Shown piece by piece: positions 1-64,000 of a DNA stretch of 64,000 nucleotides. Position numbers and translations under genes: made by a program. The DNA is from Lotus japonicus (taxonomy: Eukaryota; Streptophyta; Magnoliopsida; Fabales; Fabaceae): contig NC_080044.1 of assembly GCF_012489685.1 (NCBI RefSeq), forward strand, positions 47,802,964-47,866,963, written 5' to 3'. The notes under the pieces are model-generated. The model was not told the DNA's origin. It searched no databases and worked only from the letters and a program-made list of their open reading frames with translations. Numbering within the stretch: position 1 is the stretch's first letter; each line of letters opens with the position of its first letter.

Positions 1-181
1 GTGGACTGGAGTAGCTTGAGTGACTTATCAAGTGAACCAGGATAAAATCCTTGTGTGCTTTTCTATCTCTTATCTTTAGCACTTAAGTTCTCGAAAGATT
101 TGTCAAAATCTTTAAGGTGGAAGTTTTGTTCTGAAAACGTTATTCAAACCCCCCCCCTTTCTACCGTTTTTCATACCTTCA
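1..181 (+). mobile_element. 3' end of a Sirevirus (SIRE-type copia) LTR running in from the left edge
   Basis: The block matches the end of the complete Sirevirus LTR at 9567-9759: the GTGGACTGGA-like start, the AACCAGGATAAAATC segment, the poly-C run and the terminal TTTTTCATACCTTCA. It ends in CA at 181, directly against Athila-like gag sequence. The next five bases (182-186, TGATG) would be the right target-site copy; the left copy lies outside the window. This is a separate insertion from the element at 961-9759. Confidence 0.85.
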
Positions 182-960
182 TGATGAAGCTCTCCAATAG
201 TTCCTCTAAGCTATTCTTGCCACCATTTTCACCAACTTGCTCTTGGTCTTGGTGAGATAGTCCAGAGATTTGATCTCGGAAACCTTGACTAGTCATGGTA
301 CAAGAATCACTAACTTGAGGCCCTCCAATAGCCACACACTCCACTTTGGCTACATTAGCACCGACCGCCTTGGTCGCCTTTATGTGCTTTTGAATCTCCA
401 CCATTCGTTCAGAGAGTTGCTTGTTGGAGGCCAAGAGCTTATCATAAGCTTCAACTTCAAACATACTCCTTCAGATTTGGCGATCATTTTCAGAGTTCAT
501 GGCTCTCGCTGCCATCTTCTCTATTAAGTCATACCCCGCTTATGGGGGAAGAGCATCGAACTCCCCACTTGAAGCCTCATCTAGGCCAAACCTCGAAGAG
601 TATTGTAAACCATCATAAAACGTTGCAAGCAATTCAGCTTGGGTGAGATTGTGTTGAGGGCATTTCCTCAAGAGCTTATTGAAGCGCTCCCAAGCTTCAT
701 AGAGATTCTCTTCAGCGGTTTGCACAAAAGTCATGATGTCTTTTTTCAGCTTCCTCAAAAGAGCTCTTGGGAAGAACCTTGTTGTGAATTTTTCTGCTAG
801 GTCTTCCCAACTAGTGATACTCCCTTGAGGCTGTGAGCCCATCCACTCCTCAGCCGTGTCCTTCAAAGAAAATGGAAACAAGCTCAACCGAATTGCATCC
901 ATCAGAAATTGTTCACCCGGTAAGTGTTGCAATTCCAGATGAACCTCTCCATGTGAGCGT
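182..960 (-). pseudogene. Athila-like Ty3/gypsy gag, C-terminal part, broken
   Basis: On the minus strand 540-960 reads as a retrotransposon gag domain: a LFPFSLKDTAEEWM motif, then TSWEDLAEKFTTRFFP, then a KxxxMTFVQ...LYEAWERFNKLLRKCP segment, as in plant Athila/Tat-type gag. Past a stop near 540 the same protein continues at 171-464 in another frame with a SNKQLSERMVEIQKHIKATK stretch that looks coiled-coil forming. The N-terminal part was separated by the Sirevirus inserted at 961-9759 and lies beyond 9764. The far end is cut at 181 by another Sirevirus LTR. In-frame stops and two insertions make it a pseudogene. The Athila assignment rests on the gag style and on the tRNA-Asp type primer site at 10152-10169. 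Confidence 0.75.
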
Positions 961-1569
961 TGTAAGACCCAGATTTGGTCAGGTGGTACAACTCTATGTT
1001 TTGATGATAACAAGTTTATTATTATGTATGAACAATTGTGGTACTCTAATGTTTGTCTATTTAAGTTGTGACAAACAGGCTCTGACTCTGATTCAAAGAT
1101 GATATATTATTCAGAGGTTGAAGACCAAGAGTAACCAGCACAACGCTTCTGCACTTAGCTACGTTCTTCTGAACAGTAGCAAACTCTTCAGACGCTCAGA
1201 AGATTAAAAGCTCTGATGTGGACTCCGAACGATCCAAGCTCTGAAGTTATGAACACCAGATGTTCTGAGGAACGGTCCAGAAGCTGAAGACTTGGAAGCA
1301 CTGAAGTCCAAGAGTAAGCTGGCTCTAAAGAGCAGAAGCACTTCATGCTCTGAATGCCAGATGTTCTGATGAACGGTCCAGAAGCAGAAGTTCTGATGAT
1401 ATGAAGATCCAAGCTTCGCTCTGACTCTGATCACACAAGCTTCACAAGTTCCAACATGAAGCGGCGCCCAAGATCAAGAGTCAGCTAGGCCCAGGCAACG
1501 TCACTGTCATTCGTACAAAAGCTAATGTACTATTCTGACTGCCTTACCTACGACGTTCAGCCATAGCAG
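961..1569 (+). repeat. Truncated 5' LTR of the Sirevirus
   Basis: Aligns base for base, with scattered differences, to 8530-9150 of the right LTR and ends at CAGCCATAGCAG. The LTR carries two internal direct copies of a motif beginning CCAGATGTTCTGA(G/T)GAACGG (near 1255 and 1365). The right LTR differs at the second copy, where a short alternative sequence replaces the repeat. Confidence 0.88.
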
Positions 1570-1590
1570 AAAGTAAAGTGCCTTCTTTAT
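1569..1590 (+). repeat. 22-bp filler at the Sirevirus deletion junction
   Basis: A 22-bp stretch containing AAAGTAAAGTGCCTTC sits exactly between the truncated LTR and integrase. It is an exact copy of 1677-1698, about 108 bp downstream inside integrase. It looks like templated filler DNA copied during repair of the break that made the deletion. Confidence 0.7.
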
Positions 1591-2690
1591 GTAAGTCAGA
1601 TTGATGGCTCTGTTCTGTTTAACAGCAAGAGGCGGAACAACATCTATAAGATCAGATCATCTGAGTTGGAAACTCGGAAAGTAAAGTGCCTTCTTTATTT
1701 TAATGAAGAGCAATGGGTATGACATAGACGGTTAGGGCATGCTAGTATGAGAAAGATTTCTCAGCTGAGTAAGCTTGACCTTGTCAGGGGCTTACCCACT
1801 CTGAAGTATTCTTCAGATGCTCTTTGTGAAGCTTGGCAGAAAGGAAAATTTACAAAAGTCCCTTTCAAGGCAAAGAATGTTGTTTCCACCTCAAGGTCAT
1901 TGGAACTTCTGCATATTGACCTATTTGGCCCGGTGAAAACTGAGTCTATAGGTGGCAAGAAATATGGGATGGTCATCGTTGACGACTATAGCCACTGGAC
2001 ATGGGTAAAATTATTAAGACACAAGGATGAGTCGCATTCTGTGTTCTCTACCTCCAAGTACAGAATGAGAAATCCAGTAGGATTGTCTACGTGAGAAGTG
2101 ATCATGGTGGAGAGTTTGAGAATGAGGAGTTTGAGAAAATCTTTGATACCTATGAGATATCTCATGATTTCTCTTGTCCTAGAACTCCTCAGCAGAATGG
2201 CGTTGAAGAAAGAAAGAACAGAACTCTCCAAGAGATGGCTAGAACCATGATACAAGAAACTAGTATGGCAAAGCACTTCTAGGCCGAGGCAGTAAACACA
2301 TCGTGTTATATTCAGAACAGGATCTCCATAAGACCAATTCTGAATAAGACTCCTTATGAATTGTGGAAGAATATAAAGCCCAACATTTCCTACTTTCATC
2401 CTTTTGGGTGTGTGTGTTATATGTTAAATACTAAAGATAGATTGCATAAGTTTGATTCCAAGTCTGTGAAATGTTATTTGCTAGAATACTCTGAACGTTC
2501 TAAAGGTTTTAGAGTTTAAAATATTGAATCTAGAACTATTGAAGAATCTATACATGTTAGATTTGATGATAAGCTTGACTCTGACAAGTCAAAGCTAGCT
2601 GAAAAGTTTGCAGATATGAGCATAACTATTTCAGAGGAAGACAAAGATTCAGAGAATGCTAATCCAGAAGCAAATACATAAGAAGAATCT
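1591..2690 (+). pseudogene. Sirevirus integrase, broken
   Basis: Copia integrase would join the element cDNA to host DNA. Visible parts: an N-terminal RRLGHASM segment of the gag-pre-integrase zinc region near 1730, the core around IDLFGPVKT and VDDYSHWTW (1910-2000), then a frameshift near 2090 into SDHGGEFENEEFE and RTPQQNGVEERKNRTLQEMA. The catalytic acidic residues of the D,D,E core are therefore recognisable but split across two frames. A stop follows KHF at 2280 and more stops lie near 2517 and 2680. The region up to 2690 still reads as integrase C-terminus (GCVCYMLNTKDRLHKFD). Confidence 0.88.
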
Positions 2691-4349
2691 GCCACAACTT
2701 CTGAACCTTCACGTCAGAAGAAGAGCAGAGTTATAGCCTCTCATCCTGAAGAATTGATTCTGGGAGACAAAGATGAACCAGTCAGAACCAGATCCTCCTT
2801 CAAGCCTTCTGAAGAGACTCTTCTAAGTTTAAAGGGCTTAGTCTCTCTGATTGAGCCAACCTCTATTGATCAAGCTCTTCAAGACAAAGATTGGGTTCTG
2901 GCTATGGAAGAAGAACTGAATCAATTCACCAAGAATGATGTTTGGAATCTTGTCAAGTCACCTAAGAACACACACATCATTGGAACCAAGTGGGTTTTCA
3001 GAAACAAACTCAACGAGAAGGGAGAAGTTGTCAGAAACAAAGCCAGGCTTGTTGCACAAGGCTACAGTCAATAAGAAGGCATTGATTACACTGAAACCAT
3101 TGCTCCTGTAGCAAGGTTAGAAGCTATAAGGTTGCTGATTTCATTCTCTATGAATCACAACATTGTTCTTCATCAAATGGATGTCAAGAGTGCTTTCCTC
3201 AGCGGTTATATCTCTGAAGAAGTGTACGTTCATCAACCCCCTGGGTTTGAAGAAGCTCAACATCCCGATCATGTCTTCAAGCTCAAGAAATCTCTCTATG
3301 GTCTAAAGCAAGCTCCAAGAGCATGGTATGAGAGACTCAGTACTTTCCTTCTGGAAAATGGGTTCGTAAGGGGCAAAGTGGATACAACTCTCTTTTGCAA
3401 AACTTATAAAAATGACATTCTTATAGTTCAAATCTATGTTGATGATATCATATTCGGCTCTGCTAATCCTTCTCTGTGCAAGGAATTTTCTAAGCTAATG
3501 CAGGCTGAATTTGAAATGAGTATGATGGGAGAACTCAAGTACTTTCTAGGGATTCAAGTAGATCAACAACCAGAAGCAACGTACATTCACCAAAGCAAAT
3601 ATACCAATGAACTTCTGACGAAGTTCAATATGTCAGAATGTACTCCTGCTAAGACTCCAATGCATCCTACGTGCATTCTGGAAGTAGAAGACACAAGCTC
3701 AAAGGTTTGTCAGAAGCTCTATCGTGGTATGATAGGCTCTCTTCTTTATCTGACTGCATCCAGGCCAGATATTCTTTTCAGTGTTCATTTATGTGCTCGT
3801 TTTCAATCAGATCCTAGAGAAACTCACTTAACTACAGTTAAGAGAGTTCTCAAATATCTGAAAGGCTCTACTAACCTAGGCTTGATGTATAAGAAAACAT
3901 CAGAGTATAAGCTTTAAGGTTGCTGTGATGCTGATTACGCAGGAGACAGAACTGAAAGGAAAAGCACTTCTGGAAATTGTCAATTTCTAGGAAGCAACTT
4001 AGTCTCATGGGCAAGCAAGAGGCAATCTACAATTGCTCTATCTACTGAAGAGGCAGAATATATATCAGCTGCTATCTGTAGCACTCAGATGCTCTGGATG
4101 AAACATCAGGTAGAAGATTATCAGATCTTTGAGAGCAATATCCCAATCTATTGTGACAACACTGCTTTTATCTCTCTAAGTAAGAATCCTATCTTACACT
4201 CAAGGGCCAAACACATTGAGGTAAAGTATCACTTTATTAGATATTATGTTCAGAAAGGCGTACTTCTTCTGAAGTTTGTGGATATTGACCATCAATGGGC
4301 AGATATCTTCACAAAGCCCTTAGCAGATAATAGATTTAAATTATTCTGA
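2691..4349 (+). pseudogene. Sirevirus reverse transcriptase and RNase H, broken
   Basis: Copia-type RT begins near 2850 (SIDQALQDKDWVLAMEEELNQF, GTKWVFRNKLNEKGEVVRNKARLVAQGY). A stop at 3073 interrupts it and the frame resumes. The 261-codon stretch 3132-3917 holds the palm: QMDVKSAFLSG with the first catalytic Asp, LKQAPRAWYERL, and YVDDIIFG with the Asp pair. A further stop at 3916 separates RNase H ([28 protein letters not shown], then [25 protein letters not shown]), which ends at 4349. Only a few single-base stops separate it from an open frame, so it is moderately old. It cannot make a full pol protein. Confidence 0.92.
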
Positions 4350-4824
4350 AAAATCTGAATATGGACTTTTGTCCTATATGAAGATGGATCATAACCTCTA
4401 ACTATGATGCTTCTTTATCAGAAGCTGTCTAGCTTAGAAGGTTACTTAATCAGAGGTTAGTACCCATTGGTATTACTTCTGTGATAAGTCATCAAATGCG
4501 TGTCAGATTTATTCTGATACCTAGTTCCTTGTGCCTCTTGAGAATTTCTGTTGTAATGATACATACCACTTGATTCTCCACCGCGTGTTATTAGTATTTA
4601 ATGCTGATTATTACAACTTTAATTTTCAACCATTGATTTTTACCTTTACCTTTGATTTCTCAACTACTCAGCGGTTACTTTTGAAAAATCACTATTTACC
4701 CACGATCTCACACACGTTCCTATCACTTCACTCATTCACATTGATTCTCAAAATCTTGAAATTTTTTTCTCTCTCTCTCTCTCTCCTCACAATCCCTCTT
4801 CACCTAAAACCTTCATCATCGTCC
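4350..4824 (+). other. Non-coding spacer between pol and env-like ORF
   Basis: No gene is seen. It holds a (CT)n polypyrimidine run at about 4768-4790, some 35 bp before the next start codon. That would suit a splice acceptor for a spliced downstream message, as proposed for env-like ORFs of this lineage; this use is inference. Confidence 0.5.
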
Positions 4825-7021
4825 ATGGATTCTTCAATCAGCCACAAGCAAGCAGCGACTCTGGAGTATCTCAACTCCTTTTCTCAGGAGGGTCAAAGCA
4901 AAGGTTTGGAAGAAACCTTTGATGGACCGGTTTTTCCTCATCTTCATGCCGGAGGATCATATTCATCTTCTCAGGCTCAACCCAGAAAGCCTGAACCAGA
5001 AAGGAAAAGGTTGCTGAAATGAAGGATGCTCCGGTCGAATGTGTTCTTACTTTTGAAGAACTGACTGTTCTCTGTGAACCAAGGGTTGATTTTGATAACC
5101 TTGAGCAACACGGGGTCAATTTGAAGGATGAGGTTGCCGCTCAGGGCTGGGAAAGCTACTTCAACCGTCTTCCTAGGCCCGTCTATGTGAAATTGGTCAA
5201 GGAATTCTGGAGAAAGGCCACCTGCAATGATGTTCAGATTACCTCATACATTCTGGGGCAGAAGATTGTTATCTCAGAAATCTCTATCGCCAAGCTTCTG
5301 GGAATGGAAAACAAGAGAGGGAAACGCTTCACCAATGTCGACAACCAGATACGGTTGGTCCAAAAGTATGTTAATCCTCATCTCTTTGGCAACAAGGTTC
5401 CCAAGTCCGATTGTAAGACTAAGGATCTCTCTGCCAAAATGAAGGTCTGACACAAGATACTTCTAACGTGCATCAATCCAAGACCCACCTCCAACTCTCC
5501 AGACTACATGAACGCTACCCAGAAGTGTATGCTTTACTGTCTGGATATGAAGTTCAAGCTCTGTCTTCCCTACCTCCTCTTTCAGTATTTGAAGGATGCT
5601 GTAAAAAACCAAGGACCACAACCACCTCTGACAAAGCTTCAATCAAGTACGTTCCCTTTGGAAGAATGCTTTCAGACATCTTCATTGAGAATGGGTTGGT
5701 CAATTTTGTGAAGGACTCAAATTGCTTGGATGATCTGACTGTGGCCACTAGAGAAGCCATTAATGCCAAGACCCTCTCAACCATGAAGATCATTGAGAAA
5801 TTCACTGTGATACCAGTCAAGGAATCACCTGACGAGTTGGCTCTGAGACGCATCTACGTCGATGGTTACCCACTATGGTCCAAGGAGGACTCTCCATAAG
5901 CCATTGTGGAATATCTGAATAGTCTGAAGGATGAAGGCGTTGATGTAGATCCTGAAGTGTTCATCAAGAATCTTCCTGAGACTTCAAGTGCTGAGCCTCC
6001 AAGGAAAAGGAAGTCTGAAGTGGAATCCTCTGAAGGCGATCAGAAGGCCAAGAAGAAGAAGACCAAGAAGGACTCTGCCTCAAAAAATCTGAGTTAGAAT
6101 CCTGCTCCAAGATCAACCAGAGGCTCTGCCCGACGTGTAAGTAAATCCACATCTGCATCTGTTTCCTTTGCTCTCAAGTCAATTGATGAAACTCTACCCT
6201 TGCCACCTCCTTCTTCCAGCACCACCTCAATCCCACCTTTGATCGTACCTCTTTCCACTCAACCTATTCACACTACCATCACCACTGTCACCACAACCTC
6301 TAACCAACAAAATCCTCAACAACCTAACCAAGATCTCTTGGAATGAATCCGCCAAACCTCTACTGCTCCAACTCCACCAATCATACATCTCACCTATCCC
6401 AGACTCACCTCAAATGAATCCGACCCATCCAATCCTGTTCCTCTCTCTGTTGCCTTTCAAACAGCGATTGTTCCTTCAACAACCTCAGAACCCTCTGATG
6501 TCACCCTCAGAAACTACTCCCCAACCATTTCCAAAGATTTTGCCTTCTCCCAACCAGAAAACCCAGCAATCCAATCTCCATCTAATCCACCTATCCAAGA
6601 TCAGATGATTATAGACCAAGCATATGAACAGCTCCACTCTGAAGCAAAAACTTCTGCTCCAGTTACCTCTGAAGCTTCAAGCTCCACTCTGAAATGCACC
6701 TCTTCCAACCAAGCTCTGATTTCCTTCAGCTCACCTGAGCCACATAACCTTCTTGAGTTTCTGAACTGCATGACTATTGAGGCAAACACAGTGATCCGCA
6801 ATCTGTACTTTGCCACTTATAATTGTCCTAAACCAAGATTGGTAAAAACTTATTGGGAAAGTTTTGAGCATTGGCTGAGAATGCAACTTGAAGACTTGCT
6901 TGCGTATGCTGACTATGATAAGGATAATAGAATCAAGAATGCTGAAGCAAGAGAAGCCTCTCTGAAAGCGCGTGCTGAATATCAAGGTCTTCTGAGATTG
7001 CAAGAGTTAGCTCTGGCTTGA
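4825..7021 (+). pseudogene. Sirevirus env-like / plant transposon protein ORF, broken
   Basis: The extra ORF between pol and the 3' LTR. It starts at the ATG at 4825 (MDSSISHKQAATLEYLNSF), runs to a stop at 5022 and continues in another frame with a region matching the 'putative plant transposon protein' domain (ESYFNRLPRPVYVKLVKEFW, YILGQKIVISEISIAKLLGM, 5140-5310). It then goes through 5468-5899 in a third frame. A lysine-rich stretch (RKRKSEV...KAKKKKTKK, 5995-6080) is a likely nuclear-type basic patch. A Ser/Thr/Pro-rich section follows, then a charged, Ala/Glu-rich C-terminal part at 6605-7021 that may be coiled coil. There are at least four frame breaks. No clear signal peptide or membrane anchor is seen, so 'envelope' is only the family label. 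Confidence 0.75.
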
Positions 7022-7338
7022 ATTCGTAGCAGAGAAGAAGAAGAAAATGCAGTTCTCCAAGTTGCACTTGAAGATGAAATGGCTGAATGGATTCAAGCTG
7101 AGACTGTTTATGAAGATGCGGCATGTGAAGAAGGCACTCGCCTTGCAGCTCTTCTTAAGAATGGCAAAGCCCCTTATATATATATCTTGTTGGTTTTCTT
7201 GTTTATCTTTGTTATTAGTTTTACTTATTGTTTTCTTTTATCGTTTTCATTATCTGATATTTATCACCTTTTCTAACATCACACATACACACAATATAAA
7301 CACAATTTTTTCTTTATTCATTGAAATTCTGAGTACAT

Positions 7339-7742
7339 CTAGAATGGAGGATTTATCCTCATTACATGATAACGCTCTAGCATTACTGCTAGTTGCCTAT
7401 CTATGGGCTGCCTCTGACGAATCAGTTGCGCCATTTCATTCTTGCACTCTTCCTGTCGCTCTTCTGTGTCATCTGCTCGGAGCTCCAGTTCCATCTCCCA
7501 ACCACCAATCATCATGGTGATTTCCACCTCCTCTCGGAAGAGCTCGCCTAGCTCCTCCACGTATTCCAGAAAAATGCGAAGTGTCGCATCCAGGACAGGA
7601 TCCAATTCCATTCCAAGCAACCGGCAGACAAGTTGGCGGATGCTATCCACCGTTGTCCTCCGGTAGTACAGAGCAGCATACAGGTTCTGCTCAAAAGCTC
7701 TCTCTCTCTCAAATCGTTAAGAGCTCTCTCAAAATTTGTCAT
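7339..7742 (-). pseudogene. Antisense ORF inside the Sirevirus 3' region, acidic coiled-coil-like protein with one frameshift
   Basis: Opposite to the element's own genes, the minus strand starts MTNFERALNDLRERELLSR at 7742. After one frame change near 7650 it continues through DSIRQLVCRLLGMELDPVLD, LRIFLEYVEELGELFREEVE and ELELRADDTEERQEE to a stop at 7339. The product of about 133 codons would be Glu-, Leu- and Arg-rich with heptad-like spacing. A TATAAATAG box lies about 44 bp upstream of this ATG. An upstream in-frame ATG at 7772 sits too close to the box to be the start. I do not recognise the family. Antisense accessory ORFs are known in some plant LTR elements (Tat lineage), so this may be a Sirevirus counterpart. 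One frameshift suggests this copy is dead. Confidence 0.55.
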
Positions 7743-7785
7743 GTTGATTTCTTTCGAGTATGCTCTCCTCACTCAGAAAGCTCTT

Positions 7786-7794
7786 CTATTTATA
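7786..7794 (-). promoter_or_regulatory. TATA box for the antisense ORF
   Basis: On the minus strand the sequence reads GAGTATAAATAGAAG. The box is about 44 bp upstream of the ATG at 7742, which would place a transcription start about 15-20 bp before the ATG and give a very short leader. The fit of box and ORF is seen in the sequence; promoter activity is inferred. Confidence 0.5.
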
Positions 7795-8010
7795 CTCCTG
7801 GAACGCTTGCTAGCATTTATTACTGAAACACCTTCCCAAGACACCGTTACCAAGATTATCTTTGAATATCTGAAAGTCTTTTGACCGATGGTAAACGTTG
7901 TTTCTCCTTCTCTGGCCGATATTCTTCATCTCATTTATTTTACTCCTTATTTTCTGTGTGTATTAATTATCTTATTCTCCTTATTTTTTGTTTGTGAACT
8001 TAGTCCTTTT

Positions 8011-8529
8011 GAGGGGGAGTCTCTGCACTTCAATGCTAAGTTTTTCACACCCCTGATCTTTTTGCTTATGACAAAAAGGGGGAGTACACCACAGTTTTTG
8101 ATGTGTTATTTTTTTCTTTTGGAGAATTTGAAGTTACATATCGTTATGACTATAGATCTTTCATGAGGCACTAGCAAGGAATACATTTCACTTCTTCTGA
8201 AGTGATCATATGCACTAATTTCCTCTATGCTTTAATATACTATGTCATACTGTTCATTAAATGATTGACTCTGATTGATACATCTCTCTGATCATTTATT
8301 CTATTAAAGCTCAGAATCTAGACTACTCTAACGTTTTCATTAAGTCACAAATTCAGGGGGAGCTTAGCTCAGAATCAAGCTCATTACTTGGATTCAGAAG
8401 GAGCTAAATAAACTATACATATCAGGATAAGTTTAACTCAGATACCTTAAAATCTGAGTGTATTCAGTTTATTGTTTAAGAATTGTTCATCAAAATACTT
8501 GGTTTTGTCATCATCAAAAAGGGGGAGAT
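8011..8529 (+). promoter_or_regulatory. Series of polypurine tracts before the 3' LTR
   Basis: Four GGGGGAG-type purine tracts occur: near 8012 (GAGGGGGAGTC), 8075 (AAAAAGGGGGAGTA), 8355 (CAGGGGGAGC) and 8515-8528 (AAAAAGGGGGAGA). The last abuts the LTR start at 8530 and is the plus-strand priming site. Repeated purine tracts are a known Sirevirus trait. Confidence 0.75.
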
Positions 8530-9759
8530 TGTAAGACCCAGATTTGGTCAGGTGGTACAACTCTAAGTTTTGATGATAACAAGTTTATTTTTATGTATGA
8601 ACAATTGTGGTACTCTAACGTTTGTCTGTTTAAGTTGTGAAAAACAGGCTCTGACTCTGATTCAAAGATGATATATTATTCAGAGGTTGAAGACCAAGAG
8701 TAACCAGCACAACGCTTCTGCACTTAGCTACGTTCTTCTGAACGGTAGCAAACACTTTAGACGCTCTGAAGATTAAAAGCTCTGATGTGGACTCCGAACG
8801 ATCCAAGCTCTGAAGTTCTGAAGACCAGATGTTCTGAGGAACGGTCCAGAAGCTGAAGACTTGGAAGCACTGAAGTCCAAGAGTAAGCTGGCTCTCAAGA
8901 CTAGAAGCACTTCATGCTCTGAATGCCAGATGTTCTGATGAAAAGGTGATAAATAGCTTCACAAAAGCAGAAGTTCTGATGATCTGAAGATCCAATCTTC
9001 GCTCTGACTCTGATCACAAAAGCTTCACAAGTTCCAACATGAAGCGACGCCCAAGATCAAGAGTCAACTAGGCCAAGGCAACGTCACTGTCATTCGTAGA
9101 AAAGCTAATGTACTATTCTGACTGCCTTACCTACGATGTTCAGCCATAGCAGGCTCTGGAAATTCCAGAACTGCCCTCCAACGGACAGATTCATCCAACG
9201 GATACACTTTCTAAACCTTGGAGTATTTAAAGGCTGAAGACAGAAGAAATAAGCTAAGAAAACTTTGTGCATAGACGTGAAATACTTTCAACGAATACCT
9301 TAGCAATATTTCTTCATTGTTCTTATTGTGTTTACATCTGCTTGTTTAGAAGCATCTCTTTGTAAACCAAACTCTTTCACAAACTTTGTTTGTAGTTCCT
9401 TGAGAGACCAGTGAGGTCAGTATTCTTGAGAAGACTAAGGCAAGGATGTCTTAGTGCTGCTAGTTCGTTGTATTGTTAGTCACTGAGCAAGGTTGCTAGT
9501 GCAGTTGTAACAATCATTGAATAGTGAATTGCCTTTATTCTAAGAAGGAAGAAATCACCTTAACGGGTGGACTGGATTAGCTTGAGTGATTTATGAAGTG
9601 TAACAGGATAAAATCATTGTGTGCTTTTCTCTTTCCCTTATCTCTTGCACCTTGTGATCTTTAGTCCGAAAAGATTATCCTTAATCTTAGAGGGATATTT
9701 CTAAAAGCTAAAAACCCTATTCAAACCCCCCCCCCCTTCTAGTGTTTTTCACACCTTCA
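8530..9759 (+). repeat. 3' LTR of the Sirevirus, complete
   Basis: Begins TGTAAGACCC directly after the purine tract and ends ACACCTTCA at 9759, 1230 bp long. The start matches 961 onward. The poly-C run and the terminal 190 bp match the LTR ends at 1-181 and 41520-41733. The TSD AGCGT follows at 9760-9764. Confidence 0.92.
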
Positions 9760-9764
9760 AGCGT

Positions 9765-10151
9765 GAGGATCTTCCCAGGCACCTCTACCATATTGGCTTT
9801 GGCTCACCAAGTTGATGAATGCCGGTCTCAACTCAAAGTTTCCCACTCCCTTGGAAAAAACAATGCTCCCGGGATAGTCATAACTCATGATAGACGAAGT
9901 GAGTTCCTGAAGAGACCGGTTGGCATTCTCAACTTCTTGTTATCGTAACCGGAGGGTGATCCCTTCTTGGATTCTCGCCTCAATGTGGGCTTCAATCTCC
10001 TCCTCTGTTATATGGCCACACATGACGGTGTCTCCTGTGAGACTATCTTGAAAGTGTGACACTCAAACAGAGAAATATTAGTAGCACTAATTCTAGACAA
10101 AGATAAAAAAAAACCATAAACTAAAAACTTAAACCAAAAACCACAAATAAT
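9765..10151 (-). mobile_element. Athila-like leader and gag start, continuation beyond the Sirevirus
   Basis: This is the upstream side of the minus-strand Athila-like element, split from 182-960 by the Sirevirus. It lies between the gag fragment and the primer site, as a leader and gag N-terminus should. No convincing open gag frame is left; several stops are present on the minus strand. Confidence 0.5.
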
Positions 10152-10169
10152 TCCCCGGCAACAGCACCA
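10152..10169 (-). promoter_or_regulatory. Primer-binding site of the Athila-like element (tRNA-Asp type)
   Basis: The minus strand reads TGGTGCTGTTGCCGGGGA, two changes from the TGGCGCCGTTGCCGGGGA primer site usual in Athila elements. It sits a few bases from the LTR terminus (TGTTGGTAAATC on the plus strand from about 10176). Confidence 0.8.
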
Positions 10170-10175
10170 AAAACT

Positions 10176-11770
10176 TGTTGGTAAATCTGCAAGTGCACAG
10201 AATCTACCCGGTTTTAATTTATCGAACCACAGGGAATTGGAATGTGAATTCAGTTTAAGCCTCGAGTTCACGATAAGAAAGCGAGTAAAATTCAGTTTTA
10301 AGGTTGACTTTTGTTGAGGTACTTAATTAACAAGAGAATGAAATGTAAGTGTGCGAAAAACAGAGGTGAGGATGCCTTGGGTTCTTGCTTGACTAATTCA
10401 GTTATAATCAACCTATTCTATCCACCAAACTCTGATTCTCTCCTTGATGTTCTAGCCTCATCAATTATCTAACGATGCCTCGCATAGACAATCCTCTGAA
10501 GCCAAAGGATAGACACAATTCCTTGACAACCTAAACATTTTCTAAAGGCACTAAGCATGCAATTCAGGCCAACAAACCCTAACCCTTCCTCTATTCCTAG
10601 TAGCAAGGATAAAAGGCAAAAGCATGCATGCTTGAGCGCTCAAGCACTGCAAAAGCATGCATGCTTGAGCGCCCTCAAAATAGAAGCTTTCTGTCATGGG
10701 CGCTCAAGTGCTCCCCTAGGGCACTCAAGCGCCAGCTCCAAAAATCGCATCCCAACCTTCTGTTGAATTGGCGCTTAGGCGCCAATCTGGGGCGCCTGGG
10801 TGCCCCAGCACGCTCAAAAACCCTTTGAACTTGATTTTAACTCCACTTTAATGCCTCATTCAAGTCTCTAAGCAACCTAGACCTTCCATCTTCAGCTGAT
10901 TCAACCTGAAAAACTTAATGCACAAGCTAGGAAATATCTAGAAACTTGAAGGTTAGTTTTGCACAAAGGCCCTCAAAACAAGTGGAACTTTCAATAAACC
11001 CTTAAACTAACCTAAAATGCAAATAAATCCGTTATAAAACTAGGAAATTACCAAAACCAAGCAAAGACACTAATAAAGAAAAAAAAGCATGAGAATGCAT
11101 GAAACACTACATGAGACAAAAGAAAAAGATTCAAAACCTACAATGAAATGACCCTAAAAACAAGACTAAAACGAGGGTCATCACCTTTGAAGAAACGAAC
11201 ACCACCACGATGATCCCCACCACGAGGAGAAGTGGTTCCATTCCTCGGCGACTTCTTTGGCGCGGTGGCAAAGGAGGGGACGATGGTTGTGGTTGACGCC
11301 GCCACCACCCTGAACCAGTTCATCAGCTTCATCACCAGCGAGTTTGAAGGTTTGTTTCGATCATGTTCATGTTTCACAGGGCGACTTAGGATATCGTTCA
11401 GCAACATGGGTCAGATCTAGACATTGGGGGTAATCAAAGGTAACACCTTTTCACCTGAGTTGGGGTTGTTGGTGCTGGATCTGAGGAAGAAGAAGGTCTG
11501 ACGATGATATTCTGGTGGTAGTTGTGAGAGAGGGCTGCCATGGCTGATGGGTTCGGGCTGCCATTAAGGTTTTCAGGCAGAGGATGAGTTGGGGTTAGGT
11601 TGTAGATGATGATGTTGGAAGATTGATTTTCTGAAGATATGGGTTGGGTTTGTTGTTTTTAGGGTGAAAGGTTTAATTTAGGGTTGGAATTAGATAATTA
11701 ATTAAAAATTAAGAAAATATATTTTTTTGATTTTTTTTAAAAAACCTGCTATTGCAGGTAAAAAGGGGGT
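10176..11770 (-). repeat. LTR of the Athila-like element, outer end uncertain
   Basis: The inner end is set by the primer site. The sequence has the usual features of such LTRs, including repeated GCGCTCAAGCGC-like words between 10625 and 10820. The outer end could not be fixed because no second LTR is in the window; 11770 is an estimate where the sequence turns AT-rich. ORFs here look like chance frames. Confidence 0.5.
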
Positions 11771-13120
11771 GGTGCAACTTTGCACCACTTTTTAATGGTG
11801 TATAAATTTTTTTTCCATTGTTTATTTAACTTGTTTAAAAGTTTTGGTAGATGAGCTTATTTTAATAGCTTAAAGGTCTTTCAATAAGCTACTTGAGTTA
11901 GTTTATAATTTATGTTTTTCCCTTATCATTTTCATAAAATACTATAATCACCCTTTTAATATTTATAAAAGAAACATACCTTAAAAAAAATCAAAATACT
12001 CACAATTCAAAATCAGAAAACTCTTATGGTAAGAGAAAACAGCGAAAATTAGAGGGGAGAAGACACACACATTGGAATCTAAGCAAACAGGAAAACCTAG
12101 ATACAGAGATGACTGGGAAAGAGAACCATATACATTAGCGACAAACCAAAACAGATCTGGAAATCATTTCTGACACATGAACACTTCAAGACATCAAATT
12201 TTTTTGAATTCAACAAACGAACCGTTCAATTGCAAATCTACAACGAATTCAATAAACGAACCTACAATACAATTGCAAAATGTTCAGATTCAAACTTATT
12301 GTGGCATCTTCGTTCTGATTTGCGTATGAGATTTCAGATTCTGGTGATAAATCGGCGGAATCTTCAGAAACAGAAGTGAATGCTGCATTCAAGCTCTTGC
12401 TTGGGATTTGGAGGGAGAGGAGAAAAGGAATAAGAAACATTGAATCTGAAAAATGAAAAGGAGTGAGAAATCAGGGTTTAGAGAACGTGACATGCCTTGT
12501 TAGGTGTTCCTGAAGCTCAATCATGCGGTGAAGACGACCGATGAAAGGCGGTGATGCGCGACGCAAAGTTTCCGATGCAATGCGTGGCCGTGATTGTGAG
12601 AGGTCACGTTTGTTCTGTGTGAGTGAGAGATGAATGCGTGTTTTTCCGTGTGTGTTGGCAAATTTTTCTTAGTTAATATATCTAATTGATTTATAGATTT
12701 TTTTTGTACATCGGAAAGATAAATTGCACCTGCTAGGAATCTTCCCTAGACCTCTCCCTACCCAATCTAGATAAATGCCATAGAGTAACTTGCTGCCAAA
12801 TAGCTCCTAAATAGCTAGCTAGTGTTGCGTTCCCAAAATAGTGACATTCTAATTAAATGCGAGATTAATGGTAGTTTAATTTGTGGCATTTTTTTTTGTA
12901 AATGTCACAAATGTAGTACCACTAAAAACAATTTTTTTTAGTGAATTTGATTCAATTTTTAATTAAAATCTTATAATTAGTTTCAAAAAAATTAAAATCT
13001 TATAATTGAAAACGTTTTAATTAAAACCCTTTAGTGTTAAATATTTGTAATTAAATACTTGAATTCTAAATACTAACGTTGTTAAACTTTTAGTTAAGCA
13101 TTGCTAACATAATACAATTT
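11771..13120. other. AT-rich intergenic DNA, no gene recognised
   Basis: Mostly AT-rich sequence with poly-A and poly-T runs. A more GC-balanced patch at about 12280-12650 has a short minus-strand ORF (12249-12440) with no family resemblance. It may be the remnant of a first exon or a transposon; I cannot tell. Confidence 0.4.
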
Positions 13121-13526
13121 ATGTGGCCATTTATCAAGAGTTGCTTGCAATCTATTATGGTTTGAATCTAGCTTGGGACTATGGCGCTCGCAAGGTGGAA
13201 TGTCAATCGGATTCCCTTGATGCTGTGAATCTTGTGTTGTCAAACCCTTCGCAGAGACACATGTATGCTTCCCTCATATGGGATATTAAGGACCTCTTAG
13301 CTCGTGCGTGGGATGTGCAGCTTTACCATACTCTCCGGGAGGGGAACGCTTGTGCTGATTTCCTAGCAAACATGGGGCGCAACAGAATAACAAGCTCGTG
13401 ATTATTCAACAACCGCCAGAAGGGATGAGCTTTCTCTTGCTAGCTGATGTTATGGGTGTCTCCTATGTGAGACCTTAGTTTTCTTTTTATTTAACGACAA
13501 GTACCAAAAAAAATGTGGCCATTTAT
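13121..13526 (+). mobile_element. 5'-truncated LINE insertion with 14-bp TSD and RNase H remnant
   Basis: ATGTGGCCATTTAT occurs at 13121-13134 and again at 13513-13526, directly after an A-run, as for target-primed insertion. The inserted part (13135-13512) encodes the end of a plant LINE RNase H-like domain: QELLAIYYGLNLAWDYGARKV, CQSDSLDAVNLVL, then the terminal EGNACADFLANMG with its conserved Asp. It stops at 13401 and is followed by a short 3' UTR. The ATG at 13123 lies in the target duplication and is not a real start. Confidence 0.88.
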
Positions 13527-14494
13527 AGTTTTTACATATATTTTTCAATTTTTTTTTTTACATATATAACATTCAAATGGGAGATGCTATTTGAGAGAAA
13601 TAAGATAATCTTGTACCACTTGAATCAACTCTTGTGATAAACCAAGCAATTAGTAGTTGATAAAATGTTCATCTATTCCATAAGTGATTTTACAAAAAAA
13701 TTGCATATATATTTTATTTTAAAAAAAATTAAACACCACATATAGCTAGCTAGTAAGCACAAAATACGAAGAGGAGAAAATAAAATATCGTATAATAAAG
13801 CCATATATATCCGGGGTCTACTTATACAACTGAATTTGTCCATACATGTCGACCTCTTTGAATTATGTGTCTGTGTTTGCTAGTGTCGTGTAATTTCCTC
13901 TGTAGAGATTTGGATGAAAATTAAATGATGTTACTCTATTCATCAGATTACAAATTAATTAGTCTTTTGACATTTAATCCACAAATGTTCAATCTTGAGC
14001 AGTCTGTATGAAAAAAATATATAGTTGGGCGATACTTACAACTTCATGTGATTTTTGAACATTAAAGAAATTAATCTCTTAACTAGCAATGTCAAGATAT
14101 ATTGAGGAAAATAAAATAACAAAACTGGATGATATATATATCTAAACTTATGGGTTTGTCGACAAGATCATAATCCATTGGCAATTTGGCATTGCACATG
14201 CGCAGAATGCAGATTGATATATCTCAGTCTCTTTCAATAGTTATTAATCATGGCTTACTATAGTCCATGCCTCATGGCCAAAGCTTCATGCAAATTGCTG
14301 ATAATCAACAAGTGCGTCTTTGCCAGTACGTACACTTCGTCTTTTGTGATTACGACGTGTGTGTAGGAAGATATTTGTACGCTGTGTTTATGGAAATTAA
14401 GAGTAAACTCAGAAGTCAAAACTACGGATTGCATGTCTACCAAGTATTTTCTTATTTAAACCTTGACAAAAATAGTAACTCACCGAACCCTCCC
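13527..14494 (+). other. AT-rich upstream region of the proline-rich gene
   Basis: No gene is seen. It presumably holds the promoter of the gene at 14603. Short plus-strand frames near 14267-14500 lack any family signature. Confidence 0.4.
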
Positions 14495-14503
14495 CTATAA
14501 ATA
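14495..14503 (+). promoter_or_regulatory. TATA box of the proline-rich protein gene
   Basis: CTATAAATA in the context TCCCCTATAAATACAACTCC, 100 bp upstream of the start codon at 14603. This implies a leader of about 70 nt. Confidence 0.8.
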
Positions 14504-14602
14504 CAACTCCAACTCCCTCCCTACCTCACACACCAAACTGAAGCAACTAAGAGTAGCATTCCAAGAGTCTCTTAGTAGAGCTTCCAACAGCTTAATTTCT
14601 CA

Positions 14603-15796
14603 ATGGCTTCCAAGGCTGCTATTCTCCTCACTCTCAACATTCTCTTCTTCACAGTTGTAAGCTCCACCTATGTCCCATGCCCTCCACCCCCCACCAAGGG
14701 TCACAAAACCCCACCCTCCCCAACAACACCCTCCAAAACACCACCCTCCCCAACACCACCCCCCACTGAGCAACCTAGTTGCCCTAGGGACACCCTCAAG
14801 TTTGGTGTGTGTGCTGACGTGTTGAGTTTGATCAATGTGCAGCTTGGAACGCCATCAAAGACCCCATGCTGCTCCCTCCTTAAGGGTCTAGCTGATATAG
14901 ATGCTGCTGTGTGCCTTTGCACTGCTCTTAGAGCTAATGTCCTTGGCATCAACCTCAACATCCCCATCGACTTGAGCTTGATCCTCAACTACTGTGGAAA
15001 GGATGTCCCTAAGGGGTTTGTGTGCTCACCACCCTCCCCAACACCACCATCCCCAACACCACCCTCCAAATCACCACCCTCCCCAACACCACCCTCTCCA
15101 ACACCACCCTCCAAATCACCACCCTCCCCAACTCCACCCTCCCCAACTCCACCATCCAAATCACCACCCTCCCCAACACCACCCTCTCCAACACCACCAT
15201 CCCTAACTCCACCCTCCCCAACACCACCCTCCAAATCACCACCCTCCCCAACTCCACCCTCCAAATCACCACCCTCTCCATCACCACCCTCCCCAACACC
15301 ACCCTGCCCACCACCATCCCCAACTCCACCCTCTCAAACACCACCCTCCAAATCACCACCCTCCCCAACACCACCCTCCCCAACACCACCCTCCAAATCA
15401 CCACCCTCCCCAACACCCCCCTCCCCAACACCACCCTCCCCAACACCACCCGCCAAATCACCACCCTCCCCAACACCACCCTCCAAATCACCACCCTCCC
15501 CAACACCACCCTCCAAAACACCACCCCCCACTGAGATACCTAGTTGCCCTAGGGACACCCTCAAGTTGGGTGTGTGTGCTGACGTGTTGAGTTTGATCAA
15601 TGTGCAGCTTGGAACGCCATCAAAGACCCCATGCTGCGCCCTCCTTGAGGGTCTTGCTGATCTTGATGCTGCTGTGTGCCTTTGCACTGCTCTTAGAGCT
15701 AATGTCCTTGGCATCAACCTCAACATCCCCATCGACTTGAGTTTGATCCTCAACTACTGTGGAAAAGGTGTCCCTAAGGGGTTCGTGTGCTCTTAA
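14603..15796 (+). CDS. Hybrid proline-rich protein with two eight-cysteine (LTP-like) domains
   Basis: A secreted, probably cell-wall associated protein of 397 residues in one exon. Residues 1-21 ([21 protein letters not shown]) form a signal peptide. A short Pro-rich spacer is followed by a first eight-cysteine domain with C60, C70, C89-C90, C104/C106, C131 and C141 in the C..C..CC..CxC..C..C order of the hydrophobic-seed-protein/LTP-like family. Residues 142-314 are a Ser-Pro-Thr-Pro-Pro and Ser-Lys-Ser-Pro-Pro repeat, a likely target for proline hydroxylation. A second, almost identical eight-cysteine domain has its cysteines exactly 255 residues further on (C315 to C396), and the protein ends one residue later. 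Typical family members have one C-terminal domain, so the duplicated domain is unusual. Family roles (wall structure, seed coat, stress, lipid binding) vary and none can be assigned here. TATA box upstream, AATAAA at 16017. Confidence 0.93.
14776..15029 (+). repeat. Direct repeat, copy 1: first eight-cysteine domain
   Basis: This 254-bp block recurs at 15541-15794, offset exactly 765 bp (255 codons), with few base changes. The changes include TTTGGT to TTGGGT, and the codons for [10 protein letters not shown] to [10 protein letters not shown]. This indicates a recent in-frame duplication or gene conversion between the two domains. Confidence 0.9.
15030..15530 (+). repeat. Coding minisatellite for the Pro-rich linker
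   Basis: Tandem 15-bp modules such as CCACCCTCCCCAACA and CCACCCTCCAAATCA alternate and encode PPSPT and PPSKS. The regular phase keeps the frame open, and makes long shadow frames on both strands that are not genes. Confidence 0.92.
15541..15794 (+). repeat. Direct repeat, copy 2: second eight-cysteine domain
   Basis: Second copy of the block at 14776-15029; it ends with the last codons of the protein. Confidence 0.9.
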
Positions 15797-16183
15797 TTAA
15801 ACAAACCCGTCGTAGCTTTCATCATGGTGTCTGCTTTTTTATTAATACTTCGCTTTGATAACATTATCCTCCCAGCCCACGTCTCATATATACCTTGCCA
15901 GTGAAATGAACATGTTGTTCATATTTGATTATTGTCATTATTATTATATTTGTAGTGATGGTTTGAACTTGAAGGCTGCTTGTTTTCCTTCTCAGCCTCA
16001 CTAGTGTTTTGTATTCAATAAAAGTTCTATAAATGAAAGTCTCTGCTTTCATCTTAATTAAACAAACCCGTCCTAGCTTTCATCATGGTGTTTGCTTTAT
16101 ATTAATACTTTGATAATATTATTCCCCCTGCCCTGCAGGTCTCATACATTTTGCCAATGAAATGAACATCCTGTTCATATTTC
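15794..16183 (+). repeat. Duplicated 3' UTR of the proline-rich gene, with poly(A) signal
   Basis: The first ~135 bp after the stop (TTAATTAAACAAACCCGTC..., GCTTTCATCATGGTGT, AATGAACAT.TGTTCATATTT) are repeated at about 16052-16183 with moderate divergence. AATAAA at 16017-16022, between the copies, is the likely poly(A) signal. The second copy could be the relic of a tandem gene copy whose coding part was lost. Confidence 0.75.
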
Positions 16184-16189
16184 AAGACA

Positions 16190-17094
16190 GAGGGAGGGGG
16201 AGACTCTCAGCGGGCATGGTCACCCCCTTCTTCTTCAAATCATTCTTAATAAAAGTGCACTTTCTAAATAAAAGTACACTTTTATGGTCACCGTAAAATT
16301 TGTATAAGTTTATATATCGAATAGTCTAGTGAAAAAGTTGACTGCTACTTGAGGTTTTTTTTTTATCTACTTTCTTTCTTCACCTGTTATGTTATGTGAT
16401 CTTACTCATGTTTTTATAATGTTAAAACACAAAAGTTTGTAAATCAGTTTGTCTTTCTCCCACTTCTGTTGTGCTGTAGAGCGAAATTATTTTGTCTTGT
16501 CGCATTTTTGTGTAGTCGTGGAGCTCTGGTCCTAATTATATATTCAGTAAAGTATGATTCACAATTATAATTTACTTACACTCAACGTTGTCAAACTCTC
16601 GAGTTGACTCTTAGAATCGTATGATTCTACATTTCTAGGTCCTCAAGACGAGTCAAGTCGCAAGGAAACTCTAAAATTTCAAGAATCGCATAGTCTCGGT
16701 AAACTCGCATAGACTCGCGATTCTACACAAAGTCTACTAGTTACGGAGAAAACAAATTTTTCCCTAAATTCCCAAATTAAATGAGGTAATTTTGAGTTTT
16801 CACAAAAAGCTTTCAATTAAGACTGAAAGAAAGATAGGGTTTCTCATTTCAATCCAACATTCTCATTCACCTTCAAACCCAAGGAGAAGAGGAGACATCA
16901 CTGCTGCAAGTCGTCGTCGCCGCTTCAAATTTTGAGCCATCTCCAAGACTTTATTATGAATTATGCATTCTAGGTACTTTTGATTGTTTATGTATTTTAA
17001 TGAACTTAACTTTATTATGAAGTTAGATGTTGAACTTATTTGGTTAATGTCTCCTTATAGTGGCTGTAATATGTATTCTTTATACACCATGACA
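16190..17094. other. Intergenic DNA, no gene recognised
   Basis: AT-rich with no open frame of interest. A patch at 16590-16740 contains repeated GACTCG/CGAGTC words, possibly a degraded DNA transposon, but no ends were found. Confidence 0.4.
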
Positions 17095-17330
17095 TTTTTT
17101 ATGAAAGGGGAAATGATACTATTGATAGAAGCCAAGAGAAAAATCTCAAGACCAAGTACACCCCACCCAGTAGTAGGGGGGTAGGAAAAAGCATCCGAAA
17201 AACTACAGCAAGATACAAAAGCACTAAAACAACATAGATGGAACAAGATAACAACAGGGGAGAACCTAGGGGACTAATAAGTACAGCAGTATAAAACACC
17301 AACTCCATAACAGATCAGCAAAATCACCCC
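17095..17330 (-). mobile_element. 3' end of a minus-strand LINE
   Basis: On the minus strand the sequence runs into CCCCTTTCATAAAAAATG near 17095-17110, a LINE-like 3' UTR end with a short A tail. The other part of the LINE resumes at about 40043. The two are split by the nested stack that begins at 17331, and ACCCC at 17326-17330 is duplicated at 40038-40042. Confidence 0.6.
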
Positions 17331-17380
17331 TGTAAGACCCTAACCTTTACTATGTAATGCTTAAGTGATTTATTTAATAA
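17331..17380 (+). repeat. 5' stub of family-B LTR 'B2'
   Basis: TGTAAGACCCTAACC at 17331 is a family-B LTR start (compare 28968, and 37288 read on the minus strand). It is preceded by the target copy ACCCC. Only about 50 bp remain before the sequence becomes the family-A LTR at an AACCCCCCTTA junction. The rest of B2 is at 38456-40037. Confidence 0.75.
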
Positions 17381-19542
17381 ACCCCCCTTACCTTTAACCT
17401 TTACCAACTAAGGATCTTGTAGGTCTGAGATTGTTCCCTCTGCATCACTGATTATGCTAGGGTTATGATTGGGCTAATCAAATTATCAAATTATTTATTA
17501 CTATTATCATTATCACTATTATTATTATTATTATTACTATAATTATCTAAATCATTAAACTATTAAACTAGTACCATTCTAACTTAACCTTGGTCTCAAC
17601 TAACTAGGGTGTGACCTTATACCTTCATGTCCACTAATCTGACCTAATCATTTTTGAGTCATTAGACCATCTACTTAGCTTAATTACTAATCCAAAATAC
17701 CATAACTTAATTATTTAGTCATATTATGCAAACTAATTTCATTTTTAATAGCTAAATTCCATAACTCTTTCCACATCATTATTTCTGACCTCAGGTCCTA
17801 CACTATCATCAATCTCCTGACCTTGTTATTCCTAAGTCATTAGCTTACTGATCTCACTTAAGTTTAAAATGTTACTATTTAATTATTTCAATTATCTAAG
17901 CCACATTATGCAAATTAAAATAACTAGGCTATAACTTCTAAGTCTTACCTATTTTTCCAATGGTCTCAGGTTCTGTTAGTCACAAGTTTCCAGTCTCAGC
18001 TTATAATCAGATTCAGAATCACTTATTTTAAGCACTTAATTCAAAGTCTACTTGCAAACTATGAAATCTATAAACTGAACCTAAAACTAACATCTAAGAG
18101 TCCATTCCTATAGCTTTCTACCTCCTGAGTTCAATGGAACCATTAATTTCAGCTTCTGAGCACTATAACAGCTCCAATTAGCCATTTCCGAAGCTGGTCG
18201 AGAGGTGAGATTGGGGCTTTTCACCTCCGGGCTCAATCATCAATTCTAACTATCCTAAAAGCTCCTATCATCTTTCTGAAGCATAAACCAAACTTGTTTG
18301 CATGCCAATTCGCCCTCAGAAGCTCAACCCGATAGCTTCTTCGAGCTTCAAAAACCATGTATTGGTTCTCTCGATTCCTAACGATTCATGGCTCTAAACT
18401 AGTCTAAAGCTTCCTAACTATGTCCTAACATGCTTAAGGGTACAATTTGGATGGAAATCGAGCTAAAACGAGCAAGTTGCAGAACTTACTCATCGGAGAA
18501 GACGATTCTCGCCGGAGAAGACGATCGGAGATTCCTAGATTGTCACCGTCGTGCTATTCCGGGTACTGGAACTTGATCTACAGGCTTTGGGGAGTTGAAT
18601 GGTGATCGTGGGTGTCGCTGAAGTGCTCGGAGATGGGAGAAAGGGTGAGTTACAGGTCGGGGACTCGCCGGAGCTTCGCCGAAGATGGTGAATCCCTTGA
18701 TTCTCGACCAAAGCTTGACCAAAATGACTCGATTCTCTTGCTCTCCTCTCCAGAAACTCAATGGGACAAGAATTAGGTCCTAACTCTCTTTGGTTTGAGA
18801 GATTCGAAGGGGTGAAGTTCAAGAACTTCCTCTCGGTCTCTCCCTCTTTCTGGCCTCTCTAGGTACTCTCTGAACGTTCTAGGGCACTCTGTGGGTAGCT
18901 AGGGTCGCGTGGAGTCGAGTGGTAAGCTTTAAATAGGCTGTAGGCTGATTAATTTGCTAAATCAAGCTGAAGCCTAATCAAAGTTGCACCACCAATGGTT
19001 TTTCATGCATGAGGCTTATCCTAGGGCTTGATGTTGCGTGGCTACAGCTTGGGGACGTCCAGAAGCAATCAGAAGTGAGGTTTGCATGGTGTAATGGCTG
19101 ATTGCATGCCTAGGTCATTTGCACACAAATCCTAGGGCTCCGATTGGTCGATTTCTTTATCATTTCCCATGTCGGGACAAAACTGATGCAATATTATACT
19201 GGTTCAGGTCTGTTAGTGCTAAATTAGAGTGTATTTCCCCTCTCAAGGTTCAATATCATCTCTTTTGAGTGATTAGGGTATCACTTTTTTAGCTTGATTC
19301 GGGTTTCGATCACTCTGAGACAATGCATCTATCATTGCCAAGAGATGTGACCAGATCATCTATTTAGCCCTATCCTACCTCTATCTCGAGTTCATCTTTT
19401 TATTGGGGTTATTACGACCATGTCTTTGGTACTTCTAATGCCGGGTCGATTTCAAGTCGATTGACCGACGTCTCGATTTACGTGCAAACAAGTACTATAA
19501 TAAAATATCACACATACACGCATACACACACACACACACACT

Positions 19543-19576
<34 letters not shown>

Positions 19577-19771
19577 CTATAATAAAATATCACACATACA
19601 CGCATACACACACACACACATTCACACACACACACACACAGATATATATATATATATATATATATCATATGTATATAGTATAGTTATACTATTAGCTCAT
19701 ATTCACCTATTCCGACTTTCTATGGTTTCGCGTCGCCTATAAGGTCTTTACTTGGTTGGTGGGATGTTACA
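17381..19771 (-). repeat. 3' LTR of family-A Tekay-like element, truncated
   Basis: Read on the minus strand it starts TGTAACATCCCACC next to the purine tract and runs to 17381. It matches 33153-34260 plus 37294-38455 closely. About 2.1 kb that the 5' LTR has at its primer-site end, including an ORF, is missing here. The loss coincides with the missing part of B2, so one deletion probably removed both. Confidence 0.8.
19500..19665. repeat. (CA)n(TA)n microsatellite, duplicated unit
   Basis: Two CA-rich then TA-rich blocks, each preceded by CTATAATAAAATATCACAC, where the sister LTR (38280-38351) has one. This is a local duplication of about 78 bp since the two LTRs were made. Confidence 0.85.
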
Positions 19772-19787
19772 CTCTCCCCTCCTTTTT
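19772..19787 (-). promoter_or_regulatory. Polypurine tract of the family-A element
   Basis: The minus strand reads AAAAAGGAGGGGAGAG directly before the LTR start TGTAACATCCC, fixing the orientation and the 3' LTR. Confidence 0.85.
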
Positions 19788-20279
19788 GAGAATTTCGTCC
19801 CTGAAATTCACATCCTAAAATACTAAACAGTTGAGGGTATGTCCTTCTCATATCCTCTTCTAATTCCCAAGTAGCTTCTTCATCCTCTCCCTCGCTCCAC
19901 GCTACTTTTACTAACGAGATTTCCTTTTTCCTAAGTTGTTTCATCCTTCTATCCAATATCTTTTTAGGTTCGGTCGTGTATGTTAAGTTCTCCTTGAGTT
20001 GTATATGTTCAGGTTTTATCACATGAGAAAGGTCGGGGATGTATTTCTTCATTTGGGACACATGAAATACATCGTGCAAGTTTGACAAAGATGCGGTAGT
20101 GCCACTTGGTAGCCTGATGTTCCTACCTTCCTAAGGATCTGGTAAGGTCCTAAGTATTTTGGTGTAAGCTTTTTCGACTTAATTGACCTTCCTATCCTTG
20201 TAATTGGGTTAACTCTGAGGAAAACATGGTCTCCCTCTTCAAACTCTAAAGGCTTTCTCCTACGATCATAGTAAGCCTT
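19788..20279 (-). pseudogene. Family-A integrase C-terminus with chromodomain-like tail, broken
   Basis: From 20279 the frame is broken; from 20088 it reads LHDVFHVSQMKKYIPD, then LDRRMKQLRKKEISLVKVAW followed by EEATWELEEDM. The latter pattern is the chromodomain-like end that marks chromoviruses of the Tekay/Del type and may steer integration to heterochromatin. A TAG at 20277 replaces a Gln codon at the join with the main integrase frame. Confidence 0.85.
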
Positions 20280-21182
20280 CTACCTATCCTGTGCTATTCT
20301 AAGCTTTTCTCTGATCCTTTTCACTTTTTCCGACATATCTTGGACTAATTCAGGCCCTAACACTAACTTGTCTCCTTCATCAAACCAACTCAACGGGGTT
20401 CTACACTTCCTCCCGTACAATGCTTCGAATGGTGCCATTCCTATGCTTGAGTGGAAACTATTGTTATATGAAAACTCTACCAATGGCAAACAGTCCTCCC
20501 AACTGCCTTGCTCCTCTAAAGCGCATGCTCGCAGCATATCCTCCAGCGTTTGAATAGTTCTTTCCGTCTGTCCGTCTGTCTGGGGGTGATATGCTGAACT
20601 AAACTTCAAATTCGTTCCTAAGGCCTTGTGCAAGCTCTTCCAAAATTGTGACATAAACCGTGGATCTCTATCCGAAACTATACTTGCCGGTATTCCATGA
20701 TGCCTCACTACTTCCTTCACATATATTCTTGCTAACTTTTCTAGTGAGTATGTCATGTTTACCGCTATGAAATGCGCGCACTTGGTAAGTCGGTCAGCAA
20801 TTACCCAAATAGCATCATTCTTGCTTTGAGTTCGCGGTAATCCTGTGACAAAGTCCATGGAAATGCTCTCCCACTTCCATTCTGGTATCTCTAGAGGTCT
20901 CAATTTTCCAGAGTGTTTTTGATGCTCTACTTTCGCCTTTTGACATGTCAGACAGGTCATTACCTTCTTCATGATGTCTTTCTTCATTCCAGGCCACCAA
21001 AATCTTTCCTTCATGTCCCGATACATCTTGGTGAATCCAGGGTGTATGCTCAAAGCGCTTCGGTGTGCCTCTTCCAAGATTCTTTCTCTTAACTCTCTAT
21101 CTTCCGGGACGTATATCCGCTCGCGAAATCTCCATAATCCATCCCTTCCTTTGGTTAGCTTTTCGCCTTCATTCTTCCTCAT
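20280..21182 (-). pseudogene. Family-A Ty3/gypsy integrase
   Basis: A 300-codon open stretch. It holds the zinc region HRSALSIHPGFTKMYRDMKE...CLTCQKAKVEHQ, the core Asp in SMDFVTGLPR, the second Asp in IVSDRDPRFMSQFW and the catalytic Glu in DGQTERTIQTLEDML. The three catalytic positions are intact. It begins where the RNase H part ends in an overlapping frame, so a frameshift separates it from RT. It is the best-preserved enzyme domain in the window but lies in a dead element. Confidence 0.92.
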
Positions 21183-22446
21183 CTTCTCCTTTTTGGTCTT
21201 CCTCTTGACTTCGCTTAATCTCCTCTAGAAATTCACTTGTCACTACAACCATGCCAAACTTCATCTGTTTTGGCCTCAATTCCACTGCTAGGTTCAGGTC
21301 TCTGAACGCTTCCAATAGCTTCAGTTCCTCTATCATCATTGCTGAGACATGCAAGCTCTTTCGACTCAGCGCATCCACTACCACATTCACCTTTCCTGGA
21401 TGGTATTGTAACTTGAAATCGTAATTCTTCAATAATTCTACCCATCTTCTTTGCCTCATGTTCAACTCCTTTTGGTCGAACAGATACTTGAGACTTTTAT
21501 GGTCGCAGAACACAGTGAAGTTCGCACCATACAAGTGGTGTCTCCAGATTTTGAGTGCAAACACTACTGCTGCTAGCTCCAGGTCATGAGTGGGGTAATT
21601 CACTTCATGAGGTCTAAGTTGTCTTGACGTGTATGCTACTACCTTCCGCTCTTGCAATAGTACGCATCCTAGTCCCATTTTTGACGCGTCACAGTACACT
21701 TCAAATTCCTTTGCGGGATCGGGCAATACCAAAATCGGTGATGTAGTTAGCCTTTTCTTGTGTTCTTTAAAACTCTCTTCGCACTCCGGTGTCCATTTAT
21801 AAGGCTGATCCTTCTTCGTCAACTTGGTCAGTGGCATCGCGATCTTGGAGAATCCTTCGATGAATCTTCGGTAATATCCTGCCAATCCGAGGAAACTTCG
21901 TACTTCCGTGACTGTCTTAGGTGCTTCCCATGAGTTAACTGCCTCCACTTTCGCCGGGTCGACCGCTATTCCTGCCTTACTCACCACGTGTCCTAAAAAT
22001 TGCACAGATTCTAACCAAAACTCGCGCTTGGATAGCTTGGCGTACAACTGTCGTTCTCTTAGTATTCCCAATACTAATCGAAGTTGTTCCTCATGTTCTC
22101 GCTTGCTCCTCGAGTATATCAAAATATCATCAATGAAGATACGATTCATGTAGTCCATGAATATCGCAGGTGCATTAGTCAGTCCGAACGGCATGACTAA
22201 ATACTCGTAGTGCCCATATCTTGTCCGAAAAGCCGTTTTCGGTACGTCTTCCTTCTTCACTCGAATTTGATGGTATCCGGATTGCAAGTCTATCTTGGAG
22301 AAGACCTCAGCTCCCCTTAGTTGATCCATCAAATTGTCAATCCTAGGTAACGGGTACTTGTTCTTGATCGTTACTTTATTCAGCTGGCGGTAGTCTACGC
22401 ATAATCTCATACCACCGTCTTTCTTTTTCACTAAAAGGATTGGCGC
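21169..22446 (-). pseudogene. Family-A reverse transcriptase and RNase H
   Basis: 420 codons with RT motifs [32 protein letters not shown] (first Asp, residue 48), [13 protein letters not shown] and FIDDILIYS (Asp pair, residues 101-102). RNase H follows ([46 protein letters not shown]). Between MNRIF and FIDDILIY about ten residues normally present in Ty3 RT are missing in frame. A TGA at about 22449 cuts it from the protease part where a Gly codon is expected. The enzyme would therefore not be functional. Confidence 0.9.
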
Positions 22447-23663
22447 TCACCAAGGGGATACACTTGGCCGCACGAACTTCTTGTCCATAAGTTCCTCCAC
22501 TTGCTTCTTTAGTTCCGCCAGTTCCACTGGTGACATTCTATATGGAGCTATAGAGATAGGTCCTGTTCCAGGAACTAAGTCTATAGAGAACTCAACTTCT
22601 CTCTCCGGTGGTAACTCAGACACTTCCTCAGGGAAAACGTCGGGAAACTCCCTTGCTACGCGTATCCCTTCTATACCTATGTCGTCCCTCTGTGTCTCTA
22701 GCGTTCCTAAAAGTACGTTCGATTCGCGCTCGGACGCTTTTCCTACCCTATCGGTTCGTTTTACGCGCTTAGCGTCTCCCTCACTAGTTCCAAAAGTAAC
22801 CGTCTTTTTCCTACAATTTAGGGTAGCATCATTGGCCGCTAGCCAATCCATCCCTAATATCACCTCAAGTCCTTCTAAGGGTAAGCATACTAAAATCTGC
22901 CTAAAGGTTCTCCCTAAAGTTTTTAACCTACAGTCCCTACAAACCTTCGAGGTTCAACTGGTGTTTTTAGTCGGGGTACTTACTTCTATGTCCCATGCTA
23001 AACTTGTCACTGGTATACCTAATTGTTTGACCCTCTCTTGTGATATAAACGAATGCGTTGCACCCGAATCATATAAAACACTTAAAGGAAAACTGTTAAC
23101 ATAACACGTACCTTGGATAAGTTCCGGTGCTTCAACTACTTCCTCCAGCGTCATTGCAAACACTTTCCCCTTATTCGTGGGTCGTCCAAACTTCCGGTTA
23201 TCCTTTGGTGCAGGTGCACCTCTGCTACTTCCCTCGCCTGTTGTAGCGGTAGGGTTTGGATTCCCATTTCCGCTAGCCTGAGTACTAGCCTGCTCTCCTA
23301 ACACTACTCTACACTCTTGAGTGCGGTGTCCATTCCTTCGGCACCTCACGCAGAATGGGTTGTTCGGATTGAATCCGCTTGTCCTGTTATGGAATCCAAA
23401 TCCCCCTGTTCGGTTTCCGAACTGATTCCTCCCTTGCTCTGGTGGTCTAAAGTATGGCTTCCTTCTTTCCTCTTTCTTCTTTGGTGCCTTTTTAACACCA
23501 TGTCCCCTCAAGTACTCATTCCTGGACTTCTCATTCTCCTAAAAAATCCTACACTTCTCCACCAAGGTACCAAAGTTTCGAATCTGGTCATGTCCCACAA
23601 CAGTCCTGATGTCTGGCCTCAGTCCATATTCAAACTTGACACACTTTGAGGTCTCATCAGCCG
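22447..23663 (-). pseudogene. Family-A gag C-terminus, zinc knuckle and protease
   Basis: 22954-23511 carries the nucleocapsid knuckle CVRCRRNGHRTQEC (CX2CX4HX4C) and an aspartic protease with LYDSGATHSFIS. A frame change near 22900 leads to 22447-22863, the protease/RT linker (MILGMDWLAANDATLNC, then PDVFPEEVSELPPEREVEFS). The gag is cut at 23663 by the family-C LTR and continues at 27581. Confidence 0.9.
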
Positions 23664-25972
23664 TGTAAGACCCAAGTTTTTCAGTTTATGCCAAGTAAAT
23701 AAAATCCTATTCACGATTAGGGTTGATGTATCGTGAAGGGAAACCTGAACAAGAGTTTGCTAAATGAAATACATTTATGAAGGAGAAAGTTCAGGAAAAG
23801 TCGAAGGATTTCATCAAAGTCGATTAAAGGCATAACACGATCGTTATACGCTTAAACCTAGGGCAGAAACCCTAGCAAATAGCTAGTTTACGCTTAAAGT
23901 CACGATGGAAATTAATTCCAAAAAAAAAATCTTCAGAGAAATGTTAGAACTTCTCTTAATCCATATATCACAATTGTTTCAAGGCGAAACTCTAGGATGT
24001 ACGAACGTCCGATTCCAATCATCGGAAGTTTGCCGAAACTAAAACCCTGATAGTTCAAAACCCTAGAATCAACCGACGAAGAAGACTTTTTCTATTCGGA
24101 GCTTCAAATGAAGATTCTACACGCGTACACCTATTTCTCTTGATGATTCCAATCTTTCTTCAGAAGGAAGTTTTCTATTCCAACATTCAATGCAAAAAGT
24201 AACTTATCGGGTAAAATAGTTTTACACCGACTTTGCATTAGGCACCTAAAATACAAGGAAACCTCTTTTGAGTTTTGGATTTATGTCGCCAAAACCTATC
24301 TTAGAATTCACGGAGAATGAAGCCGGAAAAATCAGATTCGCGAAACTTTCATTTTACCGCGTTTTGCCAACCTCTATATATAGCCAAGAAATGAGAAAAA
24401 ATCACAAATCTTACCCATTTTCTTCACCAAGGCCGCGAGTTTGCTAGAGGAGGGAGAAGAGAAGATTTTCTTCATTTCTTGCTTGATCGTTGATCCAACA
24501 GTTGCTACTTGAAGGTTTCGAGGTATAGTCGCTAATCCTTACCTCTGATCGCTTTTTCCATAGCTTTTCTCTATGTCTTTCTGTGCTCATAGTTTTGAGG
24601 TTTTTGCAAAACTATCCTGATAATTCCATTTTTGATTCTAAACATCTTCCCTACGTTCTTCTGAGTATGTTTAGCTAATAATACTGCGCCGATTCTCGAA
24701 AAACTACCGTCGAGTTTCAATTCTGCTTAAAATACCCATTTTGGGGCAAAGCTTCGTCCTTTGGGCTGAAAACTATCGCCTTAGCTTAGTGCTAGTAGGA
24801 TTAGTTGTCATAAACGTCGTTGGTGACGTCCCCATCCAATTTGCTTTTCGAAATTTCAGTTTTGAATTTCTGAGCTAAAAATAATGACCAAAATACCCCT
24901 GCGACAGTTTTTGATCCGATAATTTTTCCGAGTTTAGAATACCCTTAGTTACGGCTAATGATAGCATAGGAACCAAGTTTGATCGAAGAAAAATCGACCC
25001 ACCTAATTACCTAAAGTGGCCGAGCACCCTAAGGGGGGGAGGAGGAAAATTCCTTTTTCGAAAACTTGTCCTTTCGCGCTAGATTATCGTACCTCGGAGT
25101 ATATGCTACTTCGTGTAACCTTAGTGAGTATTGATTGCTGAGTTTCGGATAGTTTTTGATGGAATTCTGTGGTTTTACTCTAAAGGTTCTTTTGAGGAAT
25201 TCTCTGAAGAACAAGGAGCTGGTTGTGAAGGAACTTTCGAGGACAACCCTGGAGAATCTTCAGGTGAGGGCTACTCATTGAATCGTTAGTTAATGCTTAG
25301 GGTCGAATGTTTTCGACATTGATTTACTGTTTATGCACTTGTTTGTGCTTGATTGGAAAAATGTTTTCTGAGGCTTCGGCTGACAATGTAGATGCTTCAT
25401 CTACTGAATGTTTTTGAGATTGAATTACATGGTACGTGCTAAGTGGGTCATGTAGGATGTGTGATGCATGCTTTATATGCTAAGTGCTACGTGGTTCTTT
25501 TAGAATGTGTTGATATATGATATGTTGGTTGATTGTGCTGATTTAATTATGTCTTACAATGATATCTGTGATTCTAAGTAGTGAGAATAGCGGGCAGGTC
25601 ATGCCGATTTTATTTTGAGATTTTGAGGAACTTTGATAGGACGAATGAGATTCGGGCCTTGTTATGGTTTTCATGGATCGAGACATTCTCTGGAGTCATT
25701 TGGGATTAGGAGATCCCGAGAACTTATAAGATTTGCGATAAGACTAAAATGATATTATTTTGTAAGGAAAACTCATAAGACATAAAACAACCTTTAAACC
25801 TTTTAGTGATGATAATAATCTCAAAGGAAGCTTAGGATGCAAATCTTAGTTTTGGAAAACGAGAAGTGTCGTCGGATCCAAGTGTTGAGAGAATTGTAAG
25901 TTCTGAGTATGTTGATACTCCTTCGCTCGTTGAGCGGTTTGTTTAGCCATCCAAGGGATGAGCCGAGAAGCT

Positions 25973-26235
25973 TCACTGAGGCGTGAGACCTTGTGAATGC
26001 GTGATACTCCACTGAGGCGTGAGACCTTGTGGAAAGCATGGATCTTCACTGAGGCGTGAGACCTCGTGAACAGCATGAAACTTCACTGAAGCGTGAGACT
26101 TCGTGCAAGTGTGTAAATTTACTGGGGCGTGAGACCCCGTGAGAGCATAAAACTTCACTGAAGCGTGAGACTTTGTGAATGTGTGAGACTCCACTGAAGC
26201 GTGAGACTTCGTGAGAGCATTGATGACTCGAAGAG
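25973..26235. repeat. Minisatellite in the family-C LTR
   Basis: Seven units of about 36 bp around the core CACTGA(A/G)GCGTGAGAC(C/T). They are imperfect and tandem. Confidence 0.88.
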
Positions 26236-26951
26236 TTATCGTGAGTGGTTGCACTCATTTTACGATTAATTGTATTTTGTCGCAGAATCGACTTTTACCT
26301 TAGGGTATTCTTTTTAGAGACAATAAGTTAGCTAGAACACGTGGCGACGTGTCGTGTGAGGTTGGAGACGTTGTTTGGCTAATCACATTGCATTCATGCA
26401 CACATAGGAGGTTAATACACGGCGTGATACCGGACCTCGGTGGATTCCAAAATGGTCATAAGACCCGGATTTCCGCGTAAGAGCGCTGCTATGTGACTCT
26501 TAGTAGCAGACCGAAATGGCAGACCTTCGGGTTTACTGCTGATCTGGCTACCTTTGTGTGGTGTAAGAGGCACGCGGGCAGAAATGGTCCGACCGTTGCT
26601 GGTGCTAGGATTGATCCGTTGATGTCCATCCGTTTCCGGAATGCATTTGGTTAACTTGGTTAACCGCCATCTGCATTTCATGCAACATGCATACTGACTT
26701 AGCTGCTGAGTGTGATTGATAATTGTTAAGTCTATTTGATGCATGCTAATTGTTATCACTGTCGTTACATTTATGGTGGAATATGCAACCCTAGGATGTT
26801 ATCCCTAGCTATAAGCCTAAGTGGCTATTCTATTATCTGTATCTATCGGTGCTATTATTTACGTAATTCTTTGGAGTTGACCCTCGCGTCTTCTGTGTGT
26901 GCTTTGGCGGACTACGCCCTTTGTCAGATGTCCATGGTGGACTAGTTCATG

Positions 26952-27089
26952 ATGGTTCACCCTTCGGGGGGAACTAGGTTTGAGATGCTGGAACAGGAGC
27001 GCATCGCGGTAGTGAGAGGAGGACGGATGGTGTTCATAGACTTGGTCGTTCTGGATTCAGATTCGGACGACGATCATGCTAGCATGTAG
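26952..27089 (+). CDS. Short ORF in the family-C LTR, acidic tail
   Basis: 45 codons starting MVHPSGGTRFEMLEQ and ending FIDLVVLDSDSDDDHASM. It sits in the slot where family-A and -B LTRs carry longer ORFs: behind the TGACCC box and about 490 bp before the LTR end. The hydrophobic-then-acidic tail resembles the tail of the B2 ORF. It may be a remnant; coding is not proven. Confidence 0.3.
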   Translation: MVHPSGGTRFEMLEQERIAVVRGGRMVFIDLVVLDSDSDDDHASM

Positions 27090-27575
27090 GTTTTAGTGCT
27101 GGTGTGAGCTCCTCGAGATGGGATTAGTGTAGGAGTAGAGTCTTAGCTCTGGCCGTCATTGTTTTCTTTGGGGACAGGGTAGTTTCCCACCTATAGCTTT
27201 TTGTGTGGTTTCTTTACGGGAATCATAGAGAGTTGGTTAGACTTAGGAGGTCTTGTTTTAGGCCATCTGGGCTAACTCGTTCTCATTTTTGAGGGTTGTG
27301 TTGCGGACACTTAACCTTTCCTTTTGGATTGTACTTATTGCCTCCGGGCGTTACTCTCTTTTACTTTCCGTCACTGGAGATTACTCGTGACGAGGTTGGG
27401 TACTTACGGCGGGGGCTGTAATTATTAATGCATATTAGTTCTATTATCTTTTGTCGTCTAGTTTTATTTCTTTCAGTTTTGGTTCTATTATCGACGAGAA
27501 AAATATATTCACGTTTTTCCGCTTAAACTTTCTTTTTGGTTACTAAAGTGACGCCATCGAAATCGGGGTGTTACA

Positions 27576-28076
27576 AGCCGCTGCACTATAATGTGGGTGG
27601 AACCTACACAGTTCCTCAAACTTAGCTGCATATTCCCCAACTGCCATCATACCTTGCTTTAGTTCCAAGAATTCCATCTCTTTCCTTCCCTTCGCATCCG
27701 CTGGGAAGTACTTTTCCATAAATGCATTATTGAAAATCTCCCAGGTTATGGCTCCATTTGCTGGAGTAATCCTTCCTCTTACTCCAGTCCACCATGTCCT
27801 AGCTTTTCCTGAAAGTAAATAACTAGCAAAAGCAACCTTACGTGGGTCAGCACATACAAACGTCTCATAAATCCTTTCTAACTCCCGGATCCACTCATAT
27901 GCTCTGTCGGGGTTGTAACCCCCTTCAAACTTTGGTGGATCTCGCTTCAGAAACTTGTCCAATTCGTGGTAGACATCCTCTTCCGCTGGTTGGTGTCCAC
28001 CTCCATTCCCAGCTCTTTCCGCTTGCTCGGTTAAGAAAGCGGTGAGTTGTTCAATAGTTCTAGCCCTTGCTGCCAT
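27576..28076 (-). pseudogene. Family-A gag N-terminus
   Basis: Starts at 28076 (MAARARTIEQLTAFLTEQAE). It contains the Ty3 gag core DPPKFEGGYNPDRAYEWIRE, KVAFASYLLSGKARTWW and FMEKYFPADAKGRKEMEFLEL, then VGEYAAKFEELCRFHPHY. It is interrupted by the family-C LTR, after which the residual reading frame enters LTR sequence. The rest is at 22954-23663. Confidence 0.9.
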
Positions 28077-28188
28077 CTTTTCCTGAAATTCACAAGGTGA
28101 TTAGTTTCCTATGCCCTTAACTACCTATTCTAGACTCCCTAGTAGGCTCTTACCCTAGGCCGACGAATCACTGCTCTGATACCAACTC
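28077..28188 (-). promoter_or_regulatory. Leader and primer-binding site of the family-A element
   Basis: The minus strand has TGGTATCAGAGC (plus 28173-28184), the initiator tRNA-Met type primer site, four bases from the LTR end at 28189. The rest is the short leader before gag. Confidence 0.88.
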
Positions 28189-28587
28189 TGTGTCACGTCC
28201 CGTTTCCAAAAGTGACGACTTCACCCTACTCCATCACTTAGGAGTGAGTACGCGACGTAAACTAGTGTACGTTTTTTTTTATTTTTCAACTTACTGTTAT
28301 CTCATTAGGCCGGGACCGCAAGAGTAAGGTATACTCGAGCATTCCCTTTTCATCCCCAGGTAATCGACCCCTCTATCCTAAGAGTGCGAGGAATAATGAT
28401 GCAGATCACACGAAACATAAATAGCATGCATAGTTGGTGGACGGATCCACCGCGTAAGTCTACAGTGAAACAAACAACACATAAGGAGGACACAGAGCCC
28501 TCAAGCACATAGTCTGGTACGGATAATCAAAATATAGAAGTAGAAACACAAATCATCATCATCATCAGAAACTCGGACCATACGGCT

Positions 28588-31500
28588 TCATCCCCTCGGA
28601 TCTTCCTCCTCCGGATCCTCCTTACTGACTCCCCCACTGGCAGCTGGCACTGACACTGGCTTTGACATAGGACCCTGCTCTGACTCTCTGTCTCCGAACG
28701 CCTCGCCTCTCTGGAATCTGCGACGGTAAACTCTGGCATCTCGGGAGAATCTAGGGGATCTCACCCTCTTGCGGGCCGTGACCCGAAAGCAAGACAAGTT
28801 CCTCCGGGGTGGAGGAGATCCCATAGACTCGTGGGTCTGCGGAACTCTCTGATCAGGAGATCCCTGTGGGCTCACCACGGTGACTGGTAAGGCTGGGACA
28901 GGCTCTTCGGTCTCCATAGGCTCGCCTGCCAGTGGGTATGGCACCTGTGGGCTGCCGGGACTCTGTGTGTAAGGCCCTAAACTCATTTTATACTATTCAA
29001 GTGGAAAATTGAATAAAAATGAAGGTTTTGACAAGGTTTGAGTTTTGACAGATTCTGGCTGTCACCTTGCGCGAATATTTATAGGGTCTTAACGACCTCA
29101 TTTGGGAAAACTTCCCTCATGAGAGTTGTAGCCCTTTAAGTTAAGAAAATTCTCCAAGTGGTTTCCGGTCATTCCGATCTCTGTAGCTCGAGATATCCTA
29201 GTTTTAGTGACGATGGTTTTGGCTGTACAGTGCCAGCGGATTAATTGTTTAATTTCTCTTTTAATTCCGATTTTACTTTTATTTTTAATGAAAATGGATT
29301 AAATTTTCATTTAGTTCAGACCTGCTTAAGTGTGTGATTAGTGGGTCTAGGGCTTGCCTTGTTTTGGGCTTAAAAAGAAGAAAAATCAAACCCTAGCCCA
29401 TCTATAGTGTAGCCGCATGTTGACAAGGGGTGAAGGGGGGAAAGAAACCCTTATTTTTCCTCCTCATGCAGAAATAGAAGTGTTGCACTCACGTAAGAAA
29501 AACAGAAGAGAAGAAAAGAAAAGAAAGAAGAGAGAAAGAAGGGAGAGGCCGAGAGAGAGAATCGAGTAAGAGAGGGAGAAGAAGAGAGGGAGCAGCCGAG
29601 AGAGAGGGAAAGGAAAGGAGAGGAGACTTGAAGAGAAGGCAGCAGCAGCCCTAGAGTTTGATCTAGAGCCGCCGCCACCTCCTTGCACCCTAGCATCGCC
29701 GGCTGCCGCACGCACGAGGAAAGGAAGCTGCGCGAGAGAGAGAGAGAGATCGAGGGGACGAGAGGGAGAGATCGAGTGGAGATGAAAGAAAGGGACTGGA
29801 CAGCAGCTGTTAGGTTGTTTCTACAGCAAAGAATCCTTCTTTTCATCAAGGTTTTGAGCAAGGTAAGGGCTGGTCTTAGGAACGGGTAGATGCCTAGAAT
29901 GTTGCCATGAATTTCTATGAGGAAAAGTGATGATCTTGAAGGTTTACGCATGATGTTTTGTGAATATAATTGTTGCTGGAATTTTTGTGCAGTGAACACA
30001 TGCTTATTAATCTATATTTGATGTACTTGCCATGGATTTATGATTTTATGTGAAACTCATATGATAACTTGCTAGTTTTGGCTTACTTTTCATTTGTTTC
30101 CAACATGATGTTTGATGATTGATCAGATCTGGAAATTTTGGGTAATTAGATTGATGGTTGAGGGCTGATCTAAGGCTAGTGCACTTGAAAAGGAAGAAGG
30201 AAATGTTTGCGAAAAACCCTAGAGCCATGTGCATGGTTCGGCCGAACCTAGTTTTAGGGTTCAGGCCATTCCTCTTCTTCGTTTTCATGCACCGGTTGTT
30301 AGACATCCCGTTTGGTTAACTTGCCATGTTTATGTGTTTGAGGAGCATGCGAGTATGGTTAGGGATACTTATGTGTTATGAATATTGCCTGACTGAGGAA
30401 CCATGAGTCGCTCATCTAGCTGTAATTCCCATTGGTGTTGTGAATATCTATTGTCGTTATTATTATTATTTGTCGTTAAAGTTGATAAGACTCTAGGACT
30501 GACTTTAGAGCGTTAAAAACAAAGAGAATGAGACTTAACTCGCTTGCAAGTAAATGTGATTAATCGAACATAGGTCTAGTGAAGACTATGGGCCATGAGA
30601 ACGATGGTGTTGTTAGAGACAAACGGTAGCTTGCACGCGAGGGAGATTTTGTGGATCGGTGGATCCTCGTGATTTGGTTGAATGCGGTCACCGTGAGAAT
30701 TGTGAATTGTGGATCATTACGTATGTACATCTGCGGATGTATGTGATTGGCCAAGGTGTTTTGGTGGGTTGTGTGAAGTGAGGATCCGTTAGCCTAACTG
30801 ACTAACTGTTAATTAAATCCCTTAAGAGATAATAAATCCACAAGAATTGATTATTGTTTATATTGTTTTCCTGTCGACCTGACCCTTGCATTGTTTGTTA
30901 TGTGTCTTATTTTGGGGGGGGGGGGGTAGATGGTGCTGACCACGATGACGGTTCACGCCAGTTCCTGGGTGATGAGACTAAATGACCAAGACAATGACCG
31001 AGTCTGGACGGCCGACGCGTCTGGAGTTTGCAGGGTTTATGTCGGCAACGTGGCACTCACAGGACGTGACAAGCTGGGCAATATTGTGGAGGAGCAATTC
31101 ATAAGCGGAGAAGTCATAGAGATGCCTTTTCCACCGGCACGGTTCCACTGCCCGGAAGACGAAGAGTCCAGAGTTTCTTCGGAGGAGACAAATCCTTCAG
31201 AGGAGACGACTGTGGATTTCCGACCAGTGATTGCAGAGCCTGTTCTTCCAGATCCTGTTGTCGAAGCACCGCCAAAGAAAAGACAATGCAGATGGCTTGA
31301 AGGTTCTGAGGGCGACACAATTGTGACTAAGAAGCCCTGAGCTTGTACTTTGGGGATCCTGGGAGTGGTTACGTCGATTTTGATTTATTTGCTTGTTGGA
31401 TATTTTAAAAATGGTTTAGTGGTTTCTATTTCACAGATATTTGGATGATTACTTTTCATATGTGGTTTTTTTTCACACATGGGTGTGACCACCACGTTTA

Positions 31501-31936
31501 CTTCCAGTACTTTATGGTTACAAGGTTCGTTTACGAGTTTTATTTCCGCATGTTTCTTTTGGTTATTGGTTTATGATGTTAATTAAAGAACTTTATAAAA
31601 TCAACGACGATTTGTCACTAAGTAAAGAGTAATAAATGAATCGACGAAAATTCTTTACGAAAACTACGTCATTTGGTTACTGCGGGACACTCGAGAAATC
31701 GGGGCGTTACACTGTGGACCAACATGCTGAGCATGGGTCGGCAGAAAGAATGAGAACACCATAGGGAGTGTCACGGGAAAGCCGATATGCCCTGCTCCTG
31801 GATTCCTGCACCACAAAATTGTGAGTCCTTGGTAAAAGCAGTATCCTGTGACTGGGTCAACATGCCAGCCAGCACGGGACGGGAAATCAGCGTGGATCAC
31901 GAGGACTGGAGGGATGCTCATTGTCACACCTGTCAT
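28588..31936 (-). CDS. LTR-encoded ORF of family A (~199 codons), interrupted by solo LTR B1
   Basis: Two minus-strand parts, 31936-31712 and 28962-28588, are separated by the B1 solo LTR. If B1 and one target copy are ignored, the frame runs through without a stop (75 plus 124 codons). The first part starts MTGVTMSIPPVLVIHADF and includes GWHVDPVTGYCFYQGL. The second is Pro/Ser/Arg-rich (RNLSCFRVTARKRVRSPRFS) and ends in an acidic tail SKEDPEEEDPRG. A TGACCCTTGC-like box (31958-31970, complement) lies about 22-40 bp upstream. A second copy at 51738-51845 keeps the acidic tail and the same stop position. I do not recognise the family. Confidence 0.5.
28968..31711 (+). mobile_element. Family-B solo LTR 'B1', TSD CTGTG
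   Basis: Starts TGTAAGGCCCTAAAC, ends CGGGGCGTTACA and is flanked by CTGTG at 28963-28967 and 31712-31716. Length 2744 bp. It holds a GAGA-rich stretch (29510-29770), the box CCTGACCCTTGC (30878-30889), a 13-G run and the ORF at 30930. A single LTR between perfect target copies means recombination between two LTRs removed the body. Confidence 0.93.
30930..31340 (+). CDS. LTR-encoded ORF of family B, intact copy (136 aa)
   Basis: An uninterrupted frame inside solo LTR B1, starting three bases after a run of 13 G. The N-terminal block (RVWTADASGVCRVYVGNVAL, then GRDKLGNIVEEQ and MPFPPARFHCPEDEE) is shared at the protein level with ORFs in B2 and B3, with many DNA differences. The middle is Ser/Glu/Pro-rich. 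The tail has a basic patch KKRQCRWLEGSEGD, seen as KKRPRNCGWLDE in B3 and KKRRLEEEVIEVSSGDED in B2, and could be a nuclear localisation signal. The shared start, block order and tail suggest a real gene of the parent element rather than a chance frame. No known family is recognised; the position in an LTR is unusual. Confidence 0.6.
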   Translation: MVLTTMTVHASSWVMRLNDQDNDRVWTADASGVCRVYVGNVALTGRDKLGNIVEEQFISGEVIEMPFPPARFHCPEDEESRVSSEETNPSEETTVDFRPVIAEPVLPDPVVEAPPKKRQCRWLEGSEGDTIVTKKP

Positions 31937-34260
31937 TTGTTTTTTATAAAAATAAGTGCAAGGGTGAGTCACACGCAACTTTGCACAATAATACACATCA
32001 GATAAGATAAGCATTAAAACTCAAGCCAACATACCATTAATTACACACATGTTAGCAAACACAAGTTATAATGCACTATGGTTAAGTCTACCTTATATCT
32101 TCGTCTTTCGAATTGAATTCTCTCACTACTTCGTAGGAAATGGTGAGTTCATCGCCAACCTTTTTATTTATTTTCTTTATCATGTGATGAGTATGATTTA
32201 AGAGCCCGAAGCTATCGCTTCGTTATCTTTGAAAAGTCGTCTCGAGAACATGGACACTCCTTACAGTCCACTCTTTACCGGACAATGATCGCTCAGTAGC
32301 TCACAGACTTAAGTACACGACGCAACTCTTTGCCTTAAACATCATGCCAATCCCGACCTCAGGGGTCCTGACGAGACAGACATGAGAGGTGTACTGCCGT
32401 GTAAATCCCGGGTCAATTCATCTCTGAACATGACCACCTTTGGCGTCTCTGTATTCCCACTCTCTTAGTGGTAGTGACAGTACTTTCCTACTCCTTATTG
32501 CTCCTTAAGTGTGTTTTCAAGTATCAATCGTCTCCCCCTTATACTTCCATTAAGTTTCTAATAAATTAGAAACGAGCATCTGTTGCCTTACGTCGAGTAA
32601 GTACACCAAAAGTATTATAGAGGTGAGATCTTAAATAAGATCAGGTAGTTTTAGGAATGCAGGCGGGAACTCTAATCCGCCATTTAATGGTTATGTACTT
32701 TTAATTGCTTAGAGAAAAGGGCTCACTTGCCAATCCCATTATTATTATTAATTCATTTACTCTATCTATCCTATGGGTAACCCTAAGGCGTTATAGGTGG
32801 GTAAATTTTTCAAACGCAAGTACCAATAACTCATTAAATCAGGGATTATCCTTTCCCTCTTCCCACTACCTCAGATGCTTCAATGTATCAGAGACAATCC
32901 TGATATCATGCCACTCAGGCCCATTAATCCTAAGTACCACTATATCCCATAGCGTACTATCATCCCTTTCTAATGTGAATCATTCAAGCACGAATCACAA
33001 TCATAGCAATTCAGCACAACAATTCATCTAACGTTCAATCTTCAAGCACAACATCCAATCAAGCATCCAATAACACATAAGCAAGTAATAATATGCTTTC
33101 TATCGTAATAACGATTAACTTATGAGTTGTGTACCAAGACAAGGTCTAGTATAACCCCCCTTAACTTTAACCTTTACCAACTGATCTTGTAGGTCTGAGA
33201 TTGTTCCCTCTGCATCATTGATTATGCTAGGGTTATGATTGGGCTAATCAAATTATCAAATTATTTATTACTATTATCATTATCACAATTATTATTATTA
33301 TTACTATAATTATCTAAATCATTAAACTATTAAACTAGTACCATTCTAACTTAACCTTGGTCTCAACTAACTAGGGTGTGACCTTATACCTTCATGTCCA
33401 CTAAACTGACCTAATCATTTTGGAGTCATTAGACTATCCACTTAGCTTAATTACTAATCCAAAATACCATAACTTAATTATTTAGTCATATTATGCAAAC
33501 AAATTTCATTTTTAATAGCTAAATTCCATAACTCTTTCCACATCATTATTTCTGACCTCAGGTCCTGCACTATCATCAATCTCCTGACCTTGTTATTCCT
33601 AAGTCATTAGCTTACTAATCTCACTTAAGTTTAAAATGTTACTATTTAATTATTTCAATTATCTAAGCCACATTATGCAAATTAAATTAATAACTAGGCT
33701 ATAACTTCTAAGTCCTACCTATTTTTCCAATGGTCTCACGTTCTGTTAGTCACAAGTTTCCAGTCTCAGCTTATAATCAGATTCAGAATCACTTATTTTA
33801 AGCACTTAATTCAAAGTCTACTTGCAAACTAAGAAATCTATAAACTGAACCTAAAACTAACATCTAAGAGTCCATTCCTATAGTTTTCTACCTCCTGAGT
33901 TCAATGGAACCATCAATTTCAGCTTCTGAGCACCGTAACAACTCCAATTAGCCATTTCCGAAGCTGGCCGAGAGGTGAGATTGGGGCTTTTCACCTTCGG
34001 GCTCAATCATCAATTCTAACTATCCTAAAAGCTCCTATCATCTTTTAGAAGCATAAACCAATCTTGTTTGCATGCCAATTCGCCCTCAGAAGCTCAACCC
34101 GATAGCTTCTTCGAGCTTCAAAAACTATGTATTGGTTCTCTCGATTCCTAACGATTCATGGCTCTAAACTAGTCTAAAGCTTCCTAACTATGTCCTAACA
34201 TGCTTAAGGGTACAATTTGGATCGAAATCGAGCTAAAACGAGCAAGTTGCAGAACTTACT

Positions 34261-37200
34261 TGTAACGCCCCGATTTCTCGAGTGTCACACAGTAAACCAA
34301 ACGTCACCATTTTTGTAAAGAATTTTTGTCGTTCAATTATTAATCTTGATTTAATGACAAAAGTTCAATTATTGCGAAACATAAAACTTTACGAATAAAT
34401 TTGCGAAAAAAATAAGACATGCATTTTTGAATAAAATAACTCTTAATCAAAAGAACCATAAATCAAAAGTACATAAATGAAACCTTGGGCTAAAACCCTA
34501 CATCAAAGTACATCAAAAGAACCCGAAAGTAAATACTGATAAATAATAGTTCAGCACTACGAAACACTCAACCCCCAGCATAGCAATATCAATCACTCGT
34601 CAAGCCATCCGCAGTTCCTGGGACGCTTCTTCAAAGGAGCCTTGTCTTCCGCCACAAACTCCACTGGTGCAACAACTACACCAATGGGCAGGGGAACAAC
34701 AGTCTCAGGTAGGGACTCTGGAGCCGGGACTGAAAGGTCGCCAAGACGTGCCCACCAGTCTGGTACCTCGAACGCCCGTGAAGAACCCTCCTCTCTTGCA
34801 GCCCGCTATGGAGAGTTCGAGCAAGAACCCTCGACTCCTGGGTGTAAGAAGCGGCAAGGTGCAAAGGGCAGCTTTACCTTGCCCCACTCCATGATCTGAG
34901 TCTCGACGACGTTCCCATGCCGGTCACGTCCCTTGATCGTAGCTCTGTCGACGTAGATGCGACGTACCTGGGCAGAGTCAGTCTGCCAGGCGTTTTCCTT
35001 GTGCTGATCATGTAAATCTATGGTCCACGAGACCACTGCACTCTTGACCTTCACCATATGGGCCCCCCCCCCCAGAATAACACATAAACAAATAACAGGG
35101 TCAGATCTCATGTTCTCATATAAACATTCACATATTCATGTAACTCTCATAAATAACAAGATTTAATAAAGATAATCTTTAAGTTATATCACCGTTAGTC
35201 ACCTAAGTCCAGTTAGGCTAACGACCTCACCATTCACACTACCACCTCAACATCAATGGCCAAATCACGATCATCCGCAGATGAACAATTCTCGGAGGGG
35301 ACACACCGTAAAGCCCTCTATCACGTGGGGACACACCGTACAACCCACAAAATCTCAAGGTGACCGCAGTCAACCAAATCATGTGGGGACACAACGTACA
35401 ACCCACAAACACCCTCGCGTGCAAGTAATCGTTTGTCTCTAACGGTACCATCATTCTCATGGTCCATATTCATCACTAGACCTATGTTCCAATTACATCA
35501 CATTTTACTTGCAAGCGATTAAGTCTCAATTCTCTTTGTTAGGGCTCTAATAGTCAACCTAGAGTCTTAACATTTTCACAAGACTTACACAAGTGAATCA
35601 CAGTAATAACCACAGCACCAAAAGGAATTACAGCTAGATGAGCGACCTTTTGGCGATATCCCAATTAAGCAAATATAAGCTATACTAAGCACGTAGTCAT
35701 GTTGACAAGCTTAATCACACATAATTCATAGCATCTCCTAATCACATGTTCCTAAACAAGACTACAAACATTTTCGCAACTTAGCTTTTGACAGCAGAAA
35801 CAACATTCATTGAAACTGGTCTACAGAACGCGTCTTCCAACCAAAAATCATGTATGATACCTTTCTGGAAAGCTATTTTAAAGGTCTACAACTCTCGAGT
35901 TAAACACTTTTTCATTTGAGCCCCAGAATTAGGTGATATTAGGCCTTGAAGCTTTCTGTCCGACACAGGGAAAAACAGCCGGTGCAACAGTTACTAAAAA
36001 CGACCTACAGCACACATTATCAAACCAAAATTTATGATCTTTATATGTATGGAAAGCTTTTTCGAAAATCTACAACTTTCACTTTAATCACGTCTTCATT
36101 TGACGAACAGAAATATGTGAAAATAGGCCCTGAAGTTTTACTGTCCAGCACAGAAATCTGACAGGGAATGCATTTGCCATCAATTTCGTTTTAGCCATTC
36201 TATTCTAAAGGTTCTAAGTCATATACTAGCATCAAGGGTCATATAACATGCATCATATTTCATGCCAAATTTTCCAGACCCATGATAACCATCCATTCCA
36301 GCACAAAAGGCAAATCTAAGCATATGAATCTTCAATCATTTTAATCAAGCAAAATCATAGAAGAAATGATAATTATAGTGATGATTAAAGGAGTATCATG
36401 GCATCAACATTTCATCTCAACTCAGCAGCAAAACATCTTGATCACAAAGCAACATAACAGCCCATGCCCTTCATACAACATACAACAACAAACATCACCA
36501 ACTCAAGTCCTAAGCATGCAAGACTCTACCCAACTAGATCCACCCTTACCTTAGTCTTAGTGTTTTGAGAAGAATAGGTGAAGATGAATGATTCAAAGAG
36601 AATGATCCTTGCTCCCTTCTCCTTGCTCGAAATCTCCTCCTCACCCTTGCTCCACCACGGCTTCTTCTCCTTCTTCTTCTTCTTCTTTCCTTCTTTTCTT
36701 CTTCTTCTCTTCCACGACCTTCCTCTCTCTCTCTCACTCTTTCTTTCTTTCTTTCTTTTGCTGAATGTGTGAAGTGATGAAAATGTGAAGAGGGTTTCTA
36801 ATTCTTCTCTCCTTTTGTTCACTCCAAAATCTGAAAATCTCTCCCCCTTTTACCCTCAAACCCGCGGCCTATACACACTCCAAGGGCATTCACAACCTTT
36901 TCTTTCAATTTGAAATGAGACATGAAATTAATGCTCATCAATTTCTCATTATTCCCTCAACAAAACTGATTTGCATTGACTAAGGAGACATAACCCCCAA
37001 ATCATTACCACAACTTAAGCACAACCAAGTCAAACAAGTCTTCCCTCATTCCTTCCTCATGGGATTCGGCCATGGCACCATGCTTGGCCTCCAAGCAACT
37101 CAAACTTATTCATCTTGGGATCCTTGACCTTATAAAAATTATATCATAGCCCTTAAGTACAATTATCACTTTCATATTAATAATACTTCACACTACAAAG

Positions 37201-37288
37201 CATCAAGGAAATTCACAAATCATAAGCAAACCATACTTTATTATTTATTCAAAATAAATAATTTCATACATCAAGGTAGGGTCTTACA
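34261..37288 (-). mobile_element. Family-B solo LTR 'B3', minus orientation, TSD TTACT
   Basis: Read on the minus strand it starts TGTAAGACCCTACC (37288) and ends CGGGGCGTTACA (34261), flanked by TTACT at 34256-34260 and 37289-37293. Length 3028 bp. The undisturbed sister LTR at 18480-18500 shows the empty site. It carries a (GAAAGA)n-like purine stretch (36660-36770), an ORF relic and an 11-base C run on the plus strand (35063-35073). Confidence 0.93.
34593..35057 (-). pseudogene. LTR-encoded ORF of family B, copy in B3 (frameshifted)
   Basis: Starts at the ATG at 35057, six bases after an 11-G run (minus strand): MVKVKSAVVSW. The conserved block follows (NAWQTDSAQVRRIYVD, GRDRHGNVVETQ, LPFAPCRFLHPGVE). 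A stop occurs at 34806, but after a frame change the C-terminus reappears at 34593-34640 with LKKRPRNCGWLDE and a stop. It is the same protein as at 30930 and 39128, inactivated. Confidence 0.65.
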
Positions 37289-38303
37289 TTACTCGCCGAA
37301 GAAGATGATCGGAGAGTCCTAGATTGTCACCGCCGTGCTATTTCGGGTACTGGAACTTGATCTACATGCTTTGGGGAGTTGAATGGCGATCGTGGGTGTC
37401 GCTGAAGTGCTCGGAGATGGGAGAAAGGGTGAGTTACAGGTCGGGGACTCGCCGGAGCTTCGCCTGAGATGGTGAATCCCTTGTTTCTCGACCAAAGCTT
37501 GACCAAAATGACTCGATTCTCTTCCTCTCCTCTCCAGAAACTCAATGGGACAAGAATTAGGTCCTAACTCTCTCTGGTTTGAGAGATTCGAAGGGGTGAA
37601 GTTCAAGAACTTCCTCTCGGTCTCTCCTTCTTCCTGGGCTCTCTGGGTACTCTCTGAACGTTCTAGGACACTCTGTGGGTAGCTAGGGTCGCGTGGAGTC
37701 GAGTGGTAAACTTTAAATAGGTTGTAGGGTGATTAATTTGCTAAATCAAGCTTAAGCCTAATAAAAGTTGCACCACCAATGGTTTTTCATGCATGGGGCT
37801 TATCCTAGGGCTTGAGCTTGCGTGGCTGCTGATTGGGGACGTCCAGAAGCATTAGAAGTGAGGTTTGCATGGTGTAATTGCTGATTGCATGCCTAGGTCA
37901 TTTGCACACAAATACTAGGGCTCCGATTGGTCGATTTCTTTATCATTTTCCATGTCGGGACAAAACTGATGCAATATTATACTGCTTCAGGTCTGTTAGT
38001 GCTAAATTAGAGTTTATTTCCCCTCTGAAGGTTCAATATCATCTCTTTTGAGTGATTAGGGTATCACTTTTTTAGCTTGATTCGGGTTTCGATCACTCTG
38101 AGACAATGCATCTATCATTGCCAAGAGATGTGACCAGATCATCTATTTAGCCCTATCCTACCTCTATCTCGAGTTCATCTTCTTATTGGGGTTATTACGA
38201 CCATGTCTTTGGTACTTCTATTGCCGGGTCGATTTAAAGTCGATTGAAAGACGTCTCGATTTACGTGCAAACAAGTACTATAATAAAATATCACACATAC
38301 ACG

Positions 38304-38352
<49 letters not shown>

Positions 38353-38455
38353 TTCATATGTATATAGTATAGTTATTAGCTCATATTCACCTATTCCGAC
38401 TTTCTAGGGTTTCGCGTCGCCTATGAGGTCTTTACCTGGTTGGTGGGATGTTACA

Positions 38456-40037
38456 GGCCGAACCCTATTTTTGTGGGTTCGGTGAATTCTTTTCTTTCGC
38501 TTGGATGCATGAGTCTTACGATGTTTTATCTGATGATTTTGCCACGATCTGTCATTCATGAGGATGTGTTTTATGATGTTCATTCGAATAACCATTCAAA
38601 GGGTCGCTCATCTAGCTGTAATTCCCGATGTGACTGTGATTGTTATATCGTTATATTTATTCGATGCATGTGTAAGACTCTAGGTTAATGTTAGAGCCTT
38701 AACCAAGAGAATGAGATTAATCGCTTGCAAGTAAACGAGAAATAATGGAACATAGGTCTAGGTGAGACTATCTACCATGAGAACGATGGAGTCGTTAGAG
38801 ACAAACGGTAGCTTGCACGCGAGGGAGATTTTGTGGATCATTGCGGCTCCATGTGATTTGGTTGATTGCGGTCATCGTGAGACTTGTGTTTGTGGATCAT
38901 TGCGAATCCACGTGATTGTACATCTGCGGATGTATGTGATTGGCCAAGGAGTTTTGGTGGGTTGTGTGATGTGAGGATGCACTAGTCTAACTGACTAACT
39001 GTCATAAAACTTAAATTACATAAACGATTACTATGCTTTATGATATGGATTATGATTATGTTATTTGCGACCTGACCCTTGCGCTACTTGTTTATTTGTT
39101 ATTTGTGGGGGGGGGGGGGAGGGGTAGATGGTTCTAACGAAGACCACAACGTCGACCCATTCCTAGAAACTGACGTTGCTTCATGAGAATGAAGATCGGG
39201 TTTGGGCGACCGACACGTCCGGAGTTCGACGAGTCTATGTCGGCGATGCAAGGCTTACAAGTAGAGATGTGCATGGGAATGTCGTGGAGACACAACATAT
39301 GGCGGGTGGAGTCATCACTATGCCATATCCACCTCCACGTTTCTTTTACCCGAAGGATGAATGCTCTCAAGTTGCATCAGTGGTAAGCGATCCCTCAGAA
39401 CTAGCAGCAGCTGAGTCCCAGCGACTGGTCGAGCAATTCATTGTCCCAACACAGGTTCAAGCTGAGGAGCCAAAGCATAATGATAATGCTGAGGTGAATG
39501 GGTGAGTTCCTGAAATACCAGCTTGGTGGGGTGACATGGAAGCTTGCTGTGTATTCGGTCAGTTTGAGGCTCCACCACTTGAGTCGCTACCGCCAGTCAA
39601 GAAGCGTCGTCTCGAGGAGGAGGTCATTGAGGTTTCCAGTGGAGACGAGGATAGGGTTTGGAGATTTCTAGTTTTGGAACTTGTGAGCGATGCATCGAAT
39701 TTAATGATTTACTTATTTTGTCAAACTATGTTATGGCTTGATATTTCATTCCAAATGTAATGAGTTTATAGTTTTGGCACTCGGTTAATTTTAAATTCAC
39801 ACATGGGTGTGAGGACCATCTTTATCTATATGATTGTAAGTATTTATTCAGTTGATTAATTAAAAGTTTTGCGTTATCGATTACTTCCGCGAGTTTTTGA
39901 AAAGGTTAAGTTTCAAGAGTTTTCGTAAAATGAACCTTTGTCATTTAATTGAAGATTAATAATTGAATCGACGAAAATTCTTTACGAAAATTGGTTACAT
40001 GGTTACTGTGTGACACTCGAGAAATCGGGGCGTTACA
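38456..40037 (+). mobile_element. 3' part of family-B LTR 'B2', TSD ACCCC
   Basis: Continues a family-B LTR (GGGTCGCTCATCTAGCTGTA matches B1 near 30405) and ends CGGGGCGTTACA at 40037. It is followed by ACCCC (40038-40042), the copy of 17326-17330. Its 5' stub is at 17331-17380. The family-A element inserted in it. Confidence 0.88.
39128..39655 (+). pseudogene. LTR-encoded ORF of family B, copy in B2 (nonsense and frameshift)
   Basis: The ATG at 39128 lies a few bases after a 13-G run. A TAG at codon 13 falls where B1 and B3 have Trp. The conserved block follows (DRVWATDTSGVRRVYVGDAR, DVHGNVVETQ, MPYPPPRFFYPKDE). After a stop at 39503, the C-terminus continues with APPLESLPPVKKRRLEEEVI then EVSSGDED: a basic patch followed by a hydrophobic-acidic segment that looks like a SUMO-interaction motif. 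Confidence 0.65.
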
Positions 40038-40042
40038 ACCCC

Positions 40043-41407
40043 CTTAGCACCGTCCCACATTGATAGAAATTAACAGAGCTAACAACAAGTTTCTCAGACC
40101 AACCACAAGCACATAATGCAGATGAGAAAACAGCTAGCAGCCATGAGCCAAAGGAATACATCTCCAGGACATCAAAATAAAAACAAGACCAAAAAAATTA
40201 ATCAGGAAAGTTAATCGAAGGAGGCCCACAGAGGAGTAGCTCTGTCACAACCGATTTTTGCTAGGTGATCCACAACAGAGCTAGCTTCTCTGTAAATGTG
40301 AGATATTCCCAAACAGGTCATCTCCCTTCTTAAGCGATCAATGGAATTTAATTTGTTCAAGAGCACCCACGATCTGTTTGTCTTGCAATTTACCCATCTG
40401 ACAGCTAGAGAAGAATCACTCTCAATATAAACATTTGAGATTGAAAATTATTTTCAAAAGGATAAAGCATGGTAGATTGCTTTGACCTCAGCTTGGTGAG
40501 CCCACAGCACACTGGTAGCCATAGAGAAAACTCCAATTATGTCACTGTTTGATTTTCTCAAAACCCCTCCATTTCCACTTAGACCCGAGGTACCTCTAGC
40601 TGATCCATCAACGTTAAATTTGAAGCTATTTGAAGGAGGAGGGGACTAAACACACCTTGTTACTTGGCGATCTTGAAACTGCCTGTTACAATTTAATTTT
40701 TCCAGATGTTGCGTGAAGTAAAAATCCGAGTAGGGACATTCTTTCCACCACGCTTTTATCCACCACATAATCCTCATCAAATGAAGATCCCAAATTGCAT
40801 GAAAGACAAACTCCTTCTGATTGAACACAACATCGTTGCGGGCCAGCCATATAGATTAGCTCACTGAACAGGGGATTAGTTCCCAAATGACCCTATCTGT
40901 TGTAACCCGCAAGAAGGGCCATTCTTCTAGCAGTGGATTAAAAGAACCAGGAATACACCACGAGATCCCTTCTCTTTTCATTGTCTCACACCAGAAGCGC
41001 CAAGATTTGACACACCAAAGGCTAAGGTGAGAAGACGATTCTACAAACAGCCCACAACTGTCACATAGCCCACCATTTTCAATATCCATTCCTCTTATAA
41101 TCAAGTTCTCTTACACCGCAATTCTATTCTCTGAAAGCTGTCACAGAAACAGAGACACCTTAGGCGGGATTATCTTCTTACAACGTTTGGAAATCAACCA
41201 AGAAACCGGGCCAAAGATGCGTAATTCAGCGGCTGCATAAGCTCCTTTAACTGTATCTGGACCGCTCGAGTCCCCAAGCCACAAAATGGAATCCTCACCC
41301 TCCCAAGGTACAATTGAATTCAGACCACTGAGCATCTCATGGTAACAAGCATTCACCCAATCAAATAATCTACATCACAAGTCCAAATCCGATACCCATG
41401 ATTCATT
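40043..41407 (-). pseudogene. LINE reverse-transcriptase element, C-terminal part (zinc and RNase H)
   Basis: On the minus strand 41356 down to 40860 reads as the zinc-binding RT region (EDSILWLGDSSGPDTVKGAY, KIIPPKVSLFL, CDSCGLFVESSSHLSLWC). Then 40640-40250 reads as RNase H (FNVDGSARGTSGLSGNGGVL, VYIESDSSLAVRWVNCK, REASSVVDHLAK). Several stops. It is the remainder of the LINE whose 3' end lies at 17095-17330, split by the nested LTR elements. Its 5' side is cut at 41407 by a Sirevirus LTR piece. Confidence 0.85.
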
Positions 41408-41733
41408 AGTGAATCTTGAGAAGACTAAGGCAAGGTTGTCTTAGTGCTGCTAGTTCATTGTATTGTTAGGAATTGAGCAAGGTTGCTAGTGCAGTTGTAA
41501 CAATCAATGAATAGTGAATTACCTTCATTCGAAGAAGGAAGAAATCACCTTAACGGGTGGACTGAATTAGCTTGAGTTATTTATCAAGTGAACCAGGATA
41601 AAATCTTTGTGTGCTTTTCTCTTTCCCTTATCTCGTGCACCTTGTGATCTTTAGTCTGAAAAAATTATCCTTAAAAGCTAAAAACCCTATTCAAACCCCC
41701 CCCCCCCTTTCTAGTGTTTTTCATACCTTCAAT
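41408..41733 (+). repeat. LTR end of a third Sirevirus
   Basis: Matches 9428-9759 (TTGAGAAGACTAAGGCAAGG..., poly-C run, ...TTTTTCATACCTTCA). The left part is truncated against LINE sequence. Confidence 0.9.
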
Positions 41734-41735
41734 TG

Positions 41736-41747
41736 GTATCAGAGCCT
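41736..41747 (+). promoter_or_regulatory. Primer-binding site of the third Sirevirus
   Basis: TGGTATCAGAGC, complementary to the initiator tRNA-Met 3' end, two bases after the LTR end. Confidence 0.9.
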
Positions 41748-41805
41748 GGTTCTGATTACCACACTTAACAGTGTTCAGAGATCCGGACCGGTGTGAAAAA
41801 CTCAA

Positions 41806-42242
41806 ATGACTGCCACCACCAGCGATGCTCAAAGAGATCACTACAGAGCTAAACCACCTATCTTTGACGGAGAAAAGTTTGATTACTGGAAAGATAGAAT
41901 CGAAAGTTTCTTTCTTGGATTTGATGCTAATCTTTGGGATCACATTATTGATGGCTACACTCGCCCTGTTGATGAAGATGGAGCAAAGATTACAAGAGAC
42001 AAGATGACTGATGCTCAGAAGAAGATGTACAAAGATCATCACAGAGCAAGAACCATCTTGCTGAGTGCTATCTCATACGAAGAATATGAGAAGATCACAG
42101 ACCGTGATTCTGCCAAGGTGATCTTCGATTCCTTGAAGATATCTCATGAAGGAAATGAAGATGTCAAGGAGACAAAGGCGCTATCCTTGATCAAAAAGTA
42201 TGAAGCCTTCATGATGGAGCCTGATGAAACAGTAGATGCCAT
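41806..42242 (+). pseudogene. Sirevirus gag, N-terminal part
   Basis: Starts MTATTSDAQRDHYRAKPPIF and carries the copia gag core (YWKDRIESFFLGFDANLWDHI, YKDHHRARTILLSAISYEEY, VKETKALSLIKKYEAFMM). The frame is open up to 42242, where LTR D begins and truncates it. This gag segment is absent from the longer Sirevirus at 961-9759. Confidence 0.9.
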
Positions 42243-45200
42243 TTTAAGACCCAAATAAATTTAGCGTTTAATTAACTAGTTATTTATCGGCTTAAGAGCG
42301 ATAAGCGCTATTAAGTTTAAGTTGATGTGTTTATTATGCCTTGTATATTTATATAATTCTATTAGGACTATTAATTTCTTACTTGAAGAAAAAAAGAAAA
42401 GAAAAGAAAAGTTCAAGTTTGAGAAATGGCTTAATTGCAACTTTGGTCCTCGACGTTTACCAATGCCACGATTTTGGTCCCCCACGTAATTTAATTACGT
42501 GGATGGTCCCTGACGTTGTAGGTCGTGTGCAACGTTAGTCCTACCGTTTATTTCTTAATGGAGGAGGCTTACGTGGACGTCCAGTTGGAGAGAGAAAGGA
42601 GGTATGAGGAGAGAGGGAAGCACGTGAGTATCACGTGACCCTTATCTGAACCCATTATACCCAAACCCCTGACCTCCCTGGAACGAAGATGGTAACGCGA
42701 TTTAAATCCCTAGGGTTTCAGATTTGGGTATAATGGGTTCATATAAGGTTCACGTGAGTTCACGTGATACTCACGTGCTTCCCTCTCTCCTCAGATCTCC
42801 TTTTTCTCTCCAACTAGACATCTACATAAGCCTCCTCCATTAAGAAATAAACAGTAGGACTAACGTTGCACACGGCCTACAACGTCGGGGACCATCCATG
42901 TAATTAAATTAGGTGGGGGACCAAAATCGTGGCATTGGTAAACGTGAGTGGCTTAAAATGAACAAGAAGAAAACAACAAAATTAAAGAAAGAAAAAGATA
43001 TGTAATTAGCAAGTATATATGTATATCTAGGTTGTTAACACTTCTATATTCGATCACTTAAATTTTTTCAAAGTGATTTTAAATTATATCATAGAGTCCC
43101 TAATAATTTTTAGGATGATGATTCATCTTTCTAATATTTTTTTTATAGCTCTATGAGTCAAATCCTACACTACTAAAACCATTCTATACTTAAATACATA
43201 TTTCTATATGTATACTTCTCTCATATTAGTAAGAAAGGATTTATAAAAAAAATAGATTGAAGCTGGAGGGGTCTTGAACGTGGAGCGTTCAGCATGAGGT
43301 GTAAATAAATAGCATGACAAGGATTTCAAAAACAAAACGTGTCCAACCTTAAGCTACCACCACCCATGCACTTTCCACCACCTCCTTAAACATGTTGGAC
43401 GTGGCACTTGCTAGTGATTTCTTCACTCTTAAGCATTGAGCATTCATGCCTATATAAGGCAGAAACATGAAGGCTTCAGCAACCCCCACAAAACTATATT
43501 GGCACACAATATCCACAATAGCAATAGTTACTTGGGTAAATGCTATTTGAGTTCATTAGTTTTTAGTGAAAATTCTTGGTATTTGTCTTGAGTGTGAGGA
43601 GATTCTTGAGTTTTGGGAGCGGAAGTTAGGATCTTGAAGCTTAGCAATTTTCAAAGCGATGAATTTTATAAGGATACAAAGTGCAAGATTGCATTCGTGT
43701 CGGAGCTAAAAAAAATGGAAGGAAAGCAAGCCGCTACGAGGAGCGATGACGTGATCGAAGCAGAGTCACAACTTAGGAGGGAAAGTAGCTAAGGTGAGGG
43801 CACTTCGCTTCGGCTATTTATATTATTGAATATATGCTATATGCTTGTTGTGAGGACTATTCTCTTAGTCTATTTATATCGTTGAATATATGCTATATGA
43901 TTGTTGTGAGAGCACCTTGATGCTTGCTATTTCATAAAATGACTTGTTGTGATGATGTTTGTACTTTCATTGTGATATTTGATTATCTATTAACGGCCTA
44001 TCGCTTGTGTAACCGGAGGGTTTTTCCGAGTGTCGGTTAGAGGAGACTCTAACTATGCTTTAGATTTACTGTGATTTTCGATCAAGAGGTTTTCTCAAAA
44101 AGATTTATAATGGGTGGGATCTTTTATTTAATTTACCAAAGTTTTCGAAAAGGAACAAACCTATTCATGATTTACATATAAAACTTCATCTAAACTAAAT
44201 AATCAAAGTGAATACATATTTTGTAAATTAAAAGAGAGTTTATTTGCATTGCAAAACTTTTAAAGAATGGGAAGGATGTTTTCAAAGGGGCTTAAATCCT
44301 TTTTTTTTAGAAAAAAAAAAGAATTTCAAAGGGGGTCTTATTTGGTGGCTTAGATGAAAGAAAGACGAGACTCGCGACACAGTTACTTGGAGTGGAATGA
44401 CCTATCGTAGTGTAAACTTCGGTCACTTGGAGCGGAGTGCAACCGTTGATGATGAATCTAGATTGGTTTTCTCGTATGACCGTTTTCTTAGAGATAGACG
44501 TGAAGACTGGAGAGGGTGTTCCCGTTTGTTTGGCTAACCATGATTCATATCATGCATGCATACATTTTGTTAGGATGGTGGAGTGGCCATGCCTGTCTTC
44601 TGAAGACGATGGAGTGGTCGTACCTTCAGATGTTGATAATGGAGAGGTTATCAACTATGTTGTTACTGGAGTGGGTATCAACTAAGTGGCATTCACTAGT
44701 CAGAGGTCGATACTGGAGTGGGTATCAGGCCGACTAAGTGTTGTCCCGCCTACCTCATAGGGAAATGGTGTTTATATCCGGATCATTTGATGTACCTCTG
44801 TGGCATTGCTTTTGCACGAGCATATAGACTAACCTTAGGGTTGTCGATTGAGCTTGATATGTGCTATGAGTTTTGATATGCTTGAGATAAGCTAAATGTT
44901 ATTTAATTGTTATGTGTGTGGGAGAGGTATGTCATGGACAACCCTCATATTTTACGTAAGTCACGTGATCGATAGATCTGCGTGTGTGAGCGTGAAACGT
45001 ATAAGTATGTGATTATGTGTATACTGTGTGACCTACTATAATATATATACTTATATTCTGGAAGTTGATCCTCGCACGCCATTGTATGTATTGCTTGTGT
45101 TTGGGCAGCCGACGACTGCCAGGTGATGGGCGACTGCCAGGCGATGGGCGACGACATGATCAAGTACCATGCTTTTGGGGAAGTCGCAGTGGTGCTGCTG

Positions 45201-45756
45201 ATGAGGGGGATCCATGATGATTTGATGTAGTGCCATGCCTTTGTATCAGTTCGGTGAAGCGCACCGTAAGTCGTTCGTGGGATTTGACTACGTGTTTGCT
45301 AATGCTAGAACCTTGTTGCAAATCTCATCATAGATTGATTGTTCGATTGAGGAGAATCACTAAGGGCAGAAGTAGAGTCTTATGTAGGGCTTGAGCCCTT
45401 TGGGTAGAAAGCTTACCGTCGTTGGTTGAAGCTTGTAGGATGATCATATGAGTTTGTATTCTCTTGGGTTCAGAGGAAGGGTAGGTCCCGATGTGTGTCG
45501 TTTGATGGTCTATCCAGCGTAGAGATCACAGGAAGCTAGTCGGGCATAAAGTCTTTTGATATTCCTTTTTGAAGACTCAATTGTACATATACTTTTGGAT
45601 ATAAAGTTATATATTATTGGGTAATTACTGTGCATTCGCAAGAGCATGTTTTGAAAAAAAAAAGTTACTCGCATTTTTGGACTCCGAAAGTTTAGTCAGC
45701 ATATTTAGTTTGGATAAAGGTTACTAAAGTGACCCTCGAGAAATCGGGGCGTTACA
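42243..45756 (+). mobile_element. Family-D long LTR with primer site
   Basis: Begins TTTAAGACCC (a changed TGTAAGACCC), ends CGAGAAATCGGGGCGTTACA and is followed by a tRNA-Met primer site, so it is the 5' LTR of a Tekay-like element. A TATA box (TATATAAGG) lies at 43451-43459, the GTTTGGCTAACCATG block near 44528 and a GTTGATCCTCGC box at 45064-45075. A foldback element is inserted at 42453-42945. A 34-codon frame (45126-45230) lies behind the box. The matching 3' LTR is not in the window. Confidence 0.8.
42453..42945. mobile_element. Foldback / MULE-like MITE in LTR D
   Basis: The two arms (about 42453-42669 and 42728-42945) are inverted copies: ACGTTTACCAATGCCACGAT at the left against ATCGTGGCATTGGTAAACGT at the right, on through the TTAATGGAGGAGGCTTA and AACCCATTATACCCAAA words. 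TGGCTTA occurs on both flanks (42427 and 42949 regions) and may be part of a 9-bp target duplication with one mismatch. No ORF. Confidence 0.85.
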
Positions 45757-46492
45757 TTGTGGTATCAGAGCTTTGGTTGAGATTACCAGAGGTTGTTGAG
45801 GAATAGGTCTGTCGAGCTAAGCTGCGATATTGGGTTTATAAGACACCAATGAGGTGAAAATTACTATGTCGCTTCCTTAGGGTTCGGGATATGTCCGCAT
45901 AGTATGTCAGGTTTTGATCGAGAGTTTAAGTGTGAATGAATCCCTAAGATGGATTTTGGAGGAAATGTGCTAAGGTTAGAAAGTGAGATTTACTAAGTTG
46001 AATTGGAATCATAGGGTTAAGATTGACCTTGTGAGTTGAGAATCATGTTCGAATAAGGGATTTCATGGCTGTAGTTGTGACGATAAGAGTTGAATCTTTG
46101 AAGATTGAAGATCTAAGGATGAAATGTCAAGTGAAGTTCCTTGAGGTATAGTATAAGAATGATCTTGAAGTAAAGGGTAAATTCTGAGTTATGTAGAGTG
46201 TTAGGACTTGAGATAAGTATATGATTCGATTTGTGACTAAGCGAAAGATTAACTTATGATTAGTATGAGGATAGTTTCGAAAAAGGAGATGACATTGATG
46301 GATTAATAGATTTCAAGATGATAATTTTCTTTTAAGCGGTTGATCGATGGATATTGGAGGTGAGATTATTGGCAGAAGAAGCCATTTGATGAGATTTGAA
46401 TGATATTAGCATGATGATAAATGGATGTATGTTTCATGGTTGCGTTGTTGATGTGAGAGTATGACGATACCTACGAGGTCGAGCATGTAGGT
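45757..46492 (+). other. Primer site and leader of the family-D element
   Basis: TGGTATCAGAGC at 45760-45771 is three bases past the LTR. The remaining ~720 bp hold no coding frame and are cut off by LTR E at 46493. Confidence 0.8.
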
Positions 46493-49400
46493 TGTAAGAC
46501 CCTGAATTAAATAACTAGTTTATTTATTTATTTTTGATTTATTAATTAATTGAGTGTTTATATTCTTTTTCCTGACTTGAATTTAATTACAAATCATTGA
46601 AATTATTTAAATGATAGTTAATTTCAAAATATTTTACTTTATAGAGTTTCTTTGAAAATAGAAAGGATATTATAGTTTTCCTATTTTTAATAAGTTATAA
46701 AACTCTTTGTTTCATTTGACAAGCTCAATTCAACGCTCTGTGAGCTATCTAAAGTTTGTCTGTTCCTCTCAAATGATAATAGTTACTATTGTCATTTTCC
46801 TTGTAAATTATTCTAGCTTAGACACATAATATGACAACGTCATATTTGTTCTAATTATCTCACAATTATTATTTAGCTCAGTTTCTACTCATTTCTTGAT
46901 TCACGGATCATTTTATTTTATTCAAAGTGATTCAAATTTATATTTTATCATTTCATAGAGTTCCCCATAATTTTTGGGATAATAATATATCACTCATATA
47001 TTTTTTTCTTAAGTTTATGAGCTAAATGATTCAGTGTCTAAATCAATTCGTACCGATTTTAAAAAAATATATCCTCTCAAAGTATCTTCAACAAATATCT
47101 CACCATCCTTATCCCTCCGTCCACCTCATCCTCGACTCACTCTCATTTCTCTCTTCCTCACTATTACTTTTTCTTCCTTCACGTTTTCTTTCTTTCTTCA
47201 GCAGACCCATTTCTGCTCTTTCTTCCTTTCTTCTCCTTTTCTTCTTCTTTTCTTTCTTTGTTACCTACTTTATCTCCTTCTTTTATTTGCTGCAACAACT
47301 CCCCACCGTTCCTCTTTCTCTTTTGATCAGTATCTCCACATCCTTTTCTTCTCCATGGACAACCAGTCCATGAGCCACCACCTCTACTCTCCCTCTTGTA
47401 ACCGCTGATCACACCATCACTATCACCATGATTCTTCTCCTTCCTAACTTGCAGCAACAAACATGGCACCACCACCAATATGAAAGCCACACACACCCCT
47501 TCTCATCACATATTTGCTCCATCTTCTAACCACCACCGTTCCTGGCTCTCCATGGAGCCTAACAATCCACCATCTTTGTTCTCCTTCTTCTGGTTTTGAA
47601 TGGAGAACCCCATGAAAGGACCCAAGCACCACCACCGTGAGCTCCACCACGCAGAGGACGCCACCGGCACATCACCCTCTCATTTTCCTTGGTAAAAGCC
47701 TTAATTTCTTGATTAGTATGTCTGTATATTTGATTTCTAAAGTTATCTGGGTTTAGATGAATAAATATGGTTTTAAATAGTGTTATGGTTGTTGATTTCT
47801 GAGGGCATGAGGGTTCAGCCCTTAATGTGCTTGAAAAGCTTTTGCGAAAACTCACATAAAACTGTTGTTGTTTTCAAAAGTAGTAGCCGCTGTTCTGTTA
47901 AAATCGTATGTTTCGGTTAAGATTTTCGAACTATGTTCTTCATAAAAGTTGTAGCTTTTTCCGTTAGCAAACTTTTGCCACTGGTTTCGTGTCGTTTCGA
48001 TTTGTCTAGCTCAAGTTATACGCATTTTGGTGAGCACGGGTTAAGCTGTCCCGTTTCTCACGAACTGCTGTAGTATTCGATTTTTCCTGAATTCTGTACT
48101 TTGAATTTAGACTTGAAAATTTATGAGGATTTACAAAACCTGTAGATGAAGCCAGGATAAAAATATTAGATTTTTCGGACTTCATTTAACTTATTTAAAA
48201 ATTAGCTAAAGTCGCTGTACAGTTTATAATCGTTTGACAAAATTAGTTATTTCAAGTGAAAAGAAATGCTTTGGGAAAAAGATGATAAAACCTTTTATTT
48301 TAATCGATATTGCAATGCTTTGGAGTAGGAAAACATATTTTTTAAACTTACTTACGTACGTTGTTTATCCGTTTATGAAAATAGAGAACGTTTGAGTTCA
48401 CGCACATTTATTCGTTAAAAAGCGATTGCGAAAGGTTTTGAAAGTCGAACAAGTTGTCGGAGTGTTAGGGAATAAGCGTAATGATACTATCTCGCTAGTC
48501 GATGGATGCTTAGGAATAGCAAGATTGGATAGAGTTAGAGCAATTAAGTTTGGATTTCCGAGTGAGGAATTAGACTCCGAAAGGTATTAATTAGAATGGA
48601 TTAAGTTGTGATTGCAATCTTGATGTTGGAAGATGACTTAGGATTGAATCTTGAATTCCAAGAAGTCTATGAGCTTTACTATAAATACTTGGTTCTAGAA
48701 GGTCTAGATTTGAAACTTTGGAAGTTCAAGGACTTAGAAGTGATTAAGGGATTGATTGAGGACTAGAAGTTATTTCTTAGAGATTGATGACTTATCTATA
48801 AGCTGGGATTTTTGTAGAACCAAAGTGGAGTTTCGAAGAGACTAGGGTTGTGTGTCTAATGAGATATCGCGAGTTTAAGTTTAAGAGAAATGATTCGATC
48901 GTTTTGAAGGAGCTTATGAGTCATGAATAAGTACATAATCATTAGATAAGAAGAGTTGTTTGCCTTGGAAGTTAACTATGGTTTATGGATTACTTGATAA
49001 GAGTTAGTGGTTTTGATAAGAATTGATAATGATACAACATTGGCTTGAGGAATAGATCGTGAGAGCGAGTTGAGACATTAAGTTGTTGTAGGTGACTTGA
49101 TAAGTAAGTATTGAGGATAAAGAGGATTATGGAATAGAAAACGGGAAGAGATTACTTAAGGATGATGATAGGAGAATTCTATTGCAGATGTTGTGTTAAT
49201 TGCTTTAACGGGAAATGGTGTGTAGTATTGCGAAAATACCTCAATGAGTATCCTATTAGAGACTGAGATCTCTAAGGAAAATGAGAGGAGTAAGTACTAG
49301 TAATGTGTACTTATCTATTTTGACAAGCATATGAGTATTTGGTTTTAAAGTTGATTTACTAAGTCATAAGATTTTGAAGCTTTGTTATTGCTTTGTTGTC

Positions 49401-50255
49401 ATTATGATGACTTATCTTAATTTCTGAGGTTGATCTTGATGGTTTATAACCATTAAGGAGATTGAGTTTAACTTGTGATTTCGTCGAGCCAATTGCTTGA
49501 GAGTGTAGCTTTAGACTTGGAAAGTAGGTAGCTCAATTAGTGATTATGTTATGTGTACTTATGAAGGGTACGAATAACTGAAGCGCTTGACGACGAAGCC
49601 AAAGAACAAACGGAAGTGAGCCAACACGGGAAAGCAAAGATATGACTGGATTTGATTTGAGTCGCAACTTAGTAAGGAAAGCGCCTAAGGTGAGGGCAAC
49701 TTACTATTAGCTATGACTGCATGATAGGCGTCGATAAATTCGACTTATGCTTTACTTTGATGTTGATTATGTTGATGAACTGATGTTATGATGTTTTCCA
49801 TAATTGATGATGTTGAGATGTTATTGAATTGTGCGCTTTGACGCAACTTCGGAGTGGGGATTCATTGAACTGGTGTTGTTTGATATTTCAGGTTGGATGA
49901 ACAACCCTAGGCAAGTTCAAACGTGGGGTTTGAGGCTTAGCCATTGGTTGGTATTCGTTGGAATACTTAGACTTTCCCCGGGAAATTTCTTTTGGTGGGT
50001 TTTTGGAAAACTTAGAATGAATAGAATTTCGAAAACTAAAGACCTTAGAGAACTTAGTTTTCAAAGAATTAAACTCATAACCTGACTAATTCAATTTAAA
50101 ACGTTTTCATGATTAAATGAACCATAGGGAACCTAAAGGGGAAAATAATTGCGAAAGACGGGGAAAAGTCGACTTTTGTTGTGGGTTTTGGAGGATTGCT
50201 AGACACCAGGGGGAGGTGAGCCACGGTGATGATCGAAAGTCACCGAGTACTCTAG

Positions 50256-50465
50256 TACTCTTATTATTGGAGTTGTGTTGTATTGACCGACACTAACTCT
50301 GGGTTTTGACTTTGGGTTTTGTTGTTGGAGTTGTGTTGTATTGACCGACACTAAACTCCCGAGAACTTTAGTACTCTTGTTTGTTGGAGTTGTGTTGTAT
50401 TGACCGACACTAACTCTAGGTTTTGGTTGTTGGAGTTGTGTTGTATTGACCGACACTAACTCTTG
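50256..50465. repeat. Minisatellite 1 in LTR E
   Basis: Four units of about 45-60 bp sharing TTGGAGTTGTGTTGTATTGA and CCGACACTAACTC, spaced by variable GGTTTTG-type linkers. Confidence 0.88.
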
Positions 50466-50549
50466 GGTTTTTGAGATTGGGTTTTGAGCTAAACACTTGT
50501 GTTGTGAGGTCGATTCGATGTTTGGCTAACCATATTGCATCATGCATCA

Positions 50550-50760
50550 TTTGGTGAAGAACGGGAATGCTTCACTGATGCATTATTCGATGAGGAACGG
50601 GAATGCTTCATCGATGGTGAGGAACGGGAATGCTTCACCAATGCATCATTTGACGAAGAACGGGAATGCTTCGTCAAGGATGAAGAACGGGAATGCTTCA
50701 TCCATAGTGAAGAACGGGAATGCTTCACTAGTGGCGAACGGGAATGCGTCACAATTATCC
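50550..50760. repeat. Minisatellite 2 in LTR E
   Basis: Seven copies of the core (G)AACGGGAATGC(T/G)TC at 20-36 bp spacing, giving parallel frames on both strands that are repeat artefacts. Confidence 0.9.
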
Positions 50761-51240
50761 GGATCATATTGAATTGCATTTCACGCATACATTCACTCTG
50801 ACTGGAATTGTATGCTATTTGAATTATTGAAGCATTGTTAGAGCCAATAACATGCTAGGATTATTTATATATATATATATATAAACATATATATCTATAC
50901 CCCTTTTGTCGCATGTTGCTTGTATATCTATTGTATACTGTGAGTTGACCCTCGCGCCTTGGCTTTGGTTGTATGTTTGTGTTTGGGCGGTCGGCCTGCT
51001 GCCAGACGACGAAAGGAGGTGATGTGAGCAGATGCTACTCCACGTGGAAGATCTATAGAAGACTCGAAGAATAGAGTCGGGTGTAGGGCAAGAGCCTTTG
51101 GGTAGAAAAACTTACCGTTATTGGTTTAAGCTTGTAGGATAATTTTATGATTCGCATTTGAGGTTTTGGGTAGGTTCCGGTGCATTGCTTTCCTATGGTT
51201 ACCCGGTGTGGAAATCATAGGGAGTATATCGGATCTATGG

Positions 51241-51845
51241 AGTCATTGCATAGTGAGTCCGTCCTTCCCAAAGATCCTCAACTTAGATTTCTCTAGTATG
51301 CTCCTTCCCTAGGCCAAAGAATCATTACTCTAATACCAACTCCTGTGGCGTCCCCCTTCCACAAGTGACGTATTCGTCCAACTCCTATCACTTATGAATG
51401 AGTGAGCCGTTTTTTTTTTTTTTGTCGCATTAGTGTTAGTGTTAGTGTTACCGTTCTAATGATGCATCGATTCAGAGACCTTTTACGACTTCTCACAGTC
51501 GCAGAGTTCCCCTCTAACCTTTTCAGATGGATGACCGTATACATAAAGGCAAGCAAGTTAGCACACAATAAAGCATTAAACACATAGCATACGTGGCGAA
51601 GGTCACTATAAAGTTCGAATGACAGAAGCCAATAGAGTGTTCAACTGAGGGTATACACATTCCTCCACAAGGCATCATCAAACAAAAACTTAATTAATTA
51701 AGAGAACTAGTGTGAACTATCATCGGACCATACGACTTCACTCCCCAACCTCCTCCTCTTCCGGATCCTCTTCCATGTCACCACTGCTCCCCTCCTCCGG
51801 CACTGGCATAGGCACCCTCTCCCCCAATCCGTCGGGTTTCACGGA
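51241..51845 (-). mobile_element. Second family-A fragment: leader, primer site and LTR tail
   Basis: Minus strand: leader, degraded primer site TGGTATTAGAGT (plus 51327-51338) and LTR end at 51344 (plus TGTGGCGTCCCCC, compare 28189). The LTR tail to about 51845 includes the acidic C-terminus of the family-A LTR ORF (stop at 51738). It is then joined directly to integrase. Confidence 0.75.
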
Positions 51846-51854
51846 CCGCTGTCA

Positions 51855-52867
51855 TCAGTATGTCTTCCGCATATCTTCTTCCAACTCCCACGTAGCTTCC
51901 CGGTCTTCCCCTTCTCCCCAAGCTACCTTTACTAATGGGATTTCTTTCTTCCTAAGTTTCTTCATCCTCCTATCTAATATCTGTTTAGGTTCTGCTGTGT
52001 ATGTTAGGTTTTCTCTAAGTTGTATATGTTCAGGTTTCATCACATGAGAGGGGTCAGGTATGTATCTTTTCATCTGGGACACATGAAAGACATCGTGCAA
52101 GTTTGACAACGAGGGTGGAAGGACTATCTGATAAGTTGATGCCCCCACTCTCCTAAGGATTTGATAAGGTCTTAAGAATTTAGGTGAGTTTCCTTGACCT
52201 TATAGATCTTCCTATCCCTGTGACCGGACTAATCCGAAGGAAAACATGATCTTCTTCCTCAAATTCTAAAGGCTTCCTTCTGCGGTCATAGTAAGCCTTT
52301 TGTCGGTCCTGTGCTATCCTCAGCTTCTCCCTAATCCTTTTTACTTTCTCGGACATCTCTTGTACCACTTCGGGTCCTAAGACTATCTTGTCTCCTTCGT
52401 CAAACCATCATAGTGGCGTCTTGCACTTCCTTCCATATAGCGCCTCGAAAGGTGCCATTCCTAAACTTGAGTGGAAACTATTATTGTAGGAAAATTCTAC
52501 CAATGGTAGGCAGTCTTCCCAGTTTCCTCGCTCTTCCAAAATGCAAGCTCTTAACATGTCCTCGAGTGTCTGGATCGTCCTTTCGGTATGTCCATCGGTT
52601 TGGGGATGATAAGCCGAGCTAAATCTTAAATTCGTTCCCAAAGCCTTGTGTAGACTCTTCCAGAATTGTGAAGTAAATCGCAGATCTCGGTCCGAAACTA
52701 TGCTTGTTGGTATTCCATGCAGTCTTACAACTTCTTTGATGTAAATCTTGGCCAACTTTTCCAATGAATATGTCATGTTAACCGCGATGAAATGTGCACA
52801 TTTTGTAAGTCGGTCCACAATTACCTAGATCGCGTCATTCTAAGCTTGCGTCTTAGGTAACTTTGTG
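51855..52867 (-). pseudogene. Second family-A fragment: integrase and chromodomain-like tail
   Basis: Minus-strand pieces of the same protein as at 19788-21000. 52818-52408 carries MDRLTKCAHFIAVNMTYSLE, SIVSDRDLRFTSQFWKSLHK and DGHTERTIQTLEDMLRACIL. 52368-52180 carries the linker, and 52148-51855 carries LHDVFHVSQMKRYIPD and LVKVAWGEGEDREATWELEE. Stops separate the pieces. It is cut at about 52867 by CACTA-like sequence. Confidence 0.9.
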
Positions 52868-53399
52868 ACAGAATTTGTGACGGAACTAAAGAAAATTTGT
52901 GATGGAAAATATTTACTCGTTGCACTTTTGGGACGGAATACAGTAATTTACATTTTTTATGAAAATACTATTGTGACAGAATGGGTAACAGAAAAAATAT
53001 TTTCCTGTGACGAAATGGAAAATAACATAGTCCGTCCCAAATTGTGCGATGGATATATTCCGTCACTGAGCTGTGAAGTTTGTTTGGGGACGAAATATTC
53101 CGTCGCTAATTTGAACTTTTTTAAAAAAAATTATTTGGGCCAGTCCAATCAATGTGCAGTATAAAGTGATACCAAAATGCAAATATGACAACAAATCCTT
53201 TCCTTGGGCAAAGGTCAGTTCCTTGGGCAAAGGTCAGTCCACTTATTTGCCTTAATTTATCTCAGACTCAAACACCAATATATAATTATATATATAAGAA
53301 AAATTGAAGAGGTGGATCCACAGTATGCCACATTTTGTGTTCAAATTTATGATGAATAGATAGATACAATCAGTTAGCCAAAATACCAAAAGAAACTTA

Positions 53400-55200
53400 T
53401 GAAGGAACTACATAGGTTCACATTACAAGCTTATCTCCTACCCAAAGATTTGGCAATTAAAGGAGCAAATTCCACACATGGAAGAACTCACATCGTCTCA
53501 TAGCATGCTCCCCCTGCTGCCTTATGTTTACAGCACACAGACTTCATGGTAAAGCTCCATATCTGAAGAAACAAATAAATATCTTTTAGGAAACAACCAG
53601 CAAACTAAGATAGGTTGAACAAAATTAAATAAGAAAACACCCCGATCGAACAAGCAATGCAAGCATGAATGACGCATTATACACCAAAATTATCAGGCAA
53701 AATGGATTGTAATTACTCTAAAATAAACTTAAGTAAAATCGTGGAATATAAGAGCTGATTCCCAACAGACTGGAGTTTAATATATCATCCCATTAGAATA
53801 CTAGATGATTGCTGGATAGATTGAGACATCCTGCAAATAAACAAGGCACTATAAGAACACAAACAATGTCATGTTAAGCAAGTTATTAATATATCAATCA
53901 TTGACACTTTAATGTACTGTTATGAATCAACTCCAATGAAGTAATATAGAAGAAACAGGAAAAAAAGAAGCTAATGTGATATGGCAATTTGCTCACAAAT
54001 TCAGTGTGCATTGTGAGCAACTAGTTAAGTACAAAGGCTGGTTTTGGTTCTGAGTAGACCAAGGTTGGTTCCTCTAATTATATAGCACATACTAGCCCGA
54101 TCTTGGAATGAAATCATTTGTAGCATGAGCCCTTCATGAGCAAGTACTAAGTAATAATGCACTGCCAAGTCAACTTTACGGTATCATTGGATAGTATAAA
54201 GCAAAGTGACTAGTAGAATGAACCAGTATTTGGTTCCTTCACAGAGGCTGCTGCTGAACCTTCCCTTTGTAGTTTGTACAGAAACTCCTTATCACACTAT
54301 ATAGTCTATACTGGCTGATTTTACAAGTGAATGTGATCTTTATGTAATTATGTCTATAGGTCAACAATTCAGCACAGTCAAGGATCAAATAAGAAAGCAA
54401 TTTTTTCTGTAGCATAATGTCATTAACAGAGGATGATGCTTTCAACATATTGGCACGAAAACATATCAGAGAAATCATGCTTATATTGCCTATACAGCTC
54501 CATCAAACCACTGAATGAATCGGTACAAGTGAAAATTTCTACACAAAAAGAACAAAACAATCACACAGATAACAAAACCATCTCTTGACATGCACACAAA
54601 CAAACAGAGCCCTGAAAGCATAGACCCATATGAATTCCGCTAAAAAAATTGATTTTGAAGGAACCCCATGACCTACCCTCAATCAAACTCACCGAAAATG
54701 TGGTTCTAGTTTCAGAACCAAATTTGAGGCGAGTTTGCTTCATAAGTCTGTTTTAAACCCCAGGAGATAGAAACCAAATTTGGTTCCGGTACCTACCTGT
54801 GCGAGCGACGAGCAGAATTACGGTGCAATTCGAAGTTGGGGATCCGAGCAAAGTGACTAGTAGAATGAACCTGACAGTTTCAACCCAAAATCAAAGAAAT
54901 TAGACTAAGAAATTAGTGACTTGTAACCTAATTTCAAAGGAAATGAAAAAAATGGAATGAAGGGTTGCAGAGAAAACAAAGAAGAAACGATACCTTCGCT
55001 TCGAGTGAGTCTGAGATTTGCCTGTGGGAGAAGGAAGGGAAGCGACGGCGGCGGCGGGGAGAGGAGGAGGAGCGGCGGCGGCGGCGGCTACTTGAGTTTG
55101 TTGAAGAGAGGAACAGAGTGAGTAGGAGGACCTCTGTTTTTAGGGTTTTTGTTGCTGTGTTCAAAGCTCAAAGTGAATGTTAGAGACTTTGAGTTTTTTA
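53400..55200 (-). other. Possible captured gene fragment inside the CACTA element
   Basis: No long frame is present, but composition changes from AT-rich (53400-54800) to a sharply GC/AG-rich patch at 55020-55090. On the minus strand this would be an Arg/Ser-rich first exon (RRRRSSSSPRRRRRFPSFS). The arrangement resembles introns and a 5' exon of a plant gene read on the minus strand. No family is recognised and there may be no gene. Confidence 0.25.
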
Positions 55201-55831
55201 TTTTAAACTACAAAGTTTAGAGACGGAAACAGTCCGTCGCTAACATCCTCAAGATTTTTTTTTTAAAAATAAATGGGTACCCCGGACCTGCCCTGCCCCA
55301 TTTTCTAAATGGGTAGTTAAATACCTTTCATCTGCCCGCAGGTCCTATTACCCAAGCGGGTATTTACTCGCGGTTCCGGTATTTTTTGCCATCCCTAATA
55401 TATAGTTTAGATTTCTTCGAAATAAGGGTTCAAAGGGCAACCTATAGTTACATTGTTACAAGGAAATTTAGAATATACAAAAGTTGTTGTGAACATTCAT
55501 CGATTAATTTAAAAATGATAGAACATAACATGGCGTCTAAAATTGTTAACGGTGTCGAACATTTTTGCCCTAAAACCTAGCAAATCGAATCGATCTAACA
55601 TTTGAGAAAAATCGAGGTGGAAATTCGGATCCAATTTGATCGGACTTGGCTGAACTTGGTTTGGAGCAGAAGCCGCAGGTGAGCCACTTAAGGCCATTGT
55701 AAACGGAGATGACAAGGGTGAGGAGCTTACCAAAGAGGGGAGGGGCGGCATAATCGAGGACGAAGGCGGGGCAAAAGTGGAGGTGGTGGAATCGAGAGCA
55801 GAGGAAGAGATAAGAAGAAGGGTGATGTGAG

Positions 55832-56318
55832 AGCAGAGGACGATAGGTGAAGATAACATAGAATTTGGGTTTAGGCTTTTAAGACAATTTTTAGATATTT
55901 TTTTAAAAGAGCTCTAGCAACTCTCACACACTCACTACAAAGGATAAATGGAAGTGTTGGGAAATTGTGTTTTTTGGGTAGGGAAATGATTTAGCAGAGG
56001 ACGATAGGTGAAGATAACATAGAATTTGGGTTTAGGGCTTTTAAGGCAATTTTTAGATATTTTTTTAAAAGAGCTCTAGCAACTCTCACACACTTACTAC
56101 AAAGGATAAATTGAAGTGTTGGGAAATTGTGTTTTTTGGGTAGGGAAATGATTTAGCAGAGGACGATAGGTGAAAATAACATAGAATTTGGGTTTAGGGC
56201 TTTTAAGGCAATTTTTAGATAGTTTTTTAAAAGAGCTCTAGCAACTCTCACACACTCACTACAAAGGATAAATGGAAGTGTTGGAAAATTGTGTTTTTTC
56301 GGTAGGGAAATGATTTAA
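55832..56318. repeat. Three tandem copies of a ~162-bp repeat
   Basis: GCAGAGGACGATAGGTGAAG recurs at 55832, 55994 and 56157 with nearly identical intervening sequence ending in GTGTTTTTTGGGTAGGG. Confidence 0.92.
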
Positions 56319-56847
56319 ACGTAAGTTTTTTTTATATATGCTAAAAGAATGCAGTAAAAGGAGTAAGAGGTACTTCAACCCTTAATACAATGAGGGGGAG
56401 TTGATAGCATTTTTTTTATTAATGCGTGCTAAACCAACACAATATTTGATGGCAATTGTTTTTTATAAAGGGTATTTTAGGAATTAATTTTTAAATAAAT
56501 TGTTGAGTGAGAAAATAACAATTTTAGGGTTTGTAGAGGGGAGGACATAATGAATTTTCTTAGGGAAGTATTCCTCAAACCCATGCTTTGGGGAGAACCA
56601 CGAAAACATGCCTTGAAACTTTTAAGCTCATCCAACTCGTGAATACACCTTATAGGGCAGGTCAAGCATCTCATAGCTACGGAGCAAACAGCATCTTTGA
56701 TCTTGACACTCGAAACATAACTCTTTGCACTTTTAATCAAAATTATTAATATGTAAGAAATATTGGTTAGCAGATCTGCTGCCCGCGAGTTAAGTGGAAT
56801 AACTCGTATATGGTCGTATCAAAATGGACACGGTAATATAAAGTTGG

Positions 56848-57740
56848 CGCTTTAGTTTCCTCCCAAAACTAAAGATTTAAATTGGGACGAGATATAAATT
56901 TCATCCCCACATTGCGACGGTTTATATAACTGCGTCACTAAATAGAGACATAATACAAACTCCGTCCCAAAAAAAAGATTATATTTTAAAAAAACATTTG
57001 TGACGGAAATTTACTGCTAACTTTGTCACAATTTGGGACATAATAATTAAATTATTACGTCCCAATGTTGGCGCCTTAGTTTCCCCCCAAAACAAAATAT
57101 TCAAATTGGGACGGAATATAAATTTTGTCCCCACATTGCGACGATTAATATAACCGCGTCACTAAATTGTGACAGAATACAAATTCCGTCCCAAAAAAGA
57201 TTATATTCTCAAAAAACATTTGTGACGGATAATTATTGCTAACTCCGTCACAATTTGGGACAGAATAATTAAATTATTGCGTTCCAATGTTGGCGCCTTA
57301 GTTTCCCCCCAAAACTAAATATTCAAATTCGGACGGAATATAAATTGCGTCCCCACATTGCGACGGTTTATATAACTGCGTCACTAAATTGTGACAGAAT
57401 ACAAACTTCGTCAAAAAAAAAAGATTATATTTTCAGAAAGCATTTGTGACGGATAATTATGGCTAACTCCGTCACAAATTGGGACAGAATAATTAAATTA
57501 TTGCGTCCCCAAAGTTGGCGCCTTGATTCCCTCCAAAATAAATGTTTCAATTGGGACGAAATTGATTTGTCCGTCGCGAATTTGCGACGATTTGCCTAAT
57601 TTCGGCCCTAAATTGTGACAAAATTTGTATTCCGTCCCAAAATGATAAATTAATGTACTAAAAAAAACTTAGCGACAAGAAAGTGTCGCCAAATCCTTCA
57701 CAATTTAATTATTTTGGGACCGAATTGTTTTCCGTCGCAA
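56848..57740. repeat. Subterminal tandem repeats of the CACTA element
   Basis: Units of about 222 bp start at GGCGC(C/T)TTAGTTTCC near 56848, 57068, 57292 and 57516 (the last partial). Each has several short inverted pairs of GACGGA/TCCGTC, the kind of array to which CACTA transposases bind. Confidence 0.85.
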
Positions 57741-57770
57741 AATTCTGTCCTTATTTGCGTGTTTTCTAGT

Positions 57771-58913
57771 ACGTACTACACCAATACCGACCCCGGATGC
57801 ATCAGTTTCTGAGATGAAAGGCTGTTGGAAATTAGGTAAACCTAGAACAGGTGTGGACATCATAACTTCCTTGAGTTGAAGGAATGTTGTTTATGTGTCA
57901 TCAATCCATACATACCCATCTTTCTTGAGTAATTCAGTCAAAGGAGCAGCAATGCGAGCATAAGCCTTGATAAAACGTCTATAGTAGCCTGTGAGACCCA
58001 AAAATCCTCTTAATTGTTTCACATTTTTGGGTGTTGGCCACTGCAAAATTGCCTGAACTTTATTGTTATCCATAGAGACTCCTTGTCCAGAAACTATGTG
58101 TCCCAAGTACTCAATTTCCAATACTCCAAAAGAACACTTTGACAACTTCACAAACAGAACATGTTGTTGAATAACTCTTAGCACATTTTCAAGATGGGGC
58201 GAGTGTTCATGCCAAGTAGAGTTGTAGATGAGTATATCATCAAAAAAAACTAACACATATTTTCTCAAGGCATCCTGAAAAATCTGGTTCATCAAATTCT
58301 GAAAAGTTGCTGGGGCATTGGTTAAGCCAAAGGGCATGACCAACCACTCATAATGTCCATGATGTGTTCTAAAAGTTGTTTTATGCCTATCTTCTGGTTG
58401 CACTAAAATCTGATGATATCCTGACCTTAAGTCCAACTTTGAAAAGAATTTTGCACCAAATAATTCATCTAGTAATTCATCAACAGTTGGCATAGGGAAA
58501 CTATCCTTTATAGGCACAGCATTTAAGGCCCTATAATCAGTACAAAAACGCCAACTACCATCTTTCTTCTTCACAAGTATTATTGGAGAAGAAAAAGGAC
58601 TAGTACTAGGCTGTATAATACCTTGGTCCAGCATTTCATGCACCATTTTCTCAATTTGCTCCTTCTGGCTATGTGGATATTTGTAGGGTTTGACCTTGAC
58701 TGGCTTAGTACCTTCCATAAGTGGAATAGCATGGTTCTGACTTCTAGGAGGGGGTAACGATGTTGGAGTTTGAAACACTGAACTGTAAGTGTGCAGCAAC
58801 AGGGCAATCTTAGGTTCTATATCTTGTGGTAACTCATGTAAGGTGTCTGCATCTGTGCGAAATTGAAATAACTGCACTGCAAATGATTCAGTAATAGCAT
58901 CAGTGTTGTACAT
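57771..58913 (-). pseudogene. Reina-like chromovirus reverse transcriptase, truncated
   Basis: 340 codons of Ty3/gypsy RT on the minus strand: [54 protein letters not shown] and VFFDDILIYN, then FVKLSKCSFG and LRGFLGLTGYYRRFIKAYA. All RT Asp residues are present. The frame stops at 57891, and the first RNase H residues (DASGVGIG) are readable up to the CACTA end at 57770. RNase H and integrase are missing. The clade assignment is tentative. Confidence 0.85.
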
Positions 58914-58958
58914 CCGTTTACAGTGATTGAATTGAGCTGGTTTAGGTGGTGTGTCCTT

Positions 58959-60407
58959 CTATCCATGTAATGTCACAAATTTTCCTTTGTCTAAGAACTT
59001 TAGTATTAAAGCTGCATAATCTGCCACATGAGGACCCAAAGTCGCCAGCCAAGAAGACCCCAAAACAATATCTGCTCCGGCCACATGTAATACAAACACA
59101 GGTACAATCAACTCATGGCCTTCTAGTGTGATAGACAATTTAGGAATCACTCCCTCAACAGTCATAGTTTGGCCATTTCCCACCAAAACTTTGAAGCAAG
59201 GCCTCGATTCAACTGGCAATTTGAGAAATTCAGCAATTCGAGGTTGCAGAAAATTATCTGAACTTCCTCCATCAACTAATACTTGCACACTGGTGTGTCC
59301 AATTTGGCATGTGAATCTCAAAATACCCATGCTATTTGTCCCATTCATTGCATTCATAGAGAGATGGTGGTCCTCTGTGGTTGATTCAGGTGTAGGGTCG
59401 AGCATATCAAGCTGGGTGTGCTCTATTGCAGGTTGTACTTCCTCCTCACCATCATCAAATTGCAGCATCATGACTTGATGGTTGGGACATTTGTGCTTAA
59501 GAGAAAATTGTTCATCACACCAATAACATAAGCTTTTTTCTCGGCGCAATTGCATTTCAGCTGGGGAAATTATTTTGATATTTGGGTTGTGTTGAGTAGG
59601 ATTCATGGGTCGAGTTGGTGGGGTTTGAAGTATAGGAGCATGACTTGCAGCTTGGCTGTTTTCTGGCTTATTTGAATTGAAGGTTGCTCTGTGAGTATAT
59701 GAATTGGATGGGGTGAATTTTGAAGTTTTAGTTGGTGGTGGGTATTTCTCTTCATAAATTTTAGCCAGGGACACAACTTTAACAATAGAAATGGGTGTGT
59801 GAACCATCACATCCCGTTTGATTTCAGGTGTTAAACCACTAATGAAACAGTCAATCAAAGTATCATTACTCAAGCCATAAACCCTGTTAGCTAATGAGGT
59901 GAATTGAAGATAATATTCAGCAACAGTACCAGTTTGGGTCAATTTGAATAATGTTGCTCTTGGACATTCATAAATCGATGGTCCAAAATCCAGCTCTAAT
60001 GCTCGAGTGAACTCAGCCCAAGAGCGAAAATGATGAGAACGTTGCATCATCTGGAACCAAGGAACAACGTCCTTGTCCAAGTGCACAGAGGCGATGGTTA
60101 ACCGATCCGGATTCAGTGTACCATAATAATCAAAGAACTGCTCTGCACGAAAAATCCATTCCAAAACATTGTTGCCATCAAATCGGGGAAATTCGAGTTT
60201 CACGTTTCTCACTTGAAAGGATTGTTTGCTTGAGTTTCCAGCACCATGGGAAGATTTTTGGGGACTCTGATTCAGTAACACATCAAGCGCATCATGGATC
60301 TGAGAAAATTTGGTGTCCGTATCCTTCTGCATCACTTCCATTCGGTCGAATCGAGCCGAATTTGCAAGTTGGAACTTGTCAATCTGCTCATGGAAGTCGG
60401 AGTACAA
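58959..60407 (-). pseudogene. Reina-like chromovirus gag-protease (482 aa, open)
   Basis: A long open frame. An N-terminal coiled region is followed by the gag core (LEFPRFDGNNVLEWIFRAEQ, LDKDVVPWFQMMQRS, GTVAEYYLQFTSLANRVYGL), a Cys-rich knuckle CYWCDEQFSLKHKC and an aspartic protease motif VLVDGGSSDNFLQPRI with the flap region after it. A stop and about 45 bp separate it from RT. It is the largest open frame in the window but is stranded without RNase H, integrase or a visible second LTR. The true start could be further upstream, near 60475. Confidence 0.88.
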
Positions 60408-60483
60408 CTTCTCGATAGCCTCAGCGCTGCGCTTGACCTCAGAAATTGAGCTCCTTCATCCGTGTATTCTCTGCCATGGTGAG

Positions 60484-60495
60484 ATGAAAGCACCA
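60484..60495 (-). promoter_or_regulatory. Primer-binding site of the Reina-like element
   Basis: The minus strand reads TGGTGCTTTCAT two bases from a CA LTR end (plus TGTAATGAGC at 60498). This placement fits a primer site; the tRNA was not identified with certainty. Confidence 0.6.
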
Positions 60496-60497
60496 AT

Positions 60498-60910
60498 TGT
60501 AATGAGCAAAAGAGAAAAGGAAGGTAACTCTTATATTGATTGAAAAGGGAAAACCACTTCCAGGTGTAGTTCTGGAAGGATCAGTACACAAATGCAAATT
60601 GGGAAAATAGAAAATAAGAGGGAGAGAACAGAATAAAGATAATTCTCACAACTTGCATAAAAGATAACTACTAACAATTATTCCTTATATACTAGCTCAT
60701 GTGCAAACATAGTCTTTCAGCTTGGTGCTAACCACGCGTTTCCTCATACCCATCCTTTGCACCGTAAATCTCGGCCCATTGCTACTAGAATGATTCTTTT
60801 TTTCTCCATATGGGCCCCCTTCCTCTGACCTGGCATGATATGTGCCTTCCTTCATTGCATTTGAGTGGTGTTGTTTACTCTAAAACTCACATGAGAAACT
60901 TGGTTGTCAA
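60498..60910 (-). repeat. Probable 5' LTR of the Reina-like element
   Basis: Plus TGTAATGAGC to GGTTGTCA gives a TG...CA block of 413 bp, a common size for this clade. The outer end is a guess since the partner LTR is absent. Confidence 0.45.
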
Positions 60911-60935
60911 TTTCATGTGTTAATAATATTATCTA

Positions 60936-62380
60936 GGGTTAATAGTCTACTTGGTCCCTGTCTTTGTCTCGCCGTCTGAAATTAGTCCCTCCCCGAAAAA
61001 TTTGCAAATCTGGGTCCTCTCGTTTGCAATAAGTCTGGAGCAGGTCCTCACCGGAGCCCGGAGCTCCGACGAGTGATGAATAGGCATGCTGACTGGATAA
61101 ATGAGGCTGACGTGTCAAGGAAAAAAAACAATAAAAAATAAAAATTTATAAATCAGTTTTATTATTTAAAAGAACCCTAATTAACCCTAATTAACTAACT
61201 TATCCTAATTGGGGCCCAAAACAATTCTCTATTTCTGAAATCCCCCAAATTTCCCAATCATGTGACATGAATTTAGGGTTCTTGAATCAATTGCTTCTTC
61301 TTCCTCTCAAACCCATAACCTTCTGAGCATCTTCTCATCTTCTTCTTTCCCTCAGTTGCTTCTTCTTCCTCTCAAGCTTGTGCCTGCATGTCCATCCACC
61401 ATCTCCCCCCGAATCTGCGAATCGTCCTCCATCTATCATTTCTTTGGGGGAAAGGTTACGGGTTTGGGTGTGGTGGGTTGCGACTGAGGATGGGGATGGG
61501 GGTGAGGTTGCGGGTTGGGGTTTCAGTTGTGGGTGGGGTTGAGCATGGGGGTGGGTTGCGAGTGAGGGTGGGGATAGGGGTGGGTTGCGGGTGAGGTGGG
61601 GTGGGTTGCGATGGGTTATGGGTAGAGATGGGTTTCAGGGGTGGGCTGTTGGTGAGGGTGGGGTGGGGTGGGTTACGAGTAGGGGTGGGGATGGGAGTGA
61701 GTTCCAGGTGAAGGTGGGGGTGGGTTATGAGTGGGGTTGGGTTGCAGGTGAAGGTGGGAATGGGTATCTAGAATGGGTTTCTGGGTGGGGTGTTTCTTAC
61801 TCTGTGTCAATGTGTAATGTTGCAGTGAGATGATGAGGAAGAAAACAAGTAAACAATTGAAGTCACCCATTAGGATAAGTTAATCAAAACCAGATCAAGT
61901 GCCAAGAGATGTTTTCTTTAAAAAGTGAATAATCTGGAGGAGAGGAACGAAAAACCAGAGCAAGAGCACAGTACAGGGGAGAAAAAATAGAATGCTAGAA
62001 AGTGAATCTTCTTGTGTTTTCTTGTTTGGATCTACAATTGTGTTTCTGGGATCTGGTTTTGATATTGAAGGCCAAGGGATTTTTTAAATTTTTTTTTTCT
62101 GAAAGTGAAGATTTAATTTTGGGAGAGGTTCTGATTTTTTTTTTTGGAGAATTAAATTTTTTAATTTAATGATGTGTAATTTTTTATTTTTTTTTAAATT
62201 CCACGTAAGCCTCATTTATCCAGTCAGCATGCCTATTCATCACTCGTCGGAGCTCCGGGCTCCGGCGAGGACCTGCTCCAGACTTATTGCAAACGAGAGG
62301 ACCTAGATTTGCAAATTTTTCGAGGAGGGACTAATTTCAGACTGCGAGACAAAGACAGGGATCAAGTAGACGATTAACCC
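60936..62380. mobile_element. Non-autonomous MULE with 179-bp terminal inverted repeats and TSD TATTATCTA
   Basis: GGGTTAATAGTCTACTTGG at 60936 mirrors the right end ...CGATTAACCC at 62380. The arms 60936-61114 and 62202-62380 are near-perfect inverted copies, including the word CCGGAGCCCGGAGCTCCGAC. TATTATCTA flanks both sides (60927-60935, 62381-62389), the 9-bp duplication typical of Mutator-like elements. No transposase. The interior has a G-rich minisatellite. The right end is 218 bp upstream of the phosphatase ATG. Confidence 0.94.
61440..61790 (+). repeat. G-rich minisatellite inside the MULE
   Basis: Irregular repeats of GGGTGGGTTGCGGGTGAGG-like words on the plus strand give Gly/Val-rich chance frames. 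The runs of G would allow G-quadruplexes. Confidence 0.85.
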
Positions 62381-62598
62381 TATTATCTATTTAAAAAAAT
62401 AGAGAAGAAAGAATTGAGAAACATGATAAGTGATGTCTTAAGAATCCAAGAAAGAGATAATCAGAAGAAAAAAAAAAAAGTGGAAATGGAAATATGAGTT
62501 GCAATAGAAAACCACAAAACGGCGTCGTTGGACGTTGTAAACCGTTTTGGTTCGTTAGAACTTTCCATGACAGCTCAATTCAGTGAATAGCGAGTGCT

Positions 62599-63273
62599 AT
62601 GGGCGGCGATCCACCACCCAAACCGCCGACGCCACCGTTACTCCGCCACATCGCGAGCTTCGACGAGCGCATCTCCCTCCACATCCATACCCTCACCACA
62701 CCCCTCGCCCCAAAACTCCTCCTCCGCCTCCTAGAACACCTCGCCGATTTCCGCTTCTTCTTCCCCGTCACACTCTCCCTCTTCTTCGCCACCCCTTCTT
62801 CCTCCCCTCTCCGCTCCCACCTCCTCCTCCCTCTCATCCTCTGCTCCCTCCTCGACCTCATCCTCATCGGCCTCGTCAAATCCCTCGCTCGCAGATCTCG
62901 CCCTGCCTACGCCACCAACAACGACTACAACGCCGTCGTTTCCCTCGATAACTTCTCCTTCCCCAGCGGCCACTCCTCCAGGGTCTCCTTCATCGCCTCC
63001 ATCTTTTTCCTCTCCCGCGCTCCCATTGCCGGCGCCATCGCCGGCCCCAATCATCCCCACCTCGTCACGCTCGTTCATCGTTGGATCGGGGGAGACGAGG
63101 TTTTGGCTGTTAATCTGTTGGTTGCGGCGGTTTGGTCCTGGGCTCTGACGACCGTTGTTTCTAGGGTTGTTCTTGGGAGGCATTACATTCTCGATGTCCT
63201 CTTTGGAGCTTGCTTTGGTGTCCTTGAAGCTCTCATCACTTTGCGCCTTCTCCAATACCGTGCGTTGATTTGA
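62599..63273 (+). CDS. PAP2-family lipid phosphate phosphatase (LPP beta-like)
   Basis: 224 residues in one exon. It should remove phosphate from lipid phosphates (phosphatidic acid or isoprenoid/sphingoid phosphates) at a membrane. The three PAP2 motifs are present: K-x6-RP as KSLARRSRP (residues 94-102), PSGH as FPSGHSSR (121-128) and SR-x5-H-x3-D as SRVVLGRHYILD (188-199). All catalytic residues are therefore kept. Hydrophobic segments around 53-66, 74-93, 129-150, 168-187 and 199-217 fit a multi-pass protein. Length and single-exon form match plant LPP beta (the human PLPP6 relative). The start at 62599 is the first ATG after the leader. The coding part is very CT-rich at the 5' end, which makes long antisense shadow frames. 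A MULE ends 218 bp upstream. Confidence 0.93.
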   Translation: MGGDPPPKPPTPPLLRHIASFDERISLHIHTLTTPLAPKLLLRLLEHLADFRFFFPVTLSLFFATPSSSPLRSHLLLPLILCSLLDLILIGLVKSLARRSRPAYATNNDYNAVVSLDNFSFPSGHSSRVSFIASIFFLSRAPIAGAIAGPNHPHLVTLVHRWIGGDEVLAVNLLVAAVWSWALTTVVSRVVLGRHYILDVLFGACFGVLEALITLRLLQYRALI

Positions 63274-64000
63274 GGTAAGAGATGATAATTGGAACTGTTG
63301 GAGTTAGATTTGTTATGATGTGATGTTAACAAGTGATGAATGCTGCACTAGCTTTTCTGGAATTGGGAAATTTGATGTATTGCGTGAGTAGTTGTGTACT
63401 GATGAAGTTATCTTTAGGTTAATTGGTTTCTAATGCTGCGTTTTCTGCTCTCTTTTGGGGTTACAATGTATCATATTGAGATATGGTTTTACAATACATA
63501 CATATCAATCATGGCAATACATCAACCTTCATTTCTGTTTAGCTATATTTTTTTGTATAATGTCATTAAGATGAGGTAGATAATTGTTGACTCAATGCGT
63601 TTATGTGCGATGCTTATAACCAAATTATGGTTAGAAGTTAGAAGTTTCTCAAATGTGTCACTGGAAGAATCTGCAATCTGAGGTCACATACATTGAGTGT
63701 TGAAGTATGAGCTATGATGGTTCCGGAGAATTTTGATTACAGGGGAGGCCAGGGCTTTCCTGAAACTTACAATAGTTCTACAAAATATTGGTTTATATAA
63801 AATCCCTAATTTGATATTAGAAGAACAAACCAATAGTGGCAGTTGCAGGGCACGCCACTATAAGATATGAAATTGAAATGTTTGAATGGTGTATGTGTTG
63901 GAGGGGAATTAAACATATGCTTGCTAGGTTGAGTCTGTTGTATTAGACATTTAGACTTTTGGCTCAGATGATAAATTAGCTTAGATTTATCCTTGTTTGA
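63274..64000 (+). other. 3' UTR and downstream DNA of the phosphatase gene
   Basis: AT-rich, with no further gene or clear transposon. A poly(A) signal could not be chosen with confidence; I see nothing else in it. Confidence 0.4.

Follow-up and report, generated by a model that had tools for sequence, protein, structure and literature searches.

The window, a stretch of 64,000 nucleotides from Lotus japonicus, holds three LTR copies of one family, named B1, B2 and B3. In each of them a short reading frame lies within the LTR itself. The features of the three copies are the following.

28968..31711, forward strand: B1, a complete solo LTR of 2744 bp (TGTAAGGCCC...GGGGCGTTACA), delimited by terminal motifs and a 5-bp duplication
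29863..30929, forward strand: proposed B1 intron of 1067 nt, donor AAG|GTAAGGG, with a TAG that abuts the ATG
30407..30810, forward strand: non-coding block (B1 coordinates) common to B1, B2 and B3, better conserved than the ORF (73-85% pairwise identity)
30879..30889, forward strand: branch-point-like motif CTGACCCTTGC of B1, 51 nt 5' of the ATG
30914..30926, forward strand: tract of 13 G in B1, immediately 5' of the TAG-ATG
30930..31340, forward strand: B1 ORF, 136 aa, open
31601..31711, forward strand: conserved LTR end of B1, 84-90% identity among B1, B2 and B3
34261..37288, reverse strand: B3, a complete solo LTR of 3028 bp in an LTR of element X, delimited by terminal motifs and a duplication
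34593..35057, reverse strand: B3 ORF, ATG at 35057 and stop at 34593, one in-frame stop (codon 84)
35058..36549, reverse strand: proposed B3 intron of 1492 nt, donor AAG|GTAAGGG
38456..40037, forward strand: B2, the family's third LTR in the window (3' part), with an ACCCC duplication
39128..39655, forward strand: B2 ORF, ATG at 39128, two in-frame stops (codons 13 and 126)

The target duplications CTGTG at B1 (28963-28967 and 31712-31716), TTACT at B3 (34256-34260 and 37289-37293) and, tentatively, ACCCC at B2 (17326-17330 and 40038-40042) identify three separate insertions. A pairing of B1 and B2 as the two LTRs of one element was rejected, as each has its own flanking duplication. The B3 insertion site is unbroken in the element X copy at 17380-19771. 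The B2 LTR is apparently interrupted by element X, and positions 17331-17379 are probably its first 49 bp, with element X in between. The first halves of the B1 and B3 LTRs hardly align.

The original prediction stated that the ATG occupies the same place in all three LTRs, that the B1 frame is fully open and that the three proteins share a block (W-x2 ... RD-x2-GN ... P-(F/Y)-x-P-x-RF). These statements were confirmed: in every copy the ATG closely follows a tract of 11-13 G, the 136 codons of B1 contain no stop, and 22 columns are invariant in the three-way protein alignment. A profile including intact homologues matches B2 past its stops (39506-39757, E 3.7e-8) and B3 past its stop (34596-34805, E 6.5e-9), so the reading frame continues in both, as had been claimed. 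The argument that chance is unlikely holds for the comparison of the three copies, but not for length alone in B3 and B2. In dinucleotide shuffles the B1 ORF length has P = 0.005, and neither the longest open stretch of B3 (101 aa, P = 0.085) nor that of B2 (74 aa, P = 0.22) reaches significance. Across 82 codons of B1, B2 and B3, variable columns are distributed 49/39/67 over the codon positions (P = 2.7e-5), and the third-position excess (0.31-0.32 in sliding windows) is confined to the ORF and its frame. In the core of 54 codons, identical residues (P<=0.038) and pN/pS (P<=0.0055) stand out from column shuffles in all three pairs. The DNA, said to have diverged more than the block suggests, has indeed done so in the ORF core (54-62% identity), but the non-coding block upstream is better conserved, at 73-85%.

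The orientation of the ORF follows from the primer sites. An antisense ORF was considered, as the LTR ends TGTAAG.../...GCGTTACA come close to an inverted repeat, and was discarded, the primer sites being located after ...GGGGCGTTACA. The sequence TTGTGGTATCA(G/A)AG follows LTR ends in 5 of 20, 2 of 5 and 4 of 12 loci of three locus sets, a tRNA-Met primer-binding site, TTGTGGTATCAGAG, is found after LTR ends, and a polypurine tract, AAGGGGG(G/T)TGGTAT, precedes LTR starts. Because these primer sites adjoin related LTR ends, the ORF lies on the sense strand of the LTR. TG...CA ends with a 5-bp target duplication were recovered for B1, B3, L013, L020, L022, L073, L075 and the pair L065/L066. 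According to Pfam, the internal regions code for gag, protease, RT, RNase H and integrase (pieces of L029, L030 and L032), and the ORF is neither gag nor pol, as predicted. The host element is a large plant Ty3/gypsy LTR retrotransposon family in the Lotus japonicus genome. In a Pfam scan of ten pieces, SH3_Tf2-1 was detected downstream of integrase and no chromodomain at E<=0.01; a chromodomain is expected in the Tekay lineage of Ty3/gypsy. The LTR usually measures 2.7-3.1 kb, and the ORF, mostly 134-186 codons, is located near its 3' end, stopping ~330-380 bp before the LTR end. It thus precedes the LTR end and the primer site, outside the internal region where plant aORFs/eORFs reside.

Several signals lie 5' of the start codon. 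A profile covering a longer region, 30407-30929, matches 29 of 32 other loci. The donor AAG|GTAAGGG is present 5' of the ATG in 28 of 38 LTR loci, mostly 1-1.5 kb away; it is kept in B1 and B3 and arises in just 7 and 5 of 2000 shuffles. The B3 ATG has no preceding TAG. The pattern YTSAYCCTYGC, of which the branch-point-like motif is an instance, occurs seven times in the window versus 0.44 expected. The donor, the branch-point-like motif and the TAG at the ATG suggest a two-exon gene inside the LTR, and splicing of the LTR transcript appears fairly probable from these signals. No RNA structure is claimed for the conserved block, since the covariation term for the three sequences was unfavourable (+2.03, 7 of 91 pairs changed on both sides); the sole Rfam match in the window at gathering scores is a snoRNA located elsewhere. 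The ORF might also be a part of the 5' leader, for instance a uORF for gag-pol translation or packaging, with loosely constrained amino acids. Its place in the LTR part adjoining the primer-binding site, before gag, and the better conservation of the neighbouring non-coding block agree with such a role. However, constraint at the amino-acid level extends over ~84 codons, and a conserved domain of 75 residues would be superfluous for a leader ORF, which makes this explanation very unlikely.

The protein has few relatives. The B1 protein as a single query gave no protein match, and an alignment profile was needed. Two profile searches of 5.8 billion proteins yielded only three, all of them uncharacterized and from Lotus japonicus (E 4e-45 to 8e-34). 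The profile search proposed with the original prediction gave these three proteins and no Pfam family above cut-off. NCBIfam had no match for any of six members, viral and prokaryotic contigs contained no relatives, and the PDB returned by sequence just two weak matches (E 0.09). Foldseek and VIA-align comparisons of two poor structure models gave weak scores to RNA polymerase beta' inserts, Sm proteins and TFIIA. The conserved N-terminal domain, of ~75 residues, is predicted to consist mostly of beta strands. It is followed by a variable linker, in part proline-rich, and a basic KKR patch is found in 21 of 25 proteins. SUMO-interaction motifs combine a hydrophobic core with a following acidic/serine stretch. 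As a sequence pattern alone, such an arrangement is seen in 6 of 25 proteins; some subfamilies have the acidic, SUMO-interaction-like end LIEVSSED, and B2, L059 and L063 have similar C-terminal ends, VIEVSSGDED. One of the database proteins, P0001, is 100% identical to G000:C5:48028177-48028734, a locus between G-run-TAG-ATG and an LTR end. A captured host gene or gene fragment carried by the LTR, with constraint left over from an earlier role in the host, would account for the gene-like anatomy (5' leader, proposed intron and coding exon) and for the annotation of three copies as ordinary Lotus proteins. This origin is nevertheless very improbable: the 5.8 billion proteins yielded just those three and no Pfam family, the constraint lies between element subfamilies, and P0001, the one database copy of the three placed here, sits in an LTR.

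From 1147 candidates in the window's own genome 150 were scored, and each of these matches one of the three database proteins; the same protein block recurs in five subfamilies. The near-complete matches number 62, of which 28 are without stop and 34, slightly over half, are broken. An absence of the open frame from most intact LTRs, named beforehand as evidence against the gene, was not observed. In the young subfamily E the ORF is open in 12 of 12 LTRs retrieved (26 of 29 matches without stop by hand count). Both ORFs are open in the LTR pairs L065/L066 (98.97% identical, same outer duplication CCAAG), L069/L070 (99.76%) and L071/L072 (98.56%). L067 and L068 aligned over only 1882 of ~2900 bases. 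L017 and L011 were rejected as an LTR pair, their similarity starting only at the ORF.

Purifying selection acts on the ORF protein between subfamilies, where dN/dS is ~0.15-0.3; between recent copies it is ~0.4-0.8. B1 and L009 against L011, L014, L015, L018 and L019 gave 0.22-0.29 (dS 0.53-0.79, 132-135 codons, synonymous sites unsaturated), and the first 84 codons of L014 and B1 gave 0.15 (dS 0.68, dN 0.10). A codon model with a single ratio for 25 distinct copies estimated 0.46 (2 x delta-lnL ~54 against 1). Of 53 loci, 28 stay open over 130 codons or more counted from the start pattern, and the 25 copies are the distinct sequences of these; the pattern demanded ATGG, which left out L011, and L013, L047 and L060 are open yet shortened or altered at the C-terminus. 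A subset run omitted eight near-duplicates (seven E copies and L060), and L065 was also omitted from the C-terminal set. A dN/dS near 1 over many copies, which would have spoken against the gene, was not found, with 0.15-0.29 between subfamilies. Recent pairs (0.41-0.78) and the P0001-like group (0.71, no difference from 1 in the codon model) are, as expected, compatible with dead copies and alone give no support. An ancestral element gene that is no longer needed, selected in the past and now decaying, would fit these ratios within one subfamily and the 34 broken copies. Its probability is nonetheless very low, as young LTR pairs 98.6-99.8% identical and all 12 LTRs retrieved have the ORF open, and broken old solo LTRs are what dead copies should leave. 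A chance ORF within conserved non-coding LTR DNA, to which the conserved stretches nearby and the ordinary open lengths of B2 and B3 might point, is extremely improbable given the frame-specific third-position signal (unless the alignments are wrong), the same block in five subfamilies and the rejection of a ratio of 1. The ORF is almost certainly protein-coding and selected.

It is likely, judging from these sequence comparisons, that the LTRs of this large Ty3/gypsy family hold a real gene, whose product would be an accessory protein encoded by the LTR, probably located in the nucleus and translated from a spliced LTR transcript. The LTR promoter would produce an RNA whose non-coding first exon is joined to the coding exon by splicing from AAG|GTAAGGG to TAG|ATG, and the unspliced RNA would be both the genome and the message for gag-pol. 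The encoded protein would most likely be a nuclear accessory factor that favours expression of its own element, possibly through binding to the conserved LTR block or through interference with silencing. A role as nuclear regulator of its own LTR is a tentative proposal. On balance we lean towards a complete small gene within a plant LTR, comprising promoter, non-coding exon, intron and coding exon, with which the family may seed the genome with its own regulator. Each insertion would bring two gene copies, and solo LTRs could stay free-standing genes, so many regulator copies would accumulate in the genome.

Reports on the rice elements Retrosat2, RIRE3, RIRE8 and FRetro3 describe LTRs of ~3 kb and ORF0, a short sense ORF 5' of gag-pol, as fast-evolving, grass-family only and of unknown role in transposition (PMC3485330, PMC4093653). 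The mean Ka and Ks quoted there correspond, by our calculation, to a Ka/Ks of ~0.16 (PMC3485330, PMC4093653). The Lotus family resembles these elements in its ~3-kb LTRs and its short extra sense ORF before gag-pol; by description it differs in that ORF0 is located between the 5' LTR and gag-pol, whereas the Lotus ORF is inside the LTR. The plant aORFs/eORFs (Grande gene23, RIRE2, Retand, PvRetro13) are described as internal ORFs of either orientation, most often located between pol and the 3' LTR; some of their proteins are nuclear, and they have no clear similarity to other proteins (PMC7264820, PMC6317226, PMC4093653). Like them, the Lotus ORF encodes an extra conserved protein beyond gag-pol, but in the LTR instead of the internal region. 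The aORF survey had, as described, a lower limit of 250 codons, and the Lotus gene (134-186) would therefore have been missed by it (PMC6317226).

No plant LTR-encoded protein is named in the titles and abstract starts of the matching open-access literature. The sag gene of mouse mammary tumour virus encodes a vertebrate superantigen on the sense strand of the LTR, in U3, and is thus present in both LTRs. By description it is the nearest analogue, as a sense protein within an LTR, although sag belongs to U3 of a vertebrate virus and the Lotus ORF lies near the 3' end of a plant LTR. Proteins of the sag type are made from a spliced mRNA, for which the Lotus LTRs share candidate donor and acceptor sites. 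The original remark that LTRs normally code for nothing and that no matching family was known stands as far as no plant precedent was found, with the qualification that LTR-encoded proteins do occur outside plants.

In plants, LTRs count as non-coding and are commonly masked ahead of gene finding. If the gene is real, the ORF at the same place in a separate LTR family of the window (Y/Z) suggests that genes of this kind may be frequent in plant elements with large LTRs, missed so far through the masking of LTRs and the filtering of short ORFs. Solo LTRs, which are common relics, could then keep making an element-encoded protein, and some very long LTRs would have a concrete reason for their length. 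A selected, intron-bearing LTR gene would also bear on the interplay between retrotransposons and host silencing, in a model legume with young copies.

A separate LTR family, Y/Z, occurs in the same window and has an ORF at the same place. Element Y is the host of B1.

31718..31921, reverse strand: first piece of another sense LTR ORF, in element Y
28588..28967, reverse strand: second piece of the element Y ORF, continuing the frame of the first piece on the other side of B1
28184, reverse strand: tRNA-Met primer site of element Y, 3' of its LTR end
28076-27546, reverse strand: gag of element Y, 3' of its LTR end

Homology between the Y ORF and the B ORF is not supported, with no profile match and a non-significant hhalign score (E=0.46). 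The two agree only in position and in the motif YTSAYCCTYGC; the Y ORF ends ~390 bp before the LTR end.

The window is made up of nested LTR elements, Ty3/gypsy with some copia, and three family-B LTRs within it (B1, B2 and B3) each carry an ORF. The presence of this ORF inside the LTRs is a real finding. The LTRs and the features around their ORFs are as follows.

Family-B LTRs of the window and associated features
28968-31711, + strand: B1, complete solo LTR of 2744 bp, 5-bp duplication CTGTG
37288-34261, - strand: B3, complete solo LTR of 3028 bp, 5-bp duplication TTACT
start probably 17331, end 40037, + strand: B2, third LTR, ACCCC at both outer edges
30914-30926 and 39107-39119 (+), 35073-35063 (-): G-rich run immediately before the start codon
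30407-30810 (B1), 38603-39008 (B2), 35646-35195 (-) (B3): conserved non-coding LTR block, 73-85% identity
26877, 30879, 39072, 45065 and 50945 (+), 31968 (-), 36640 (antisense in B3): motif YTSAYCCTYGC, in these and other LTRs

B1 and B3 share their termini, starting with TGTAAG(G/A)CCC and ending with CTCGAGAAATCGGGGCGTTACA. B3 has been inserted into an LTR of another element, X, whose other LTR has the site uninterrupted; X itself probably lies inside B2, between the start at 17331 and the remainder of that LTR. A further LTR of the window shares this end, which falls at 45756, with TTGTGGTATCAGAGC, a primer site for tRNA-Met, after it; the ORF is therefore on the sense strand. Copies from the genome confirm this orientation, with the primer site following the LTR end in 5/20, 2/5 and 4/12 loci of three sets.

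In all three LTRs the ATG is preceded by a G-run, and the frame ends 330-380 bp upstream of the LTR end. The B1 ORF is fully open, as the original prediction held; there is one in-frame stop in B3 and two in B2, and the regions past these stops match a profile built with intact relatives included. Length alone is unusual only in B1 (P=0.005; B3, P=0.085; B2, P=0.22). Selection was assessed on a three-way DNA alignment, independently of the protein alignment. An excess of variable columns at third positions, of 0.31-0.32, was confined to the ORF and to its frame; windows elsewhere gave at most 0.12. The G-rich run is found before the ATG in most copies, variable in length and sometimes interrupted; a tight young subfamily, E, has GGGGGCGGG in its place.

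The conserved block described for the encoded protein has been borne out, and reads W-x2-D...(R/K)-(V/I)-Y-V...D-x2-G-N-(I/V)-V-E...P-(F/Y)-x-P-x-R-F. It includes 22 residues invariant among five subfamily representatives, E differing at some. KKR occurs in the C-terminal half of 21/25 proteins, and a (L/I)IE(V/I)SSE motif lies close to the end of six of the 25. For the region of residues 12-65 the prediction is of beta strands, the structure models being poor, and the basic patch by itself leads to a predicted nuclear location. The B1 sequence alone gave no match in the protein database. The B1, B2 and B3 sequences together retrieved three, each annotated as an uncharacterized protein of Lotus japonicus; a wider profile search of proteins returned nothing beyond these, and Pfam and NCBIfam gave no match above cut-off.

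Copies were sought in the 553.7-Mb genome. B1 DNA matched at 39 places, a single copy sometimes accounting for two. P0001, one of the three uncharacterized proteins, is 100% identical to one place in the genome, which is that of Lotus japonicus or of something very near it; as a query P0001 yielded 1147 candidates, with a match in all 150 scored. Among these 150, 62 are near-complete (residues <=5 to >=180), 28 of them without a stop, and 29 belong to E, whose frame has 134 aa in all but one (123 aa) and lacks a stop in 26. Among 20 fetched B1-like loci, the ORF is complete and open in five (L011, L014, L015, L018, L019), at 167-178 aa; L009 has a shorter 136-aa form, and the others are broken or partial. 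A further subfamily (L040-L044) is fully open in 0/5 loci, and the ORF is open in all 12 E LTRs fetched. E elements are young, since mismatches within their LTR pairs number 4 in 2923 alignment columns, 8 in 2917 and 22 in 2842, with the ORF open in both LTRs. The LTR pair L065/L066 is flanked on either side by CCAAG, its outer duplication.

Purifying selection was examined by Nei-Gojobori dN/dS over the first 84 codons for pairs among L014, B1, B2 and L028. For L014-B1, dS was 0.68 and dN 0.10, with codon-position differences of 9/8/27; dN/dS was 0.21 for L014-L028, 0.16 for B2-L028 and 0.31 for B1-L028. Comparison of B1 and L009 with five B1-like copies over 132-135 codons gave 0.22-0.29 (dS 0.53-0.79), and recent-copy pairs gave 0.41-0.78, values resting on few changes. 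A codon model was fitted to 25 distinct open sequences of 133 codons, lnL being the best of a coarse kappa grid. The single ratio was 0.464 (lnL -2974.7, vs -3001.8 at ratio 1). It was 0.40 in the N-terminal 84 codons (2 x delta-lnL 45.8), 0.57 in the C-terminal part (9.1) and 0.37 in the B1-like group (17.4); in the P0001-like group it was 0.71 (2.2), not significantly different from 1. Restriction to open copies drops nonsense changes, which does not by itself lower dN/dS.

Upstream of the ATG, an AAG|GTAAGGG donor is found in 28/38 loci (TAG| once, AAAG| three times), at 1.05-1.5 kb except in L074 (0.2 kb). It is common to B1 and B3, though their first halves otherwise hardly align, and shuffling reproduced it 7 and 5 times in 2000. 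Sequence ahead of the donor is purine-rich (0.55-0.74). YTSAYCCTYGC, which is branch-point-like, lies 44-58 nt upstream of the ATG in 13/20 loci, and the window holds seven matches against 0.44 expected. TAG abuts the ATG in 19/20 loci and 11/12 E LTRs and is absent in B3. These signals are consistent with an LTR transcript that would be spliced to the ORF. YTSAYCCTYGC also occurs at a comparable place in several otherwise dissimilar LTRs of the window. The conserved non-coding block lies within the proposed intron and contains repeated and hairpin-like pieces; it is conserved although synonymous sites of the ORF are near saturation.

Short LTR forms also occur: L013 (LTR 2306-3502) has 1197 bp and a perfect CGAAT duplication, and L074 (LTR 1671-3365) has 1695 bp, keeping the donor and TAG-ATG around a proposed intron of only 210 nt. 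The LTRs of L018 and L019, and those of L011 and L017, have unlike upstream parts, and within each pair the similarity is limited to the stretch from roughly the ORF onward; a module of ORF plus end may be exchanged between LTR types.

Extra ORFs of plant LTR elements are a known class. No selected gene inside an LTR, apparently intron-bearing, is named in the titles and abstract openings found by searching the open-access literature. Two other LTRs of the window, Y and Z of a second LTR family, have sense ORFs.

Sense ORFs in other LTRs
28588-28967 and 31718-31921, - strand: ORF in the LTR of element Y, in frame across the B1 insertion
51720-51857, - strand: ORF at a like position in LTR Z (about 51350-51857)

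The Y ORF ends about 390 bp upstream of the Y LTR end. The Y and Z ORFs close with similar acidic residues, EDPEEED / EDPEEEE, and share their stop, with 67% identity over 91 bp; profile comparison did not support homology of the Y and B ORFs. If the Y and Z ORFs are real, LTR-resident genes exist in more than one family.

A very young high-copy LTR family (L029:5478-6248) was also met, in which 40/40 copies scored, of 2507 candidates, show 100% identity across 370 bp, and many stand in pairs about 7.7 kb apart. It resembles 50235-51012 of the window (75%) and the terminal part of the LTR that ends at 27575. An inverted repeat at 42453-42945, with 186-nt arms 94% complementary and 121 nt between them, is a foldback-like element. 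The open frame at 14579-15793, with a Hydrophobic_seed domain and an internal repeat array, is probably a host proline-rich protein gene. The sole Rfam match at gathering score in the window is snoR71, a C/D box snoRNA, at 646-752.
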